Source of the DNA: Saprospiraceae bacterium
GTDB lineage: Bacteria > Bacteroidota > Bacteroidia > Chitinophagales > Saprospiraceae
Length of the DNA stretch: 64,000 nucleotides
Assembly (NCBI GenBank): GCA_019187225.1
Contig: JABAQQ010000028.1
Coordinates: 1-64,000, forward strand
Direction: 5' to 3'
Shown: piece after piece, positions 1 through 64,000 of the stretch
Numbering within the stretch: the first letter of the stretch is position 1
Layout: each line of letters opens with the position of its first letter
Notes under the pieces: generated by a model
What the model saw: only the letters and a program-made list of their open reading frames with translations
What the model was told of the DNA's origin: nothing
Database searches by the model: none
Position numbers and translations under genes: made by a program

Positions 1-175
1 CTTCTCTTACCAGTTTGATCAATTCGTCAATCATTCATCTTTTTGAACGAAAGGTATTGATCTTCAAAGAACTCTGTCAAAGATTAAAATTCACATTATG
101 AATTTTTACAAACCGAGAATCGCTGTAATTGGCGCCCCCCTTTAAAATTGGAAAACTTAAAAATGTTAGGTATTT

Positions 176-2458
176 ATGGAAGAAGGAAAGTTATTTGAAT
201 TAGAAGTTCTCAAAATTGCAAGCTTTCTTTGGCCTGACTGCGAAAATGGAGGCCCTCACTTTATAGAAGGCAGAGAACGAGACGGAGTTTTCGTTACCGA
301 GGATGTGATCCATTTAATTGAAGTTACAATATCAAAAAATGAATCTAAAACAAATCAAGATGTAAAGAAGTTATCTGGTCTTAGAGACCATTTAAAGGCG
401 AAACATCCTAATAAACTCATAAAATGTTGGTTTATTACAAAACATGAACCCACTCCCTCCCAAAATTCGATTGCAGAGAGTGAAGGGGTTATAGCAATTT
501 CCTTTCTGAAATTTCAATCCAAATTATTTGATGCAAAAAAATATTTATTTAGGCGCGATAGACATAACTTTGGTAGTGTGCGTGATCCTAAGACTGAAGA
601 TGCCCTAAAGTTTGAAGACAAATTTGTCCCCACAGAAATTATTGAAATTGACAATCCTTCTCCATTGTCAATTTCAATAATTTCAGATAATTTAGCAAGG
701 AGAGGTGAAAGATATGTTATGCTGGGTCATTTTGGGGTGGGGAAAAGTTTAACTTGCCGAGAGATTTATAATAAATTAAAAATATCTTTTGAAAAAGGGC
801 GAATTAATAAATTCCCAATTTTTATAAACTTGCGTGAGCATGACGGGCAAACTAACCCATCTGAGGCAATAATTCGCCATGCAAATACTATTGGTTTTGA
901 TAAGCCTGAAAGTTTAGTTGCCGCATGGAAACTTGGGTATATAATTTTAATTTTAGATGGGTTGGATGAAATGGCCCCATTATCATGGGCAGATCAACCA
1001 ACAAAATTTAAGGATGTTCGTTATAAAACTATGACTTTAATCAGAAATTTTATAAGTGGGACGCCTTCAGAAAGTGGTATACTAGTATGTGGACGTTCAA
1101 ATTACTTTGATTCTGATGAAGAATGCTTAAATGCTTTAGAAAATGGGGCAAATTTAAAATTACTAAAGTTATCTGATTTTAATGAGCATCAAATTTCAAC
1201 CTACTTAAAAGAGAAGGATATAAAAGTTAATATTCCTGAATGGTTCCCAACGAGGCCATTACTTATTGCGTATCTTGTCTCTAAGGGCTTGTTCCAAGAA
1301 GAGATTACAAATAAGGATTTAGATGCAGCTAGTGGATGGGATTGGCTAATAGATAAGATAGTCGAACGTGAGGCTAGGCTAGAAAATGGAGTTGATTCGA
1401 AGACCATCAGAGAAATAATTGAAAAGCTAGCTTCTTACTGTAGAACTTTATTGCATCCGCTTGGACCTGTAACTGAAGAAGTAATCTCTAATGTGTTTTA
1501 TCAGGTATGCGGTTATTATCCAAAATCTGATAATCGTGCTTTAACAATGCTACAGCGATTGCCGGGGCTTAGTGCGCCCGATCAATCTAAAGAGGGTGCG
1601 AGAAACTTTTTAGATGAAAATTTTGTACAAGTTGCTGCTGCGGGACAAGTATTTAAATTTATTCAAAGTCCATATCAACGAAATGTAGATAGAATTGATA
1701 ATCCGCGACTTTGGAAAGAATGTATGGGAGACCTAGGTATATCGCTTTTGTCCTATATGTATAATAAAAAGGCACTTGGTAAGGAGAGAGTTTTTGAGGC
1801 TCTAGATTATGCAAAAAAATATGAATATAATGTATTGGCTGTCGATATACTCTTATTAATCAATGATGAAGACCTTGTTTTTAATCGAAAAGACTTTACG
1901 ATATCCGATGTGATTATACCTACTTGGTATTTAAAGGATAAAAATTTAAACACAATTACTTTTAGGGAAGTAATAGTACAGAAATTGATAGTTGAATCAT
2001 TTGAACGTGATTTTGCTTTACCAGTCTTTAAAGAATCATATATTGTTTCCGTTATTGGAGTTCATGATCAAAAGTTTTTGCCTGATGGTAAATTTGAAAA
2101 CTGTATATTTGACCAGTTTGATGAAAAAAAAGATACAAATGCAGCAATATTAAACAGAGATGATCTATCAATCTCAGAAAAAGTTTGTATTACCATTTTG
2201 CGTAAATTGTATTTTCAAGCAGGGGGGGGTAGAAAAGAAAAGGCCTTAAAAAGTGGGCTTTCCCCCCAACAAGTTGTATATGCTGACAAGGTGTTATCCT
2301 TACTTGAGAAAGAAAGGTTTGCATATAAAAGTAAAGCGAGCCCAAATAATAGAATTTGGATACCTGTGCGTTCTCGATCCGCAGAAGTCACTCAAATTGT
2401 AAGAAGTAAAGATAAAAAAATAAATCTTTTAGCTAAGATGCGTGAAATAAAAGCGTGA
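176..2458 (+). CDS. NACHT-family STAND NTPase with endonuclease-like N-terminal domain
   Basis: A 760-residue protein with the layout of bacterial NLR-like (STAND) proteins. Residues 1-130 resemble a PD-(D/E)XK nuclease: an acidic helix with E8, RERDG at 33-37 (D36), then a strand with E49-V-T51 where the usual lysine is a threonine, and K54 close by. The NACHT core follows: Walker A GHFGVGKS at 184-191 and Walker B ILILDGLDE at 257-265, with the DGLDE form typical of NACHT. The C-terminal half is helical and unrecognised, and probably acts as the sensor. Family knowledge: related bacterial NACHT proteins sense phage and trigger a toxic effector. A defence role here is inferred. Codon use is strikingly AT-rich against GC-rich neighbours, suggesting recent transfer. 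No partner gene is visible downstream. Confidence 0.8.
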   Translation: MEEGKLFELEVLKIASFLWPDCENGGPHFIEGRERDGVFVTEDVIHLIEVTISKNESKTNQDVKKLSGLRDHLKAKHPNKLIKCWFITKHEPTPSQNSIAESEGVIAISFLKFQSKLFDAKKYLFRRDRHNFGSVRDPKTEDALKFEDKFVPTEIIEIDNPSPLSISIISDNLARRGERYVMLGHFGVGKSLTCREIYNKLKISFEKGRINKFPIFINLREHDGQTNPSEAIIRHANTIGFDKPESLVAAWKLGYIILILDGLDEMAPLSWADQPTKFKDVRYKTMTLIRNFISGTPSESGILVCGRSNYFDSDEECLNALENGANLKLLKLSDFNEHQISTYLKEKDIKVNIPEWFPTRPLLIAYLVSKGLFQEEITNKDLDAASGWDWLIDKIVEREARLENGVDSKTIREIIEKLASYCRTLLHPLGPVTEEVISNVFYQVCGYYPKSDNRALTMLQRLPGLSAPDQSKEGARNFLDENFVQVAAAGQVFKFIQSPYQRNVDRIDNPRLWKECMGDLGISLLSYMYNKKALGKERVFEALDYAKKYEYNVLAVDILLLINDEDLVFNRKDFTISDVIIPTWYLKDKNLNTITFREVIVQKLIVESFERDFALPVFKESYIVSVIGVHDQKFLPDGKFENCIFDQFDEKKDTNAAILNRDDLSISEKVCITILRKLYFQAGGGRKEKALKSGLSPQQVVYADKVLSLLEKERFAYKSKASPNNRIWIPVRSRSAEVTQIVRSKDKKINLLAKMREIKA

Positions 2459-2474
2459 ACAAATTTTATCGTGA

Positions 2475-2953
2475 TTGCTGTCGCTGTTGGCGTCCCCGCA
2501 AGGGGTGTCCGAAACCTTATTCACAGTCTTTTGGTGTATTCATTTCGATTGCGAATCAGTTTGGCTGACGTTCGATACCGATGGCCGGCTGATCAACCCG
2601 GTGTTCAAACAGATGCAGAATGAGGCGCCCGACAAGGCCCACTTTTTTGCAGGTGCTTTTACCAAAACCCAGTATGCCGGGCCGCAGACGCACATTGTGA
2701 TCGTCCGGCTGCTGCAATACATTTTTCGTAAATACTGCACCGACGTCCGGGTGCTGGACGAGGGAAATTACTGGGACACCAACGACCTGGCGGTGTTACA
2801 GGAGCGATTTAGTGCTTACACCAACCTTTTTAACGCGGCCTTCGCCGCCCTTCAACAGATGCCGCCCGCGCCGCCCGGCGAATCGGTGGAGGATTGGTGC
2901 GGCGGATCGCGGCGGCGCTGCGTAAGTTGGATGTCAGGAGTGGTGAGGATTAG
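2475..2953 (+). pseudogene. Frameshifted, 5'-truncated gene remnant
   Basis: From about 2539 the + strand reads as a sensible protein (IHFDCESVWLTFDTDGRL onward) as far as the segment PPGESVED near 2895. There the frame breaks. A +1 shift restores a plausible amphipathic ending, LVRRIAAALRKLDVRSGED, with stop TAG at 2951-2953. No convincing start or N-terminal domain precedes it, and the region abuts the AT-rich NACHT gene. I read it as the 3' part of a resident gene, truncated upstream and frameshifted once. The family is not recognised. A sequencing indel could explain the frameshift but not the missing 5' end. Confidence 0.5.
2483..2499. repeat. Half copy of a small palindromic element (family L)
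   Basis: The sequence GCTGTTGGCGTCCCCGC matches one arm plus the loop of the palindromes at 32653-32681 and 32740-32764. It lies 24 bp after the NACHT stop codon, where base composition switches from AT-rich to GC-rich. Confidence 0.45.
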
Positions 2954-3060
2954 TAGCGTAACTGTAATCCATTTCCACCCCGCCCGGTCTTCCTCGCCGC
3001 GCCGGTGTCTTATGACCCGGCGCACCCACGCGGGATAATCAGGCATAAAAACTTTACCAC

Positions 3061-3705
3061 ATGAAAAACGCATTTTTGATCGCAGCAATACTGGTTATCG
3101 CAACCTCCACCGCCTTCGCACAGGAGGCGCCACCTGCCAACCAAACTTTCGACGCCGGACTTTTTCAATTGATCGACAGCCTGGCAAGAGAAGACCAGAA
3201 GTGGCGGGAAGTGAGCCGGACTTTGAAAAACAGCGGCAATGCAGACTCCATGGAAATAGCGCAGGCCTACGAAATGATGCGCCGGACGGACAGCTTGAAC
3301 CATTTGGTTTTGGTTAAGATCGTTGACCAATACGGGTTTCCCGATTCCGACAAATTGGGCATGGAAGGCACGAAATATTTCTGGCTGTTGGTACAACACC
3401 AGAACGGGCATCCCGACTTTCAGGAGCGCGTGCTAAAAATGATGGAAATCGCGGTCCGGCAAAACAAGGCTTCCGGCAAAGATTATGCTTATCTCCTGGA
3501 CCGCGTTTTGAGGAATACCGGAAAACTGCAGGTGTATGGAACACAGATGATCCTGAATCCTGCAGGGACTTCTTTCGAGCCTTCGCCGTGTATTGATCCG
3601 GAACATTTGAACGAACGGAGGGCGAGCGTTGGCCTGGGAACGATTGAAGCGTATATCGAAATCATGAACCAGGTTTATTCCGGGCAGTTGAAAAAGAAAA
3701 ATTGA
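3061..3705 (+). CDS. Secreted DUF6624-family protein
   Basis: This 214-residue protein has a clear Sec signal peptide (MKNAFLIAAILVIATSTAFA, cleaved before QEAPP). The body matches the DUF6624 pattern seen in Bacteroidota: LIDSLAREDQKWR near the N-terminus, then DSLNHLVLVKIVDQYGFP, LLVQHQNGHPDFQ and a tail with LDRVLRNTGKLQVYGTQ. Biochemical function is unknown; it probably acts in the periplasm or at the outer membrane. It stands alone, upstream of the OmpA gene on the same strand with a 162 bp gap that holds a separate promoter. Confidence 0.75.
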   Translation: MKNAFLIAAILVIATSTAFAQEAPPANQTFDAGLFQLIDSLAREDQKWREVSRTLKNSGNADSMEIAQAYEMMRRTDSLNHLVLVKIVDQYGFPDSDKLGMEGTKYFWLLVQHQNGHPDFQERVLKMMEIAVRQNKASGKDYAYLLDRVLRNTGKLQVYGTQMILNPAGTSFEPSPCIDPEHLNERRASVGLGTIEAYIEIMNQVYSGQLKKKN

Positions 3706-3793
3706 AATTTTGCCCGCTTGCAGCACTGGCAATGGCCTCGCTCCCGGGTAGTTGAAATAATAGTTAACTCTTCGTTTTTTTCCCGTTTAAATC

Positions 3794-3822
3794 TTGTTTT
3801 TTTCCCGTTGTTCGTACTTTTG
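3794..3822 (+). promoter_or_regulatory. Candidate Bacteroidota promoter for the OmpA gene
   Basis: TTG at 3794-3796, an 18 bp spacer, then TACTTTTG at 3815-3822, matching the Bacteroidota consensus TTG-N19-TAnnTTTG. It lies about 45 bp before the ATG at 3868, which supports that start over the upstream in-frame ATG-less extension. Confidence 0.5.
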
Positions 3823-3867
3823 GCGCAAGCTAAATCAAAACTTCTCACGAAACAAAACCAATCTGTT

Positions 3868-5364
3868 ATGAAGCATCTTTTCACTGCTTTTTGCTTAGTG
3901 CTGGCGCTGATGCTTGTCCAACACGAAGCCTACGCCCAACCCAAACACGGCCTCACCGTGCGCGCCTTGTTGTACAATTATGAAAACCCCGAACCGGAAT
4001 GGGAAGACTGGGACGACATCTTCGGCGACAATGGCCGGGGTATCGAACTGGCCTACAACCGCGCGCTCGACAAACACGCCACACTGGTCATTCCCTTCAA
4101 ACTGGGCACTGCGAAGAAACCATCCGAACGCAACAACGGTATCCCGGGAGGCAACGAACTGCTGGCCAATCTCGACGCCCAGATGCAATACAGCTTGTTC
4201 AAATACGGACGCCTCATCAATCCCTACGTGGCGCTCGGTATCGGCTCCACCTGGAATGTGGACGATGAACATTTCGACTTCAACATTCCGGCAAGCGTCG
4301 GCCTGAACATCCGCCTCGCCAAAAACGTGTACGCCAATGCTCAGTCCCAATTCCGTTTCTCTTTGGAAGACCGCCCGGGCTGGCACCACGGCATCGGCGC
4401 GACGTTTTTCTTCGGCGATACGGACAGCGACGACGATGGCATCCTCGACAAAGACGACCGGTGCCCCGACGTACCGGGCGTACCCAACCTGATGGGTTGC
4501 CCCGATAAAGACGGCGACGGCATCGGCGATGCCGATGATAAATGTCCCGATGTGCCGGGCGTAGCATCCGCAATGGGCTGCCCCGACCGCGATGGAGACG
4601 CCATTACGGATGCAGAAGACAGCTGCCCCGACGTTGCAGGGATCGCCGCGCTCAAGGGCTGCCCCGACCGCGACGGCGACGGGATCACGGACGCGGACGA
4701 CGCCTGCCCCGACCTGGCAGGAACAGCCCAATACAAAGGCTGCCCGGATACCGACGGCGACGGCATTGCCGATAATGTGGACAAATGCCCGCGCGAAGCA
4801 GGCCCCGCAGCCAACGAGGGCTGCCCCGTACGCGACCGCGACGGCGACGGCATTGCCGACGCCGATGATGCTTGTCCCGATCAACGCGGCAGCCTGGCTA
4901 TGCGCGGTTGCCCGGATACCGACGGCGACGGCGTGGCCGACCGCGACGACCGCTGCCCGGACAAGGCAGGTCCGGCAAGCAACAAAGGTTGCCCGGAAAT
5001 CAAGGCCGAGGACAAGGCTAAACTCGAGCGTGCCGTCAAACTCGTGCAATTCCAGACCGGAAAGGCGACCTTGCTGCAAAAATCATACGCCGTGCTCGAC
5101 GAAGTGGTAGAGGTGATGAACAAGTACCCTGAATACAGCCTCAATATCAGCGGTCATACCGATGCCACCGGCGACGACAAAATGAATATGGCGCTTTCGG
5201 AAAAACGCGCCAATGCCTGCCACGAATACCTTATCAGCAAAGGCATCGCCAAAAGCCGGATGTCGCACGCCGGTTACGGCGAAACCAAGCCGGTGGCCGA
5301 CAATAAAACTGCCGCCGGTCGCGAAAAGAACCGCCGCGTGGAGTTTGAATTGTATGTGAAGTAA
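3868..5364 (+). CDS. OmpA-family outer-membrane protein with thrombospondin type 3 repeats
   Basis: A 498-residue protein. The start at 3868 gives a proper signal peptide ending ...EAYAQ. Residues of about 22-185 form an outer-membrane beta-barrel-like domain. Next come seven calcium-binding TSP3 repeats of about 27 residues, each with a DxDGDGxxDxxD acidic loop and a CPD...GCPD spacer. The C-terminal 120 residues are an OmpA peptidoglycan-binding domain (LNISGHTDATGDD and the NRRVEFELYVK ending). The role is structural, tethering the outer membrane to the cell wall. Strong GC and repeat bias produce long false antisense frames here. A hairpin terminator follows at 5410-5442. Confidence 0.9.
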   Translation: MKHLFTAFCLVLALMLVQHEAYAQPKHGLTVRALLYNYENPEPEWEDWDDIFGDNGRGIELAYNRALDKHATLVIPFKLGTAKKPSERNNGIPGGNELLANLDAQMQYSLFKYGRLINPYVALGIGSTWNVDDEHFDFNIPASVGLNIRLAKNVYANAQSQFRFSLEDRPGWHHGIGATFFFGDTDSDDDGILDKDDRCPDVPGVPNLMGCPDKDGDGIGDADDKCPDVPGVASAMGCPDRDGDAITDAEDSCPDVAGIAALKGCPDRDGDGITDADDACPDLAGTAQYKGCPDTDGDGIADNVDKCPREAGPAANEGCPVRDRDGDGIADADDACPDQRGSLAMRGCPDTDGDGVADRDDRCPDKAGPASNKGCPEIKAEDKAKLERAVKLVQFQTGKATLLQKSYAVLDEVVEVMNKYPEYSLNISGHTDATGDDKMNMALSEKRANACHEYLISKGIAKSRMSHAGYGETKPVADNKTAAGREKNRRVEFELYVK

Positions 5365-5409
5365 GTAGCGGCTGAGAATAAAGTACCCGATTTTCCTTGC
5401 AAAATTTGA

Positions 5410-5442
5410 ATGCCTTCGCTTATGTTCCAAAGCGAAGGCATT
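5410..5442 (+). terminator. Hairpin terminator after the OmpA gene
   Basis: Perfect inverted repeat AATGCCTTCGCTT / AAGCGAAGGCATT with a short loop, about 45 bp after the stop codon. The T-tract is weak. Confidence 0.6.
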
Positions 5443-5505
5443 CCTGTTTGAAAGAAGAACCACTAAAAATGTCTTCCCGCTAAACTGGCTGAAGCAAAGA
5501 GCGTA

Positions 5506-5640
5506 CTACCTGACAAAAATAAGATACATCAGCAACATCAATACTACAGTGGCGATAGCCAGCACAATGAGAAACTTGCGGTTGTCCTCCCGGTCTTTAG
5601 CGGAAATCTTCTGCTTCGGCGTTCTATGTTTTGTAGACAT
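5506..5640 (-). CDS. Small single-pass membrane protein (44 aa)
   Basis: The minus strand encodes MSTKHRTPKQKISAKDREDN, then one hydrophobic helix (FLIVLAIATVVLMLLMYLIF), ending VR and stop TAG. A basic/charged N-terminus followed by a C-terminal transmembrane segment is the layout of a tail-anchored or single-pass inner-membrane microprotein. It lies downstream of the POT transporter gene on the same strand, separated by a hexamer repeat. The family is not recognised; coding potential is supported by the clean charge/hydrophobicity pattern. Confidence 0.55.
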   Translation of the reverse strand: MSTKHRTPKQKISAKDREDNRKFLIVLAIATVVLMLLMYLIFVR

Positions 5641-5696
5641 GACAAATATGATAATTGAAAGTTAGTGATTTCATGCCAGTATCCGTTTACTGACCT

Positions 5697-5743
5697 AATA
5701 ACTGCCACTGCCACCGCCACTGCAACTGCCACCGCCACTGCTA
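5697..5743. repeat. Hexamer repeat array at the end of the POT gene
   Basis: On the minus strand, units of the form GCRGTK (GCAGTG, GCGGTG, GCAGTT) are repeated about seven times. The POT stop codon (TAG, 5741-5743) forms the edge of the array. Confidence 0.6.
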
Positions 5744-7381
5744 ACTCAGCCCCTGTTCCCGGAATACCCGGTTGAGCCATCGCAGCATAGCGAACAGCGC
5801 CAGCGCAGCCACGGAAAGCAAGACAAAATTAACCCAAAAAAACGCTGCTTTATCGTCGTATTGATCCCACATCGAAGCCAATACCCCGCTCAATTTATTG
5901 CCGATGGAAGTAGCCAGTTGCCAGCCGCCCATCATCAGGCCGGTGATGTGACGCGGTGCCATTTTCGACACCATTGAAAGTCCCATCGGACTGAGACACA
6001 ACTCGCCCACTGTGATGACGCCATAGGCAGCAATCAGCCACCCTGCAGATGCTTTCACCGCGCCGTTGTGGCTGGCATAGACCGCCCAAACGGTGACGAG
6101 CGTGCTGAGGGCTGAAATTATCAAACCCCACCCAATTTTGGCAGGTGTGGTGGGTTCCTTACCACGTCGCCGGAGCCAGGCAAAAAAAGCGATGAGCAGT
6201 GGCGTGAGCAAGACGACAAAAAATGGATTGACCGATTGATACAATTCGGTCGAGATCAGCGAGACACTGCCATCGCCGGGCGGGCGTTCGGCCTCCGGGA
6301 CATTCTGGAAATAGGGATTGAAAGTATTGACCTTTATAATTTTATCCTCCGCATCGCGGCTGGTTCGGAACTGCCCGTCGTACTTTGGATAAAGGGTGTC
6401 TTTCATCGAAACCACCTGCGCCATTTGCAGGCTTTCGGCCGGCCCCGCCATCCAGGCGGGCATCTCGCGATCGGTGTAAAATTCCGCCCAGGTGGTGAGC
6501 GCCGTACCGTTTTGTTTGAAAATCGCCCAAAAAACGACAACTACGGCATAAATAGAAAGCAACACCTTGATACGGGGTTTGTCTTCCGGTGCGGCTTTCC
6601 ATAATATCCAGAGGTAGAACGCAACAACAGGTATGCTGCCGAAAAGGAATGCATCGGTGGAATCGGAACCAAAAATATTACCGGGCAACATCCAGCCTGC
6701 AATGCCTGCCACAATGGCTGGCAGCAGGACGGAGGAAAGCATTTGCCCAACGCCCGCTTCGCCCGGCACAGCGGGTTTGCGCACATCCGCATGGGCGTAG
6801 TGTTTCATCCCAACCAGAAAAACGATGACACCTATGAACATACCCACACCCGCAGCGGCAAATGCGGCGCCCCAGCCGATGTTGTGCCGCAGCCAGGCAG
6901 CAAAAAAATTGCAGATAAAGGCGCCGATATTAATGCCCATGTAAAAAATGCTATACCCCGTGTCTTTCAGGTGTTTGTACCGGTCATCGTTGTAAAGGTT
7001 ACCCAGCAGCACCGATATATTGGGCTTAAAAAAACCGTTCCCCAGGATCATCACACCGAGCGAGGCGTAGAATGAGAACATGTTGTTCGGGATCGCCAGC
7101 ATCAGGTAGCCGATGCCCATCAACACGCCTCCCAGGATTATACTGCGCCGGTAGCCCAGCAATTTATCGGCCAACAGACCTCCAATAAAAGGAGTGAGAT
7201 AAACCAATGCGATGAAAGTACCAAAAATATCGGACCCTACGGCGCGGTCGAGCGACAAGCCGCCTTTCTGCGCATCGGTCATGTAGAGCAAAAAAATGCC
7301 GATCATGAGATAGTAGCCGAAGCGCTCCCACATTTCGGTGAAAAACAGAAAAGGAAGACCGGAAGGATGTTTTTTGAACAT
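5741..7381 (-). CDS. POT/PTR family proton-dependent oligopeptide transporter
   Basis: A 546-residue major-facilitator membrane protein importing di- and tripeptides with protons. The N-terminus carries the family signature with the ExxER motif (FFTEMWERFGYYLM, about residues 11-24), followed by GGLLADKLLGYRRSI and about 12-14 membrane segments. The second PTR2 signature region (NIGAFICNFFAAWLR) is present, and MGLSMVSKMAPRH lies near the C-terminus. I place the start at 7381 (MFKKHPSGLPF). The frame stays open upstream only because the heptamer array that directly abuts this ATG has no stops in this direction. The adjacent array leaves no ordinary ribosome-binding site, so an N-terminally extended form starting at 7654 cannot be fully excluded. 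Confidence 0.88.
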   Translation of the reverse strand: MFKKHPSGLPFLFFTEMWERFGYYLMIGIFLLYMTDAQKGGLSLDRAVGSDIFGTFIALVYLTPFIGGLLADKLLGYRRSIILGGVLMGIGYLMLAIPNNMFSFYASLGVMILGNGFFKPNISVLLGNLYNDDRYKHLKDTGYSIFYMGINIGAFICNFFAAWLRHNIGWGAAFAAAGVGMFIGVIVFLVGMKHYAHADVRKPAVPGEAGVGQMLSSVLLPAIVAGIAGWMLPGNIFGSDSTDAFLFGSIPVVAFYLWILWKAAPEDKPRIKVLLSIYAVVVVFWAIFKQNGTALTTWAEFYTDREMPAWMAGPAESLQMAQVVSMKDTLYPKYDGQFRTSRDAEDKIIKVNTFNPYFQNVPEAERPPGDGSVSLISTELYQSVNPFFVVLLTPLLIAFFAWLRRRGKEPTTPAKIGWGLIISALSTLVTVWAVYASHNGAVKASAGWLIAAYGVITVGELCLSPMGLSMVSKMAPRHITGLMMGGWQLATSIGNKLSGVLASMWDQYDDKAAFFWVNFVLLSVAALALFAMLRWLNRVFREQGLS

Positions 7382-7383
7382 AT

Positions 7384-7572
7384 AGACGGTAGACGGTGGA
7401 CGGTGGACGGTAGACGGTGGACGGTGGACGGTAGACGGTAGACGGTAGACGGTGGACGGTAGACGGTGGACGGTAGACGGTAGACGGTGGACGGTAGACG
7501 GTAGACGGTGGACGGTGGACGGTAGACGGTGGACGGTGGACGGTGGACGGTGGACGGTGGACGGTAGACGGT
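7384..7572. repeat. Perfect 27-unit heptamer array RGACGGT (family A, copy 1)
   Basis: Twenty-seven uninterrupted 7 bp units, all AGACGGT or GGACGGT. No other substitution occurs in 189 bp; only the first base varies. The array ends 3 bp from the start codon of the POT gene and would form its mRNA leader. It is the inverted partner of the array at 7647-7716. Confidence 0.97.
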
Positions 7573-7646
7573 GGATGGCTGACAATGACAATGCGTGGTA
7601 AAAGTATGATTGAGGTAGTTGCCAGCTAATAATCTTTGATTGTAGG

Positions 7647-7716
7647 CCGTCCACCGTCTACCGTCCACCGTCCACCGTCCACCGTCCACCGTCCACCGTC
7701 TACCGTCTACCGTCTG
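7647..7716. repeat. Inverted heptamer array ACCGTCY (family A, copy 2)
   Basis: Ten units of CCGTCCA/CCGTCTA (last unit CCGTCTG), the reverse complement of copy 1, separated from it by about 75 bp. A transcript crossing both could form a stem of up to about 70 bp. Confidence 0.95.
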
Positions 7717-7818
7717 GTTGTTTCGGGCAAATGTAATTTCAAAATCAGGATGTGCAAGTCATTCCGCACGAACTTTCCAAAAGTTGACACTTTCGGAATG
7801 CTTTCGTTGCCGGAAACA

Positions 7819-7826
7819 TATCTTTG
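7819..7826 (+). promoter_or_regulatory. Candidate -7 promoter element TATCTTTG
   Basis: Matches the Bacteroidota -7 consensus TAnnTTTG, 45 bp before the ATG at 7872. No clear -33 TTG is seen at the expected distance. Confidence 0.4.
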
Positions 7827-7871
7827 CCGCCCGTAGCACATTCAAAATTTATCGAAATCCGGCTTTTGAAA

Positions 7872-8330
7872 ATGTTGAACAAAATTTTGCTCGCAGGTGT
7901 GTGCCTTTTGTGTGTTGTCCAAACCGGACTGGCACAGCAGCCCGTTGAAAAAAAAGACTCGAGCCAGGTGGAAGGTCCTGCCACCGTCGCTCCTGCCGAG
8001 CCCATATCCGACAGCATCCTTGTCACGGTTATTCTCAAACACCAGCAGAATAAGAACTTGCCCGAGATCCGCCGGGTACTGGAAGCCCAGGGGTTCTGGG
8101 ATATATTTCCGCCACAGGATGCACGAGTGGTATCGTGGACAATCGCCATGGGGCTCGGCCACATTATTATTCTGGAAATCCCTGCAGGCGCCGAACGACG
8201 GCTCAACCTGGCGCTGGAAAACGGCGCATGGGGAGCCTTCGATACGGAGATCTACCTCACTTACGACTACAAATCGGTGTGGGAAGACTACATAGAACGG
8301 CGAGAGGAAGCGAAAGAGGACAGGAATTAG
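7872..8330 (+). CDS. Small secreted protein of unknown function
   Basis: A 152-residue protein starting at MLNKILLAGVCLLCVVQTGLA, a signal peptide cleaved before QQPVEKK. The mature part has a Pro/Ala/Glu linker, then an alpha/beta domain with LVTVILKHQQNKNLPEIRRVL and VVSWTIAMGLGHIIILEIPAGAERRL, reminiscent of a small ferredoxin-like fold. The gene family is not recognised. The frame extends upstream to 7824 without a signal-like N-terminus, so the later ATG is preferred. Its TAG stop directly abuts a heptamer hairpin (8331 onward). Confidence 0.65.
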   Translation: MLNKILLAGVCLLCVVQTGLAQQPVEKKDSSQVEGPATVAPAEPISDSILVTVILKHQQNKNLPEIRRVLEAQGFWDIFPPQDARVVSWTIAMGLGHIIILEIPAGAERRLNLALENGAWGAFDTEIYLTYDYKSVWEDYIERREEAKEDRN

Positions 8331-8436
8331 GATTTTTGATTTCGGATTGCGGATTTCGGATTTACAGATGCGCTGGAGTGAAAGCACCGGCATAACGAAC
8401 CGGCCCTCGGCAATCCGAAATCCGCAATCAAAAATC
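8328..8436. repeat. GATTKCG heptamer hairpin (family G) between convergent genes
   Basis: Left arm: GATTTTT, GATTTCG, GATTGCG, GATTTCG, GATTTAC. Right arm (about 8411-8433): the reverse complement. The + gene's stop abuts the left arm and the GWxTD gene's TGA stop (8428-8430) lies inside the right arm. It may work as a two-way terminator. Confidence 0.75.
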
Positions 8437-9882
8437 CTCGAAGTATGCCCGTGCATTACGGCCCAGGTTGCGCTGAGTGCCGGTAGCGTCATGGTAATTG
8501 TCACCGTCTACATATTCGGTCGGGTTGCGGGAATAGAGGACACGTTCCCAGCGGGGATTGCTGATCTCGCCGCGTGCCGTGGAATGCAACAGAATAAAGT
8601 CCTCCCCCGCAAGGCTGGGGTTATAAAAAAGGAATTTGACGTTGTTCTGCTGCGTTTTCGGGAATTTGTAATACACCCAGATTTCATAAGGCGGCGCTCC
8701 GGGATCATCTTCCACGTGGATGAGATCGTCGGGACGGCCAAAGCGGAGATATGCGCGCCCCCGGTCGGTCTCGAAACCGTAGCGGAAACCGCTTCTGAAC
8801 CGGGTGTCCGCCGCCGCCGCCACCTCCATGAATTTTTTATAAGCCAGTTCGGGATTGTTGGGGTCTTCGCGCATAAAATGACGGAACAGGTAAAAGCGCA
8901 TGGCTTTCTGATCGCCATTTTGAAGGATGTTTTTCAGCATGTCTGTTTCCACTCCGACCGCAAGCGCTGAAATGGCGCGCAGGCTGTAGCGAAGGGTGTC
9001 TTCGCCAAAATTCTGAACGAATTGTTGGCTGACCATCTCATCCGTCAATTCATTTTCCGGAACGTTGAGGAAGGGGTTGCTGCGCTGAAAGGCAAGACTG
9101 CGGGACGTCAGCAATTCGTTGGCAGCGTTGCGGATTTCCACGGTAAGCGTATAATTGCCGCTTTCGAGTTTGTTGATGTCCATCTGCACCAGCACGGCGT
9201 CGATGGACGAAGGTTTTTTGCGCTGATTCCCAATTGAGATGAGGTTCTTAACACCGTTGCCTTTTTCCTGCTCGATGAAATAGCGCACGAGATATGTGGC
9301 GTCAGTCACGACTTTGTCGGAATGGTAAATTTCGGAATAAAAAGCCAGCAGCGCAGCGCCCTTGTCATAAAAATTAAACGGCAGAGGTTCAAGGAAATAG
9401 CCGTTTTTGGTGAAGGGGTTGTCCGAATTGTCGGGCCGGAAACTGCGCAGCAACTGTACCTCCGACAGATATATCGTATTGCCGACATCCACTTTCAGGG
9501 GTGTTTTGAACACGTCCCTGTTTTCCGGATCGTGCACATCCTGAAAGGTGATCTCCAGCGTGTAATCGCCGTTGGAAAGCGACATACGTTTGACATCGAG
9601 CAATGCCCGGGGCGATTCTACGAGCGGACTGTTGAGCAGGTATTTTTCATAATTCACGATGGTTTCACCCTGTTTTATCAGGATCAGGGTTTCCACACTC
9701 GCCTGCAGGTGGGTGCTGTCGGCGCGTTTGAAGGTGACCGATGCGGCGGCGATCTCGATGTTGATTTCGAGATAGGGTTTTTCCGGGGTGGCATATACGG
9801 CATAAGAGACGCCTGCGTCGAGCGCGCGGCCCGTCCACGGCATCAGCAGCCCTAAAGCGAAAAACAGATGTTTCGTTTTCAT
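8428..9882 (-). CDS. GWxTD domain-containing secreted protein
   Basis: A 484-residue protein, start at 9882 (MKTKHLFFALGLLMPWTGRA signal peptide). The middle part is beta-rich, with FQDVHDPENRDVFKTPL and FYSEIYHSDK segments. The C-terminal third has the GWxTD-type pattern: RYGFETDRGRAYLRFGRPDD, then YEIWVYYKFPKT and a final FLFYNPSLAGEDFILLHST. GWxTD proteins are common in Bacteroidota and Acidobacteria; their function is unsettled. It lies 60 bp downstream of the ion-channel fusion on the same strand, so the two are probably co-transcribed. The stop codon sits in a repeat hairpin. Confidence 0.85.
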   Translation of the reverse strand: MKTKHLFFALGLLMPWTGRALDAGVSYAVYATPEKPYLEINIEIAAASVTFKRADSTHLQASVETLILIKQGETIVNYEKYLLNSPLVESPRALLDVKRMSLSNGDYTLEITFQDVHDPENRDVFKTPLKVDVGNTIYLSEVQLLRSFRPDNSDNPFTKNGYFLEPLPFNFYDKGAALLAFYSEIYHSDKVVTDATYLVRYFIEQEKGNGVKNLISIGNQRKKPSSIDAVLVQMDINKLESGNYTLTVEIRNAANELLTSRSLAFQRSNPFLNVPENELTDEMVSQQFVQNFGEDTLRYSLRAISALAVGVETDMLKNILQNGDQKAMRFYLFRHFMREDPNNPELAYKKFMEVAAAADTRFRSGFRYGFETDRGRAYLRFGRPDDLIHVEDDPGAPPYEIWVYYKFPKTQQNNVKFLFYNPSLAGEDFILLHSTARGEISNPRWERVLYSRNPTEYVDGDNYHDATGTQRNLGRNARAYFEDF

Positions 9883-9942
9883 AGCAGCAGTGTGAAAAGG
9901 TGAGTTGGGCAAATTTCGCACAAATATTGTTCAGTTTCTTTT

Positions 9943-12096
9943 TTATTGCTTGAAAACTAAGTAAAACACCATCAACAACAGGATCAGCAGTAAATACGGC
10001 AGCCAGAACTTGCCGCTGAGCCGGAAGATGCTTCGTTTGCCTCCACTGGCAACCGTTCTGCTTCCCGTTTTTTTCCTGTCTATATAAGTAACGTAAATGA
10101 AACAGAAGAAGTTGATTCCCAGGGTCATCATCAGAAAAATATAGGCGAGGTTCATCGAATCCGTCGCCGGCGATATCTGCACAAGGTTGATGGAGTACGC
10201 TACCGTGGCGAGGAACGAGGTGATGATCAGTTCGCCCACTTCCTCGAAACTGGCTTTGTAGAAGAACAGGATAAAGATGGGCAACGCGCTGAACATCAGG
10301 AACGGCAACACGATCAGGATGATCGCACCCCAGGGCTCCCGGCTCACCCGCAGATGCACATTCAGGGTTTTGTATTTTTCAAGGTATTGGGCGCTGTCTC
10401 TCGAGTCGAGTGTGACTTTGTCGGGCGATCCGAGCGCGTTGGACACGTTGTTGTCGAGCGTAACGTAGTAGGCCTCCGTATTCCAGTCGTTCATTTGAAA
10501 ATCGGCGATCTTGTTTTTCAACTGGAGCCGGCTGTAGTCGAAACTGATCTTGATGTTGTTGCTCGAACTGAGGGCCTCGATGGGGATCCTGATCTCATGG
10601 CGGTCAAAAGGAAAATCGAAAGAATTGAAGTCGCCCAGGAATTGTCCGCTGATGCGGTAGAGCCGCAACACATTGTTGCTGGTGTCGCGTTCTTCCGCCA
10701 CCTTGTTGCGCGATTCGGGGGAATTGAGCGTGGCAAAGTCAATGTAACCTTCTTTTTCGATGTACCGGGAGTCTACGATAACCCAATACAGCAGGTTGCA
10801 GTTGAAGGTATTTTTCCGGATGTCAACGTCGTTGATGTCTACGATATCAATGCCTACGTGCAGGTTGGGGATGGGTTCGCCAGCCGTGTTGACCTGCGTG
10901 GGATAACTGCGGGTGCGGCCGCTCTGGATGCGGTTGAAAGTAGGTTCCCGTTTAAGGATAAGGGTGCTGTCGAATTCATACAACTCATTGAAAATCGTTA
11001 CTTTGCGGTCGATCAGTTTTTGGAAATACCGGACGAGAGCGCCCCGTTGCGTTTTATCCGCGCGGAGCGCCGTTTCAAAAATATTCATCGCATCGTAGCA
11101 ACGCAACAGGCTGTTGTCGGCGGTTCTGACCCGGAAGAATTTTTTGGGAAATTGTTTTTCGATGCGTTCCTTCAAGTGGTATACCTCCTCAGGCAAAACC
11201 TCTTCGACAGTCTCGTAACGAAGGATGGTGTGACCTTTTTCCTTGGTCAGAGCTTGCAATTCCGGGTCTTTGAGATTGATGGCCCCAGAAATGCCGATGA
11301 TGGTTTTGGGTCGTATCTCCCCCCGCCTGGCCTCCTGCAACGCGCGGACGACCAGATTGCCGTAGGCGCTGTGCAGGTTGAGCAGGATAAGCTCCTGATT
11401 GGTCGAGGCCAGCGCCCGGCGTATCTGCAGAATGACGCCGGGCGTGTCCTGCGGAGGCACCTGGTTGCTGACCAATGCCCGCTGCCTGAGTTTCAGCAGC
11501 GTATCACAGGGCAGTTTGTATTGTCTGAACACCTTTTCAAACTGCTGGTGCAGCAGGTAGTCGTTTTCCGTGATGAGACCAACGGAAGGGGCTTTAATCA
11601 CTTTCTGGATGAAATTGACGAGGTAGAAAGGCTGCGGATCGTTGGGTTCCAGAAAAATGGCGTTGTTGCCGAAGTCGAGGCTGTTGAAATCCGCGGTGAG
11701 GGAAATGACCGGCAGCCGGTCGCGCACGAGCGAATCTACCCGGCGGAAATAACGCCCCCACGTGTTGTCTACCACGAGCACGATGCTGCTGTCGGCGGCA
11801 ATGCTACGGTAAATGGCCTGCATCGTGTCTGGCTTGAAGTCGCACTGGAAAACTTTCAACCGATACTCCGCGGGATAACGCGTGGGTTTCGTCACTGCAT
11901 TGATGCGGCGCAGGTAATCTTCCAGCGCGAGAATATGCAGCGAATCGGAGTAATTGTTGCGCTTTGCCTTGACGGTATCCTGAAAATTAAAACCAACAAA
12001 AGCAATGTATTGCACCGGGCGGTTGAAAGCCGCTTTTTGGCAGGCAAACCAGGTGACGAATCCAAAAACAGCGAGGGCGAATATGATTTTTTGCAT
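9943..12096 (-). CDS. Pentameric ligand-gated ion channel fused to a periplasmic-binding-protein domain
   Basis: A 717-residue protein. Residues 1-19 are a signal or lipoprotein-like segment (WFAC19). Residues of about 26-375 resemble a type 1 periplasmic binding domain: IAFVGFNF, VLVVDNTWGR, LPVISLTADFNS, SVGLITENDY, KTIIGISGAI. From about 411 a Cys-loop receptor ligand domain follows: LHVGIDIVDINDVDI, W438 in YWVIVDSR, and the hallmark loop FPFDRH at 495-500 with no flanking cysteines, as in prokaryotic members. REP at 586-588 leads into four membrane helices at about 589-612, 618-641, 648-672 and 697-717. The protein should be an inner-membrane channel gated through its periplasmic modules. 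The ligand is unknown. A GWxTD gene follows in the same direction. Confidence 0.85.
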   Translation of the reverse strand: MQKIIFALAVFGFVTWFACQKAAFNRPVQYIAFVGFNFQDTVKAKRNNYSDSLHILALEDYLRRINAVTKPTRYPAEYRLKVFQCDFKPDTMQAIYRSIAADSSIVLVVDNTWGRYFRRVDSLVRDRLPVISLTADFNSLDFGNNAIFLEPNDPQPFYLVNFIQKVIKAPSVGLITENDYLLHQQFEKVFRQYKLPCDTLLKLRQRALVSNQVPPQDTPGVILQIRRALASTNQELILLNLHSAYGNLVVRALQEARRGEIRPKTIIGISGAINLKDPELQALTKEKGHTILRYETVEEVLPEEVYHLKERIEKQFPKKFFRVRTADNSLLRCYDAMNIFETALRADKTQRGALVRYFQKLIDRKVTIFNELYEFDSTLILKREPTFNRIQSGRTRSYPTQVNTAGEPIPNLHVGIDIVDINDVDIRKNTFNCNLLYWVIVDSRYIEKEGYIDFATLNSPESRNKVAEERDTSNNVLRLYRISGQFLGDFNSFDFPFDRHEIRIPIEALSSSNNIKISFDYSRLQLKNKIADFQMNDWNTEAYYVTLDNNVSNALGSPDKVTLDSRDSAQYLEKYKTLNVHLRVSREPWGAIILIVLPFLMFSALPIFILFFYKASFEEVGELIITSFLATVAYSINLVQISPATDSMNLAYIFLMMTLGINFFCFIYVTYIDRKKTGSRTVASGGKRSIFRLSGKFWLPYLLLILLLMVFYLVFKQ

Positions 12097-12168
12097 GACG
12101 GGTTTATAAGTTGATTACTTCGAGTACCACATGTCAAAGGTAAATAAACTTTTGCTCTGAAAACCTCC

Positions 12169-12176
12169 TACTTTTG
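12169..12176 (+). promoter_or_regulatory. Candidate -7 promoter element TACTTTTG
   Basis: Matches TAnnTTTG, 53 bp before the ATG at 12229, in the divergent region between the channel gene and the isomerase gene. A TTG lies only 14 bp upstream, shorter than the usual spacing. Confidence 0.35.
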
Positions 12177-12228
12177 CGCCTCCCCGATTCCGCGCTACAG
12201 TCTCAACCATTCTCAATCCACACTTTCA

Positions 12229-13215
12229 ATGAATAAAATGATCGCCCGCTTTCCCGAACAACTCGGCGAAGCGCTCGCATTGGCCGAAAAGATCAGCCTG
12301 AACAAACACACCGCGCCGTTTCGCGCTGTTTTTATCTCCGGACTCGGCGGCAGCGGCATCGGCGGGGGCTTCGTACAAGACTTCCTGCGCACGTCGTGCA
12401 AACTTCCCGTCGTTGTCAGCAAAGGTTACCATGCCCCGGCCTGGATCAACAAACACACGCTCGCCATCTGCTCTTCCTACAGCGGCAATACGGAAGAAAC
12501 GATCAGTACTTTCGAGCAACTGCTCGGCACCGGCGCGAAGATCATCTGCATCGCTTCCGGCGGCAAGCTGATTGATTTGGCTAAAAAACACGGCCTCGAT
12601 CATGTGCAGTTGCCCGGCGGTTGGAGCAGCCCCCGCGCTTGCCTCGGCTACTCGGTGGTAGCGCAGTTGGGCGTGCTCCGGGCGGCTAAACTCATCCCCG
12701 GTAAAATGCTGACCGCCGTAAAAACAGCCCAAAAACTGCTCGTCAAAGACGACGCCGACATTCAGAAAAAGGCAAAAAAAATCGCCGGATTTCTTGCCGA
12801 CAAAACGCCCGTCATCTACGCGCCCGACCACATCGAATCGGTAGCGGTGCGCTGGCGGCAACAGATCAACGAAAACGCCAAAATGCTCTGCTGGCACCAC
12901 GTCGTGCCCGAAATGAACCACAACGAACTGGTGGGCTGGCGCAACAACCGCCCCGAACTTGCGGTCGTGTGGCTCCGCAACCGCGACGATTTCGAGCGCA
13001 CTGCCACGCGTATCAACATCAACAAAGAAATCGTGGAACATTTCACGGGCACATCCATCGAAGTGTGGTCGAAAGGCAAATCATTGGTTGAAAAGGCTTT
13101 TTATCTCGTTCATCTGGGCGACTGGGTTTCTTACTACCTCGCCGAGATCCGAGACGTAGACCCGGTGGAGATCAAGGTGATTGACTATTTGAAAGGGGAA
13201 TTGGCGAAGGTGTAG
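12229..13215 (+). CDS. Bifunctional phosphoglucose/phosphomannose isomerase family protein
   Basis: A 328-residue sugar isomerase with a SIS fold: FISGLGGSGIGGGF (about 34-47) binds the sugar phosphate, followed by CSSYSGNTEETIST (about 83-96), then the C-terminal family domain with HVVPEMNHNELVGW and a late HLGDWVSYYLAEIRDVDPVEIKVIDYLK. Members interconvert glucose-6-P or mannose-6-P with fructose-6-P. It lies 211 bp upstream of a canonical Pgi gene on the same strand, so two G6P isomerase types are neighbours. Its TAG stop runs straight into degenerate heptamer repeats. Confidence 0.85.
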   Translation: MNKMIARFPEQLGEALALAEKISLNKHTAPFRAVFISGLGGSGIGGGFVQDFLRTSCKLPVVVSKGYHAPAWINKHTLAICSSYSGNTEETISTFEQLLGTGAKIICIASGGKLIDLAKKHGLDHVQLPGGWSSPRACLGYSVVAQLGVLRAAKLIPGKMLTAVKTAQKLLVKDDADIQKKAKKIAGFLADKTPVIYAPDHIESVAVRWRQQINENAKMLCWHHVVPEMNHNELVGWRNNRPELAVVWLRNRDDFERTATRININKEIVEHFTGTSIEVWSKGKSLVEKAFYLVHLGDWVSYYLAEIRDVDPVEIKVIDYLKGELAKV

Positions 13216-13216
13216 T

Positions 13217-13278
13217 GACGGTGGACGGCTTGCCCGCCGAAGTTTTGACGAAGGCGGGGTGGACGGTGGACCGTGGAT
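13217..13278. repeat. Degenerate heptamer copy (family A, copy 3)
   Basis: TGACGGTGGACGG at the left and GGTGGACGGTGGACCGTGGATG at the right, with about 30 bp of non-repeat sequence (CTTGCCCGCCGAAGTTTTGA and on) between. It looks like a decaying array and starts right after the stop codon of the isomerase gene. Confidence 0.65.
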
Positions 13279-13317
13279 GTAAAAATATCGCTTCATGTTT
13301 ATGATTTTCAAAGAATT

Positions 13318-13425
13318 AAGTAGCCGGACATTGGATTTTAGACATTGGACATCAGACTAACTGGTTGGTTTCCAAGGTCTAATAGTCCAACGTCCAATGT
13401 CAATCTATTTTGTCCACATACTTAC
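13318..13425. repeat. About 100 bp inverted-repeat element (family B, copy 1)
   Basis: Starts AAGTAGCCGGACATTGG, includes GACATTGGACATCAGACTAA and TGGTTGGTTTCCAAGGTC, and ends CGTCCAATGTC...TTTTGTCCACATACTT. The ends are complementary (AAGTA/TACTT, GGACATTGG/CCAATGTC). The pgi ATG at 13427 follows at once. Related copies are at 24762, 34048 and 44773. Confidence 0.85.
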
Positions 13426-13426
13426 A

Positions 13427-14725
13427 ATGATACAATTCGATATTTCCGCTGCTGAAAAATTCGTTTCCGGCCACGAACTCGCGTCCATCGGGCCGCAGGT
13501 TGATACCGCCGCTAAATTGCTGGAAAGCCGTACCGGCACCGGCAACGACTTCCTCGGATGGCTCGATCTGCCGCTGAAATACGACCGCACGGAGTTCAAA
13601 CGCATCAAAGCCGCTGCCAGGAAGATCCAAAAACAAAGCGAAGTATTGGTCGTCATCGGCATCGGCGGGTCATACTTAGGCGCGAAGGCGGCCATCGAAT
13701 TTTGCCAACACAGTTTCTACAACAACCTGCCGAAAAAGAAGCGGCGACTGCCTGAGGTCTATTTCGCCGGAACCAATATCTCCGGCACTTATCTCACCCA
13801 TCTGCTGGAAGTGATCGGCGACCGCGATTTTTCGGTAAACGTCATTTCCAAATCCGGCACTACAACCGAACCCGCCATCGCCTTCCGCATTTTCAGGCAA
13901 AAATTAGAAGAAAAATACGGCAAAGCCGGCGCCCGCGAACGCATCTACGCGACGACGGACCAATCGCGCGGGGCGCTGAAAACGCTGGCCACCCGGGAAG
14001 GATACGAAACCTTCGTCGTACCCGACAACGTGGGCGGGCGATTTTCCGTTTTGACCGCTGTTGGGTTGTTGCCTATTGCGGTGGCCGGCATTGATGTGGA
14101 TGCGTTGATGCGCGGCGCTGCAGACGGACTGAAGTTGTACAAAAAACCTTTTCCCGAAAACGACTGCTATCGCTACGCAGCCGTTCGCAACATCCTGCAC
14201 CGCAAGGGAAAAGACATTGAATTGCTGGTGAACTATGAGCCGCGCTGCCACTATATCGCCGAGTGGTGGAAACAATTATATGGGGAGAGCGAAGGCAAGG
14301 ACGGCAAAGGCATTTTTCCGGCGTCGGTGGATTTTACCTCCGATTTGCACTCGATGGGGCAGTACATTCAGGATGGCCGGCGTTCGCTGTTCGAGACAGT
14401 TCTGGAAATCGAAAAACCCGAAGCGGACCTTATCCTGTTCAAAACCGACGATGATCTCGACGGACTGAATTATTTAGCCGGAAAAACGCTCGATTTCATC
14501 AACAAAAAGGCCGCCGAGGGAACCCGCATGGCACATACGGACGGCGGCGTGCCCAATCTTGCGATCCGCATCCCGGAAGCGACACCTTATTACCTCGGCC
14601 AGTTGTTTTTCTTTTTTGAAAAAGCCTGTGCCGTCAGCGGTTATCTGCTGGGCGTTAATCCGTTCGACCAGCCGGGGGTGGAAGCGTATAAAAAGAATAT
14701 GTTCGCGCTGCTGGGGAAATCGTAA
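13427..14725 (+). CDS. pgi: Glucose-6-phosphate isomerase
   Basis: A 432-residue classical PGI interconverting glucose-6-P and fructose-6-P in glycolysis. Motifs: [18 protein letters not shown] (about 75-92, sugar-phosphate loop), [16 protein letters not shown], the [10 protein letters not shown] segment, [18 protein letters not shown], the catalytic-region [20 protein letters not shown] and a C-terminal [14 protein letters not shown]. The start at 13427 ([12 protein letters not shown]) is chosen because the ten residues before it are encoded by the family B repeat. The PorP/SprF gene follows after 22 bp, but the two are not functionally linked. Confidence 0.93.
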
Positions 14726-14747
14726 AAATATATTTGTATTTTTCGCC

Positions 14748-15881
14748 ATGAAAATCATTGGAAACACACTCGCCATATTTGCGCTTTGGCTCTTTTCGGG
14801 CGAAACAGCCACAAGCCAGGACCTTCAATTTTCTCAGTTTTTTCAACTGCCGGCGGCGACCAATCCCGCTTATGTTTCAGTGCCTTCAGGCACGCGATTG
14901 TCGGCCGGATACAGGCGGCAGTGGGGCGCCGTTCAGTCCGGTTTGACCGGACTAATGGCCGATGCCGTTATGCGTGTGGCACAGACAGGCAAACCCGGCG
15001 GTGCGGTGCACAGTGGCTTGGGCTTGGGCGTACAGGTCATGCAGGCCCACGAGCCGTTTTTCGGCTACAAAGTGCAGGAGGCATCGGGACAAGTGGGCGC
15101 CTATGTGGGCAATTCCGAATCCGCCACCTTTCACCTGGGGCTTTGCGGCACCTGGGGACAACGTTTTATTGATTTTGACCGCATGGTTTTTTCCGGCCAA
15201 CTCGACCCGGTTTTTGGCATCAGCAATCCCGGCGCATTCGTGCCGCCGGCCGACGACCGCGTGACGACTTTTACCTGGGGAGGAGGACTTGCTGCCCGGG
15301 GGCAGTTGCCGGTAAAAGATATGCAATTGCCTTTCGGCGCCGGCCTCGCGCTGCGCCAATGGACGGGCAGCCGCAACGTGTCTTTTGCAGGAGCGCCGGG
15401 CGCTTTGCCCTTGGCACGCCTGCTGACTGCGCATCTCACGGTATCCGTTCCACTTACCGATAAATACCGCGATGTAACCGCATGGTACCTCACTCCGCTG
15501 ATGCGTTACGATTGGGCGGGCGCGCAGGATGGCAAAAAGCCTTTGCAGCGTGGCATGGCCGGAATGCTGGCTCAACACGACAGGGTGATGTTCGGCGGCA
15601 TATGGTCGTTCAATCGAAGACCGGAGGCCGGGCAAAACACCACCGCGCTCGTGTTGGTGCTGGGCGGCAATGCCGGGTTGGGAGGTAAGGCGGCCTTGAC
15701 CGTTACTTACAATTATGAAGCGCCCCTGACGGGTTTGGGCATCGGCGCCACCAACGGGGCGCATGAAATCACGGTGGTGTTCGATTTGCCGGGAAGCCCT
15801 GTATTTAAAGAAAAAAGCAAACGCGGCCGCACCGATTGTTTTCATTTTGCGGGTAAAGGTTTCAGAGGATACCTGAATTGA
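14748..15881 (+). CDS. Type IX secretion system PorP/SprF family membrane protein
   Basis: A 377-residue protein with a signal peptide (MKIIGNTLAIFALWLFSGETATS) followed by the family opening QDLQFSQFFQLPAATNPAYV. The remainder is a beta-barrel with alternating glycine-rich strands and a C-terminal EITVVFDLPGSPVF. PorP/SprF proteins sit in the outer membrane, anchoring the T9SS C-terminal signal of partner cargo. The PKD adhesin gene immediately downstream (43 bp) carries a gliding-type C-terminal domain, the classical pairing of a type B cargo with its SprF-like partner. Confidence 0.85.
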   Translation: MKIIGNTLAIFALWLFSGETATSQDLQFSQFFQLPAATNPAYVSVPSGTRLSAGYRRQWGAVQSGLTGLMADAVMRVAQTGKPGGAVHSGLGLGVQVMQAHEPFFGYKVQEASGQVGAYVGNSESATFHLGLCGTWGQRFIDFDRMVFSGQLDPVFGISNPGAFVPPADDRVTTFTWGGGLAARGQLPVKDMQLPFGAGLALRQWTGSRNVSFAGAPGALPLARLLTAHLTVSVPLTDKYRDVTAWYLTPLMRYDWAGAQDGKKPLQRGMAGMLAQHDRVMFGGIWSFNRRPEAGQNTTALVLVLGGNAGLGGKAALTVTYNYEAPLTGLGIGATNGAHEITVVFDLPGSPVFKEKSKRGRTDCFHFAGKGFRGYLN

Positions 15882-15923
15882 ATTATTAAAAATATTTTAT
15901 GATTGCAATAAACCTTAATTCTT

Positions 15924-18900
15924 ATGCGCAGTATATATTTTCCTTATCCGATCTATAAATCTGTATTCATTGTCGCCGGTATTTTTCATATATCGTTATT
16001 ACAGGCACAAACTTCAGCGTGGTGCGACGTGAATCCCTGGCCAATTCTGGCAGGCTGCGGTAGCTTGGGCGTGGGATTGCAGTTCACCGGCGACGATGTG
16101 TTCTGCAATGGAGAAACGGTCACCATCCTGAACACGGTACCCTCCGATGCGGATTCGACACTGGTGTGTTGGGGCGACGGGTCGTTCACTGCGGTGGCGG
16201 GTACTCCAATGACTTTTTCACACGTGTATGCTTTTCCACCCGATACCTGTCCGGGCGAATGCATTACCTTTATCATCCGGCTGGCGGTCATCAAACATTG
16301 TGTCCCGGATAAAATGAGTTTTAAATGGATCGCAACGCCCGTTCAGGTTTGTTTTCCGCCCATCGCGCAATTCGCCGTACCACAAGCCGTTTGTACCGAC
16401 GATCTCGTTTCCATCAATAACCAGAGTTGTGAAAATTCTATCAATGCTACATATTCCTGGTCAATGCCGGGAGCCAATCCGAATACTTCCACTGCTGAAA
16501 ACCCTGTTGGCGTATCATATCCCACCCAAGGCAACTATACCATTTCTCTCACAGTGTCGAATGCCGAATGTGGCTCCGATACATATTCGCTGCCTATTTC
16601 TGTGGGTCCGCCTGCCACTGCCGTAGCCGATTTGCCGGATACACTGTGCGTCAATGACACCATCATGCCCGTTAATAGCTCGCTCAATGCCGCGGGCTTA
16701 ACGCCGTATTTCTGGTCCTTCCCCACCAATCCCGGCAGCGGCGCCAAAATAGTACCTCCTTCCACCGCTTTCGACAAAGAGCCGAAAATGACCTTTACCA
16801 AACCCGGAACTTATGTGGTGCGGCTGGCTGTCACGGGTTGTCACAGCCCGGTGTGGACGCAAACGGTTGTCGTCATCGGGCCACCCGTCGTTGCATTGAG
16901 CGGCATCCCAACCGATCCGCTTTGCGGCGATACTACCTTCACACCCGTACTGACGCTTTCCGGTGATCCGGCCGACGCTGTGCACTGGAGTATCACGGGA
17001 GGAACGCCTGCCATGTTTGACGGCCCTGCGCAATCCATCACCTTTTCCGGAACAGGCACGAAAACCGTGCTGGTCAGTGGAGAAAACGAATGCGGATTCA
17101 ACACTGTGGCCGATACTTTCGCTATCAATCCGCCGGCGTCAGCTGCCATTTCCATTTCCGCCGACACAATTTGTGCGCCGGGGCAAACGGTCGTTATTTC
17201 AAACGTGATGCAAAATGCGACAGGCATTGCCTGGACGGTTACCCCGCCGGCAGGCGTGACCCCTCCCTCTTCCAATGCCCCCGAGCCGGTTTTTTCATTT
17301 TCCGCCGAAAACACGTATCATATTCATGCTGACGTGCTGGGGTGCGGAAACCCGCAGTGGGATACCACTGTCGTCGCGCGGCTTTCCCCCGTACCTGTGC
17401 CCGGCACAGTGGACGACGGGTGCGTTCCGGTCACGCTCGACCCCAATGATGTGATCACACTGACCGGCGGTACGCCCGATTTTGTTATCTGGGTGTTTAC
17501 GGGCGGCGACTCGCTGGGTTTTATCGGGACAAATCCCGGCCCGGTAACCTTTTCAGGCGCCGGAACAAAAAGCATTTCGGTTACGGTGGGAAACGATTGC
17601 GACACCGCATCGGCCAACGTGTCGTTCCAAATATTCGACCTGACGGCGCTGGGCGTCGACACCGTAGCGCCACTGTGCAGTTCTGATCCGCCCATTGTGC
17701 TGCACGGCTATCCGGCAGGTGGCAAATGGGTCGGCCCGGGTATTTCGCAGGACACTATTCTGAATCCGGCTGCGGCGCCTCTGAATCAAACCACCGTATA
17801 TACTTATCAATATGGAACAGGAAATTGTGCCGTAGAAGTGGGGTTGCCGGTTCTGGTACAGGGAACGGACAGTGTATACGCCGGTCCGGATCTTGTTGCT
17901 TGTACCAATTCCCCCTTATTAACGCTGACGGGCAGTCCCCCCAACGGTTCTTTTTCGGAAACGAACAACTATGTCACACCGGGAGGAGTGTTCAATCCTT
18001 CGGCGGTACCTGCAAACAACTACTACATCGTTTATACTTATCTTGACCCGACCAGCCAATGTCCCAATTACGATACCGTTTCTATTGCGGTATCGGGTAT
18101 TCCTTCGGCTTCGCTGGATTCGATCGGCAACTGGTGTGCCGGAATTCCCCTCCAGTTGGGGCCTTTCGCCGGCGGCGGCGGAACGGGTACTTCCTGCGCA
18201 TGGAATTTTGGCGACGCTCAAACTTCCAATACCTGCGATGCCGAACATACCTGGCAAATCCCCGGCACGTACAACCTCACCCTGATTTTGGAAAACCAAG
18301 CGGACTGCCGCGACACAGCTACCGGCCAAATCCAAATCATCACGGCACCAGTGGCGCAAATTGCACCCGCATTTACCGAAGGCTGCGGTGATACGCTGTC
18401 GGTGTTGTTCAGCAACCTTGCCACCTGGAACGATTATACTGCCTGGACCTGGAATTACGGTGACGGTAGCCCTGTCGAGACAGGTTTTGATCCTGTGGCG
18501 CATCCTTTCGCTCAGGGAGAAACTGATACGATTTACACGATCGTGCAAACGTCGTCGAACGCCTGCGGCTCCGCAACGGCCACGGCTCAGGTACTGGTAC
18601 ACCCGCGACCTATTGTGCGGTTTGGCGCTTCACAGAGCACCATTTGCTCCTCTGATTCGGTTTCATTCAACAATTATTCCACCGGCCAACCCGATACTTT
18701 TAAATGGTATGTCAATGGCGCATTGATCTCTACCGATCCGCAATTGCCGCCGCAATACTTCACCACCGGCACACAGGATTCCTTGTATATCATCACTTTA
18801 GTTGCGGAAAATGCCTGTGGTACGGATACTTTGCGCGATTCTGTGCTCGTCAAACCTAACCCGGTGAAGGCCTTTTTCAATTTGCCCAAACCGGCTATTT

Positions 18901-20654
18901 GCCAGAACAGCACCCTTAAACTGACTGATCTGAGCACCAACGGCCTGAACGTAACCTGGAACTTTGGCGACGGAAATACCGCCACGGGCGACACAGTATG
19001 GCATACTTTCACGACTCCCGGCGATTTTGTAATTTACGAGTACGTGAACAATGGTTGCGGTTATGACACCGCTTTTCAGTCGCTTACGGTATGGCCCGCA
19101 CCGACGGCCTCCTTTGTCCATGCCCCATATGTGTGTCGTTCCGACACGATTTTTTTTGACAATACTTCTTTGGGTATCGCCGGGGCATATTGGAATTTCG
19201 GCGACGGCACCATTGATTCGACCGTACTTTCTCCCGGTCATGTGTATGCACAGGCGGGTACATACACGGTGACATTAACCGTTTTTTCCGAAACCCATCT
19301 TTGCCCTGATACGGTATATTCTTCCTTAACCGTCAGAGAATTGCCCGTTCCGGCGGTGTCATTGCCCGGTAAAGAAGGCTGTCAGCCGTTCCTGTTCACC
19401 GGGCAAGGGACTACGCCGGGCGCGAGCACCTACAAATGGGACTTTGGCGACGGCTCAACCGGCGTCGGCATGTCATTCTCGCATCTGTACTATACCGACA
19501 GCGTGTACACACTCGGCGTGACGGTGACGGATAATTTTAATTGCAGCGCCGACACAACAATTTTTCCCATTAACGTGCGTCCGAAACCTGTCGCCGGATT
19601 TTCAGTCGTGCAAACCAACCTCTGCGAAACGCCTGCCCAGTTAATTTTTCAAAACAACAGCACAGACGCCGACGCATACCTGTGGAGTTTTCAAAACGGC
19701 CAGTCGTCCGACCAGGTAAACCCTGCCATTACGGTCAACAACGGCGGACCATTTACCGTGACGCTCCTGGCCACAAACCAGTGGATGTGCCGCGATACTT
19801 TGACCGAAGCGCTTACCATATACGCCCAACCGGTTGCCGGCTTTTCGCTGCCGGACTCGGTCGTTTGTATGGACGATTGGGTGTATTTTGATAACAATTC
19901 ACTGAATGTCAATCATTATTCATGGGACTTTGGCGATGGTACGACATCAGCGGAGTTTGCTCCCGCACACCTGTACGGACAGCCCGGTGTTTATACCGTA
20001 ACCTTACAGGTATCAGCGGATTCGGTGTGTTTCGACAGCCTCCGACGTGTGGCTTATGTGCGGGTACTACCTTCTCCCACCGCCGGCTTCACTGCCGAAC
20101 CAGTGACGGATACCACTGTTGTGCCGAATGGAATATATCGCTTTTTCGACACGTCATCGCCCGATGTCGTGGGTTGGGATTGGGATTTTGGCGACGGACA
20201 GGGTTTTTCTGCCGAACAAAATCCGGTGTACCGTTTCGATACCGTCGGGGTAAAAATCGTGACGCTCATCGTCACCAATGCGCTGAATTGCCCAGATACC
20301 GCCTCGCTGACGCTCGAGCCCGATTTTTTCGGAAGTTTGTTCATCCCCAATGCGCTTACGCCCGATTATGGAACAGACGGCGAGCGGCTCTTTCTCCCTG
20401 CCGGTTCCAATTTAGCGGAATATGAAATCAGTATTTTTGCTCCCAATGGCCAGTGTGTGTTTCACAGTACCCTGCTCGACCGGGGGCATCCTGCCGAAAG
20501 TTGGGATGGCACCTACAATGGTGTGCCCCTGCCGCAAGGTGTGTATTTCTGGAAGGTCCGGGCCCGCTTCAGCAACAACCGGGTGTGGCAAGGCATGGTT
20601 TATAAAGAGGGCGAGCAACCGGTACAAGAAGGAAAAGTATGGTTGGGGCGATAG
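15924..20654 (+). CDS. Giant PKD-repeat surface protein with type B T9SS sorting domain
   Basis: A 1576-residue secreted adhesin. After a signal peptide (ending SLLQAQ) come many PKD/Ig-like domains, with typical WDFGDG-type strands at many places (TWNFGDGNTATGD, YWNFGDGTIDS, KWDFGDGSTGVG, SWDFGDGTTSAE, DWDFGDGQGF). The last 110 residues form the gliding-motility type C-terminal domain: LFIPNALTPDYGTDG, EISIFAPNGQCVFHS, ESWDGTYNGVPLPQGVYFWKVRA. It is exported by the T9SS and anchored at the surface, probably with the PorP/SprF partner upstream. The stop TAG (20652-20654) forms the first bases of a heptamer repeat. Ligand unknown. Confidence 0.88.
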   Translation: MRSIYFPYPIYKSVFIVAGIFHISLLQAQTSAWCDVNPWPILAGCGSLGVGLQFTGDDVFCNGETVTILNTVPSDADSTLVCWGDGSFTAVAGTPMTFSHVYAFPPDTCPGECITFIIRLAVIKHCVPDKMSFKWIATPVQVCFPPIAQFAVPQAVCTDDLVSINNQSCENSINATYSWSMPGANPNTSTAENPVGVSYPTQGNYTISLTVSNAECGSDTYSLPISVGPPATAVADLPDTLCVNDTIMPVNSSLNAAGLTPYFWSFPTNPGSGAKIVPPSTAFDKEPKMTFTKPGTYVVRLAVTGCHSPVWTQTVVVIGPPVVALSGIPTDPLCGDTTFTPVLTLSGDPADAVHWSITGGTPAMFDGPAQSITFSGTGTKTVLVSGENECGFNTVADTFAINPPASAAISISADTICAPGQTVVISNVMQNATGIAWTVTPPAGVTPPSSNAPEPVFSFSAENTYHIHADVLGCGNPQWDTTVVARLSPVPVPGTVDDGCVPVTLDPNDVITLTGGTPDFVIWVFTGGDSLGFIGTNPGPVTFSGAGTKSISVTVGNDCDTASANVSFQIFDLTALGVDTVAPLCSSDPPIVLHGYPAGGKWVGPGISQDTILNPAAAPLNQTTVYTYQYGTGNCAVEVGLPVLVQGTDSVYAGPDLVACTNSPLLTLTGSPPNGSFSETNNYVTPGGVFNPSAVPANNYYIVYTYLDPTSQCPNYDTVSIAVSGIPSASLDSIGNWCAGIPLQLGPFAGGGGTGTSCAWNFGDAQTSNTCDAEHTWQIPGTYNLTLILENQADCRDTATGQIQIITAPVAQIAPAFTEGCGDTLSVLFSNLATWNDYTAWTWNYGDGSPVETGFDPVAHPFAQGETDTIYTIVQTSSNACGSATATAQVLVHPRPIVRFGASQSTICSSDSVSFNNYSTGQPDTFKWYVNGALISTDPQLPPQYFTTGTQDSLYIITLVAENACGTDTLRDSVLVKPNPVKAFFNLPKPAICQNSTLKLTDLSTNGLNVTWNFGDGNTATGDTVWHTFTTPGDFVIYEYVNNGCGYDTAFQSLTVWPAPTASFVHAPYVCRSDTIFFDNTSLGIAGAYWNFGDGTIDSTVLSPGHVYAQAGTYTVTLTVFSETHLCPDTVYSSLTVRELPVPAVSLPGKEGCQPFLFTGQGTTPGASTYKWDFGDGSTGVGMSFSHLYYTDSVYTLGVTVTDNFNCSADTTIFPINVRPKPVAGFSVVQTNLCETPAQLIFQNNSTDADAYLWSFQNGQSSDQVNPAITVNNGGPFTVTLLATNQWMCRDTLTEALTIYAQPVAGFSLPDSVVCMDDWVYFDNNSLNVNHYSWDFGDGTTSAEFAPAHLYGQPGVYTVTLQVSADSVCFDSLRRVAYVRVLPSPTAGFTAEPVTDTTVVPNGIYRFFDTSSPDVVGWDWDFGDGQGFSAEQNPVYRFDTVGVKIVTLIVTNALNCPDTASLTLEPDFFGSLFIPNALTPDYGTDGERLFLPAGSNLAEYEISIFAPNGQCVFHSTLLDRGHPAESWDGTYNGVPLPQGVYFWKVRARFSNNRVWQGMVYKEGEQPVQEGKVWLGR

Positions 20655-20742
20655 ACGGCAGACGGCTTCCAATGGACAGAAAAAGTTTATCTCCGTTTTT
20701 CCGTCCACCGTCTACCGTCTACCGTCCACCGTCTACCGTCCA
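20651..20742. repeat. Heptamer hairpin between convergent genes (family A, copy 4)
   Basis: Left arm: two degenerate units (ATAGACGGC, AGACGGC) containing the upstream gene's TAG stop. Right arm 20701-20742: six perfect CCGTCYA units. The thiolase TAA stop (20746-20748) begins 3 bp after the last unit. Confidence 0.9.
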
Positions 20743-20745
20743 CCG

Positions 20746-21924
20746 TTACACCCGCTCGATCACGATCGCCGTCGCTCCGCCGCCGCCGTTGCAAATGGCC
20801 GCGAGACCGAGTTTGCCGTTTTTCTGTTGCAGCACGTTGTTGAGCGTGGTTACGATGCGCGCGCCCGAAGCGCCCAGCGGGTGGCCGATGGCTACCGCGC
20901 CGCCGAACACATTCGTCTGACTGTGCGGCACTTCCATTACTTTTTCAAAGGCCAGCGCGACGACGGAGAAGGCTTCGTTCACTTCGAAGAAGTCAATATC
21001 GTTTTTCGTCAGTCCGGCCATTTTCAGTGCTTTCGGCGCTGCGACGGTGGGCGATGTAGTGAACCACTCCGGTTCCTGTTCCGCGTCGGCGAAGCCGCGG
21101 ATTTTGGCGATGGGTTTGAGGCCGAACCGTTTTACCGCTTCTTCGCTGGCCAGAATGAGCGCCGTAGCGCCGTCGTTAATATTGCTGGCATTGGCGGCCG
21201 TCACCGTGCCGTCGGGTGAAAAAGAGGGACGCAGGGTGGGAATTTTATCGTATATCACCTTTTTATAATCCTCGTCTTCAACGACTTGCAGCGGATCGCC
21301 TTTTTTCTGTGGAATAACGACGGGGATGATCTCCGATTTAAAAAGGCCGCTTTCCGTGGCCGCTGCGGCGCGCTTGTAGGAGTCAATGGCGTGCGCATCC
21401 TGCTCTTCCCGGCTGATGTTGTATTTCGCTGCCGTCGCGTCGCCGCACACGCCCATCGCTTTCTGGTTGTATACGTCGGTCAGCCCGTCTTTGGCGAGGC
21501 CGTCCACGAGTTCGCCGTTGCCGAATTTGTAGCCCCAGCGCGCATTGGGCAGGTAGTAAGGTATTTGCGACATATTCTCCATGCCCCCTGCCACGACGAT
21601 GTCGTTGATGCCCAGCATGATGCTTTGGGCGCCGAAAGTGATCGCCTTCATACCCGAAGCGCATACTTTGTTGATGGTCGTGCACGGAATATTGTCGGGC
21701 AAGCCCGCGAAACGCGCCGCCTGCCGCGCCGGCGCCTGGCCGAGGTTCGCGCTGACGACGTTGCCCATCAGGACTTCCTTAACTTCAGCAGCCTGTATAC
21801 CGGCTTTTTCCAAAGCGCCTTTGATGGCGGTTGCTCCCAATTGCGTCGCGGAAATGCCTGCCAGCACCCCGCCGAAACTTCCAATGGGGGTGCGCACGGC
21901 AGAGACGATAAATACTTCTTTCAT
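20746..21924 (-). CDS. Acetyl-CoA C-acetyltransferase (thiolase)
   Basis: A 392-residue thiolase. Start 21924 (MKEVFIVSAVRTPIGSFGG); the in-frame ATG five codons earlier is less likely. Catalytic residues are in place: nucleophilic Cys in INKVCASGMKAI (about 88), GGMENMSQIPYY, NINDGATALILASEEA, His in the NEAFSVVAL region and GHPLGASGAR, and the final CNGGGGATAIVIE. It condenses two acetyl-CoA to acetoacetyl-CoA, or the reverse, in the cytoplasm. It is monocistronic, divergent from the rhodanese gene; the end abuts a heptamer array. Confidence 0.93.
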   Translation of the reverse strand: MKEVFIVSAVRTPIGSFGGVLAGISATQLGATAIKGALEKAGIQAAEVKEVLMGNVVSANLGQAPARQAARFAGLPDNIPCTTINKVCASGMKAITFGAQSIMLGINDIVVAGGMENMSQIPYYLPNARWGYKFGNGELVDGLAKDGLTDVYNQKAMGVCGDATAAKYNISREEQDAHAIDSYKRAAAATESGLFKSEIIPVVIPQKKGDPLQVVEDEDYKKVIYDKIPTLRPSFSPDGTVTAANASNINDGATALILASEEAVKRFGLKPIAKIRGFADAEQEPEWFTTSPTVAAPKALKMAGLTKNDIDFFEVNEAFSVVALAFEKVMEVPHSQTNVFGGAVAIGHPLGASGARIVTTLNNVLQQKNGKLGLAAICNGGGGATAIVIERV

Positions 21925-22245
21925 GTTGAATTCCACTCCCCTAACCCGCTCCGGAAATGAAGAACGCCGCTTCGGAGAGCATTTTTTTGGTTAAAAATTC
22001 AGTTAGAGCAAAATGCGCGGCAAAACTACGGTCATTTTTTGCCAATCCTAATTCAAAACCAAATTCGGCGAATCAAGGTTGTGTTTAAAGTTTATTTTTC
22101 TAACATTGATTTTTTTCTACATTCCTCTTGAATTTTAAAAATGAACAAATTTCTCATTTTACGATTTGCGGATTTAAAAGAATTTAGTATAACTTTACAG
22201 CCGAAACCGAAAACAATTATTTGTTAATCTGAAATTTTTAAAAAC
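21925..22245. other. Divergent intergenic region with candidate promoter
   Basis: 321 bp, AT-rich in its right half, between the thiolase (minus) and rhodanese (plus) genes. TTG at 22166-22168, a 21 bp spacer, then TAACTTTA at 22190-22197 (one mismatch to TAnnTTTG) forms a candidate promoter for the rhodanese gene, with a leader of about 45 bases. No further gene or repeat is seen. Confidence 0.4.
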
Positions 22246-22563
22246 ATGACTGCACTCAAGAATTTTTCCCCCCGCGAAGCATATGCCGCCTATATGTTGG
22301 GGAGCGTATTGGTAGACGTCCGCGATAAAATGGGCGCCAACGCGAAAGAAGCAGACGTAAAACAGATCGTTCATCTGCCATTCAGCGAACTGGACAAGCG
22401 TTACAACGAATTGCCGTCGAACAAACCGGTAGTGATCGTGTCCGGTAGGGGCAGCAAAGGCATGCAGGCAGCCAGGTTTTTGATGAACCAGGGTTATCAG
22501 GACGTCGCCATCCTCGATGGCGGTATGGCCGCGTGGGAACAGGAGGGCTTTCCGGTTCGTTGA
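22246..22563 (+). CDS. Single-domain rhodanese-like protein lacking the active-site cysteine
   Basis: A 105-residue rhodanese fold: FSPREAYAAYMLGSVLVDVRDK near the start, IVHLPFSELDKRY, the active-site loop VVIVSGRGSKGMQAARFL, and LDGGMAAWEQEGFPV at the end. In active sulfurtransferases the loop begins with cysteine. Here it is serine (S66), so sulfur transfer is unlikely and a binding or regulatory role is more plausible. It is monogenic with a promoter upstream and a strong terminator at 22596-22628. Confidence 0.8.
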   Translation: MTALKNFSPREAYAAYMLGSVLVDVRDKMGANAKEADVKQIVHLPFSELDKRYNELPSNKPVVIVSGRGSKGMQAARFLMNQGYQDVAILDGGMAAWEQEGFPVR

Positions 22564-22595
22564 TTTACAATGACTTACGAAATATACGAAATTAG

Positions 22596-22628
22596 AAAAC
22601 CTGCCGGGTTCTGCCTGGCAGGTTTTTT
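22596..22628 (+). terminator. Rho-independent terminator after the rhodanese gene
   Basis: AAAACCTGCC / GGCAGGTTTTTT arms around a short loop, followed by a T-run. Confidence 0.85.
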
Positions 22629-22654
22629 ATTTTTGTGCAAAAATCCATCCAATC

Positions 22655-22825
22655 ATGAATGATGTATATTTCGTCGGTTGGGGTACGCTCAGCCTTATCA
22701 ACGCCGGCCTGGCTCAATCCAAACAAAGGAGCGGACTAAATTGGTTTTTGCTGTCGCTGTTTTTGGGACCCGTGGCTACTTTTCTATTAGTGACTTTTTT
22801 TCGCGATCCGCCGGGAGCATATTAA
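22655..22825 (+). CDS. Small membrane protein (56 aa)
   Basis: The + strand encodes [20 protein letters not shown], a short polar stretch ([10 protein letters not shown]), a second hydrophobic helix ([19 protein letters not shown]) and RDPPGAY then TAA. Two membrane segments joined by a basic turn suggest a small inner-membrane protein. The pattern [20 protein letters not shown] resembles many bacterial two-helix proteins. Its stop overlaps the convergent hemE stop by four bases (TTAA, 22822-22825). No family assignment. Confidence 0.6.
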
Positions 22826-23913
22826 AGTTCCCACCGGAAGGATTTCACCGCCTCCACGAACGCCCGCACTCCATCGAGCGGCGTATCTGGATAAACGCCG
22901 TGGCCAAGGTTGGCGATATGATGCCCGCCAAAAGCGCGGATCATCGCAAATGTTTCTTTTTCAATGGATTTCGTGTCGGCATACAACGCACAAGGATCGA
23001 GATTGCCCTGCAATACTTTCCTTCCGCCGCTTGATTTTTTCCCAAACTCTGGCGTGATATTCCAATCCAGTCCGAGGACCTGGCAAGGCAGGTTGGCTAA
23101 ATCTTCGAGGGCAAACCAGGCGCCCTTGGCAAAGATCGTTTTCGGCACTTCGGGAAGCGCCTCGCAAATTTGGCCCAGGTAGGGCACGGCAAAAACGCGG
23201 TAATGCTCCGGCGGCAATTCGCCTGCCCACGAATCGAAAATTTGCACCAGATCGGCGCCGGCGGTCACCTGATTTTTAAGGTACTGGATGGTGGTATCGG
23301 TGATTTTTTGCAGCAAGGCATGGGCAAGTTCCGGCTCCGCATACAACATCCGCCTGGCCTTGGAAAAAGTTTTGCTGCCACTGCCTTCCACCATGTAGGC
23401 CAGAATCGTCCACGGAGCGCCCGCAAAACCGAGCAGCGGTACACGCCCCGCGAGTTCGCGTTTGGTAATGCGCAGGGCTTCGTAGACGTAGGCGAGGCGT
23501 TCCGCTGCCATAACTCCCGATATTAAACCTGCTACATCATTCTGGTTTTCAATTACTTTTGGGAAACGGGGCCCTTTCGCTTCTACCATCTCATAGTCCA
23601 GCCCCATCGCTTCCGGCACCACCAGGATGTCGGAAAAAACGATGGCGGCGTCAACGCCCAGTTCGTCCACGGGTTGGATGGTCGCTTCAGCCGCCGCTTC
23701 AGGCGTTTTGACGAATGCCTTGAAATCGGGGAATTTGGAACGGAGCGCCCGGTATTGCGGCAGGATGCGCCCGGCCTGGCGCATGAGCCAAACGGGAGGG
23801 CGTTCGGTGGCTTCACCGTTGGCCGCGCGAAGAAAAAGCGGGGCGGGGGAATGGGGATCGGGGATTGGGGATTGGGGATTGCGGATTGCGGATTGCGGAT
23901 TGGGCGAATGCAT
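22822..23913 (-). CDS. hemE: Uroporphyrinogen decarboxylase with repeat-encoded N-terminus
   Basis: A 363-residue enzyme converting uroporphyrinogen III to coproporphyrinogen III in haem synthesis. Motifs: [66 protein letters not shown] and [14 protein letters not shown]. The only possible ATG start ahead of the conserved core is at 23913. About 20 N-terminal residues ([14 protein letters not shown] and on, a 7-residue period) are therefore encoded by a heptamer repeat array. No Met, GTG or TTG codon lies in frame between the array and [13 protein letters not shown] at 23934 is an alternative start but still includes the array. Confidence 0.92.
23854..23902. repeat. SGGATTG heptamer array inside hemE (family G, copy 2)
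   Basis: Seven consecutive 7 bp units: GGGATCG, three GGGATTG, then three CGGATTG. Only the first base varies in the last six units. It lies between the hemE start codon and the first conserved block, so it is translated. Related to the hairpin at 8328-8436. Confidence 0.9.
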
Positions 23914-24121
23914 GGAAAAACTTTTAGAGCGCAAAAGTAGGCAGCACAGGGGGAGATGAATATATGCGCCGTGTTCGTGACACTAAAGTGACGCTGATTT
24001 TTCGGATGAGGTGGCAAAGAGTGAGGCTTTTTGCAAAAAAATGAGTAAACGAAAACCGAAATGAAGTTTCTGACCGGCATTCCCGACTTTTGCTACTCTT
24101 CATTATCAAAAACTAATTGGG

Positions 24122-24709
24122 ATGATCTACGAATTCAATGGCTTTCGCCCCGTCATCCATGAAAGCGCCTTTATCCATCCGCAGGCGGCCGTCACCGGCA
24201 ATGTCGTCATCGGGCGCGACGTATATGTGGGCCCCGGCGCGGCTATTCGCGGCGACTGGGGACGGATCATCATAGAGGACGGCTGCAACGTACAGGAAAA
24301 CTGTACGATACACATGTTTCCGGGCATTACGGTGACACTCCGCGAATCGGCGCACATCGGTCATGGCGCCATCATTCACGGAGCCACGATCGGTCGCAAC
24401 AGCCTCGTCGGTATGAACGCAGTTCTCATGGACGAAGTAGAGATCGGCGAAGAGTGTATCATCGGCGCCTTGTGTTTCATTAAAAGCGGCGAAAAGATCC
24501 CCCGGCGCAGTATGGTAGTAGGCAATCCCGGTAAAATCGTAAAAGAAGTCAGCGACGAGATGATCGCCTGGAAAACCGAAGGCACCCGGCTGTATCAACA
24601 ATTGCCCGCACAATGTTACGAGTCCCTCCGCCCCTGCGAACCGCTGCGGGTGATGCCGAAAAACAGGAAGGAGATGGAAGCCAATTATAAGATTTGGAAG
24701 CAAACGTAA
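24122..24709 (+). CDS. Hexapeptide-repeat protein, PaaY / gamma-carbonic anhydrase-like
   Basis: A 195-residue left-handed beta-helix protein. Hexapeptide turns run from residue 15 to about 145 (AFIHPQAAVTGNVVIGRDVYVG, then AAIRGDWGRIIIEDGCNVQ). Histidines in the positions used for metal binding by gamma-class enzymes are visible in TIHMF and SAHIGHGAIIH. The C-terminal helix contains AWKTEGTRLYQQL, the pattern of PaaY-type thioesterases/transferases. Substrate is not clear: PaaY hydrolyses aromatic-CoA intermediates, while other relatives are carbonic anhydrase-like. No phenylacetate genes are nearby. Confidence 0.8.
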   Translation: MIYEFNGFRPVIHESAFIHPQAAVTGNVVIGRDVYVGPGAAIRGDWGRIIIEDGCNVQENCTIHMFPGITVTLRESAHIGHGAIIHGATIGRNSLVGMNAVLMDEVEIGEECIIGALCFIKSGEKIPRRSMVVGNPGKIVKEVSDEMIAWKTEGTRLYQQLPAQCYESLRPCEPLRVMPKNRKEMEANYKIWKQT

Positions 24710-24761
24710 CCCCGGTGATAACGGGAGTAGATCAGTGCCGGGTGTTATGTCAAATCGTTTT

Positions 24762-24860
24762 AAGTACATGGACACTGGATTTTTGACATTGGACATTTGA
24801 CCAAATGATAGGTTGTCAAGGTCAATCGTCCAATGTCAAAAATCCAGTGTCCGCCTGCTT
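24762..24860. repeat. About 100 bp inverted-repeat element (family B, copy 2)
   Basis: AAGTACATGGACACTGG at one end and CCAGTGTCCGCCTGCTT at the other. The arms GACACTGGATTTTTGACATT / AATGTCAAAAATCCAGTGTC pair perfectly. The stop codon of the DinB-like gene (24836-24838) lies inside the right arm. Confidence 0.9.
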
Positions 24861-25357
24861 ATCTCAGTGATACGTGCCAGGTGGTGATCGTCGTGTTCGG
24901 CCACAAACAAAAACGAATCCATCAGTCGCATCGGCGTTTTCAGGCGGGGGTGCAAGGCGGTTCGGAAAATGATCTCTTCGCTTAGCGGAAGAAGCCTTGC
25001 GACCGTTTCTTCGCGCATCCGCCGGAAATTTTTGAGTAAATTCGCCGGCGCGGCGCTGTTGTGGCCGGCCTGGTGGGTTTGGGTATTTTGCAGATCAGCG
25101 GGCCGCAGTTCGGTTTTACCCGCCAAAAAATCGTCCAGGCGGCCTTGCCAAAGCGGTTCCAGGTCAATCAGGTGGCCGATGTTTTCGAGGATAGACCATT
25201 TGTCATCCAGCCGGACAGCCAAAATTTCGGGCGGCAATAAGCCGATTTTTTCCTCCAGTCGCACGGGCGTCCCACTCAGCCGTTCGATGATGGAAGGGAA
25301 AATATTTTCCGAGTAATCGAAGTCGAATTTCCGGTCGAACCATTTTGCCTGTGACAT
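24836..25357 (-). CDS. DinB family protein
   Basis: A 173-residue four-helix-bundle protein of the DinB/YfiT type. The three metal-binding histidine positions are visible: H62 in ENIGHLIDLEP, a second at about 94, and the C-terminal pair in FLFVAEHDDHHLARI. Related enzymes are thiol-dependent metalloproteins such as bacillithiol transferases; the exact reaction is unknown. The last six residues (RRTLDF) and the TGA stop are encoded by the family B inverted repeat, so the gene's end has probably been altered by the element. Confidence 0.8.
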   Translation of the reverse strand: MSQAKWFDRKFDFDYSENIFPSIIERLSGTPVRLEEKIGLLPPEILAVRLDDKWSILENIGHLIDLEPLWQGRLDDFLAGKTELRPADLQNTQTHQAGHNSAAPANLLKNFRRMREETVARLLPLSEEIIFRTALHPRLKTPMRLMDSFLFVAEHDDHHLARITEISRRTLDF

Positions 25358-25715
25358 AAACGATTGATTTTTTCACTGCAAAGGTCTTGATCTCGTCCTT
25401 TGAAAAACAGATTCAGTTTTTTGTTTTTCAGGCATAACAGATGATGGATCAGGAAAATCAGGGCGTAGGCGCGTAGAGCCATTTCCCGCAGATTTTCGCA
25501 GAAAAATTTGCGGGAAACCGTATAAAAGGTCACATGCTTGTTAGCGCCTGATTCGTATGGGTCATGTAAGGCAGCCCCCTCGAACGTACATTTTCCAATT
25601 CTATCACGCCACGCGGTTGACGAAATGAAAATTTCAGGAAAATTTCAAACCTTCCTTGTCTGTTTCTCACAGGTGTATGTATCTTTGCCGCCGCTTTGAA
25701 CGAAAAGCATTTTCA
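25358..25715. other. Intergenic region upstream of tRNA genes
   Basis: 358 bp without a credible gene. It holds a hairpin TTTCCCGCA / TGCGGGAAA near 25482-25520 and the tRNA promoter at 25656-25687. Nothing else is recognised. Confidence 0.5.
25656..25687 (+). promoter_or_regulatory. Candidate promoter for the tRNA-Thr/tRNA-Pro pair
   Basis: TTG near 25656, a spacer of about 21 bp, then TATCTTTG at 25680-25687 (TAnnTTTG consensus), 28 bp before the tRNA-Thr gene. Confidence 0.5.
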
Positions 25716-25787
25716 GCCGGATTAGCTCAGCGGTAGAGCAGCTGATTCGTAATCAGCAGGTCGAGGGTTCAAATCCCTTGTCCGGCT
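25716..25787 (+). tRNA. tRNA-Thr (CGT)
   Basis: Full cloverleaf: acceptor GCCGGAT / GTCCGGC, D arm GCTC-AGCGGTA-GAGC, anticodon stem GCTGA / TCAGC with loop TTCGTAA (anticodon CGT), T arm GAGGG-TTCAAAT-CCCTT. CCA is not encoded. Confidence 0.95.
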
Positions 25788-25795
25788 CCCCAAAA

Positions 25796-25869
25796 CGGGA
25801 TGTAGCGCAGCCCGGTAGCGCGCGTCGTTCGGGACGACGAGGTCGCTGGTTCGAATCCAGTCATCCCGA
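25796..25869 (+). tRNA. tRNA-Pro (CGG)
   Basis: Acceptor CGGGATG / CATCCCG, D arm GCGC-AGCCCGGTA-GCGC, anticodon stem CGTCG / CGACG with loop TTCGGGA (anticodon CGG), T arm CTGG-TTCGAAT-CCAG. Discriminator A; CCA not encoded. Eight bases after tRNA-Thr, so co-transcribed. Confidence 0.95.
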
Positions 25870-25872
25870 CCT

Positions 25873-25907
25873 AAAACGCTGTAAGTTAACAACTTATGGC
25901 GTTTTTC
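25873..25907 (+). terminator. Terminator of the tRNA operon
   Basis: AAAACGC-TG-TAAGTT / AACTTA-TG-GCGTTTTT hairpin ending in a T-run, 4 bp after tRNA-Pro. Confidence 0.8.
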
Positions 25908-25911
25908 TTTT

Positions 25912-26697
25912 ATGATGCAACTTGTCGACACCCACGCCCACCTCTACTCCCGTAAATTCGACGCCGATCGGCCCGACATGGTGCGCCGCGCCATCGCCGC
26001 GGGCGTGACCCGCATGTACCTGCCCAATATTGACGCGGAGTCCATACAGCCCATGTTGGACCTGGAAGCGGCGTTTCCGGACAACTGCTTCGCCATGATG
26101 GGTTTGCATCCCGGATCGGTGCAGCCCGGTACGTACGAACAGGAACTCGCGGTGGTGGAAAAATGGCTTGGCGAGCACACCTGGGCGGGCGTAGGCGAGA
26201 CCGGCATTGACCTGTATTGGGACAAATCCACCCTGGAAATTCAGAAAATCTCCTTTGCCCGCCAGATCGAATGGGCAAAAGACCTCGGTCTGCCCATCAT
26301 CATCCATTCCCGCGAAAGCAACGAAGAGTGCCTCGAACTGGTGAGCAAAGGTCAGGATGGGCGCCTGCGCGGCATCTTTCACTGTTTTTCAGGCACCCTG
26401 GAACAGGCAAAACGTATGATAGACCTCGGTTTTATGCTCGGCATCGGCGGTACGCTGACTTACCCTAAATCGGAATTACCGGTGGTGTTGAAAGAGATAC
26501 CGCTCGAGCATATCGTACTCGAAACGGACTCGCCTTACCTGCCCCCCGTGCCACACCGGGGCAAGCGCAACGAAAGCGCTTACATCCGGCTGGTGGCGGA
26601 AATGTTGTCGGAAGTGAAAGTATTGCCGTTTGCCGAAGTGGCGCGCGTCACCACCGCCAATGCGCTGCGGATGTTTGGCGCTGAAGCCAAACGTTAA
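25912..26697 (+). CDS. TatD family metal-dependent hydrolase
   Basis: A 261-residue TIM-barrel nuclease/deoxyribonuclease. The metal ligands are visible: HxH in LVDTHAHLYS (residues 4-13), Glu in VGETGIDLYWD, His in PIIIHSRES, His in GIFHCFSG and Asp in LETDSPYLPP. Start at 25912 (MMQLVDTH); the second Met is equally possible. TatD enzymes act on DNA ends in repair and degradation. Two short GC-rich direct repeats (CGTTAAG-CCGGTT) follow the stop codon. Confidence 0.92.
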   Translation: MMQLVDTHAHLYSRKFDADRPDMVRRAIAAGVTRMYLPNIDAESIQPMLDLEAAFPDNCFAMMGLHPGSVQPGTYEQELAVVEKWLGEHTWAGVGETGIDLYWDKSTLEIQKISFARQIEWAKDLGLPIIIHSRESNEECLELVSKGQDGRLRGIFHCFSGTLEQAKRMIDLGFMLGIGGTLTYPKSELPVVLKEIPLEHIVLETDSPYLPPVPHRGKRNESAYIRLVAEMLSEVKVLPFAEVARVTTANALRMFGAEAKR

Positions 26698-26791
26698 GGC
26701 CGGTTGTTAAAAAACGTTAAGCCGGTTAATCTCCGGTTAAGACCGTGCGCAAATTGTTTTTCGCCTTTTTCTTTGTCCGAAAAATAAGCGT

Positions 26792-27003
26792 GGACATTGG
26801 ACGGGTAGACGTTTGACATTGGACGGGTAGACGTTTGACATTGGACAGGTAGACGTTGGACATTGGACGGGTAGACGTTTGACATTGGACGGGTAGACGT
26901 TGGACATTGGACGGGTAGACGTTTGACATTGGACGGGTAGACGTTGGACATTGGACGGGTAGACGTTGGACATTGGACAGGTAGACGTTTGACATTGGAC
27001 GGG
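26792..27003. repeat. 22 bp tandem array (family C, left arm)
   Basis: Nine full units KGACATTGGACRGGTAGACGTT plus a 14 bp partial unit. Only the first base (G/T) and the twelfth (G/A) vary. The array shares GACATTGGAC with family B and GTAGACG with family A. Confidence 0.95.
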
Positions 27004-27096
27004 AGTGTTCAAAAATGCAGGTTATTTAAAAATTAAACATCTGAAAATCAATGTTTTAGTTTGATATTGACACACTTTTTTGAACATTCCCCATTG

Positions 27097-27256
27097 GACG
27101 TCTGGACAAACGCACCTCAGTCTAACGTCCAATGTCCATCCGTCCAACGTCCAATGTCCATCCGTCCAATGTCCAATGTCCACCCGTCCAACGTCCAATG
27201 TCCACCCGTCTAACGTCCATCCGTCCAACGTCCATCCGTCCAACGTCCAATGTCAA
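27097..27256. repeat. Inverted 22 bp-type array (family C, right arm)
   Basis: Imperfect units of about 11-22 bp built from CCAACGTCCAATGTCC and ATCCGTCC, the reverse complement of the left arm. The 93 bp between the arms carries its own inverted repeat (GTGTTCAAAAA / TTTTTTGAACAT) around an AT-rich centre. Confidence 0.9.
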
Positions 27257-27272
27257 AAAAATTATTTTAGTA

Positions 27273-27608
27273 ATGAAAAAGGTATTGTTCTCTTTCTTCT
27301 TCGCGCTCGCCGGTAGCGGCCTCCTCTCCGCTCAGATCTACGTCGAAGGCGTCAAACTCACGCCCGACAATACCGGCCAATACATTGAACTCGACCCGCA
27401 GTTCCGCACCGATGGGCGCTGTACCTTCCAGGTGGATTACGGCCAGGCCAATCCCAAAGAAGACCACGTGACCGATGAATACGGCAAACGATACGATTTC
27501 CGAAGCTTAGTGGATGGCCTCAATATGTTTTACGCCGAAGGTTGGGAAGTAGCGCAGATCAGTGTGGTGGACAGCGGACGGCGGTATTTGCTCAAGCGGC
27601 GGTACTGA
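27273..27608 (+). CDS. Small secreted protein of unknown function
   Basis: A 111-residue protein. The start at 27273 gives a standard signal peptide (MKKVLFSFFFALAGSGLLSA) before QIYVEGVKL; the open frame upstream is only repeat. The mature part has GQYIELDPQF, FQVDYGQANPKE and a C-terminal DGLNMFYAEGWEVAQISVVD, which resembles small periplasmic proteins of Bacteroidota with an alpha/beta fold. No family is recognised. The gene lies directly behind the family C array, so its promoter must lie in or before the array. Confidence 0.65.
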   Translation: MKKVLFSFFFALAGSGLLSAQIYVEGVKLTPDNTGQYIELDPQFRTDGRCTFQVDYGQANPKEDHVTDEYGKRYDFRSLVDGLNMFYAEGWEVAQISVVDSGRRYLLKRRY

Positions 27609-27952
27609 CTTTTAACGCATGCTCCTGGTGCATTCGTCTGACGAATTAAAATCGTCCGACGAATGCACCAGTTTAGTGTGCAGAATAGTTTTGATCTGCC
27701 TCAAACACGTAGAGCAGGTTCGGAAGCCCGGTATTATTGTACCCATCGAGGCATGTGACAACTCATGCTGCAGAGAAAATTGCCATTCTTTCTTTCCCAA
27801 TACCAAGCCAGCCCAGCCACAGTTTTGTTCTTCAGTTTGAAACTTGCGTTGGGGTTTACGTGAAAGGTGAAACACAGTGAAATAGCACAACAAACAAAAC
27901 CGCCGCAACTCGCTGATTTAAAACGAGTTACGGCGGTTTAAAATAATTCTGG
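27609..27952. other. Intergenic stretch with hairpin; no gene assigned
   Basis: Begins with an inverted repeat at about 27629-27673 (CTGGTGCATTCGTC / GACGAATGCACCAG). The following 220 bp contains short overlapping open frames on both strands that look like neither each other nor any family known to me. A terminator closes it. Confidence 0.4.
27897..27939 (-). terminator. Strong hairpin beside tRNA-Arg
   Basis: AAACCGCCG-C-AACTCG / CGAGTT-A-CGGCGGTTT around an 11-base loop, placed just downstream of the minus-strand tRNA-Arg. Confidence 0.75.
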
Positions 27953-28024
27953 TGGTCCCGACGGGAATCGAACCCATATCAAAAGTTTAGGAAACTTCTA
28001 TTCTATCCATTGAACTACAGGACC
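27953..28024 (-). tRNA. tRNA-Arg (CCT)
   Basis: On the minus strand: acceptor GGTCCTG / CGGGACC, anticodon stem GAAGT / ACTTT with loop TTCCTAA (anticodon CCT), T arm TATGGG-TTCGATT-CCCGT. Confidence 0.93.
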
Positions 28025-28095
28025 GGGGAAAATTGAAGTCATGGTCATTGGTGACACGCCCCTAATTACTCCAATTACTCTAACGACCCGCAAAT

Positions 28096-28626
28096 TTAGC
28101 CCATTTTTTCATTTCCGCGCTGAATACCCCTGCTGCCGAGTTCGATAATTTGCAGATCGCTGATTTTTCCGGCGTCCAGCGTAAATCGGACGAGCGTTTT
28201 CACCTTGTGCCAGCCTTCGTTGCCGCAGGCGCCGGGGTTGATGTGCAGAAAACCCATTGTTTTGTCCGGCATCACTTTCAGGATATGCGAATGCCCACTG
28301 ATAAACAGGCCGTTGCGTGGCGGGTCAGCTTGTAAAATTTTCCGTACCCGGGGTTCGTAACGTCCGGGATAACCGCCGATGTGCGTCATAAAAACCGGCA
28401 CGCCGTCGCACTCGAAACGCAGGTCGAGCGGCATTTCTGCCCGGATGGCAGCTCCGTCTATATTGCCGTACACCCCGCGCAAAGGTTTGAACGCCTTCAA
28501 TTTATCCACTACTTCAACGCTTCCGAAATCGCCGGCATGCCAAATCTCGTCGCATTCGGCGAAGTATTGGAATACCTTCTCGTCGAGGTAAGAGTGGGTG
28601 TCGGAGAGTAAGCCGATTCGCGTCAT
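28096..28626 (-). CDS. YfcE/MJ0936-type metallophosphoesterase
   Basis: A 176-residue calcineurin-like phosphoesterase. Start at 28626 (MTRIGLLSDTHSYLD); eight residues of upstream frame come from a GTCATT repeat. Metal ligands: DTH (8-10), GDFGS (about 34-38), GNID (about 56-59), HIGGYPGRY (about 84), GHSH (about 111-114) and the final HINPGACG. Small members of this family are bis-p-nitrophenyl or cyclic phosphodiesterases; the natural substrate is unclear. Stands alone between the tRNA and the LuxE-like gene. Confidence 0.9.
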   Translation of the reverse strand: MTRIGLLSDTHSYLDEKVFQYFAECDEIWHAGDFGSVEVVDKLKAFKPLRGVYGNIDGAAIRAEMPLDLRFECDGVPVFMTHIGGYPGRYEPRVRKILQADPPRNGLFISGHSHILKVMPDKTMGFLHINPGACGNEGWHKVKTLVRFTLDAGKISDLQIIELGSRGIQRGNEKMG

Positions 28627-28632
28627 AATTTT

Positions 28633-28664
28633 AGAGTCATTAAGGGTCATTATAAGTCATTGCA
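28633..28664. repeat. GTCATT-type short repeat (family H)
   Basis: AGAGTCATTAAGGGTCATTATAAGTCATT: three GTCATT cores 10 bp apart, just before the phosphoesterase start. Similar strings are at 35130-35149 and 54327-54361. Confidence 0.6.
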
Positions 28665-28697
28665 TATACCTTGCACCTTCCGGTTTTTAAATCTGTA

Positions 28698-28770
28698 AAT
28701 GAATTTCAGGGGCAGGGCAGAAAAAAATTTTATTTCAAAATTTTTTTCTGCCCTGCCCCTGAAATTCATT
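28698..28770 (-). terminator. 33 bp perfect inverted repeat, likely terminator of the LuxE-like gene
   Basis: Arms of 33 bp (28698-28730 and 28738-28770) match without a mismatch around a 7-base loop. Each arm contains TTTCAGGGGCAGGGCAG and an A/T-run, so a T-rich tract follows the GC stem on both strands. It lies 10 bp downstream of the minus-strand LuxE-like gene. Confidence 0.75.
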
Positions 28771-28780
28771 CCCCTCGCCC

Positions 28781-29830
28781 TCATTCCACCATCAGATTGC
28801 ACCCCCGCATTTCCGCCACGTCGAGCCGCCCCAATACCTCGAAACGGCCATCTGCATATACCTTGCCTACATCCTCCGTCTGGATAAAACTGCAGGTGTC
28901 CAGATTGGCCAGATCGATGATGTTCAATACACCCGTGCGGCCCGGCGCTACGGGGCAAAAAGGGTCGTTGATCTCGGTTGCCATTACCCGCATGGTCGGT
29001 GCGGGAGTGAACAATGAACCGCCTTGTGCATAGGCCTGGGAGAACAATTCCGTCATGCCGTACTCCGAGTGGATCGCGGTCAGTTGAAAAGCGGAACAAA
29101 GCATTTCGTGCAATTCCGGGCGGGTTATCTCGCGGCGACGGCCTTTCATGCCGCCCGTCTCCATGACGGTGATGCCGGACAAATCCATCGGAAAACGTTC
29201 GGCAAAATCCAGAAGCGCGAAGCTCACGCCGAGCAACAACGTTTTATAACCATCGGACCGGCACGATAAAAGCACGTCGCGAAGGCGCTGGAAATCATCC
29301 AGGAAAAAGCCGCTTTCAGGGTATCGGGAAAGACGGATAAAATGATCGGCCATGGCTACGAGCGACGAACCGCCGCGTTCCAGGTAAGAAGGCAACAAGG
29401 CCAGAATCCGCCATTCCGAAGGGTCGCCGTAAAAGTACGCGAACCCGCGACGGGCATTTTCCACATAAAATTCCAAATCGCACACGAGATGGCGCGAAGG
29501 CGTTTGGCCGGTGGTGGCGCTGCTGGTGAACACGGTTTGCGGCGTCCACGAACCGGTCGTCACTTTTTGCGTTTTGAAAAACCGGATGGGCAGGAACGGT
29601 GGGCGGTAGACGGTGGACGGTAGACGGTAGACGGTGGACGGTAGACGGTAGACGGTAGACGGTGGACGGTGGATAGCAGAAGGGGTACGACCCAACAATT
29701 CGAGGTATCTGGCATACAGCGGATTGTGAGCGGCCTGATAGCGAAATACCGCTTCTGCGGCCTCTTCGAAGCGATCGCCGTCCAAATCTGCCAGCAGTGG
29801 CAATAAATCCGCCCGTTCCGGTGTTTGCAT
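28781..29830 (-). CDS. LuxE-like acyl-protein synthetase family protein with in-frame repeat insertion
   Basis: A 349-residue protein of the LuxE/acyl-adenylate family. Motifs: NPLYARYLELLG near residue 35, FLPIRFFKTQKVTTG, the nucleotide loop SSATTGQTPSRH, SLVAMADHFI, GGMKGRRREITRPELHE, SEYGMTELFSQAY and a C-terminal ILRVMATE-type region. Such proteins activate a fatty acid as acyl-AMP or transfer it to a cysteine. No LuxC/D is nearby. Start at 29830. Between LLGRTPSA and PFLPIRFF the chain carries about 28 residues of STVYRLP-type repeat, encoded by heptamers at 29594-29677. In relatives this linker is short, so the array looks inserted. Confidence 0.8.
   Translation of the reverse strand: MQTPERADLLPLLADLDGDRFEEAAEAVFRYQAAHNPLYARYLELLGRTPSAIHRPPSTVYRLPSTVYRLPSTVYRPPFLPIRFFKTQKVTTGSWTPQTVFTSSATTGQTPSRHLVCDLEFYVENARRGFAYFYGDPSEWRILALLPSYLERGGSSLVAMADHFIRLSRYPESGFFLDDFQRLRDVLLSCRSDGYKTLLLGVSFALLDFAERFPMDLSGITVMETGGMKGRRREITRPELHEMLCSAFQLTAIHSEYGMTELFSQAYAQGGSLFTPAPTMRVMATEINDPFCPVAPGRTGVLNIIDLANLDTCSFIQTEDVGKVYADGRFEVLGRLDVAEMRGCNLMVE
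29594..29677. repeat. Heptamer array inside a coding sequence (family A, copy 5)
   Basis: Twelve consecutive 7 bp positions: two degenerate units on the left (GAACGGT, GGGCGGT), nine perfect RGACGGT and a final GGATAGC. Total 84 bp, divisible by three, so the reading frame of the host gene is kept. Confidence 0.93.
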
Positions 29831-29881
29831 GTCCGAAAAAAAATCCAATTTTGAGCGCAAAATACAACCTGCGTGAATGCT

Positions 29882-30400
29882 ATGAAGAAAACTGTTTTCG
29901 CCGCTGCCCTTTTTCTGGCCGTCGCTGCCGCCGGGCTTTTTCAATTTTGTGTAAAGCCGCCCAATTATCCCGACGAGCCGGTGATCGAATTTGTGGGACT
30001 TTCCAAAAATCTGATGCGGCAATCGAAGCTGGGACCCGACACGGTGATGGTGATGTTCAACTTCACAGACGGCAATGGCGACCTCGGTTCCCAAAACAAC
30101 GAACCGAACATATTTATCGAGGACGGGCGGGATTCTTTTCCGCAGGATCCCTATGCGATACCTTACATCGAGCCACAGGGCGCCGGCAACGGCATTTCCG
30201 GAATGATCACCATCGCGTTGCCCACCACGTGCTGCATTTTCCCGCCCATCAACGGCATCACCTATCCGCCCTGCGACACCTCGAAAAATGCGCCGCAACA
30301 ACTCGATACGGTGTTTTACCGGATTTACATCAAAGACCGCACGGGTAATGTCAGCAATAAAATTACGACCGAGCCTATTACACTGATTTGCAGGCAGTAA
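29882..30400 (+). CDS. Putative lipoprotein of unknown function
   Basis: A 172-residue protein starting MKKTVFAAALFLAVAAAGLF, with a lipobox-like QFC and CVKPPNYPDEPVIEFVGLSK as the mature start. Features visible: VMVMFNFTDGNGDLG, a calcium-loop-like DGNGD, then a DTVFYRIYIKDRTGNVSNKI strand near the end. Proteins of this pattern are common in Bacteroidota outer membranes; function unknown. It is divergent from the LuxE-like gene (51 bp apart). Its TAA stop touches an octamer array. Confidence 0.7.
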   Translation: MKKTVFAAALFLAVAAAGLFQFCVKPPNYPDEPVIEFVGLSKNLMRQSKLGPDTVMVMFNFTDGNGDLGSQNNEPNIFIEDGRDSFPQDPYAIPYIEPQGAGNGISGMITIALPTTCCIFPPINGITYPPCDTSKNAPQQLDTVFYRIYIKDRTGNVSNKITTEPITLICRQ

Positions 30401-30403
30401 TTG

Positions 30404-30555
30404 GGATATTGGGATATTGGGATATTTCAATATCTCAATATCTCAATATCTCAATATCTCAATATCCCAATATCTCAATATCCCAATATCCCAATATCCC
30501 AATATCCCAATATCCCAATATCCCAATATCCCAATATCCCAATATCCCAATATCC
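30404..30555. repeat. Octamer array CAATATCY with inverted arm (family D, copy 1)
   Basis: Left arm: GGATATTG twice, then GGATATTT. Right arm: sixteen perfect 8 bp units CAATATCT or CAATATCC, varying only at the last base. It separates a + gene stop (30400) from the rsmD stop (30562). Confidence 0.96.
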
Positions 30556-30561
30556 CAAATC

Positions 30562-31098
30562 TCACCTGAAAAAACTGAAGATCGTCTTTCCATAATTCCG
30601 CACGTCCACCAAATGCGGGTGGTTCAGAAAATCGTGATGCGGATTGTGTTCCAACACAAAAAGGCCGTCGGGAAGGAGCAGATTTTTCTCAAAGATCAGG
30701 TCGGGGATCGTGTCGATGGTCGGCAAAGAATACGGCGGGCCGGCGAAGATGTAGTCCCATTGTTGGGTGGTATGTGCGATGAAGCGGAACACATCCATCT
30801 GATAAATTTTCAGGTATTGTTCGATGCCGAGTTGCGCCGCCGTTTTGCGCACAAACCGCACGGCGTCGGCAAATTTGTCCACGTAGGTCACGTCCTCGCA
30901 GCCTCGCGAAATGAATTCGTAGCTGTGGCTGCCCGTGCCGCCGAACAGGTCGAGCACCTTCGACGCTTCAAAATCCAGTTGGTTGTTCAGGATGTTGAAA
31001 AGAGCTTCCTTCGCGTAGTCGGTGGTCGGTCGCGTCGGCCAGTTGTCGGCGGGCGGATTGAAGCGGCGGCCTTTGAATTTTCCTCCTATTATCCTCAT
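30562..31098 (-). CDS. rsmD: 16S rRNA (guanine966-N2)-methyltransferase RsmD
   Basis: A 178-residue Rossmann-fold methyltransferase, the normal length. N-terminus MRIIGGKFKGRRF...RPTTDYAKEALFNIL is diagnostic; motif I is DLFGGTGSHSYEF (50-62). The catalytic motif IV, normally DPPY, reads A-G-P-P-Y here (G120-Y123), one base away from Asp, so activity is doubtful unless this is a sequence error. It methylates G966 of 16S rRNA in the assembling 30S subunit. Five bases separate it from the DUF3822 gene upstream, a conserved Bacteroidota pair. Confidence 0.92.
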   Translation of the reverse strand: MRIIGGKFKGRRFNPPADNWPTRPTTDYAKEALFNILNNQLDFEASKVLDLFGGTGSHSYEFISRGCEDVTYVDKFADAVRFVRKTAAQLGIEQYLKIYQMDVFRFIAHTTQQWDYIFAGPPYSLPTIDTIPDLIFEKNLLLPDGLFVLEHNPHHDFLNHPHLVDVRNYGKTIFSFFR

Positions 31099-31103
31099 GG
31101 GAG

Positions 31104-31970
31104 TCAGCGATTAGCGGTGATCGGGAATGATTGCAGGCAAAATAAATCGAACCAGAAGTGTTCCGGCAAATTTGCGGCGCTTTCCGGCAGCGCAACAAAC
31201 CCCGGCAGCGGAGCCAGCCGGATGGTTTGCACATAGCGGTAAAGGAGCCGGAAATTTTCCGAATCTTCCGCAATGTGCCCTGAAACGGTCAGGGCAGTTT
31301 CCATGGGGTCGAGGCGAAACTGCTCGTAAGCCAGCAACACGAAATAAAGCAGGTCGCTCGCTTTCCGGAAGGGAAAGGCATTGTACAACAACAGGTTCTG
31401 GCGATCGAACACCGCCACTTGGGCGGCCTGGTTCCGAACGTTGAGAAACACCTTGTAATGATCGGACGGCGCCATGCGCTGCCAGTTTTTTAAAAGGCCG
31501 GTAGCCAGGTGCGACAGGGTGGCATTCGGAAAATATTGTTCGCACATCCGTGTTATCTCCGGCTCGACCGCGTAAATCAGGTAGCAATCGAATTCAGGCA
31601 AGTGGTCGGAGTGATAGGTGAATTCTGCCGGGTGCAGCAAAAGTTTGAAATAAGCCGGCAAGTCGTCGGGAGTGAACAGGCGACGCGGTACAAGCGTCGC
31701 GTTCAGGTTGAAAAAGGCGCAGTGAACCGACGCATAGGGGAAAGAAAAAATCGTTTCCGAGCCAAAAACGGTGCGAACAGCCGTTTCCACATCCCTGAAA
31801 TCGCGACCGGGGTTGGCAAAATCCCGGTATTTGAGTGCCTGGATCGCCGCATTTTTCCCTGTCGCCAACAAAGAAAAACCTTCCGTTCCGACAACAACAT
31901 TCAGGGCACAGTGCTCCGATGAGGCGGCGCTGAACCCCGGATTGATGAAGTCAAAAACGTGCTTATCCAT
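31104..31970 (-). CDS. DUF3822 family protein
   Basis: A 288-residue protein. Start at 31970 (MDKHVFDFINPGFSAASSEH) rather than the upstream in-frame ATG. Typical DUF3822 segments: NATLVPRRLFTPDDLPAYFKLL, YAVEPEITRMCEQYFPNA, KVFLNVRNQAAQVAVFDRQNLL and FPFRKASDLLYFVLLAYEQ. The family is predicted to have an actin-like ATPase fold and is found only in Bacteroidota, almost always just upstream of rsmD as here. Biological role unknown. Confidence 0.88.
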   Translation of the reverse strand: MDKHVFDFINPGFSAASSEHCALNVVVGTEGFSLLATGKNAAIQALKYRDFANPGRDFRDVETAVRTVFGSETIFSFPYASVHCAFFNLNATLVPRRLFTPDDLPAYFKLLLHPAEFTYHSDHLPEFDCYLIYAVEPEITRMCEQYFPNATLSHLATGLLKNWQRMAPSDHYKVFLNVRNQAAQVAVFDRQNLLLYNAFPFRKASDLLYFVLLAYEQFRLDPMETALTVSGHIAEDSENFRLLYRYVQTIRLAPLPGFVALPESAANLPEHFWFDLFCLQSFPITANR

Positions 31971-32080
31971 ACTGCAAAAGAAGCGATGCTTCCCGTCAAA
32001 GTCTCCCAACGGGCAAGCAAACCGGCAGCAAATATGCACAGTTTACAATTACCGGCCTCAATTCATTGTTTGCCAATTGC

Positions 32081-32497
32081 TTAGTGCTTCGCCGCAGCAA
32101 CGGGTGCCGCCGGTACCGCCTGCCCAATATGGCAGGATCCGTTGTAGCGGGCGCCCTCTTCCACTACCATCGTTTTGGCGGTGATGTTGCCTTCGATAAC
32201 GGCGGTCTCCATCAGGTGGAGCGCCTCTTTCACCAGCACATCGCCCTTTATTTTGCCCTTGATGGCAGCGTCACGGGCATTGATGTTGCCCTGAACATAA
32301 CTGGTATCGCCCATTACGAAGCGTTTGTCCACCTTTACTTCGCCGTGAATGGCCCCGTCGAGGCGGACGTTTTCGGAACAAATGAATTTCCCTTCGATCA
32401 CGGTGCCTTTGGCAATGACGGTAGTGACGGCGCCGTCGCCGAGGGTGGCGGGTGAAGCCGCCGGGGGTTTGTTTTTCGTACTCGATGATCCGAACAT
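32081..32497 (-). CDS. Bactofilin family polymer-forming cytoskeletal protein
   Basis: A 138-residue protein with a central right-handed beta-helix built from hydrophobic/glycine turns (TVIEGKFICSENVRLDGAIHGEVK, VMGDTSYVQGNINARDAAIKGKIKGDV, AVIEGNITAKTMVVEEG), flanked by disordered Ser/Lys/Pro-rich and Ala/Pro-rich tails. That is the bactofilin layout. Bactofilins polymerise without nucleotide and organise cell shape or envelope machinery. Start at 32497 (MFGSSSTKN). It is separate from the upstream DUF3822 gene, on the same strand. Confidence 0.9.
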   Translation of the reverse strand: MFGSSSTKNKPPAASPATLGDGAVTTVIAKGTVIEGKFICSENVRLDGAIHGEVKVDKRFVMGDTSYVQGNINARDAAIKGKIKGDVLVKEALHLMETAVIEGNITAKTMVVEEGARYNGSCHIGQAVPAAPVAAAKH

Positions 32498-32855
32498 ACT
32501 CAGAAACGCGTGGATGATGTAATCCGTTTTATGGTTTGCTGCCGGGGATATCCATTCGGCAGCGCGCATGTAGCGACAAAGAATCGTGCCAAATTAACAG
32601 GAGCCACCCTGAATTTTGCAACAATGTAAATACGATGCACAAGCGCTTTATGCCGCTGTTGGGCGTCCTCGCCAACAGCGGATTTTCACATCAGCCAGGA
32701 GAAAAAGAGAGCAATATCGCCTGGCGGATGTGGTGAATTGTCGTTGGCGGGGACGCCCAACGACGGCACAAATGTGCAGTTATGGAGAGATGGCTGGAAC
32801 ATCCCGCGGACTTAAACTTTCCATCGCATCGAAAGTTATACTTTTGCCATTCGGA
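32498..32855. other. Intergenic region before tsaD with two palindromes and a -7 element
   Basis: 358 bp without a gene. It holds two palindromes (32653-32681 and 32740-32764) and TACTTTTG at 32839-32846 just before tsaD. An ATG-led frame running through it into tsaD is not coding-like. Confidence 0.55.
32653..32764. repeat. Two small palindromes in opposite orientation (family L)
   Basis: First: CCGCTGTTGG, loop GCGTCCTCG, CCAACAGCGG. Second: GTCGTTGG, loop CGGGGACGC, CCAACGAC. The second loop is the reverse complement of the first apart from one base, so the two are inverted copies of one element with compensating changes in the arms. Confidence 0.8.
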
Positions 32856-33860
32856 ATGATGAAAAATAACGGAATAACGATATTAGCAATAGAATCCTCC
32901 TGCGACGATACCTCCGCGGCTATTATACGCGACGGGGTGGTCTTGTCCAATTGCATCGCCAACCAGGAAGCCCACCGGCAATACGGCGGCGTGGTGCCGG
33001 AGGTCGCTTCGCGGGCGCATCAGGCGAATATGATACCGGTGGTGGAGCTGGCACTGAAAAAAGCGGGGATCGCCAAAACGGATATAAATGCAGTGGCTTT
33101 TACCCGCGGCCCGGGTTTGATGGGTTCATTGATCGTCGGTACGTCGTTTGCCAAAGCCTTCGCATTGAGCCGCAACCTGCCGCTGATCGAGGTCAACCAT
33201 ATGCAGGCGCATGTGCTGGCACATTTTGCCGAAGACTCCAAGCCGAAATTCCCTTTCCTGTGCCTCACTGTGAGCGGCGGTCATACGCAAATTGTGCTGG
33301 TGCGCGATTATCTCGACATGGAGATCATCGGCGAAACGCTCGACGACGCGGCAGGCGAAGCTTTCGATAAATCGGGCAAATTACTCGGGCTCGGTTATCC
33401 CGCCGGGCCGCTGATCGACAAACTCGCCCGCGAAGGACAGGCGCATTTCCCTTTTCCGGAACCGGCGGTCCCGGATCTGAATTTCAGTTTCAGCGGGCTC
33501 AAAACCTCGATTTTGTACTTTTTAAAAAAAGAGGTCGCTGAAAATCAAAATTTTATTGCGGAGAATCTGGCGGATTTGTGCGCCTCCGTCCAGACAAGCA
33601 TTGTCACCATATTGCTGAAAAAACTCCGCAAAGCCGCCCGCCAGACGGGAATCCGGGAAATTGCCATTGCCGGAGGCGTCAGCGCCAATTCGGGTCTGCG
33701 CAAAGCGTTGGAAGAGATGGGAAAACAAGAAGGCTGGGCGACTTACATCCCGGCATTCCAATATTGCACCGACAACGCGGGCATGATCGGTGTGACCGCT
33801 TATTACAAATACCTCGCAGGCGAGTTTTGCGGGCAGGATGCGGCGCCGTATGCGCGGTAG
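32856..33860 (+). CDS. tsaD: tRNA N6-adenosine threonylcarbamoyltransferase TsaD
   Basis: A 334-residue ASKHA-fold enzyme that transfers the threonylcarbamoyl group to A37 of ANN-decoding tRNAs. Motifs: ILAIESSCDDTSAAII at the start, VVPEVASRAHQ, TRGPGLMGSLIVG, metal-binding HMQAHVLAHF, LTVSGGHTQIVLV and AGGVSANSGLR. The start is 32856 (MMKNNGITIL), or the next Met; the 80 codons upstream in frame are not protein-like. The TAG stop (33858-33860) overlaps the first heptamer of a repeat array. Confidence 0.95.
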   Translation: MMKNNGITILAIESSCDDTSAAIIRDGVVLSNCIANQEAHRQYGGVVPEVASRAHQANMIPVVELALKKAGIAKTDINAVAFTRGPGLMGSLIVGTSFAKAFALSRNLPLIEVNHMQAHVLAHFAEDSKPKFPFLCLTVSGGHTQIVLVRDYLDMEIIGETLDDAAGEAFDKSGKLLGLGYPAGPLIDKLAREGQAHFPFPEPAVPDLNFSFSGLKTSILYFLKKEVAENQNFIAENLADLCASVQTSIVTILLKKLRKAARQTGIREIAIAGGVSANSGLRKALEEMGKQEGWATYIPAFQYCTDNAGMIGVTAYYKYLAGEFCGQDAAPYAR

Positions 33861-34005
33861 AGGGTGGACGGTAGAGGGTGGACGGTAGACGGTGGACGGT
33901 AGACGGTGGACGGTGGACGGTAGACGGTGGACGGTGGACGGTGGACGGTGGACGGTGGACGGTGGACGGTAGACGGTGGACGGTGGACGGTGGACGGTAG
34001 AGGGT
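33859..34005. repeat. Perfect 21-unit heptamer array (family A, copy 6)
   Basis: 21 units of RGACGGT; units 1, 3 and 21 are the variant AGAGGGT, the rest AGACGGT or GGACGGT. The first unit overlaps the tsaD stop. Confidence 0.97.
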
Positions 34006-34047
34006 GTTCAAATTTCTGTGCCAATCTTCTTCTGCAAATTCTAATAT

Positions 34048-34137
34048 AAGTAGCCGGACATTGGATTTTTGACAATGGGCATTTGACTAAATGATTGGTT
34101 TCCAATGTCCAATGTCTAATGTCCAATGTCCAATATC
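34048..34137. repeat. Inverted-repeat element (family B, copy 3) between heptamer arms
   Basis: AAGTAGCCGGACATTGG start, TGGGCATTTGACTAAATGAT core, then CCAATGTC-type units (ATGTCCA four times). The end found in other copies (TTTTGTCCAC..TACTT) is missing; instead the inverted heptamer arm begins. Confidence 0.85.
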
Positions 34138-34139
34138 CA

Positions 34140-34202
34140 CCGTCTACCGTCTACCGTCTACCGTCCACCGTCTACCGTCCACCGTCTACCGTCTACCGTC
34201 CA
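34140..34202. repeat. Inverted heptamer array overlapping cutA 3' end (family A, copy 7)
   Basis: Nine perfect CCGTCYA units, inverse to copy 6. The cutA stop (34186-34188, TAG on the minus strand) is made from a heptamer. Confidence 0.96.
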
Positions 34203-34506
34203 CCGTTTCTCCGTCAATCCACCGTTCGTATGCCTCGTTCGCCCGCACCTCGAAACGCAGGATACACGGCACTTCGTAGGGGTGGATTTTTTGGATTTCC
34301 TGTTCCACCTTTTTTTCCAGGTCCATCCGCGTTTTTACGATGGACACCCATTCGCCTTCGTGTTGCACTGCGCCTTGCCACCAATAGGCGCTCGTGATGG
34401 GAAAAATGTTGGAGCAGGCCACAAGCCGTTTGTTTACAAGATGTTCGGAGACACTACGGGCCGTCACTTCGTCGGGGTGGGTGATGTAGAAAAGCAGGAA
34501 AGCCAT
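34186..34506 (-). CDS. cutA: CutA divalent-cation tolerance protein
   Basis: A 106-residue CutA1, normal length. Motifs: FYITHPDEVTARSVSEHLVNKRLVACSNIFP, then AYWWQGAVQHEGEWVSIVKT and IHPYEVPCILRFEV. It forms very stable trimers and is linked to copper tolerance. The final residues (TVDGRR) and the stop codon come from heptamer repeats rather than the normal gene end, so the natural C-terminus was probably replaced. Divergent from the thioredoxin-like gene. Confidence 0.93.
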   Translation of the reverse strand: MAFLLFYITHPDEVTARSVSEHLVNKRLVACSNIFPITSAYWWQGAVQHEGEWVSIVKTRMDLEKKVEQEIQKIHPYEVPCILRFEVRANEAYERWIDGETVDGRR

Positions 34507-34595
34507 TTTTTTGCCTTTGACGAAACGTTAAAACTTTCGCGTTGCCTTTCGGGGTATTTTTGCGCGGTATTTTCACCGACAATTATTTTCAAAAG

Positions 34596-35129
34596 ATGAA
34601 AAAAGTCGCTTTCGCCACCGCTGCATTTTTGATTGCCGCCGGTCTGGTTGCATTCACCGTTCAAAAGTCAACGTCCGTTCCTCCTGCCGGCGCGCTCAAA
34701 TGGTACACCTGGGAGGAAGCAGTGGAACTCAATAAAACTGCCCCCAAAAAGATCATCGTGGACGTGTATACCAACTGGTGCGGCTGGTGCAAACGTATGG
34801 ATAAAACCACGTTTGCCGACTCGACGGTGGCTGCTTACCTCGCAGCCAACTTTTATCCGGTGAAACTGAATGCCGAACAAAAAGAGGACATTCAGTTCAA
34901 TGGCCATACCTTCAAATATATAGCGGCCGGAAAAGTGCATGAACTCGCCTACTCCCTGCTCGACGGCAAGATGCAATATCCGAATTTTGTCTACCTGAAT
35001 GAAAAATACGAGCGCATTATGATCTCTCCGGGTTACAAAGAACCGGCCGATATCCTGAAGGAACTCAAATTCGCCGCTGAAGAACAGTATTCCAAAACGA
35101 CCTGGGAGAAATACCGGGAGGGAAATTAG
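34596..35129 (+). CDS. Secreted thioredoxin-family protein
   Basis: A 177-residue protein with an N-terminal signal/anchor (MKKVAFATAAFLIAAGLVAF). The thioredoxin-like domain has IIVDVYTNWCGWCKRMDKTTF with the CGWC active site, then a LAANFYPVKLNAEQKE helix region and a cis-Pro-like YPNFVYL near residue 130. The motif and size fit DUF255-like or thiol-disulfide proteins acting in the periplasm. A TATTTTTG -7 element at 34555-34562 lies upstream. The start at 34596 is the only one giving the signal peptide. Confidence 0.85.
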   Translation: MKKVAFATAAFLIAAGLVAFTVQKSTSVPPAGALKWYTWEEAVELNKTAPKKIIVDVYTNWCGWCKRMDKTTFADSTVAAYLAANFYPVKLNAEQKEDIQFNGHTFKYIAAGKVHELAYSLLDGKMQYPNFVYLNEKYERIMISPGYKEPADILKELKFAAEEQYSKTTWEKYREGN

Positions 35130-35176
35130 GGGTCATTGGGGTCATTAATGCAAATTGCGACCTGATCAACGCGACA

Positions 35177-35281
35177 TCAATGGGAACGCGGATGGGGCGG
35201 ATAAAAGCGGATTTTGAACGTCACAACATCCGCGAAAATCTGCCCGGTCTGCGTCATCTGCGTTCCCATTGTTCCTGCGAC
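35177..35281. repeat. Inverted repeat with CAATGGGAACGCGGATG arms (family K, copy 1)
   Basis: CAATGGGAACGCGGATG (left) pairs with CATCTGCGTTCCCATTG (right, one mismatch). The right edge shares GTTCCCATTGTTCCTGCGA, exactly inverted, with 47563-47581. Confidence 0.75.
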
Positions 35282-35317
35282 GGGTAAGTCACTACCTGAT
35301 AATTACTCCAATTACGC

Positions 35318-36769
35318 TTATCGTCTCCACGGCAACTCCAGCACGCGCTGCGCAGCCACTTCGCCCATACGGATACCTTCGTCACAGTCCATACGGAAGT
35401 GAACCCCCAACGGGACACGGGAATAAGCGCATTCGCGGCCTAATTCAGAAAAAGAAGACAAGGTGCGCGGTTCGCTGAGGAATTCAGTGCGACCCAGGTG
35501 ACATTTGTCTGCCATCGAATAGGTGCCGGGGTGTTTGCTGTTGAATTCGAAGATTGAAGATAAAATCTTAGCGCCGGCCCCGCCAAATCCCGAATGCCCG
35601 GAAGGATAACCGGGAAACGCGGGAGTTATTCCCTGGTAACCTGTCACCGGATTATTCAGTATGGTCAGCCAGTTGGCGGCCTCCGGATATTGCTGCGACA
35701 CCACCCGGCGGATATACGACACCGGACGCTCCAGGTTGTACACGTATTTCGACTGCCAGATACCCACGCTGATGTCGTTGAGCGCCATGCCCAACTTGGC
35801 GTACAATTCCGCCGCTTCTTCGAGGTTGATGTTTTCTACTTCCGCTACCTGGTTGGCAACGGCAATCAGGCGGGCGGGCGGAGAAAAGGTTAGCCCCAGA
35901 ACATCGTCGCTCCAGAATTCGGCCAGCCATTTCTGTTCGTAAGCAATTTTCTCCTCCTGATCCGTTTTGTTGGGTTTGTTGATCAGGTTGACGATGTTGT
36001 AAACCTCCATCGCCTGGTTGTAAAACAATGATTGCGGGTCTTCGCTGTATGGGATGGGTGGGCGCGCCAGTTGTTCGTCTTCCGGCAACGCGAAAGTACG
36101 CACCTGGCCCCAGAAGGGGAACATGGCGTGAACGAGATCGGGCACCGTCGGCTCCCAATAACCCGGACCTTGCGGCGCGTTGTAGGGTGGTTGCGGATTC
36201 AGGAAGGCATTGTGCGCATCCACATCCGTTTTTTCCCATTCATAGAAAGCCATTGCCACCTGAATGCCACGTTGGCGGGAGCGTTCAAAAATTTCCGGGG
36301 TCGTTTCTGTTGCGTACCGGTCGTTCAACTGAAGACGCGTTTGCTCCACCTTTTGAAACAGATGGGGGTATTCGGTCTCCATATGGAAGAAAAACCGCGT
36401 CATCAGGTAAGCATATACTTCATTGACAACCGTAGGCCAGTGGTACTCAATTTGTTCGTCGAACTTCGGCAAAGCCAGTGCCGGATAAAGATTGGCGAGC
36501 GAGTTGTATTCCGGCATACCAGGCGCAACGGCTTCATAAGCCGCGAATCCCAGATAACCCAATGCGTGCGGCACGGGGCCGGGACGGTAGCCAACCGCAT
36601 AACGGTCGAGTTCAAGGAACAATTTATTCCATGTCAAATACACTTCGCTGTCGAACTCGCGCACCATCAGACGCGACGGCTCGACGCGGTAATCCTTACA
36701 GGACTGAACGAAAAACACAACAGCAAGTCCAGCCAGCAGCACGAATTTTCCTTGTTTAGAAATTCTCAT
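35318..36769 (-). CDS. Vanadium-dependent haloperoxidase / PAP2-like lipoprotein
   Basis: A 483-residue protein with a lipoprotein signal (AVVFFVQSCKD). The C-terminal part has the vanadate/phosphate pocket of the haloperoxidase-PAP2 superfamily: KYVYNLERPVSYIRR (Lys/Arg), PAFPGYPSGHSGFGGAGA (catalytic His in PSGHS) and VPLGVHFRMDCDEGIRMG (Arg-His). Relatives oxidise halides with peroxide or act as phosphatases; which applies here cannot be told. The outer-membrane or periplasmic position is inferred from the lipobox. Monocistronic. Confidence 0.85.
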   Translation of the reverse strand: MRISKQGKFVLLAGLAVVFFVQSCKDYRVEPSRLMVREFDSEVYLTWNKLFLELDRYAVGYRPGPVPHALGYLGFAAYEAVAPGMPEYNSLANLYPALALPKFDEQIEYHWPTVVNEVYAYLMTRFFFHMETEYPHLFQKVEQTRLQLNDRYATETTPEIFERSRQRGIQVAMAFYEWEKTDVDAHNAFLNPQPPYNAPQGPGYWEPTVPDLVHAMFPFWGQVRTFALPEDEQLARPPIPYSEDPQSLFYNQAMEVYNIVNLINKPNKTDQEEKIAYEQKWLAEFWSDDVLGLTFSPPARLIAVANQVAEVENINLEEAAELYAKLGMALNDISVGIWQSKYVYNLERPVSYIRRVVSQQYPEAANWLTILNNPVTGYQGITPAFPGYPSGHSGFGGAGAKILSSIFEFNSKHPGTYSMADKCHLGRTEFLSEPRTLSSFSELGRECAYSRVPLGVHFRMDCDEGIRMGEVAAQRVLELPWRR

Positions 36770-36909
36770 GGGAAAAAAACCAATTTTAGGTGAAGATTGA
36801 TGAGCGATTAGCGAGGCAAATATCGTGCTAAACCTCGAGTGCTTTACACTATCGTTGGTTGTATTTCACAGAGAACGGTCTGAATCAGTCAAAAAACGGT
36901 ATTGATCTT

Positions 36910-37032
36910 TTATGCTGCGGATTCTACATAAGGCGGCTTGTCAGCGTCAATAAAAATCAGGTCGAACGGCCCGGCGCCTTCCGTTTCGAGTTGCGGCAAC
37001 ACGTCCAGCCACCTCAGTTGAAAAAGGGGTAC
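36910..37032 (-). pseudogene. Remnant of an O-methyltransferase C-terminal region
   Basis: The minus strand reads VPLFQLRWLDVLPQLETEGA, then GPFDLIFIDADKPPYVESAA and a TAA stop. The FDLIFIDADKxxY block is the hallmark of catechol/caffeoyl-CoA O-methyltransferases. Only about 40 codons survive; the rest of the gene is absent, with the DUF5615 toxin gene starting next to it. Probably a decayed gene truncated by arrival of the toxin-antitoxin pair. Confidence 0.6.
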
Positions 37033-37039
37033 GCAAGGT

Positions 37040-37402
37040 TCAAATCGGCAGCATCCGAATCCGCACGGAAGAAGCCTCTATCACCACGAACGCGCCTTCT
37101 TGCAGCGGCTGTTCAATCACTTTCCAGTTCGTCGTGATGAGACGGTAAAAGAGCTCCGCGCTGATATGATGCAGGCGAAATAAAATGACAGAAGGGAGCC
37201 GTTGGCCTGAAAACGCGATCAAGGTGCCAAAATCCAAATCATGCGTGATGACGACCTCGCCGTTTTGATGCGCGATGTCGATGATGTGAGCGTCGGTAGT
37301 TTTATTCGAGTAAAAATCAGGCAGGTAACGGAATGAATGTCCGTCGGCTTCCAACAGCCTTCCCAACACGGGAGTAATGCCGACATCAAGCAAAAACTTC
37401 AT
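37040..37402 (-). CDS. DUF5615 PIN-like toxin
   Basis: A 120-residue protein: MKFLLDVGITPVLGRLLEADGH at the start, DAHIIDIAHQNGEVVITHDLDFGTLI, then LPSVILFRLHHIS. The acidic residues (D6, D38, D55, D57) match the PIN-like DUF5615 family, predicted toxin RNases in type II toxin-antitoxin pairs. It overlaps the DUF433 gene by four bases (ATGA), the usual order antitoxin then toxin on this strand. Confidence 0.85.
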   Translation of the reverse strand: MKFLLDVGITPVLGRLLEADGHSFRYLPDFYSNKTTDAHIIDIAHQNGEVVITHDLDFGTLIAFSGQRLPSVILFRLHHISAELFYRLITTNWKVIEQPLQEGAFVVIEASSVRIRMLPI

Positions 37403-37650
37403 GCGCGCCTTGCTTGTTCGAGGGGAATGTATTGTTCATCCATTGCCAAAGCGGCAAATGCGAAGGCTTGCGACACGTCCTCTTTTTCCAAAAAGGAAAA
37501 CTCGGTCAACAACTGTTCAATAGTCATGCCTCCGGCCAAATAAGCCAAAAGCGTCGTCACCGGGAATCGCATCCCACGAATACAGGGCTTGCCGGTACAT
37601 ACTTCCGGGTTGATAGTGATGCGCGGATATTTCGGATGATTGACTTCCAT
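37399..37650 (-). CDS. DUF433 antitoxin
   Basis: An 83-residue DUF433 protein: RITINPEVCTGKPCIRGMRFPVTTLLAYLAGGMTIEQLL is the family core, a small helical DNA-binding domain. It partners the PIN-like toxin encoded four bases into its own end. Autoregulation of the operon is inferred from the family, not from a visible operator. Confidence 0.88.
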   Translation of the reverse strand: MEVNHPKYPRITINPEVCTGKPCIRGMRFPVTTLLAYLAGGMTIEQLLTEFSFLEKEDVSQAFAFAALAMDEQYIPLEQARRA

Positions 37651-37691
37651 ATGTGTGATTTTGATACAGAAAATTGCTGTCCCAAAATTCT

Positions 37692-37979
37692 TTAACGGCA
37701 GGCATTACGTTCCTCGCGGTTGGGAATTTCGATTTTCGAAACAACAGGAAATCCCGATTCGTTGATAAACTTAATCAACCGAAGCATTGCCTTTTTACGG
37801 TCGCCTGCCAATTCGCCGCTTCCTTTAACACTAACTTCCGCTTTCGTCTTGCGGAGTAAAGCCAACATAGGCTCCACTATTTTTAAGTCTTCCGTTGTTT
37901 CTACTTTTATGGAAAAAATCTTTTGTATAACTTTTTCACAAAAGTAGGTTTGATTTCTCAAAATGTCAACACCACTCAC
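37692..37979 (-). CDS. Small hypothetical protein upstream of the toxin-antitoxin pair
   Basis: A 95-residue open frame if the GTG at 37979 is used. The convincing part is IFSIKVETTEDLKIVEPMLALLRKTKAEVSVKG, then a basic helix DRKKAMLRLIKFINESGFPVVSK. That could be a small antitoxin-like or accessory protein; the family is not recognised. It lies 41 bp upstream of the antitoxin gene on the same strand, so it may belong to the operon. The start codon is uncertain. Confidence 0.45.
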   Translation of the reverse strand: MSGVDILRNQTYFCEKVIQKIFSIKVETTEDLKIVEPMLALLRKTKAEVSVKGSGELAGDRKKAMLRLIKFINESGFPVVSKIEIPNREERNACR

Positions 37980-38032
37980 TTTCCTCACGATTTTTCTTTC
38001 CCAAAGACAACCAACACGGACGCCGCAGCCCA

Positions 38033-38635
38033 TCACTCCTCACCCGGCGGCGGGTTTTTCGATCCCACCACCCGCACCTGTATCCCGGTGACGTTGAACT
38101 CGGTATTGCCTTTCCAGATCATCACGAAACCTTTGTCCATCACCTGCCAGGTATTGTTGATGTAAGGGTCTTTGCAGGACAGGTAAATTTCATTTTTCGC
38201 TTCGTCCCAGTTCCAGCGGCCCGTATCCACTACCTTGTTCTTGATCAGAATGTCGAAGGTCTGGTCTTCGCGGAAGTGGAGCCATTTGGATTGGTAGTTG
38301 TGGTGAACGAGCGTATCGCTGGGCTGGAAAGCCATATTGAGGTGCCACCAGCCGGTACTGAGGTAGGCGCGGCGGCTGGCGCTGGCGGGTGGCAACGCAT
38401 CCACCGGCACGGCGACCATACGCGGCGGTTCCTGTATTTGTTTGGTAAAAGCGCCGTCTGGGTTGTCGCCGTGAATGACGTGGGAAGCATTCCAATTGTA
38501 GCCGCTGCCCTGGTCTTGCGTCGTCGGAGCGGGTTGTGCGGCTTGTTGCGGCTCCGGGGTTGTTTTTTTCAGGCTTTTACAGGTCAGATAACCGAGTGCA
38601 AGGGCAAGAATGCCAAGTAAGATGTTCAGTTTCAT
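38033..38635 (-). CDS. Membrane-anchored hypothetical protein
   Basis: A 200-residue protein. N-terminus MKLNILLGILALALGYLTCK is a signal peptide or lipoprotein signal (LTCK). A Pro/Gln/Ala linker (residues 28-45) follows. The domain has STGWWHLNMAFQPSDTLVHHNYQSKW, FREDQTFDIL and GRWNWDEAKNEIYLSCKD, a beta-sandwich or lipocalin-like look (GWWHL, GRW.W). No assigned family. It stands alone between the toxin-antitoxin region and pgmB. Confidence 0.6.
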   Translation of the reverse strand: MKLNILLGILALALGYLTCKSLKKTTPEPQQAAQPAPTTQDQGSGYNWNASHVIHGDNPDGAFTKQIQEPPRMVAVPVDALPPASASRRAYLSTGWWHLNMAFQPSDTLVHHNYQSKWLHFREDQTFDILIKNKVVDTGRWNWDEAKNEIYLSCKDPYINNTWQVMDKGFVMIWKGNTEFNVTGIQVRVVGSKNPPPGEE

Positions 38636-38688
38636 GCTATAATAATCAAAAAAAGAATGACTGGATAATAAAATGTTGATGGAAATGA

Positions 38689-39372
38689 TCAGATGACGGC
38701 AGCGCCGGAGAGTTGCTTCAAGAGGTTGTTCCAGGTCAGATTTTCAAAACCGGCAATGACTAAGTGCGCATTGGGAAGGTATTCGGGCAGGCCGATGCCG
38801 ATGACGGTAAACCCTCCGGCCACACCCGCCTGTACGCCCAAATCAGCGTCTTCAAAAACGAGGCATGCCGAAGGAGGCAGTCCCAGGGCCTGAGCCGCCA
38901 GCAAAAACGACTCGGGATCGGGTTTGACTTTGCGGATACTGTAACCGTCAATGATGGCGTCAAAATACGCTTCGAGCTGGGTGCTGCGCAGCACCTGACG
39001 GGCGCTCCGCGAGGCCGACGACAGAGCGATCTTCAACCCGGCTTCGCGCACCTGCCGCAGAAAAAGCAAAACGCCGGGCAGCACGTCGGCGGGGCGGAGA
39101 TTGGAGATCAGTTCGACATACCAGTTGTTTTTGACGTCGGACCAATGGAGCTTTTCCGCTTCCGTCATGTAAATGTCGCCCCATTCGAGGATTTTTTCGA
39201 GGCTCGCCAACCGGCTCAGGCCGCGCAATTCTTCGTGCTGTTGGGGTGAAAAATCGAAGCCCAGCTGATTGGCCAGCCGTCGCCATGCGGTGTAGTGGTA
39301 CTTTGCCGTATCAACCATCACACCGTCGAGGTTGAAAATGCAGCCTTTGATCTGTTCCGAAAAACCTGGCAT
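38689..39372 (-). CDS. pgmB: Beta-phosphoglucomutase (HAD family), nucleophile replaced
   Basis: A 227-residue HAD-superfamily enzyme. Start at 39372 (MPGFSEQIKGCIFNLDGV). Beta-PGM features: DGVMVDTAKYHYTAWRRL, cap domain with LRGLSRLASLEKIL, SSASRSARQVL, KPDPESFLLAAQALG and FEDADLGVQAGVAGG. The nucleophilic Asp of motif I (FDLDG) is Asn here (N14) while the acid/base Asp (D16) remains. Normally beta-glucose-1-P is converted to glucose-6-P. With Asn14 the enzyme would be inactive unless Asn deamidates or the base is wrong. Isolated gene. Confidence 0.88.
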   Translation of the reverse strand: MPGFSEQIKGCIFNLDGVMVDTAKYHYTAWRRLANQLGFDFSPQQHEELRGLSRLASLEKILEWGDIYMTEAEKLHWSDVKNNWYVELISNLRPADVLPGVLLFLRQVREAGLKIALSSASRSARQVLRSTQLEAYFDAIIDGYSIRKVKPDPESFLLAAQALGLPPSACLVFEDADLGVQAGVAGGFTVIGIGLPEYLPNAHLVIAGFENLTWNNLLKQLSGAAVI

Positions 39373-39506
39373 AAGCGGTTTCGATTGTGGCCGCGAAGTT
39401 ATTGTAAAATCAACGGAAAGCAGGGAAAATCGCGGAAGAGGTGTTGACAAAATAACGAACGATAATATCCAACTTCCGTACGTTTGCTCTGCAAAATGAT
39501 TCCCGG

Positions 39507-40874
39507 ATGGCTTTGGATAAGAATAAATCGAATGACAGCCCTTCTGCGCGGATTGACGTGCTCTCGCGCATTATCATCGCCTTGATAATAGGAGTGGTCA
39601 TCGGTGTAGCGATATCGCAGTTGGGTCTTGAAACGCTCCGGAGCCAGATACAAAACCTCGTTTTTGTTTTTATCTGGATCGTGCTGATCACCGGTTTGTT
39701 CGCATTTTGGGTCGTGCACAACAAAGAGCGTTTGCTCAAGCGCATTTTCGGAGTATCCAATACCGAACTGAGCGATCTGAACCAGACCGCGCAATCCTTC
39801 TGGTACAATGTTGTGGAAAAGGACTACGACAAAGCCAAACGCGACCTGACGCTGATATTCAAACGGGCGATGGCCTGGTATTCGTGGATGAATTTCCGCC
39901 GCTGGGTGGTCATGGTGTTTCAGTCGCTGCTGGTCGGTTTCGGAGGCTTACTCGGTACGCTTATTCTGTACAACCAGAACAAGTTGCTGATACAACAGAA
40001 CGAGTTGCTCAACCAGCAAAATGTTCGCCTCGACCAGCAAACCTATTTGCAGGAAGCCGAACGCCGCAGTTCTCTCATTTCGCTGATGGGCAGCATCCTG
40101 GACGCGATCAATCTTGAATTGAAGGAAGATGTCGGAGCCAAAGGCGTCCGCGATATTTCTCCGCAACTGATCGGGCGCGTCATCGCCCTGAGCAATTCGC
40201 TGCGTCCTTACCGGTACCTCGGAAGCGATTCGCTGGTAGGGCGCGAACTCAGCCCCGAACGCGGGTATTTGTTGCTCTCGATCGTGAGCAGTGAAATTGA
40301 CCCGGTCAGTTTGCGGCGCATTTACCGTTCCGCCGATTTTTCTTATGCCGATTTGAAAAAAGCCGTTTTGTCGGGCGAATTTCTGGCCGGTGTCAACCTC
40401 GACGGCGCTGACCTGGAAGGCGCCCTGCTCGACGAAACCGACCTGAGCAATGCCCATCTCAACAATACTGAGTTGAATGGCGCCGTACTCGCCCGCGCCA
40501 ACATGCGTTCGGCCCGCCTGCGCGACGCGAAGATGGTCAAAGCCCATTTGGCATCGGCCGATCTCAGCGGAACGGTATTGTTGGGCGCTGATCTGACGCG
40601 GGCCAATCTTTCCTTCGCAAACCTGAGCTATACCAGTTTCAATGCTGCCAATCTCAGCAGCGCCAATCTCGATCAGGCAATTTTCACCAATACCAACTTA
40701 CAGCAAGCCATTCTCGACAGCGCCCGGGTATCCGAATTTACCTGGCTCGATTCCCTGCCGCGAACGGGTCCCGATACCTTGCCCGGGATCCATCATCTGA
40801 TTTCCAATTATTATACTGATTCTGTGCAGACGAAACTGGGGTGGTATTATTTGTTGTTGCGGAAGGAGAAATGA
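39507..40874 (+). CDS. Pentapeptide-repeat membrane protein
   Basis: A 455-residue protein. Two hydrophobic segments at about 20-40 and 50-68 and another near 138-155; a Gln-rich coiled coil follows (NQNKLLIQQNELLNQQNVRL, about 158-177). From about 290 to 405 there are pentapeptide repeats A(D/N)LxX: ADLKKAVL, VNLDGADLEGALLDETDLSN, then ADLTRANLSFANLSY, forming a right-handed quadrilateral beta-helix. The pattern suits a membrane-anchored scaffold or signalling protein; function not known. Its stop overlaps hutH by 28 bases tail to tail. Confidence 0.8.
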   Translation: MALDKNKSNDSPSARIDVLSRIIIALIIGVVIGVAISQLGLETLRSQIQNLVFVFIWIVLITGLFAFWVVHNKERLLKRIFGVSNTELSDLNQTAQSFWYNVVEKDYDKAKRDLTLIFKRAMAWYSWMNFRRWVVMVFQSLLVGFGGLLGTLILYNQNKLLIQQNELLNQQNVRLDQQTYLQEAERRSSLISLMGSILDAINLELKEDVGAKGVRDISPQLIGRVIALSNSLRPYRYLGSDSLVGRELSPERGYLLLSIVSSEIDPVSLRRIYRSADFSYADLKKAVLSGEFLAGVNLDGADLEGALLDETDLSNAHLNNTELNGAVLARANMRSARLRDAKMVKAHLASADLSGTVLLGADLTRANLSFANLSYTSFNAANLSSANLDQAIFTNTNLQQAILDSARVSEFTWLDSLPRTGPDTLPGIHHLISNYYTDSVQTKLGWYYLLLRKEK

Positions 40875-42340
40875 CGCAAAAACCTCAGCGTCGCTTCCAT
40901 ATCCTCATGCAACACCCTATCCCCTTCCAGGCGTGGCACCACTTCCCTGTATTTCGCACGAACGGCCTCGATGCGCGGCGACGAGCGCAATGGCTGCCGG
41001 AACTCCAGCGCCTGCATGGCCACCATGAACTCGATGGCAAGCAGCCGCTCCAGGTTCAGCACGATGCGGCGGGCTTTGGTGGCAGCATTGGCAGCCATAC
41101 TCACGTGGTCTTCCTGCCCGTTGCAACTGATGATGCTGTCTACCGATGCGGGAGTGCACAATCCTTTGTTCTGGTTGACAATGGCTGCTGCCGTGTATTG
41201 GGCGATCATCATGCCGGAGTGCAAACCGGGGTCGCCGGTCAGGAAAGCGGGCAGGCCGCGATGTCCGCCAATGAGTTGGTATACCCGGCGTTCGGAAATG
41301 CTTCCCAGTTCGGAAAGGGCGATGCCGAGGTAATCGAGCGGCAATGCCAGCGGCTGCGCGTGAAAATTGCCGCCGGAAAGAATGAGGTCGTCGTCGGGAA
41401 AGAGGTTGGGGTTGTCGGTGACCGAATTGATCTCGGTGGTCAGCATTTGTTCGACGTGGGTCATCGCATCGCGGCTTGCGCCGTGCACCTGTGGCACGCA
41501 ACGGAAAGCGTAAGGATCCTGAACGCTCGTTTTTACAGTTGCAGCTATTTCACTGTCTTTCAACCAATACAATACTTTTTCAGCCACTGCCAATTGTCCG
41601 GCATGCGGGCGTATGCGGTGGATACGCGCGTCGAGTGGGGACAAACGGCAATTGAAAGCATCGAAGCCGATGGCGGCATTCAGGTCGGCGATGTCGGCTA
41701 AGCGGCGGCTTTCGAGCAGGCACCATGCGGCGTAGGCAGCCGAGAATTGGGTGCCGTTGAGCAAAGCCAGCGCTTCTTTCGCTTTGAAGGCCAACGGCGG
41801 CCAGCCGCGGAGTTGCAGCACTACGTCGGCGCGCTGGCGGCGGCCTTCGTACCACACCTCGCCCAGCCCGATGAGCGGCAGGCTGAGGTGCGCCAGCGGC
41901 GCCAGGTCGCCGGAAGCTCCGAGAGAACCCAATTCAAACACGACCGGTAATATTCCGGCATTGTAAAAATCTGTCAACCGCTGCACCACTTTTTCCCGAA
42001 TGCCCGAATGCCCGTATGAAAGGCTCTGGATTTTGAGCAGCAGCATCAGGCGCACCACTTCCGGCGGAACGGGGTCGCCCGAACCGGCAGCGTGGCTGAC
42101 TACCAGGTTGTGCTGCAGTTGTTCGATGTCCTCATCCGAAATGCGGATATCGCACAAAGAGCCGAAACCGGTATTGATGCCATAAAATAGTTCGTGAGAA
42201 TGGGCGAGTTTGCGATCGAGGTATTCGCGACAATGATGGATGCGGCTGCGCGCTGCTTCGGAAAGCGCAAGCGGTTGATTTTCGGTAAGGATGGCGTGAA
42301 TTTGGTCGAGGGACAGATGGTCAGGACTGATTTCGTACAC
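40847..42340 (-). CDS. hutH: Histidine ammonia-lyase
   Basis: A 497-residue aromatic amino acid lyase. The MIO prosthetic group forms from ASG in GSLGASGDLAPLAH (about 142-144). Also YGINTGFGSL, QLQHNLVVSHAAGSG, whose Ser-His pair favours histidine over tyrosine, then GTQFSAAYA, QDPYAFRCVPQVHGA, NSVTDNPNLF and HSGMMIAQYTAAA. It deaminates histidine to urocanate, the first step of histidine use. No other hut genes are in the window. Length is standard. Confidence 0.92.
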   Translation of the reverse strand: MYEISPDHLSLDQIHAILTENQPLALSEAARSRIHHCREYLDRKLAHSHELFYGINTGFGSLCDIRISDEDIEQLQHNLVVSHAAGSGDPVPPEVVRLMLLLKIQSLSYGHSGIREKVVQRLTDFYNAGILPVVFELGSLGASGDLAPLAHLSLPLIGLGEVWYEGRRQRADVVLQLRGWPPLAFKAKEALALLNGTQFSAAYAAWCLLESRRLADIADLNAAIGFDAFNCRLSPLDARIHRIRPHAGQLAVAEKVLYWLKDSEIAATVKTSVQDPYAFRCVPQVHGASRDAMTHVEQMLTTEINSVTDNPNLFPDDDLILSGGNFHAQPLALPLDYLGIALSELGSISERRVYQLIGGHRGLPAFLTGDPGLHSGMMIAQYTAAAIVNQNKGLCTPASVDSIISCNGQEDHVSMAANAATKARRIVLNLERLLAIEFMVAMQALEFRQPLRSSPRIEAVRAKYREVVPRLEGDRVLHEDMEATLRFLRHFSFRNNK

Positions 42341-42728
42341 TTTTTTGTCTGTTGCTTGGTTCGGGCGGCAAAAGTAAAAAGGCAGGACAGACTTTCTATT
42401 TTATCCGCCGATAAGCCAGCAGAAATGCCGGCGTTTCACGCGTTAATTTCATTTAACAGTCGGTTAAGCGCGGGTTAAAAAAACAGGGTTCACTCTTTGT
42501 TTATATCAGCGAAATATCTGACAATGAGATACTTAGATTTCATTTGCCAAAATTTATTAAAAGCGAAAAGCAACTCTCATCAGGTAACCTTCGTCAGAAT
42601 GCCGCGTTTGGAAGGTAAATGCCCTACTTTTGCGCTGAAAAGAGGATATTGGGATATTGGGATATTTTCCCGAAGCCTCATGCCTCAGGGATCAACAATT
42701 CAACACATCAACATTTAGTCAAGTAACC
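42341..42728. other. Intergenic region with skp promoter and octamer repeat
   Basis: 388 bp without a gene. TACTTTTG at 42625-42632 fits a -7 element for the Skp genes. It is followed at once by the octamer repeat at 42644-42667 and a hairpin-like CCTCATGCCTCAGGG. The left part is AT-rich and holds nothing recognisable. Confidence 0.5.
42644..42667. repeat. Octamer repeat GGATATTG (family D, copy 2)
   Basis: GGATATTG twice then GGATATTT, identical to the left arm of the array at 30404. The inverted right arm is absent, so it lies as a single arm in the skp leader. Confidence 0.88.
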
Positions 42729-43244
42729 ATGATTAAAAAACTCTTTTCGACTGCCCTTTTCGCTTTCACCCTGGTAGCGGCCTCTACCGCACAACGCATC
42801 GCTTATGTGGATGTGACGGATGTTCTGGAAAGCCTGCCCGAATACCAGAAAGCCCAGGAATCGCTCGATAAAGTCGCCACCCAATGGCGTCAGGAAATTG
42901 CCCAGGAACAGGATAAGGTGAAGGGCCTTTACAGCAAATACCAGGCTGAACAAGTGCTTCTGAGCGAGGAGATGAAAAAACAACGCGAAGAAGAGATCAT
43001 GAACAAGGAAAAGGAAGTACGGGAAATGCAGCGTCAGAAATTCGGCCCGGAAGGCGCCTTGTTCAAAAAACGCGAAGAACTCGTGAAGCCGATACAGGAC
43101 AAAGTATACGCCGCCATTCAAAAGTTCGCCGAAGACAAAGGTTATGAATTTGTTTTCGACAAGGGCAGCGCTTCCGGTATGTTGTACGCCGACAAACGCA
43201 ACGACAAAACCGAGGATGTTAAAACGATGCTGAAGAAAGGTTAA
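42729..43244 (+). CDS. OmpH/Skp family periplasmic chaperone (first copy)
   Basis: A 171-residue protein: signal peptide (MIKKLFSTALFAFTLVAASTA), RIAYVDVTDVLESLPEYQKAQ near the mature start, then a long charged coiled coil (LSEEMKKQREEEIMNKEKEV) and a C-terminal FVFDKGSASGMLYADKRND. Skp/OmpH chaperones carry unfolded outer-membrane proteins across the periplasm. A second copy follows at 43349, as often seen in Bacteroidota. The TAA stop lies inside a GTTAACGG octamer. Confidence 0.88.
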   Translation: MIKKLFSTALFAFTLVAASTAQRIAYVDVTDVLESLPEYQKAQESLDKVATQWRQEIAQEQDKVKGLYSKYQAEQVLLSEEMKKQREEEIMNKEKEVREMQRQKFGPEGALFKKREELVKPIQDKVYAAIQKFAEDKGYEFVFDKGSASGMLYADKRNDKTEDVKTMLKKG

Positions 43245-43326
43245 CGGGTTAACGGGTTTGGGGGTTGACGGGTTGACGGACAGCAACGCCTTCCCGCAAA
43301 CCCGTTAACCCGCAAACTCGTTAACC
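43239..43326. repeat. GTTAACGG octamer hairpin between the skp genes (family F)
   Basis: Left arm units GTTAACGG, GTTAACGG, GTTTGGGG, GTTGACGG, GTTGACGG; right arm the reverse complement (CCGCAAAC, CCGTTAAC and so on). The upstream stop codon TAA (43242-43244) is part of the first unit. Confidence 0.85.
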
Positions 43327-43348
43327 ATTTAAATTTAACTCATTCGCA

Positions 43349-43861
43349 ATGAACAAAATATTCACACTTACCCTTGGCCTTTTGCTCACTTTGGCGACTG
43401 AAGGCATTTCCCAGAAATTCGGCTTTTGCAATTCCGCCCTGTTGCTGACCCAACTACCGGATGTAAAAGCCGCCGACAGCGATCTGCAGGCTTTTCAAAC
43501 GCAACTGACCAAAAAAGGACAGGAACGCGTGAAAGCCCTCCAGGACGCAGCCACCGACCTTGATCGCAAAAAACAACTGGGAACCATCTCGCCCAAAGAT
43601 TTTGATGCGCAATACGCCAAACTGGAGGAGGAACGTGAAAGCATCGCCAAATACGAGCAGGAGGTGTATCAAAAACTGACGCAAAAACGCGAAGAACTGT
43701 ACAAACCACTGCTCGACAAAGTGAACAAAGCCATGTCGGACGTGGCCACGGAAAACGGCTTCGCACTGGTATTCGACTCCAGCACCCAAATTTTGATCTA
43801 TGCACACGAGTCGCTCGATGTGACCCAAAAAGTGAAAGAGAAGCTGGGGATCGCGAATTAG
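43349..43861 (+). CDS. OmpH/Skp family periplasmic chaperone (second copy)
   Basis: A 170-residue paralogue: signal peptide (MNKIFTLTLGLLLTLATEGIS), FGFCNSALLLTQLPDVKAAD, coiled coil (KLEEERESIAKYEQEVYQKL), and C-terminal NGFALVFDSSTQILIYAHES. The same role as its neighbour is expected, probably co-transcribed from the promoter at 42625. The 104 bp gap contains a repeat hairpin that might separate the two mRNAs. Confidence 0.88.
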   Translation: MNKIFTLTLGLLLTLATEGISQKFGFCNSALLLTQLPDVKAADSDLQAFQTQLTKKGQERVKALQDAATDLDRKKQLGTISPKDFDAQYAKLEEERESIAKYEQEVYQKLTQKREELYKPLLDKVNKAMSDVATENGFALVFDSSTQILIYAHESLDVTQKVKEKLGIAN

Positions 43862-43913
43862 CGGAAATTGGTAATTTGTAACGCCGGCTTCCGAAAACAT
43901 AAGTCGCTGAAAA

Positions 43914-44729
43914 TCAATTATTCCGGCTCATTGCTGCCACTTCGATCATTTTATCTTCCACCTGCCGCACCAGTTCGTTGAAATGGGCGCTGTGCTTGAC
44001 TTCGAGGTTGCGGTTGAAAGGCAAATCCACTGTGATATGATGGACGAACCGTCCCGGATTGGCGGCCATGATGTAAATATCGTCGCCCAGATATACGGCT
44101 TCCTCGATGTCGTGGGTAACGAACACGATGGTGGGCTGGAATTTTAGCCACACATCTTCGAGCATGTCCTGCATTTGCAGGCGCGTGTTGATATCGAGCG
44201 CGCCGAAAGGCTCGTCCATCAGCAATATTTCAGGATTTGCGATCAGGCTGCGGGCAATGGCGACCCGCTGCAGCTGTCCGCCCGAGAGGGTGGGATAGAT
44301 GGCATATTTGTCCTCATGCCCGGCGAGTCCGACAAGTTCAATCATCTCCGTCGCGCGGCGGCGGCGTTCTTTGGCTTCCACTTTTTGAAAATCCAGTCCC
44401 AATTCCACGTTTTCGAGGACAGTCAACCAGGGCAGTGAAGAATATTGCTGGAATACCATGCCCGCCCGGATCCCCGATTCGGCCACCGGCTTGTCGCGCA
44501 GCAGCACCTGACCACTGGTAGGTTGCTGGAGGCCGGCAATGTAGCGCAGCAGGGTACTTTTGCCACAGCCCGAAGCGCCGAGGATGATGACGAACTGCCC
44601 CTGGCCGGGTTTGTCTTCCACCAGGAAATTGACGTCCTGCAACACAGGCGTTTTACCGCCCCCGTAGTCCTGCGTGACGTTTTTCAGTTCGATGATGTTG
44701 GGATGTTCGGTGTCTTTTATTTTGAGCAT
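43914..44729 (-). CDS. ABC transporter ATP-binding protein (nitrate/sulfonate/taurine type)
   Basis: A 271-residue ATPase. Start at 44729 (MLKIKDTEHPN). Walker A GASGCGKST (about 52-60), Q-loop VFQQYSSLPWLTVLENVELGL, signature LSGGQLQRVAIARSL, Walker B ILLMDEPFGALD and switch FVTHDIEEAVYLGD. The PWLTV and EEAVYL segments fit the SsuB/TauB/NrtD group that imports oxyanions or alkanesulfonates. No permease or binding protein gene is adjacent, so the partner lies elsewhere. Confidence 0.88.
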   Translation of the reverse strand: MLKIKDTEHPNIIELKNVTQDYGGGKTPVLQDVNFLVEDKPGQGQFVIILGASGCGKSTLLRYIAGLQQPTSGQVLLRDKPVAESGIRAGMVFQQYSSLPWLTVLENVELGLDFQKVEAKERRRRATEMIELVGLAGHEDKYAIYPTLSGGQLQRVAIARSLIANPEILLMDEPFGALDINTRLQMQDMLEDVWLKFQPTIVFVTHDIEEAVYLGDDIYIMAANPGRFVHHITVDLPFNRNLEVKHSAHFNELVRQVEDKMIEVAAMSRNN

Positions 44730-44772
44730 GGTAAATTGAATTGAGGGGTAATGAGCGTAATTCAGGGTAAGC

Positions 44773-44935
44773 AAGCAGACATTGGATTTTTGACATTGGA
44801 CATTTGACTAAATGATTGGTTGCCTCGGTCCAACGTCCAATGTCATTTTATTTTGTCCACTTACTTAATTGGAGTAATTGAATCAATGACGGTAATGACG
44901 GTAATTACCCTCAATTACATCAATTACGCTATCAT
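44773..44935. repeat. Inverted-repeat element (family B, copy 4) followed by GGAGTAATTG-type repeats
   Basis: 44773-44865: AAGCAGACATTGG start, TTTGACTAAATGATTGG core, TTTTGTCCACTTACTT end, the same order as copy 1. The neighbouring AATTGGAGTAATTG and GACGGTAATGACGGTAATTA belong to a 9 bp AATTACTCC family also seen at 28063-28084 and 35300-35318. Confidence 0.85.
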
Positions 44936-44960
44936 TGCCGGTTCAAATCACTGACCTTGT

Positions 44961-46565
44961 ATGCATTCAACGCGCCTGCATCCGCTTGATTTTGTTGTAT
45001 TTGCACTTTATTTTATTGTCGTCGCCACTTATGGCTATTGGATATGGCGCCGCAAACAGGCGGGCAATAATACGACAGCCGGTTATTTTTTAGCAGAGGG
45101 AGCGCTGACTTATTGGGCGATTGGCGCATCGCTCATCGCTTCCAACATCTCCGCCGAGCATTTTATCGGCATGTCGGGCTCGGGTTTTGCCATCGGCCTC
45201 GCTATTTCCACTTATGAATGGATGTCGGCGGCGACGTTGTTGGTCGTGGCAATATTCTTTATTCCGGTTTACCTGAAAAACCATATTTACACTATGCCGC
45301 AGTTTTTGCGCGAGCGGTACAGTCCTTTGGTGGCTACGCTGATGGCGGTGTTCTGGCTCCTGGCCTACGTATTCGTCAACCTGACTTCGATCCTGTACCT
45401 CGGCGCGCTGGCGCTGGAACTGACGACGGGGCTCGACTTCTATGCAGCCATTTCCGGATTGGCGGTATTCGCTATCCTTATTACTATTGGCGGAATGCGG
45501 GTCATCGGCTACACGGATGTGGTGCAGGTGGCGGTGCTGGTGCTGGGCGGTCTGGCGACGGTATGGCTGGCGCTCGACATGGTGGCCGAACACTACGGAT
45601 CGGGGGGTATTTTATCCGGCCTGGCCTTGTTGCGTGAAAAAGCGCCGTCGCATTTTCACATGATCCTGCCGAAAGGCCACCCTTACTACAAAGATCTACC
45701 CGGATTGACAGTGCTGATTGGCGCGATGTGGATCAACAATCTCAATTACTGGGGGTGCAATCAATACATCATCCAGCGGGCGCTCGGCGCCGACCTGAAT
45801 ACGGCGCGCAAGGGCATTCTTTTCGCCGCCTTTTTAAAATTGCTGATCCCGGTGATCGTGGTACTACCCGGTATTGCCGCCTTCGTTTTGCACTCGGAAG
45901 GTATGTTCCAGGCAGAAATGAAAGACGCCGCCGGAGTGGTAAAACCCGACCACGCCTACCCTACCCTGCTCAATTTGTTGCCGATGGGCATGAAAGGGCT
46001 TGCATTCGCTGCCCTGATAGCCGCAATCGTAGCATCGCTGGCGGGCAAGGCCAACAGCGTGGCGACCATTTTCAGCCTCGATATTTACAAACGGTATTTT
46101 GACAAAACGGCTTCGGAAGCGAAACTGGTCCGGGTGGGCAAGACGGCAGTGGTAGTCTCCATGTTGCTCGCCATCGCCGTCGCGCCGCAATTGCGCTCGC
46201 TCGAACAGACCTACCAGTTCATCCAGGAATACATGAGTTTTATCACACCGGGCGCCTTCGCTATTTTCCTGTTGGGTATGTTCTGGCGGCGCACTACTGC
46301 TGCCGCCGCATTGGCAGCGGCATTGCTGACCATCCCCTTGTCGGCAATTTACAAATTCTTTGCGCCGGAAATCCCTTTTCTCGACCGCCTGGGTTGGGTG
46401 TTCGTCATCATTGTAGGGCTTATGATCGTCATTTCCCTGGCGCAAAAAAAGGAGAGCCGGATGGTGGAAATTGACCCGAAACTCTTTCGGGTGGAGCCGG
46501 CCTTCGTCGTGGGCGGGGTGATCATTTGCGGGATTCTGACGGCGCTTTATACGGTGTTTTGGTGA
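44961..46565 (+). CDS. Sodium:solute symporter (SLC5/SGLT family)
   Basis: A 534-residue membrane protein with about 14 helices. SGLT motifs: YFLAEGALTYWAIGASLIASNISAEHFIGMSGSGFAIGL (sodium site), TIGGMRVIGYTDVVQVAVLVLGG, INNLNYWGCNQYIIQRALGA and KANSVATIFSLDIYKRYFD. Family members import sugars, myo-inositol or other solutes using sodium. Here the sugar substrate is a guess; a PfkB-type kinase gene is convergent next door, which would suit a sugar route. Start at 44961 (MHSTRLHPLDF). Confidence 0.88.
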   Translation: MHSTRLHPLDFVVFALYFIVVATYGYWIWRRKQAGNNTTAGYFLAEGALTYWAIGASLIASNISAEHFIGMSGSGFAIGLAISTYEWMSAATLLVVAIFFIPVYLKNHIYTMPQFLRERYSPLVATLMAVFWLLAYVFVNLTSILYLGALALELTTGLDFYAAISGLAVFAILITIGGMRVIGYTDVVQVAVLVLGGLATVWLALDMVAEHYGSGGILSGLALLREKAPSHFHMILPKGHPYYKDLPGLTVLIGAMWINNLNYWGCNQYIIQRALGADLNTARKGILFAAFLKLLIPVIVVLPGIAAFVLHSEGMFQAEMKDAAGVVKPDHAYPTLLNLLPMGMKGLAFAALIAAIVASLAGKANSVATIFSLDIYKRYFDKTASEAKLVRVGKTAVVVSMLLAIAVAPQLRSLEQTYQFIQEYMSFITPGAFAIFLLGMFWRRTTAAAALAAALLTIPLSAIYKFFAPEIPFLDRLGWVFVIIVGLMIVISLAQKKESRMVEIDPKLFRVEPAFVVGGVIICGILTALYTVFW

Positions 46566-46570
46566 TTGGT

Positions 46571-46656
46571 TTTGAAACACTTAGGCACATAGAACACATA
46601 GAATTGGCGGTTTATATAAAAAATATATGTGTCCTATGTGCCTATGTGTTTCAAAA
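46571..46656. repeat. CTATGTGY octamer hairpin between convergent genes (family J)
   Basis: TTTGAAACACTTAGGCACATAG on the left pairs with CTATGTGCCTATGTGTTTCAAA on the right, with an AT-rich centre. The PfkB stop codon (46651-46653) is within it. Possible two-way terminator. Confidence 0.8.
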
Positions 46657-47505
46657 CAAACTCAATAAAGTGTATTTTTTATATCGTGCTTCAATCTGTT
46701 CCATAGAAGCCAGATTGTTGATGCCTGTTCCTTCCACTACAAAAGAGGCGGCGCAGTGGGCAAAAGCGGCAGCCCGGGATATGTCATTTTCCTCAGCGTA
46801 TTTGATCAGGAACGCAGTAGCAAATACATCGCCCGCGCCTGTCGCATCCAATTCCCGTACCGGGTAAGCGGGAAATTGAAGTTGCGTGCCGCCGGAGAAA
46901 ACCTGGGCTCCTTTTGCGCCCTGCGTCATCACCAGCACTTTTACGCACGATGCGATGGCCGGAATAGCCGGCTCGAAGCCCCGAATATCGGCATCGCTCA
47001 TGATCACCACATCGGCTGCGGCGAGTTGTGACCAGTCCATCGCTTTGGGGGTGACCTTGCCGGAGTCGTCCCATTGGCGGAGCCAGCCCTGGATGGTGGC
47101 GCCTTTGAGCGCTCGCGGAAAAGCCCGCAATACCGGAAAATCAACTTCCCCGGCGATCGGGCAAAACAATACGATCGGCGCGGCCAGGCATTCGGCGGGA
47201 ATGTCTTCGGCACATAAGGTGTGCGCTCTGGCGTGAAGGTATTGGATGCGCTCGCCGTTTTGATAGATGTTTTCAAAAACGGTGGTTTGGGGCGCGGTTT
47301 TATTCCATAGCCTGATGCCCTGATCTTCAAATACCTGAAAAAAATTAAAATCATCGCCCACACTGGTCAGGATGCCGGTGTGCAAGCCCAACTGCCGGGC
47401 GACGAGGCTGGAATAGGAAGCCGTTCCGCCTAAAATCACCTCATTGCCGACCTTGTCGTGGCAGCAATGACCGATGCAGAGATAATGGGGCGTTTCAGGC
47501 GTCAT
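46651..47505 (-). CDS. PfkB-family carbohydrate kinase
   Basis: A 284-residue ribokinase-fold enzyme: GGTASYSSLVARQLGLHTGILTSVGDD (substrate region), GEVDFPVLRAF, VLVMTQGAKGAQVF and the catalytic DATGAGDVFATAFLIKYAEE with the Asp base at about 230. PfkB kinases phosphorylate sugars, nucleosides or inositols. The substrate is not defined. Convergent with the SLC5 symporter. Start at 47505 (MTPETPHYLCIGHCCHDKV). Confidence 0.88.
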   Translation of the reverse strand: MTPETPHYLCIGHCCHDKVGNEVILGGTASYSSLVARQLGLHTGILTSVGDDFNFFQVFEDQGIRLWNKTAPQTTVFENIYQNGERIQYLHARAHTLCAEDIPAECLAAPIVLFCPIAGEVDFPVLRAFPRALKGATIQGWLRQWDDSGKVTPKAMDWSQLAAADVVIMSDADIRGFEPAIPAIASCVKVLVMTQGAKGAQVFSGGTQLQFPAYPVRELDATGAGDVFATAFLIKYAEENDISRAAAFAHCAASFVVEGTGINNLASMEQIEARYKKYTLLSLF

Positions 47506-47562
47506 CTTTTTTGGTCAAAGTTACACCGCTGTCATAGTTAACGCAAAATGTGATCCGCCCCT

Positions 47563-47617
47563 TCGCAGGAACAATGGGAACACGGACAACGTGGATCGGG
47601 CGGATATTCACGGATAG
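47563..47617. repeat. Family K repeat, copy 2
   Basis: TCGCAGGAACAATGGGAAC at 47563-47581 is an exact 19 bp reverse match to 35263-35281; CGGACAACGTGGATCGGGCG continues the related unit. It lies between the PfkB start and the aminotransferase end. Confidence 0.7.
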
Positions 47618-47782
47618 CGACACCTTTCCGTGCCTCAAAAGATGTGGCCTCATGCAAACCGGGAATCGCAGGAAAAGAGCGGTTCAAATGTTAAAATTTT
47701 GGAAAGTGAAAAAAAATTTCCCTCCAATATGCCGGCTAAACCGGGTATGCGATCGGGGGGCAATGAACCCTCATCACCCCTT

Positions 47783-48607
47783 CTATTTCTGCGTCAGGTA
47801 CCCGACCATTAACTCGTACAATTTTCTCGTTTCGGTACTGGAGAACACCTTTCCCTCACAAGAGCGCACCCAGCGGATACCGCGCACCGCATTGGTCAAA
47901 AACACCTCCTGAGCGGCCAAAAGACCCTCCATATGGATGGTTTTTTCGACTACTTTGTATCCGGACGTTTTGGTTAAGGTAAGCAATAAATCCCGCATGA
48001 CACCTGTTACACATCCGTCGGCAAGCGGCGGCGTGCAGAGCGCTTCGCCTTCGAACCAGAAGATGTTGCTGCTTGTCGTCTCACAGACGTGGTCGTATGC
48101 ATTCAGCAAAACTGCGTCGTCCCAGCCCCTCTCCTGCGCTTCCTGCGCTGCCACCACATACCGCGCAGCGTTCAGGGTTTTCAATCCGGAAAACCTGTCC
48201 ACCGGAAGCCGCACCGACTCGCAAAGTCCCATTTGAATACCCCCTTCGAGCCATTGATACATACCCGGTTCCAAAACCTTCACGGCGATAAGGAATTGGG
48301 GTTCATTGTTTTGTGGAAAATACAGCCCCCCCGGCGCACGCCAGACCGTAAGCCGGACGCGGGCATTTTTCGGAGCTGTTTTTAAAATTTCATTTTCAAA
48401 AAAAGCAGCCGACCAGAAAGAAGGGACTCGATAACGCATCGTTTTCAAGCCTTCGGAAAGTCGCTGCCAATGTGCCTCCATCAAGGGAATTCGCCCCTCG
48501 AAAACCCGGATCGTCTCGAACAAAGCATCGGCATAATACAGCCCCCGCTCTGCCAGAGCAAGCCCTTCCGGAAGTTCTTTGACATGCTGCGCGTTCAGGT
48601 TGAACAT
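47783..48607 (-). CDS. Class IV aminotransferase (aminodeoxychorismate lyase-like)
   Basis: A 274-residue PLP fold-type IV enzyme. Start at 48607 (MFNLNAQHVKELPEGLALAERG). Motifs: ALFETIRVFEGRIPLMEAHWQRL, SGLKTLNAARYVVAAQEAQERGWDDAVLLN with the PLP lysine in GLKTLN, CETTSSNIFWF and FLTNAVRGIRWV. Candidates are 4-amino-4-deoxychorismate lyase or a branched-chain aminotransferase relative; pabC-type is favoured by length. The upstream frame (to 48703) is repeat-derived and not part of the gene. Confidence 0.85.
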   Translation of the reverse strand: MFNLNAQHVKELPEGLALAERGLYYADALFETIRVFEGRIPLMEAHWQRLSEGLKTMRYRVPSFWSAAFFENEILKTAPKNARVRLTVWRAPGGLYFPQNNEPQFLIAVKVLEPGMYQWLEGGIQMGLCESVRLPVDRFSGLKTLNAARYVVAAQEAQERGWDDAVLLNAYDHVCETTSSNIFWFEGEALCTPPLADGCVTGVMRDLLLTLTKTSGYKVVEKTIHMEGLLAAQEVFLTNAVRGIRWVRSCEGKVFSSTETRKLYELMVGYLTQK

Positions 48608-48616
48608 TTTATGTGA

Positions 48617-48713
48617 AGTGTTTGAGTGTTTGAGTGTTTGGGGGTTGGGGGGAAGTGCTCGCTCCATTAACTCAAACACCCAAACACCCAAACACTCAAA
48701 CACCCAAACACCT
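48617..48713. repeat. GTGTTTGR octamer hairpin (family E)
   Basis: Left arm: GTGTTTGA, GTGTTTGA, GTGTTTGG and a degenerate unit. Right arm: CAAACACC, CAAACACC, CAAACACT, CAAACACC, CAAACACC. It lies between the aminotransferase start and the metalloprotease start, in the divergent promoter region. Confidence 0.9.
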
Positions 48714-48767
48714 ATTTAATCCCGCCAATTTCTGATTTTTTCACTCACTTAATCTTACTTACACATT

Positions 48768-51173
48768 ATGACAAGATTTTCTTTAATCATTCTCCGTTCC
48801 TTCGGCATCGCCTCGGTATTGTGTTTTCTGTTTCCTGCTGTCTCGCAAGCCCAAAACGCGGGACGGGTGGCAGAATGGGTGGAAAGTTACCGCCTTTCCG
48901 GTGACTTTCAGCCGGTGCAACCGCTGACTTTGACCCAGGAGCGCAGCGACCTTCAAAACGCAGTGGACAACGCCACAGTGCTCGAAACCGATGAAGCCGC
49001 TCTGAACCACCTCCTTACAACTACCCCTTTGACCTTAACTTTTTCTGTTCCAAATGCTTATGGAGAAAAACTCGAACTCGAACTTGTAAAGGTTGATGTA
49101 CTCACGCCGGAATTCTCGCTCGGTACGCTGGGTGCGAACGCGCAGGAAAATGTACCGTATACGCCCGGTGTTCATTATCGCGGTATCGTACGGGACGATC
49201 CCCATTCACTGGCTGCCGTGAGTATCTTCAGCGATGGCATCATGGCTATGGTTACCGATGAGTCTGGAACTTACCAGATCGGCAGGATGGAAGACGGCTC
49301 CGGCCAACACATCCTTTACCGCAAAGAAGACCTGAAGGCCACTTCACCCTTCAACTGTTTTGCCGACGAGGAAGCCGTCGTACACGAAGAGGAAGAGTCC
49401 GGCGTGGACGACCGTGGCGTGGGTTGCAAAACCGTCCAGGTGTACTTCGAATGCGACTACAAATTGTTCACCGACAAAGGCTCCAACGCAACGAATGTCA
49501 CAAATTACGTGACGGGGCTTTTCAACCAGGTGTCCACATTGTACGCCAACGAAAATGTGGGCATTGCGATCTCCCAGATCTATGTTTGGACTTCTCCCGA
49601 CCCTTACCAGGGCTATGGCAACACCAGCTCCGTTTTGAATGCCTTTCGTTCCACAAAAGGCACGAATTTCAACGGCAACCTGGCCCACTTCCTTTCCACA
49701 CGAAGCCTCGGCGGCGGCATTGCCTACCTCGACGTGATCTGTTTCAAAAGCTATGCGTTCGGGGTCAGCGCCATCAGCAATTCCTATCAGAATGTGCCGA
49801 CTTATTCCTGGTCGGTGGAGGTAGTGACGCACGAACTGGGACACAACCTCGGTTCGTGGCATACCCACTCATGCAATTGGCCCACCGGCGCCCTCGACAA
49901 CTGTTATTCGCCCGAAGGCAATTGCTCCTCCGGTCCGGCACCTTCCAATGGTGGTACGATCATGAGTTATTGTCATCTGACGAATAACGGCATCAATTTC
50001 AACAACGGATTCGGATCAACCCCGGGAAACCGCATCCGCGACAGGGTATCGGCAGCAACTTGCCTGAGTTCGTCGGGCAGCGTCCCAACGGGATTGAACA
50101 CGTCCAATATCACCGCTTCGTCCGCAACCCTCTCGTGGGGAGCCGTAGCCGGAGCAACCACCTACACGGTTCAATACAAAACCTCCGTTTCTTCTACCTG
50201 GATCACCGCCGGCAACACCACCTCAACCTCCTACAACCTGACCGGTTTGGCTGCCAGCACGGCCTACAACTGGCAGGTAAAAACCGATTGCTCCAACTAT
50301 TCGACAACCGCCAGTTTTACGACTTCCAGCAGCGGTGGCGGCAGCGCTTGCCCGGCGCCGACCGGCCTGACAACCACGAATGTCACTGCCTCTTCCGCTC
50401 AATTCAACTGGGGCGCCTCGGCAGGAGCAACGAGTTATACGGTGCAATATAAAAGGAACAACGTATCCACCTGGTCAACAGCGGGTACGACTGCATCCAC
50501 CAATTACACCCTCAATAGTTTGCTTTCGGGTACGACCTACAACTGGCGCGTCAAAGCCAACTGTTCTTCGGGCTATTCGACAGCGGCGACGTTCACAACC
50601 TTAACCGGTGGCGGCGGTGGCGGCGGCGGCTGCAATCCGCCTGCAACGCTGAACAATGTCAGTATACTGCCCACTTCGGCCATCATCAACTGGTCGGCGG
50701 TGAGCGGCGCGAGCAGTTATACGCTGCAGATCAAATACGCGAATTCGAGCACCTGGTACACACTTGGTACGGTGGCTGTGACGCAGGTGACCATTACGGG
50801 TTTGCAGCCTTCCACTTCTTACCATTGGCGGGTGAAAGCCAATTGCTCCGGCTATTCGGCGCAAAAACTGCTCACCACTCCTGCAGGATTGAAGGGGCCG
50901 GACAGCGCGGAGGAATTGCCCAACCTGACGCTCCGCTATTTCCAGTTCTATCCCAATCCCACAACGGAAATGCTGACGCTGAACTACACGGGCGATATTT
51001 ATCCCAACAGCGAAATTGTCGTGTCTGATCTGGCGGGGCGCATCGTGATGCGGCAGTCGCTGACCGAAGCGCAACAAACGCTCGACGTATCGCGCCTGCA
51101 GGCGGGCATATACGTGCTGACGCTGATGGAAGGAGAAAATCGGGTGGAGACGGAGCGGTTTGTGAAGATGTGA
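48768..51173 (+). CDS. Secreted metalloprotease with FN3 domains and T9SS type A sorting signal
   Basis: An 801-residue protein. Signal peptide (ending VSQAQ), propeptide to about 215, then a reprolysin/M12-like catalytic domain with zinc motif HELGHNLGSWH (about 363-373) and the Met-turn TIMSYCH. Three fibronectin type III domains follow (about 445-710), each with TYTVQYK-type strands, joined by Gly/Ser linkers. The last 80 residues are a T9SS C-terminal domain (FQFYPNPTTEMLTL, VVSDLAGRIVMRQ, AGIYVLTLMEGEN, ending RFVKM). It is exported through the T9SS and attached or released at the surface. Confidence 0.9.
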   Translation: MTRFSLIILRSFGIASVLCFLFPAVSQAQNAGRVAEWVESYRLSGDFQPVQPLTLTQERSDLQNAVDNATVLETDEAALNHLLTTTPLTLTFSVPNAYGEKLELELVKVDVLTPEFSLGTLGANAQENVPYTPGVHYRGIVRDDPHSLAAVSIFSDGIMAMVTDESGTYQIGRMEDGSGQHILYRKEDLKATSPFNCFADEEAVVHEEEESGVDDRGVGCKTVQVYFECDYKLFTDKGSNATNVTNYVTGLFNQVSTLYANENVGIAISQIYVWTSPDPYQGYGNTSSVLNAFRSTKGTNFNGNLAHFLSTRSLGGGIAYLDVICFKSYAFGVSAISNSYQNVPTYSWSVEVVTHELGHNLGSWHTHSCNWPTGALDNCYSPEGNCSSGPAPSNGGTIMSYCHLTNNGINFNNGFGSTPGNRIRDRVSAATCLSSSGSVPTGLNTSNITASSATLSWGAVAGATTYTVQYKTSVSSTWITAGNTTSTSYNLTGLAASTAYNWQVKTDCSNYSTTASFTTSSSGGGSACPAPTGLTTTNVTASSAQFNWGASAGATSYTVQYKRNNVSTWSTAGTTASTNYTLNSLLSGTTYNWRVKANCSSGYSTAATFTTLTGGGGGGGGCNPPATLNNVSILPTSAIINWSAVSGASSYTLQIKYANSSTWYTLGTVAVTQVTITGLQPSTSYHWRVKANCSGYSAQKLLTTPAGLKGPDSAEELPNLTLRYFQFYPNPTTEMLTLNYTGDIYPNSEIVVSDLAGRIVMRQSLTEAQQTLDVSRLQAGIYVLTLMEGENRVETERFVKM

Positions 51174-51200
51174 AAAAGGGGTTTACCTAAATCCAATTGG

Positions 51201-51244
51201 AGGGGCAGCGCCGCGTTCATATTACCGGGGCGCTGCCCCTTTTC
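51201..51244 (+). terminator. Hairpin terminator after the metalloprotease gene
   Basis: AGGGGCAGCGCC / GGCGCTGCCCCT with a 16-base loop followed by TTTT, 27 bp after the stop codon. Confidence 0.85.
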
Positions 51245-51352
51245 TAACCTGCCCTCAGCACCCGATTTTACGTAAATGTTTTATATTAAATTACTGCTAA
51301 AAAAATCAGAACGATGCGAATGCGTTTCATAATGACCATTTTACCAGGTTTC

Positions 51353-53092
51353 TTATTCAACGCCGGATCGCGTGATTGACGTTTTTTTCCCGATCCCGTT
51401 TTGATTGAACGCCTCGATCCGAAAATAATACGGCAGGTCTTTGTCCATGCCTTTGAACCAGTATTCGTTGCGGCCGTACACCAGGATGTTGTTGTAGAGT
51501 TTGTCCGGTTCGGTACCAAACCAAATGGTGTAACCCGTCGCTTCGTCGCTTTGTTGCCAGCGCAGCCAGGCATTGCGGGGTTCGCTTTTACCGCGCAAAA
51601 CGATGAAGCGCTGCACCGTGTCGGGCACAACGCCCCCTCCTTTTCCGAACACGCGGAAACCGCTTAAAGCAAATTTGCCCGACGGCATGTGAACGTTTTC
51701 GATTTTCAGGAAACGGGTTTGCACTGCTTTTTCCAATTCCACATAGTCATGCGGCATGTCGGTCCGGTTATTCCGCTTGTCCACCAGGATTTCCCACTTA
51801 CGGCCGTCCGTGGAATGTGAGATCAGGTACTGGTGATACAGACCCGGTTGTTTGCCCAGAAAAACCGCATCCTGGTCGGCATAGTTGATCTGAATGGCAT
51901 TAACCGTGCAGACCTCTCCCAAATCGCTTTGCAGCCATTCGCCCTTGTCAGCCGTCGTGGCACTCCAATACGTCCTGATATCCTCGTCCACAGCATAGTT
52001 GGGCGCGTAACCGCCGAGCGTAGACGACACCTGCACTGGTTTGTTGTAGTTGAGCAACATCCAGCCGGTGAACCGGCTTTGGAGGTGGTCGGCAGGGCCG
52101 GAGGGAAGGTAGTGCGGGTAGTCGCCGTAGGCTGTATTGCAGTACAGAACTCCGTCTTTGTCGAAACCCGCCGGCCAGATACCGAGCCGGCGTTCGAAAT
52201 TGTTCTTGACGGAAATGGCAATGGTAGACACGTGCCACCAGTTGCCGGATTTGTCCTGGTACGTGGCGCCGTGACCCGCGCCGCGCGCGAAGCCGCCGGG
52301 CTTGTAAGCGAAGGGATTATGGCGCTGATACAGGAATGGCCCCAGGGGGCGATCGGCCACGTACACGCCGTCGCCGTAACCGCTGAATTCAGTGCCGGGC
52401 GCGCCATACTGCAGGTAATATTTCCCCCGGTGTTTGTTCATCCAGGCGCCTTCGATGAAGGGGGCGAGGAAGGTATTGTCGTTGTATTCGCCGAAGCGCT
52501 CCCAGCCGTGTTGCTCGCCGTCCAGCCGGATGAGTTCTTTTCGCTCGCCGATGGGCTGCAAGGTCTTGCGGTCAATTTCCTGTCCGTAAATGGGATACAC
52601 ATTGCTGGAGCCGAAGTAAATATACACCCGTCCGTCGTCGTCGGCAAAAAATGCCGGGTCCCAGGCGCCAGCCTGAAAAGAATCCACCGCTTCCGTCCAG
52701 GCGTCGCGCTGCGGGTCGGTGCTCATCCAGAGTGGAAAATCTTTGGTGTAGGTGGAGCCGATGACGAGCAGTGTGTCTCCGAGCACCAACGTGGCCGGAG
52801 CGCAGAGTTCGTCGTACACCTTGTGCCGGGGCTTGAGGAATTTACGCGGGACGAACGTCCACGCCGCCATATCCTCGCTCCACCAATAACCCCATTGGTT
52901 GGTGGAAAACAGGTAATATTTGTCCCTGAACAAGGTAATGACCGGGTCGGCAGTCGCCCGGTGGCGGCCCATTTCGGAGAAATTGGGAATGGGCGTGTAG
53001 CCGTAGTCGAGGTCGAGGGGGTTACACCAGGTTTTTTGCTGGGCGTACAAGGGAAGGGCCAGGACGAGGAAAAAGTATAAAATACGCTTCAT
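51353..53092 (-). CDS. Secreted glycosyl hydrolase family 43-like protein with carbohydrate-binding tail
   Basis: A 579-residue protein with a signal peptide (MKRILYFFLVLALPLYA). Residues 18-320 form a five-bladed beta-propeller with the GH43-like acid residues: ATADPVITLF (about 45), AWDPAFFADDDGRVYIYFG, EGAWMNKHRGKYYLQY. A discoidin/F5-F8-like domain follows (NYAVDEDIRTYWSATTADKGEWLQSDLG) and a C-terminal FN3-like region (RNAWLRWQQSDEATGYTIWFG). Activity on arabinan or xylan side chains is possible. It has no T9SS tail, so it is probably periplasmic. Confidence 0.85.
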   Translation of the reverse strand: MKRILYFFLVLALPLYAQQKTWCNPLDLDYGYTPIPNFSEMGRHRATADPVITLFRDKYYLFSTNQWGYWWSEDMAAWTFVPRKFLKPRHKVYDELCAPATLVLGDTLLVIGSTYTKDFPLWMSTDPQRDAWTEAVDSFQAGAWDPAFFADDDGRVYIYFGSSNVYPIYGQEIDRKTLQPIGERKELIRLDGEQHGWERFGEYNDNTFLAPFIEGAWMNKHRGKYYLQYGAPGTEFSGYGDGVYVADRPLGPFLYQRHNPFAYKPGGFARGAGHGATYQDKSGNWWHVSTIAISVKNNFERRLGIWPAGFDKDGVLYCNTAYGDYPHYLPSGPADHLQSRFTGWMLLNYNKPVQVSSTLGGYAPNYAVDEDIRTYWSATTADKGEWLQSDLGEVCTVNAIQINYADQDAVFLGKQPGLYHQYLISHSTDGRKWEILVDKRNNRTDMPHDYVELEKAVQTRFLKIENVHMPSGKFALSGFRVFGKGGGVVPDTVQRFIVLRGKSEPRNAWLRWQQSDEATGYTIWFGTEPDKLYNNILVYGRNEYWFKGMDKDLPYYFRIEAFNQNGIGKKTSITRSGVE

Positions 53093-53171
53093 AAGTTGTT
53101 GATTTTCCGTTGAAAAAAGCATTCGCAATTTCAAACCAATCGAACAAAATCAAACCATTTCAAACGATCGC

Positions 53172-54308
53172 CTACACAATTTTCTCCACCTCATAAATTG
53201 AATTGATCTTCCCTGCGAACAGGCAATAAAAACGCGGTTCGGCGCGCAGCATGGATATTTCGGTGGGGCGTCCGTCGTCAATATAACTGGCTTTCAATTT
53301 TGACTTGATGGTATAATAAGAAAAAAGGTGTTGGAAGCGCACGGACTCGCTGAAATACTGCCGCATCTGAGCGAGCATTTTGTAGGCATTGCTTTCCGGA
53401 CGGCGCGGACAATCGGTGCAGATACCCGGCGCTTCAGGGCGGCAACGCGGATCATCGGCTGTCTGACAATCGAAACGCGGCAGGTTGTCGTAACTGATCT
53501 TGTGGTGCGTGTAAGCGACGGAGGAGAGAGACAGTAATCCGCTCAATCCGTAGGGCATTATGGAACCGAATGGCCCGTCCATGACCGTCAGTCCTTTCGC
53601 AGCGAACCGGGGCGAGGCGATGAAGGCAATTTCTGATATTTCGTGGGTCAAAGCGATATCGTCCACGCCAAACAGGCGGTTGACGGCGTTGGTGGCGGCG
53701 TAGGTGGCGTTGATAACCGTAGCGGTTTCAAGGCTTCGGAGTTCGGGAACACCCGGGCCGGAATTTTTTATTTTTAGCGACCAGGCTTTGTTGTCCGCCG
53801 TCGCCGAATCCACGATCGTATTTTTAAAAACCGAAATTCCCGGCGTTTTTTCAACTTTTTCGCTGTAAAACTCGCGGAGCAGCACGGGGTCGAACGAATA
53901 TTCTTCTGTGCGGTAGAGCGCTTCCAGGCGGTTGAAATTGAAAAGATTGTGTTCAAAAATTCGTTCGCAGGGGATATTCAGATACCGGCAAAAACGCTCG
54001 AATTGCAAGGGATCGGTAAAAGACCCGAAGCGATCAATCGCGTAGTATTTTTCAAAAGTAAAATTGACAAAACGGCGGTGTTCAGCCGTGAAGCGTTCTT
54101 TGTGTTCGTCGCTCAGCGCCGCTGTGGCAATGCTGCGCGGATAATGGTAACCGCTGTGCAACCTAGCCTGGTTGACCAGCGACGCCTTTTGAAACAACCG
54201 CGCCTCCTTCTCCAGTAAGGCCACCCGGGCGCCCTTTCCCGCGAGGTAAAGTGCGGCGTAACACCCGAAGATGCCGCCGCCGATGACAACAAAATCGAAT
54301 CGTTGCAT
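53172..54308 (-). CDS. FAD-dependent oxidoreductase (DAO family)
   Basis: A 378-residue flavoprotein. Start at 54308 (MQRFDFVVIGGGIFGCYAALYLAGKGARVALLEKE), a Rossmann dinucleotide motif GGGIFG. Other traits: LVNQARLHSGYHYPRS, LETATVINATYAATN and a Cys-rich insert at about 282-305 (FDCQTADDPRCRPEAPGICT) that could hold a metal or Fe-S site. The family covers D-amino acid and 2-hydroxyglutarate oxidases; the substrate is open. Preceded by a GTCATT repeat at its promoter. Confidence 0.82.
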   Translation of the reverse strand: MQRFDFVVIGGGIFGCYAALYLAGKGARVALLEKEARLFQKASLVNQARLHSGYHYPRSIATAALSDEHKERFTAEHRRFVNFTFEKYYAIDRFGSFTDPLQFERFCRYLNIPCERIFEHNLFNFNRLEALYRTEEYSFDPVLLREFYSEKVEKTPGISVFKNTIVDSATADNKAWSLKIKNSGPGVPELRSLETATVINATYAATNAVNRLFGVDDIALTHEISEIAFIASPRFAAKGLTVMDGPFGSIMPYGLSGLLSLSSVAYTHHKISYDNLPRFDCQTADDPRCRPEAPGICTDCPRRPESNAYKMLAQMRQYFSESVRFQHLFSYYTIKSKLKASYIDDGRPTEISMLRAEPRFYCLFAGKINSIYEVEKIV

Positions 54309-54326
54309 GGGGCGAAGGTAAAAGGT

Positions 54327-54361
54327 CATTGGGAGTCATTTGAGGTCATTTGCAGTCATTA
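54327..54361. repeat. GTCATT-type repeat (family H)
   Basis: Four GTCATT cores spaced 10 bp apart (GGTCATTGGGAGTCATTTGA and on). It lies in the leader of the FAD oxidoreductase gene. The 260 bp after it, before the adhesin gene, has no gene that I recognise. Confidence 0.65.
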
Positions 54362-54623
54362 ACCCCCGGGCATCCCTGATATTCCCCGGTTGACTTTTTA
54401 TGACCTCTCATAGTTCTTAACAACTCCCTGTTTGGCGAAACGAAGGGTAATCGTATTTTCACGCCCGGTTTCCCGTCGGCACCGACCTTTTCCTTTGGTG
54501 GACATACCGGTTCTCCAAATTATTTCTTCCAGCAGGAAGCGTTTGTCAGGGCCGATGTATCTGTAATGCTCGTAGTTTCTCTTAATCTAACCGGCTTTCA
54601 GCCAAATAATAAAATCCTGTTTC

Positions 54624-57600
54624 ATGAATAAAAAACTACTCCTGTTTTCTTTTCTTCTGATTCTCTTTCAACAGGTTGTCAAAGCCCAGGTGACTCCGCA
54701 ATGTTCGAATCCGCCACCGCCCGGCGCGGAATCCTGTCCGACGACCTGCGTTTATTGCGATTTCGACGGCTACATGGGCATCAACAACGGTACGCCTTCG
54801 GGCGGCAATACGGTATGCGGTCAGATATTCATCCACAATGACCAATGGTTCGGTTTTGTGGCTGGTACTGATTGCATTACCATCAATATTGCCACCAGCA
54901 ACTGCGCCGACGGCAACGGCATGCAAGCGGCATTTTTCGACGATTGCGACGGCGATGCCATCACATGCAATCCCGGTTCGGGCGGCGGCGAAGGTCAGCC
55001 GCTGGAATTGTCCTATTGTGGCTTCGTCCCCGGTCAGACCTACTATCTCATGGTGGACGGCTGGACGGGCGACGTCTGCAATTTTGAGATCGAAGTGCTC
55101 GACGGTTCCATTACCCCCCCGGCATCCGGACAGCCACCGGTGCCGATCGGCCCGACGGAGGTATGTCCCGGAGCAGTTGTTGTCTATACCATTCCGGAAG
55201 TGCCGGGCGCGGGTTATTACCAGTGGACGACGCCTCCGGGCTCCAAAATCAACGCCACCAACTCCAACAACCAAACTTTCCAGGCTCCTGAAGGCACAAC
55301 CATTACGGTCACCTTTGGCAATGCCGGCGGCAATGTGTGCGTAAAGGTTGGCAATGCCTGTTCGCAGCCCTTGCAATCCTGCCTGGCTGTGACCAACAAG
55401 GTCATCCCTCCGACGGTAAAACCCAAAGTAGTGATTTGTCCGGAAGATCTTCCCTATATGTGGGATGAGCAACCGTATACTAACATCAGTTTGCCGGGTA
55501 CTTATAACCTGACTTCGTCTCCTTATGATTCCTACCTCGGTTGCGATAGCCTCGTAAAACAGACCATCGAGGTGAAACAACCTACCCTGACCAACATCGG
55601 CACGAAGTACATTTGTGAAGGCCAATGTTTTGTGTACAACAACAACTCCTATTGCGATGCCGGAACCTTTACCGAGATCATTCAGTCGGTTTTCGAATGC
55701 GACAGCGCCATTCAATTCACTGTTGTGAAAGTGCCTGCCGTTGCGGTGATACAGCCGGTTATGCCGATAGACTGCAACAGTCCGGCATTGCAGTTGAACA
55801 GCAGTGGTTCCACCAACGGCCCATCTATTACCTACAACTGGACGAATGCCGGCTGGACAACGATCGGTAACCAGTCAACACAAAGCGTGACCACAACGGG
55901 TACATATAACCTGATCATCACGAACAACTTCGCGGGGGCGGCCTGCAAGGATACCGCGACCATACAGGTAACAGGGAACACCACCCCTCCGGGTGCTTCG
56001 GCAAACGGGGGCAACATTACTTGCGTCGCCTCCTCCGTCAACCTGCAGGGTAGTTCGCCCACGAATGGCGTGAACTATCAATGGAGCGGTCCCGGAATTA
56101 CGCCCGCCAACCAAAACCAGCAAAATCCCACCGTCAACGCTATCGGCGTTTACACCCTCACCGTCACAAATCCTGCCAACGGCTGTACGTCCACGGCCAC
56201 CGCATCTGTGACCGGTGACATCACGCCACCTACTGCCAGCGCAACCGGTGATACCATTACCTGCCTGCAGGCCAATGCCACGATCACTTCTTCCACCAAT
56301 GCACCGACACCTGTTTACAATTGGAGCGGTCCCGGTATCAATGCCGGCAATCAAACCGTTGCAAATCCGACGGTCGCCGTGCAGGGGACATACAACGTCA
56401 CCATTACCAACAGCGGTAACGGCTGCAGCGCCACCGCAACGGCAGTTGTTAGTCAGAATATTGCGGTGCCAATAGCCAGCGCAGGCGCCGATAAAATTAT
56501 TAACTGTCTGCAAACCAGTGTCATACTCGACGGCTCCGGCAGCGCGGGTGGCGCCACAGTAACTTTTGGCTGGACGGGCGCAGGCATCAATGCCGGCAAT
56601 CAAAACATTCCCGCTCCAACGGTCAACCAGGCCGATACTTACATTCTGACCGTGACCAACCCGGCCAATGGATGCTTCAAAAAAGACACCGTTGTGGTCA
56701 CTGCCAATCTTGCGATCCCCACGGCGAACGCCGGTCCCGATAAAACACTCACCTGTACGGTTACGACCGTTACCCTGGGAGGAAATAATTCTTCGCAAGG
56801 AGCTGATTTTACGGCGACCTGGAGCGGCCCCGGCATCAACGCCGGCAACCAAAACCAGTACAATCCGATGGTAAACATACCCGGCCTTTATACCCTGACC
56901 GTTACCAATACCGTCAACGGATGCTCGGCCAGTGAAGATGTGGTCATTTCTCAGGATATTGCTACTCCCACTGCCAATGCCGGATCCGATCAAATGCTTA
57001 CCTGTTCTTCTCCCAATGGAATCACGCTGAATGGTTCCGGCACTCCGGCAGGCGTCGTGTTCCTGTGGTCAGGTGCAGGCATTGGCGCCAACAACCAAAA
57101 CCAGCAAAATCCGACCGTTACGCTGCCCGATACCTACACACTCCAGGTAACCAATCCGGTCAATGGCTGTACCGATACCGACCAGGTGGTGGTGACGCAG
57201 GATGCCAACGTACCGATTGCGAATGCAGGACCCGACCTCGAACTGAATTGCACGGTCAACTCCGTCAACATCAACGGTTCCGGCTCCTCTTCGGGCGCAG
57301 GCATTACGTATCAATGGAGCGGCCCCGGCATTTCAGGCGCCAACGTTACGGCGCAAAGCCCGACCAATATTACCCTGCCGGGCACTTACAATCTGACCGT
57401 GACCAATACGAACAACAACTGCGTCAATACCGATGTCGTTGTGATCGCGGAAGATATCACCCCTCCCACAGCCGATGCGGGCAACGACCTGGTGCTGAAC
57501 TGTTATAACAACGCCACGGACACGCTGGATGCCTCGGGGTCCAGCACAGGCGCGAATTATACCGTATTGTGGAGTGGCCCGGGCATTACGCCTGCCAATC

Positions 57601-60600
57601 AAAACGACCTGATGCCGGTAGTCACCGCACCTGGCGTTTACACGGTGCTGATTACCAATACGGACAACACCTGCACGGCTACGGCACAGGCAACCGTCAC
57701 CGACGACCTCACCCAACCAACCGCCGACGCGGGCGCAGACAAGGTTATTGACTGCGTAACCACCTCTACGGCAATCGGCGGCAATTCTTCTGCCGGAGCA
57801 ACCTTCACCTATAAATGGACGGGACCGGGCATCACACCCGCTCTGGAGTCCCTTGCCCAACCCGTTGTGAGCGAACCGGGCACCTACCAGATCGTCGTCA
57901 CGAATACGATCAACGGTTGCACGGCCTCCAACGACGTAGAGGTGACCACCAATGCCGTGTATCCCACTGCCAGCGCAGGCGCCGACGGGTTGCTGACGTG
58001 CGCCCAACCGACCGCAATACTGGATGGCTCCGGTTCCTCCTCGGGCGCCGTTTTCCAAATCGTCTGGACAGGACCGGATATTTCGCCGGCCAACCAGAAC
58101 CAGATTTCACCCAGCGTCACCAAGGCCGGAACTTATATCCTGACCATTACCAACACAACGAACAGCTGTGTCACGACAGATACGGTAGAAGTAGATGAAA
58201 ACAAGGTCGTGCCAGCCGCCGCTGCAGGACAGGATTGGATACTTGACTGCCAAACCCTCGATGTCACGCTCGACGGAAGCCTTTCCGATACGGGATCGGT
58301 CATCGTTTATCAATGGAACGGCAATGGCATCAATGCGGGCAACCAAAATCAGCAAAACCCAACGGTAAACCTGCCCGGTGATTACACCCTCTTGGTCACG
58401 AATACCGAAAACGGCTGCACCGCACAGGATATGGTAACGGTGGATCAGGATATTGCAGCGCCAACAGCCAGCGCGGGCACTGATTTCACTTTGACCTGCC
58501 TGCAAAACAGCCAGGCAATTGACGGATCGGCATCGAGCGCGGGCCCGAATTTCACCTATATCTGGCAAGGCCCGGGTATCAACACGGGCAACTTCGATGT
58601 CCAGAATCCGGTCGTGGGCGATTCCGGGACTTACATCCTGATCGTAACCAATATCCAGAACCATTGCACCGCAACGGACGATGTATATGTTACACTCGAC
58701 GGTGATTTTCCGGTGACAGAAGCGGGGGTGGATCAGACATTGACCTGCCAGAATGACACCATTCAATTGGACGGTTCTCAATCGCAATCTGGCGCAGGCA
58801 TCACCTATGCCTGGAGCGGTCCGGGCATAGTGGCAGGTCAGGCCAACAATATTTCTCCCTTCGTCTATCTGAGCGGCGCTTATACGCTGACGGTGACCAA
58901 TACGAACAATGGTTGCTCCAAAACCGACATCGTCAACGTGAACGAAGACTTTATTCCTCCGGTAGCCAATGCCGGTCCCGACCCGACGCTCACCTGCGCC
59001 AACAGCACCACCGGTGTGACGCTCAGTTCGGCCGGCTCCAGCAACGGCCCCGGCTTCACTTACCTATGGTCGGGCCCCGGCATCACAACCGCCAACCAGA
59101 ACCAGGCCAACCCGACCGTTCTCGTCACCGGCCTCTATACGCTGATCGTCACCAACACCATGAACGGTTGTACCAGTTCGGATGAAGTCAACGTCAACCA
59201 GGATCAAAACCTGCCGACAGCCAGTGCCGGCCCGGATCAAACCCTTACATGCGACATCCTTACGGTTGCATTGGACGGTAGCGGGTCTTCAGCGCCGGGC
59301 GGCGGTGTACTCCAGTATGAATGGACGGGTCCCGGTATTGCCGGCAACGGCGGCGAGGTCATGCCCAGCGTTTCATCCGCAGGCGTTTATACGCTTACCG
59401 TGTTTAACCCGGCGACAGGTTGCCAGGCATCGGATAATGTAGAGGTATTCCTCGATATCGAAGTGCCGGTACTGACCACAACAGGAGATACGATCACCTG
59501 CGATCAGCAACAAGGCACTTTGAGCGTGACCAGTTCCATCCCCGGTACCCTCTTCAAGTGGGAAGGACTCGGTATTAACCAGGGTAACATGAACCTCGCC
59601 ACTTTGCAGGTGAGCGTTCCGGGCTTTTACACGGTACACGCCACTGCGCCTAATGGTTGCACTGCCGACGCAACGGCCATCATTGACGCGGATGAAAACT
59701 TCCCTGAAGGCGCAGCCGAAGGCGCCGAGCTCAATTGTTTTAACAACGGAATAGGCATCATCGGAGGGGAGGTAGCGACCGTCGGCGCCACATCCTACTG
59801 GACTGGCCCGGGCGGTTTTCAGTCCGACTCATTGCTGGCAACCGTCATACAACCCGGTATTTATACTTTCAATATCGCGGCGCCTAACGGTTGCGTTCGC
59901 AAAATCCCCATCGAGGTGACGGAGAATTTTGAAACACCACAGGTGGTTGCCACCGTTCCGGAACTGCTCGACTGCAACACTACTTCGCTGATCATCAGCG
60001 CCGCAGGCACATCCACCGGTTCAGTTTATACTTACCAGTGGACCACTTCCGGAGGCAACATCGTATCCGGCGCCAATAGTCTTGCTCCGGTCGTGAACAA
60101 GGCAGGGGAATACAAATTGGTCGTATTCCACAATATCAGCGGCTGCAAAGACAGCACAACCGTGCTTGTGGAAAATGATCCGGAAGTACCCACCGCGTTC
60201 AATCTGACCGTGGATGACATCCGCTGCTTCGGCGACGACAACGGTTCCATCATCGTCAACAGCATCAACGGAGGCACTGCGCCGTTTGTCTTCAACCTGA
60301 GCGGCGGCTCCGCATCGGGCAATCAGTATACCGGGCTGACGGCAGGCAACTACACGCTTTCTCTGGAAGATGCCAACGGCTGTCTGCTCGACACCCTCGT
60401 CAGCATCAGCGAACCGAGTGAACTGATCGTCGAACTCGGCCCCGATATTGTCGTGCAACTGGGAGAAGAAGCGACTGTAACAGCACAAATCGCCAACTTT
60501 ACACCCATCCAATCCGTCTCCTGGAATTACGCGCCCAACTGTGACTCGCTCGCCGCGCAATGCATCGAATTTACTTACCTGCCGCTTCAATCGTACCGCC

Positions 60601-60968
60601 ACGTTATCACCGTGCGCGACAGCAACGGGTGCATTGTTCGCGACCAGGTAACGGTACAAGTCAGGAAGGACCGGCTCATCTATGTGCCCAACGTATTCAC
60701 ACCGGGCAGCAATGACCCGCTCAACTCGGTGCTGATGATTCACGGCGGCATCGGCGTGGTGAAAGTGCATAAATGGCAGATCTTCGACCGCTGGGGAGAA
60801 GCCGTGTTCATCCGGGACAACTTCCCGACCGATGACCCGACCTACGCATGGGACGGCAAAATAAAAGGCGACGACGGCCATACCGGCGTTTATGTCTGGT
60901 ACGCCGAAATCGAATTTTTAGACGGTCAGGTGGAATTGTTCAAAGGCGACGTAACCATTATGCGCTGA
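54624..60968 (+). CDS. Giant Ig-like repeat adhesin with SprB-like repeat and type B T9SS sorting domain
   Basis: A 2114-residue secreted protein. After the signal peptide (ending VVKAQ) a Cys-rich head with GxxYYLMVDGWTGD (about 20-175) resembles a jelly-roll module. From about 375 to 1860 there are about 18 tandem Ig-like repeats of about 82 residues, each carrying ANAGPDxxLTC, WSGPGI, NQNQxNPTV and YTLTVTNxxNGC. An SprB-type repeat (FGDDNGSIIVNSINGGTAPFV) follows. The end has LIYVPNVFTPGSNDP, KWQIFDRWGEAVF and a final VELFKGDVTIMR, the gliding-motility sorting domain. Probably a surface-filament adhesin. Confidence 0.9.
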   Translation: MNKKLLLFSFLLILFQQVVKAQVTPQCSNPPPPGAESCPTTCVYCDFDGYMGINNGTPSGGNTVCGQIFIHNDQWFGFVAGTDCITINIATSNCADGNGMQAAFFDDCDGDAITCNPGSGGGEGQPLELSYCGFVPGQTYYLMVDGWTGDVCNFEIEVLDGSITPPASGQPPVPIGPTEVCPGAVVVYTIPEVPGAGYYQWTTPPGSKINATNSNNQTFQAPEGTTITVTFGNAGGNVCVKVGNACSQPLQSCLAVTNKVIPPTVKPKVVICPEDLPYMWDEQPYTNISLPGTYNLTSSPYDSYLGCDSLVKQTIEVKQPTLTNIGTKYICEGQCFVYNNNSYCDAGTFTEIIQSVFECDSAIQFTVVKVPAVAVIQPVMPIDCNSPALQLNSSGSTNGPSITYNWTNAGWTTIGNQSTQSVTTTGTYNLIITNNFAGAACKDTATIQVTGNTTPPGASANGGNITCVASSVNLQGSSPTNGVNYQWSGPGITPANQNQQNPTVNAIGVYTLTVTNPANGCTSTATASVTGDITPPTASATGDTITCLQANATITSSTNAPTPVYNWSGPGINAGNQTVANPTVAVQGTYNVTITNSGNGCSATATAVVSQNIAVPIASAGADKIINCLQTSVILDGSGSAGGATVTFGWTGAGINAGNQNIPAPTVNQADTYILTVTNPANGCFKKDTVVVTANLAIPTANAGPDKTLTCTVTTVTLGGNNSSQGADFTATWSGPGINAGNQNQYNPMVNIPGLYTLTVTNTVNGCSASEDVVISQDIATPTANAGSDQMLTCSSPNGITLNGSGTPAGVVFLWSGAGIGANNQNQQNPTVTLPDTYTLQVTNPVNGCTDTDQVVVTQDANVPIANAGPDLELNCTVNSVNINGSGSSSGAGITYQWSGPGISGANVTAQSPTNITLPGTYNLTVTNTNNNCVNTDVVVIAEDITPPTADAGNDLVLNCYNNATDTLDASGSSTGANYTVLWSGPGITPANQNDLMPVVTAPGVYTVLITNTDNTCTATAQATVTDDLTQPTADAGADKVIDCVTTSTAIGGNSSAGATFTYKWTGPGITPALESLAQPVVSEPGTYQIVVTNTINGCTASNDVEVTTNAVYPTASAGADGLLTCAQPTAILDGSGSSSGAVFQIVWTGPDISPANQNQISPSVTKAGTYILTITNTTNSCVTTDTVEVDENKVVPAAAAGQDWILDCQTLDVTLDGSLSDTGSVIVYQWNGNGINAGNQNQQNPTVNLPGDYTLLVTNTENGCTAQDMVTVDQDIAAPTASAGTDFTLTCLQNSQAIDGSASSAGPNFTYIWQGPGINTGNFDVQNPVVGDSGTYILIVTNIQNHCTATDDVYVTLDGDFPVTEAGVDQTLTCQNDTIQLDGSQSQSGAGITYAWSGPGIVAGQANNISPFVYLSGAYTLTVTNTNNGCSKTDIVNVNEDFIPPVANAGPDPTLTCANSTTGVTLSSAGSSNGPGFTYLWSGPGITTANQNQANPTVLVTGLYTLIVTNTMNGCTSSDEVNVNQDQNLPTASAGPDQTLTCDILTVALDGSGSSAPGGGVLQYEWTGPGIAGNGGEVMPSVSSAGVYTLTVFNPATGCQASDNVEVFLDIEVPVLTTTGDTITCDQQQGTLSVTSSIPGTLFKWEGLGINQGNMNLATLQVSVPGFYTVHATAPNGCTADATAIIDADENFPEGAAEGAELNCFNNGIGIIGGEVATVGATSYWTGPGGFQSDSLLATVIQPGIYTFNIAAPNGCVRKIPIEVTENFETPQVVATVPELLDCNTTSLIISAAGTSTGSVYTYQWTTSGGNIVSGANSLAPVVNKAGEYKLVVFHNISGCKDSTTVLVENDPEVPTAFNLTVDDIRCFGDDNGSIIVNSINGGTAPFVFNLSGGSASGNQYTGLTAGNYTLSLEDANGCLLDTLVSISEPSELIVELGPDIVVQLGEEATVTAQIANFTPIQSVSWNYAPNCDSLAAQCIEFTYLPLQSYRHVITVRDSNGCIVRDQVTVQVRKDRLIYVPNVFTPGSNDPLNSVLMIHGGIGVVKVHKWQIFDRWGEAVFIRDNFPTDDPTYAWDGKIKGDDGHTGVYVWYAEIEFLDGQVELFKGDVTIMR

Positions 60969-60989
60969 TGTAATTCCGCCGATACAATG

Positions 60990-61030
60990 AAACTGCCTCC
61001 GGGGGATCGTCCGCCGGGGGCAGTTTTTTT
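60990..61030 (+). terminator. Rho-independent terminator after the adhesin gene
   Basis: AAACTGCC-T-CCGG / CCGG-GGGCAGTTTTTTT hairpin with a T-run, 22 bp after the stop codon. Confidence 0.88.
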
Positions 61031-61038
61031 ATCCCGTA

Positions 61039-61136
61039 CCGCCAGGTTTTCAGCATCAGTTCGTGCGACGTTTACTAAACTTTTGGAAGTTTAGTAAACG
61101 TGTCTCCTGCTTTCGGCCATACTGAAAACCTGGCGG
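61039..61136. repeat. Nested inverted repeat
   Basis: Outer arms of 18 bp (61039-61056 and 61119-61136, one mismatch; CCGCCAGGTTTTCAG) enclose a perfect 14 bp inner palindrome CGTTTACTAAACTT / AAGTTTAGTAAACG at 61069-61100 with a TTGG loop. No gene lies inside. Confidence 0.85.
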
Positions 61137-61156
61137 CGCGGATTTTACATTGAAAA

Positions 61157-62164
61157 TCAACCCGCCTTTGCAAGCCGCCTTTCTATTTCTTTCAATATCC
61201 GGTGGGCCAGTTGCAGCGCTTCGAAGCCATCGCGCAAAGTTACCACCGGCTCCGTATCGTTTTCAATGGCCTCATAAAATGTCTCCAGTTCGCGTTGGAT
61301 CGCGTTCAAAGGGGCTATTTCAGGCATGGACAGGTGGAGCCATTTTTTGCCGGCCTTGGTCTCGAACTCCATGAGCTGTTCCTGTGGCGGCAGCCCCGGC
61401 GCATCCTGTGCGAAAAGGCGCACGATCTGGGCGTTTTTTTCCAAAAAATCGAGGCTGAGATAATGGTCGGGTTGAAACAAGCGCATTTTGCGCATTTGTT
61501 TCATGGAGATGCGGCTGGCCGTCAGGTTCGCCACCGCGCCGTTGATAAATTCAAGGCGCACATTGGCGATGTCGGGCGTGTTGCTCAGCACGGCTACACC
61601 GCTCGCGCTGACTTTGGCGACGGGCGATTTGACCAAATGCAACACCAGGTCGAGGTCGTGGATCATCAGGTCGAGAATAACCGACACCTCCGTGCCGCGC
61701 GGCTGGAACACCGCCAGGCGATGGCACTCGATGAACATGGGATTCAATACCATATCTTCGATGCCGAGAAAGGCAGGATTGAAGCGTTCGACATGACCAA
61801 CCTGGACTTTTACACCCTGTCGTTCAGCGAGTTGCAACAACTTCCGGCCCTCGGCAACCGTCTCCGTGACGGGTTTTTCGATAAAAACGTGTTTGCCTGC
61901 ACGCATGGCTTGAGCCGCCAGTTTGTAATGCGAGGGTGTAGGCGTCACGACATCCACCGCATCCGCTTCACGAAAAAGTTCATCCAATGATTCGAATCGT
62001 TTGGCGCCGTATTGGGCAATAGCGGATGCAGCGTTTTTGTCGTCGGGATCGTAAAAACCCGCGAGTTCCCAGCACTCCGTGGCGAGGATACATTTCAGGT
62101 GGATTTTGCCGAGGTGGCCGGCGCCGAGGAGGGCGATTTTTTTAGTTGTCGGTCGTTTGTTCAT
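61157..62164 (-). CDS. Gfo/Idh/MocA family oxidoreductase
   Basis: A 335-residue NAD(P)-dependent dehydrogenase. Rossmann motif LLGAGHLGKIHLKCI at 13-27, DVVTPTPSHYKLAAQAMRAGKHVFIEKPVT with the EKP catalytic lysine at about 98, VGHVERFNPAF and a conserved DLMIHDLDLVLHLV carrying the catalytic Asp/His. The HLGxxH and VGHxERFNPA pattern resembles UDP-N-acetylglucosamine 3-dehydrogenase-like members. Substrate not proven. Divergent from the sensor gene. Confidence 0.88.
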   Translation of the reverse strand: MNKRPTTKKIALLGAGHLGKIHLKCILATECWELAGFYDPDDKNAASAIAQYGAKRFESLDELFREADAVDVVTPTPSHYKLAAQAMRAGKHVFIEKPVTETVAEGRKLLQLAERQGVKVQVGHVERFNPAFLGIEDMVLNPMFIECHRLAVFQPRGTEVSVILDLMIHDLDLVLHLVKSPVAKVSASGVAVLSNTPDIANVRLEFINGAVANLTASRISMKQMRKMRLFQPDHYLSLDFLEKNAQIVRLFAQDAPGLPPQEQLMEFETKAGKKWLHLSMPEIAPLNAIQRELETFYEAIENDTEPVVTLRDGFEALQLAHRILKEIERRLAKAG

Positions 62165-62289
62165 TGTTGTCGGTTGCGCGGCAAAGGTAAGCAGGGCGGA
62201 ATAATCGGCATCGTTGCATCTGATACTCGCGGATTTCTTATTTTTATGGCAAAAATTCCACCTTCATTGATGAAATAAATCTTTCGGCT

Positions 62290-64000
62290 TTGAATCGCCT
62301 CCTTTTCGCACTCCTGCATTTTGTCACATGGCAAATGCTCGCTCCGCATCCTGCCGCGCAAACGACTGCTGTGCGATTCGAACCGCTGGCCGTTCAGGAT
62401 GCATTGCCTCCTGCCACTATTGACTGTATCTACGAAGACAGCCGGGGATTTTTGTGGATTGGAAGTTATGCGGGGTTATACCTTTTTGACGGTTATGGCC
62501 TGACACATTTTTATCAGGACCCGAATGATCCGCTCAGTATCAGCGACAACAAGATCAGAAAGTTGCTGGAGGACAAGCACGGCAACCTGTGGGTGGGTAC
62601 TCAGGTGGGGCTTAACTATTTTGATGTCAGGAAAAGAGTTTTCAGACGATGGACCGACAAGTCAAAAAATGGCATCGGAGATATAGAAATTCATGATTTA
62701 AAGTGCGATCAAGAGGGCTTACTTTGGGTTGCAGCTTCCGACGGCCTTTACAAACTGGTGGAGGGACGAGGCAAATTCGAGAAGGTTTTTCCCTCCGGAG
62801 ATAAAACGGCAGCGACACCCGTACATGCCATCGAGCCGACCGACCAAGGCATTTATATTTGCTCACCACCCGGATTCTATTTCCTGGATTTTGACACGAA
62901 AGCAACAAGTGTCATTTCAGCCAAGGCGCTTTTTTACGGACAGTCTACCAATGAAAAGGCCGCAATACAAAAAGACTGCAACAACAACATTTGGATAGGC
63001 ACCTCACATGGTTTGTTCCAGTATAAATTGCTCAGGCATCCCGCTATGTTGGAGGAGCCATTTTACAGGAACGACACCATCAACTTTATCATTCCGGTAA
63101 AGGGATGTCACGAATTTTTCATCGGCACGTACAAGGGTTTATCTGTTTTGAACCCACAAACGCATCAGGTTCAAAACATCGCGCTCCCTTCATCCGCTTG
63201 CGGGGAACCAATAAAGGAAGGTTTTTACCAGGGATTTCTTGCATCATCAGGTATACTTTGGCTCAGCACCACCTCCACCAACCAAATTTTCAAAGCAACG
63301 CGCAACCGCAGGTTTCAACAAACGCCCCTCAATCTTGTGGATCAACTCAAGGGTGCAGCCCGGCGGTTGTTCGAACTGTACGAATACAGTCCCGACGTGC
63401 TGCTGGTACCGCACAGCGGCGGCGCTGCGTTCCTGGATTTAAAAACACAGCAAATAAACCCGTTTCCATACAAACCGAATTACAACCTAGCCGGCTGGCA
63501 GGATGGCGTGATCTGTTTTCTGGAAGAGAAGGACGGCCAACTTTGGATAGGGACGGTCGGCGGACTGTTTTTGTTCGATAAGATCAAAAAACGATTTATC
63601 CATCTCGAAAAACGGTTCGATGGATTCTCAAAATTGAGGGGAATTACCATCCGCAAAATACTCCGCGACTCGAAAAACAACCTCTGGGTAGCGACCTGGA
63701 ATCAGGGCATCTTCAAGATCAACGTCGAGGCCCGGACAATTTCACAGTACAATCATTGGGCAGCGGACAATGCGCGCAATATCTCCAACACCCGTTCTGT
63801 TTTGGAAACCCGCGACGGCGATGTGTGGGTGGGCACGCGGGGTGGTTTGTTGCAATATGTCGAAAATGCCGATTCTTTTCGCGTTTATAAACACATACCC
63901 GGCCACCCGGAGACCATGAGCGAAAACACGGCTTTTTGTATCTATGAAGCGAGTGATGGAACTATTTGGTGTGGCACGTACGGCGGCGGACTGAACCAGC
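62290..64000 (+). CDS. Beta-propeller sensor, N-terminal part (two-component regulator propeller), runs off the window
   Basis: An open frame of at least 570 codons to the window end. It is easy to miss because it starts with TTG at 62290: LNRLLFALLHFVTWQMLAPH acts as a signal peptide; ATG at 62335 would cut it. Reg_prop propeller repeats are frequent: SRGFLWIGSYAGLYLFDG, HGNLWVGTQVGLNYFD, EGLLWVAASDGLYKL, NNIWIGTSHGLFQYK, GQLWIGTVGGLFLFD, NNLWVATWNQGIF, GDVWVGTRGGLLQY and GTIWCGTYGGGLNQ at the edge. Such propellers precede a Y_Y_Y domain, then a kinase or DNA-binding part outside the window. Confidence 0.85.
   Translation, partial: MNRLLFALLHFVTWQMLAPHPAAQTTAVRFEPLAVQDALPPATIDCIYEDSRGFLWIGSYAGLYLFDGYGLTHFYQDPNDPLSISDNKIRKLLEDKHGNLWVGTQVGLNYFDVRKRVFRRWTDKSKNGIGDIEIHDLKCDQEGLLWVAASDGLYKLVEGRGKFEKVFPSGDKTAATPVHAIEPTDQGIYICSPPGFYFLDFDTKATSVISAKALFYGQSTNEKAAIQKDCNNNIWIGTSHGLFQYKLLRHPAMLEEPFYRNDTINFIIPVKGCHEFFIGTYKGLSVLNPQTHQVQNIALPSSACGEPIKEGFYQGFLASSGILWLSTTSTNQIFKATRNRRFQQTPLNLVDQLKGAARRLFELYEYSPDVLLVPHSGGAAFLDLKTQQINPFPYKPNYNLAGWQDGVICFLEEKDGQLWIGTVGGLFLFDKIKKRFIHLEKRFDGFSKLRGITIRKILRDSKNNLWVATWNQGIFKINVEARTISQYNHWAADNARNISNTRSVLETRDGDVWVGTRGGLLQYVENADSFRVYKHIPGHPETMSENTAFCIYEASDGTIWCGTYGGGLNQ

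Follow-up and report, generated by a model that had tools for sequence, protein, structure and literature searches.

A PBP-I/pLGIC Fusion Gene on the Minus Strand

The window analyzed here is a 64,000-nucleotide stretch of Saprospiraceae DNA (assembly GCA_019187225.1, contig JABAQQ010000028.1, positions 1 to 64,000). An open reading frame that spans exactly 9943–12096 on the minus strand begins with ATG and encodes 717 amino acids without an internal stop; read on the plus strand, the same frame meets stops near its start. These limits agree with those given in an earlier note on this DNA, in which the strand had been left unstated. The product joins an N-terminal half related to type I periplasmic binding proteins (PBP-I, Venus-flytrap) to a C-terminal half related to the pentameric ligand-gated ion channels (pLGICs), the kin of human receptor channels for nerve signals. 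A 586-residue plus-strand frame (10354–12114) that lies antisense to the gene is probably a shadow ORF, because it is broken into shorter pieces in the relatives examined, the longest being 533 residues (L008).

The minus-strand frame is open in 12 full-length and 2 partial relatives, which are 45–77% identical to the window protein and, together with it, form an alignment of 15 rows (A2), from which L027 was dropped because it lies on the same contig as L013. dN and dS were computed for eight pairs, of which the distant ones showed saturated or undefined dS. For the near-duplicate loci L026 and L013, the dN and dS values were 0.011 and 0.214 in the PBP domain, 0.002 and 0.154 in the core domain, and 0.003 and 0.173 in the transmembrane domain. 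That the frame stays open in relatives and that dN lies far below dS confirm the fusion gene as real and more than a chance ORF, and all three domains are under purifying selection.

The N-terminal Half Matches a Type I Periplasmic-binding-protein Fold

The flytrap domain covers residues 25–370 (10987–12024, minus strand, as for all parts of this gene). A fold search with the AF2 model matched this half to the two-lobe α/β fold of type I periplasmic binding proteins, in good agreement with the binding-protein-like region that had been placed at about residues 26–375 from the sequence, and the N-terminal domains of metabotropic glutamate and AMPA receptors were among the matches. The model was built with nine sequences and was usable for the PBP half only; prediction without an alignment gave a pLDDT of 38. 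Peripla_BP_6 matched the PBP half of 7 of 12 members at E ≤ 1, with the window member at 25.4 bits against a cut-off of 31.7, and did not match the whole protein. When the PBP-half profile was searched against PDB sequences, no binding protein was returned, the two matches (E 0.83 and 2.9) both being unrelated.

Comparison of the PBP half with Escherichia coli LivJ and LivK was not significant. In that alignment, family members have S, Q, P, or L in the column of LivJ Glu249, which we take to be a ligand-touching residue, and an amino-acid ligand argued from likeness to LivJ/LivK is therefore unsupported. The residues N111-T112-W113, D136, E177-D179-Y180, H242, and Y245 are invariant. Set against the AF2 strands, the invariant residues of this half cluster in loops just past strands, which is where the ligand clefts of PBP-I proteins lie. 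Between the two homology regions lies a linker of approximate limits (residues 371–411; 10864–10986).

The C-terminal Half Aligns with Pentameric Channels

Beginning at its first strand, the periplasmic core domain (residues 412–587; 10336–10863) could be aligned by hhalign to stand-alone pLGICs. It carries the Pro-loop FPFDRH at residues 495–500 (10597–10614), just where the earlier note had read it, and this loop contains the [F/Y]PxD signature of pLGICs. Four helices follow in the AF2 model, as had been expected for residues 589–717: M1 (588–612; 10261–10335), which aligns to M1 of GLIC and contains the kink proline P598; the pore helix M2 (617–641; 10174–10248), which is nearly invariant; M3 (645–677; 10066–10164); and M4 (698–716; 9949–10005). 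In these helices, ten-residue pLDDT means were low to middling (43–69). Of the β-sandwich plus four-helix topology foreseen in the earlier note, the helices thus appear in the model, but the sandwich is unconfirmed: strands of three or more residues were found only at 413–487, and pLDDT was below 50 over most of 363–594. The fold-search matches listed contained no pLGIC structure; these lists were filled by the PBP domain and are silent on the channel fold.

Seven conserved pLGIC positions are listed by Jaiteh et al. (2016; PMC4795631), P being given in their Table 1 as the only absolutely conserved residue. All seven are present in the window protein, in order and invariant (F495, P496, D498, W538, R586, P598, and P643). 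The whole F495-P496-F497-D498 run is invariant in the 15 rows, and W538, R586, P598, and P643 align to GLIC.

Direct searches gave modest scores. A single-sequence phmmer search against the PDB reached a best E of 0.009, and GLIC entries made up all of the best 60 of 71 matches. With the whole-protein profile (A1), an unrelated repressor (E 0.039) ranked just above GLIC (E 0.041). A profile restricted to residues 400–717 matched GLIC at E 3.1e-6, with most of the score coming from M1–M4 and only 7.7 bits from the core, and M2 aligned with that of GLIC without a gap. Whole-protein scans of Pfam and NCBIfam gave no accepted match, TIGR00860 (E 0.038) falling well short of its cut-off. The Neur_chan profiles PF02931 and PF02932 matched none of 14 members at E ≤ 1, a result that formally counts against the assignment made in the earlier note but is overridden by more sensitive profile comparison.

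For that comparison, eight stand-alone pLGICs were assembled (A3), five of them (L002–L006) reached via weak matches to the window protein and three (L032–L034) added by a search with PF02931, which matched just 2 of the 395 phylum genomes and had no match in the window's own genome. The set consists of clear pLGICs (PDB E 4.2e-37; PF02931 in seven of eight and PF02932 in four of eight at E ≤ 0.1). Alignment of the channel-half profile (A5) with A3 by hhalign gave 98.6% probability and E 6e-16; the 253 aligned columns begin at the first strand of the core and extend through M3. To guard against bias from the five proteins that had been chosen by similarity, the comparison was repeated with only the three found by PF02931 alone, and it gave 95.8% and E 8.3e-9 over 243 columns. 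In controls, the PBP half against the same two sets gave 0.2 and 0.1%, and the channel half against LivJ/LivK gave 0.2%. One of the stand-alone proteins, L004, is a second pLGIC of the window's own genome (324 residues, without a PBP domain; contig C12:22546–23259, L004:1414–2385), and it likewise falls below the Pfam cut-off (19.4 bits versus 26).

The PBP-I fold match, the weak Pfam matches, and the pLGIC profile alignments support the sensor-channel fusion proposed in the earlier note as a real one, in a divergent lineage. Its assignment to the Cys-loop family stands as regards the pLGIC module, which is upheld by profiles and conserved residues, but not as regards the name. The cysteine pair flanking the β6-β7 loop, which defines Cys-loop receptors in the strict, metazoan sense, is absent; no cysteine lies near residues 495–500, and the core domain has just one invariant cysteine, C433. 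Judged by its sequence, the protein is a Pro-loop receptor, since no cysteines flank the FPFD loop, and "Cys-loop" is a misnomer.

A Conserved Cysteine and an Acidic Pore

The signal segment (residues 1–19; 12040–12096) ends in Cys19, the one position within residues 1–24 that never varies across 12 sequences. All 13 full-length rows have this cysteine, preceded by A, S, or T. Position −3 holds W, H, Q, Y, F, or L, with Leu in only 3 of the 13, and the lipobox profile LPAM_1 matched one of 12 members (E 0.12). Cys19 is probably a lipoprotein cysteine and would thus provide a lipid anchor.

With P643 set as 23′, the selectivity region of M2 reads E618 (−2′), E619 (−1′), V620 (0′), G621 (1′), and E622 (2′) (10231–10245), followed by T626 (6′), L629 (9′), A633 (13′), and I636 (16′). 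E619, G621, E622, T626, L629, A633, and I636 are invariant in the 15 rows; E618 is replaced by D in L030 and by G in L031. M2 is nearly frozen, with 21 of 27 positions between 617 and 643 invariant in 12 sequences. The basic 0′ residue, reported for 79% of pLGICs by Jaiteh et al. (PMC4795631), is absent here, V620 being replaced only by I in L031, and its absence counts against the pLGIC reading. The pore is probably cation-selective; permeability to calcium would be speculation.

Distribution of the Fusion

A scan of genome contigs yielded eight loci with 56–77% identity to the window protein. By title, four are from Saprospiraceae, two from Bacteroidota, one from an uncultured Bacteroidetes, and one (L012) from a Thermoanaerobaculia bin. 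Each of the eight underlying genomes carries the fusion, that of L014 in two pieces at contig ends. On the 3664-bp L012 contig, a channel gene 77% identical to that of the window is followed by FGE-sulfatase and Gfo/Idh/MocA genes; on account of this identity the contig is perhaps mis-binned, or else the gene was transferred.

Profile search of an order-level draw matched 9 of 396 genomes, eight with a full-length fusion, including the window's own, and a ninth with a weak stand-alone pLGIC. The full-length fusion was found in 8 of the 13 same-genus genomes listed and in none of the 383 other order-level genomes. When all candidates were scored in the remaining five genomes of the genus, four gave nothing and one (G798) gave a stand-alone frame of 345 residues. 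No further full-length copy was found in 199 family genomes and 395 phylum genomes, a limited survey with overlapping draws in which each species was represented by one genome and scoring was confined to the top few candidates of each. Four weak matches from the phylum search were rejected as noise, being frames of 44–64 residues with internal stops. No whole-protein relative was found in viral contigs or plasmids; a stand-alone pLGIC gave one weak plasmid match.

Gene Neighborhood

Directly downstream, on the same strand, lies a GWxTD-domain gene (8428–9879, minus strand; 483 residues from ATG; TIGR04514 E 5.8e-12, Pfam E 2.1e-6) that is a possible operon partner. The earlier note had correctly placed such a gene downstream in the same direction, at 60 bp; the gap measures 63 bases and would shrink to 21 were the GTG at 9921 used as start codon. 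Of 15 loci, five (the window, L009, L029, L030, and L031) have a GWxTD gene directly downstream of the fusion in the same orientation, and on that count it was rejected as an obligate partner; in L013 and L026 it lies ∼6.5 kb downstream. The window's copy passes the Pfam cut-off, and those of the other four adjoining loci fall under it. Immediately upstream of the fusion is an S15 peptidase gene in three loci, L009 and L030 (by Pfam) and L031 (by blastp cluster). An MscS-type channel gene lies near the fusion in L009 and L030. A POT peptide transporter occurs close by in the window and in L009 and also, by cluster assignment, in L029. These neighbors hint weakly at a possible peptide or amino-acid theme; most loci have other neighbors.

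A Proposed Mechanism and Its Alternatives

The protein is likely to be a subunit of a homopentameric, probably cation-selective Pro-loop pLGIC of the inner membrane, each subunit of which bears a periplasmic N-terminal Venus-flytrap sensor. Following export, signal peptidase II would probably cut before Cys19, which would then be lipidated. By homology, the core β-sandwich and M1–M4 would form a pentamer around a pore lined by M2. Channel opening driven by a small molecule in the outer domain, as envisaged in the earlier note, could then proceed as follows: a small solute would close the flytrap cleft at the invariant N111-T112-W113, D136, E177-D179-Y180, H242, and Y245; closure would strain the linker and turn the core domain; coupling of D498 and R586 at the Pro-loop would relay the turn to M2; and the gate at L629 (9′) would open, allowing cations to pass the rings of E622, E619, and usually E618. 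A periplasmic solute would in this way be reported as an ion signal or as a change in membrane potential.

A different role for the flytrap, as a spacer or tether and not a gate, we regard as unlikely. If the lipid of Cys19 were inserted in the outer membrane and the pLGIC in the inner one, the pentamer would bridge the periplasm and would open on pH, divalent ions, a core-domain ligand, or envelope stress. The status of Cys19 as the one invariant residue in 24 would be consistent with such an arrangement, as would the MscS-type genes near two of the loci (L009 and L030) and the lower conservation of the PBP half, in which 57 of 346 positions are invariant, compared with 62 of 176 in the core and 54 of 130 in the transmembrane domain (12 sequences, L013 dropped). 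However, the invariant residues that the PBP half does contain cluster in loops after strands, at the site of PBP-I clefts, and this half is itself under purifying selection.

In a further reading that we consider improbable, five flytrap sensors would be anchored by their N-terminal lipids in the outer membrane on top of an inner-membrane channel, and the glutamate rings at 2′, −1′, and mostly −2′, together with the lack of a basic 0′ ring, would make this bridging complex a calcium or divalent-cation channel. If so, a solute at the cell envelope would be converted to an ion signal.

It is very improbable that the protein is a pLGIC-like receptor that conducts no ions and signals via its neighbors, such as the GWxTD protein or the S15 peptidase. 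The GWxTD adjacency extends to L030 and L031, which diverge most among the relatives, and the upstream S15 peptidase gene is shared by these two and L009, but 10 of 15 loci lack the adjacency (two of these, L013 and L026, with the GWxTD gene ∼6.5 kb away), and M2 is the most conserved part of the protein (21 of 27), as expected of a working pore. It is scarcely credible that the C-terminal half belongs to some unrelated membrane protein of four helices in which FPFD arose by chance: the lack of a Neur_chan Pfam match in 14 members, the single-sequence E of only 0.009, and the whole-protein profile E of 0.041, behind an unrelated match, would fit it, but hhalign E values of 6e-16 and 8.3e-9 with clean controls, the seven pan-pLGIC positions in order, and the gap-free alignment of M2 with GLIC all argue against it.

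Comparison with Known Systems

The fusion is not new in kind, since PBP-I/pLGIC proteins were described in the alphaproteobacteria Magnetospirillum magnetotacticum and Bradyrhizobium japonicum by Tasneem et al. (PMC549065), who proposed a role in chemosensing. As those proteins (PBP-I/ART-LGIC) are described there, they likewise comprise an N-terminal PBP-I domain, a core ligand domain, and four transmembrane helices, and the likeness to the window protein is one of domain order. The same account, in the part available, credits Cytophaga with simple and MCP-N/Cache architectures, not PBP-I (PMC549065). The architecture has thus been known for about two decades in other bacteria; the acidic pore and the probable lipid anchor mark the lineage of the window. 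In the survey of Jaiteh et al., terminal parts were discarded and architectures left to later work (PMC4795631). No report of the Saprospiraceae-lineage fusion family was found in the open-licence full-text literature.

By sequence, the closest solved structure is GLIC, the proton-gated channel of Gloeobacter violaceus. It shares with the window protein the M2 spacing, the hydrophobic 9′ residue, the M1 and M2-M3 prolines, and the pre-M1 Arg. By contrast, its solved chains (∼317 residues) contain no PBP domain, it has Thr in the column of the 2′ Glu (E622), and the stretch from the β9 Trp to the pre-M1 Arg is 32 residues long, compared with 48 in the window protein. The stand-alone Bacteroidota pLGICs (such as L004) have a homologous core and no PBP domain; when positions were counted by eye back from the M2-M3 proline, 2′ was acidic in none of the eight, and 0′ was Arg in seven.

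DeCLIC, from Desulfofustis, is also a pLGIC with a large periplasmic N-terminal accessory domain, but this domain is described as two β-rich jelly-roll lobes and not as PBP-I (PMC9897478 and PMC12664993). A 2025 account presents DeCLIC as the only pLGIC with a partly characterized N-terminal domain (PMC12664993). The gating of bacterial pLGICs and the role of their N-terminal domains are largely open. Expression of the flytrap domain of the present protein on its own, followed by ligand screening, would offer a direct route to a natural agonist. Should the glutamate-ringed pore conduct divalent ions, it would provide a natural variant for studies of selectivity. As this family illustrates, curated profiles can miss pLGICs, and so surveys resting on such profiles may undercount them.

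Animal ionotropic and metabotropic glutamate receptors also place a PBP-I domain N-terminal to a membrane receptor. Their membrane parts belong to families other than the pLGICs, and the likeness drawn in the earlier note is, by analogy, one of plan only.

Other Features of the Window

Adjoining genes of the phosphoglucose-isomerase type, encoding a bact-PGI_C/SIS protein and a PGI-family protein, occupy 12229–14725. On the plus strand, 14559–20654 encodes a 1576-residue PKD-repeat protein with a CHU_C type IX secretion signal, beside a PorP/SprF gene. Tandem arrays with 7-base units were found at 7385–7714, 20701–20746, 29596–29670, and 33855–34206; the listed start of the POT transporter ORF is doubtful because the first of these overlaps its 5′ end. 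A further array at 26793–27254 consists of 22-base and other units. Of the many short tandem arrays in the window, several at scattered sites share similar 7-base units (CCGTCCA, its variants, or complements).
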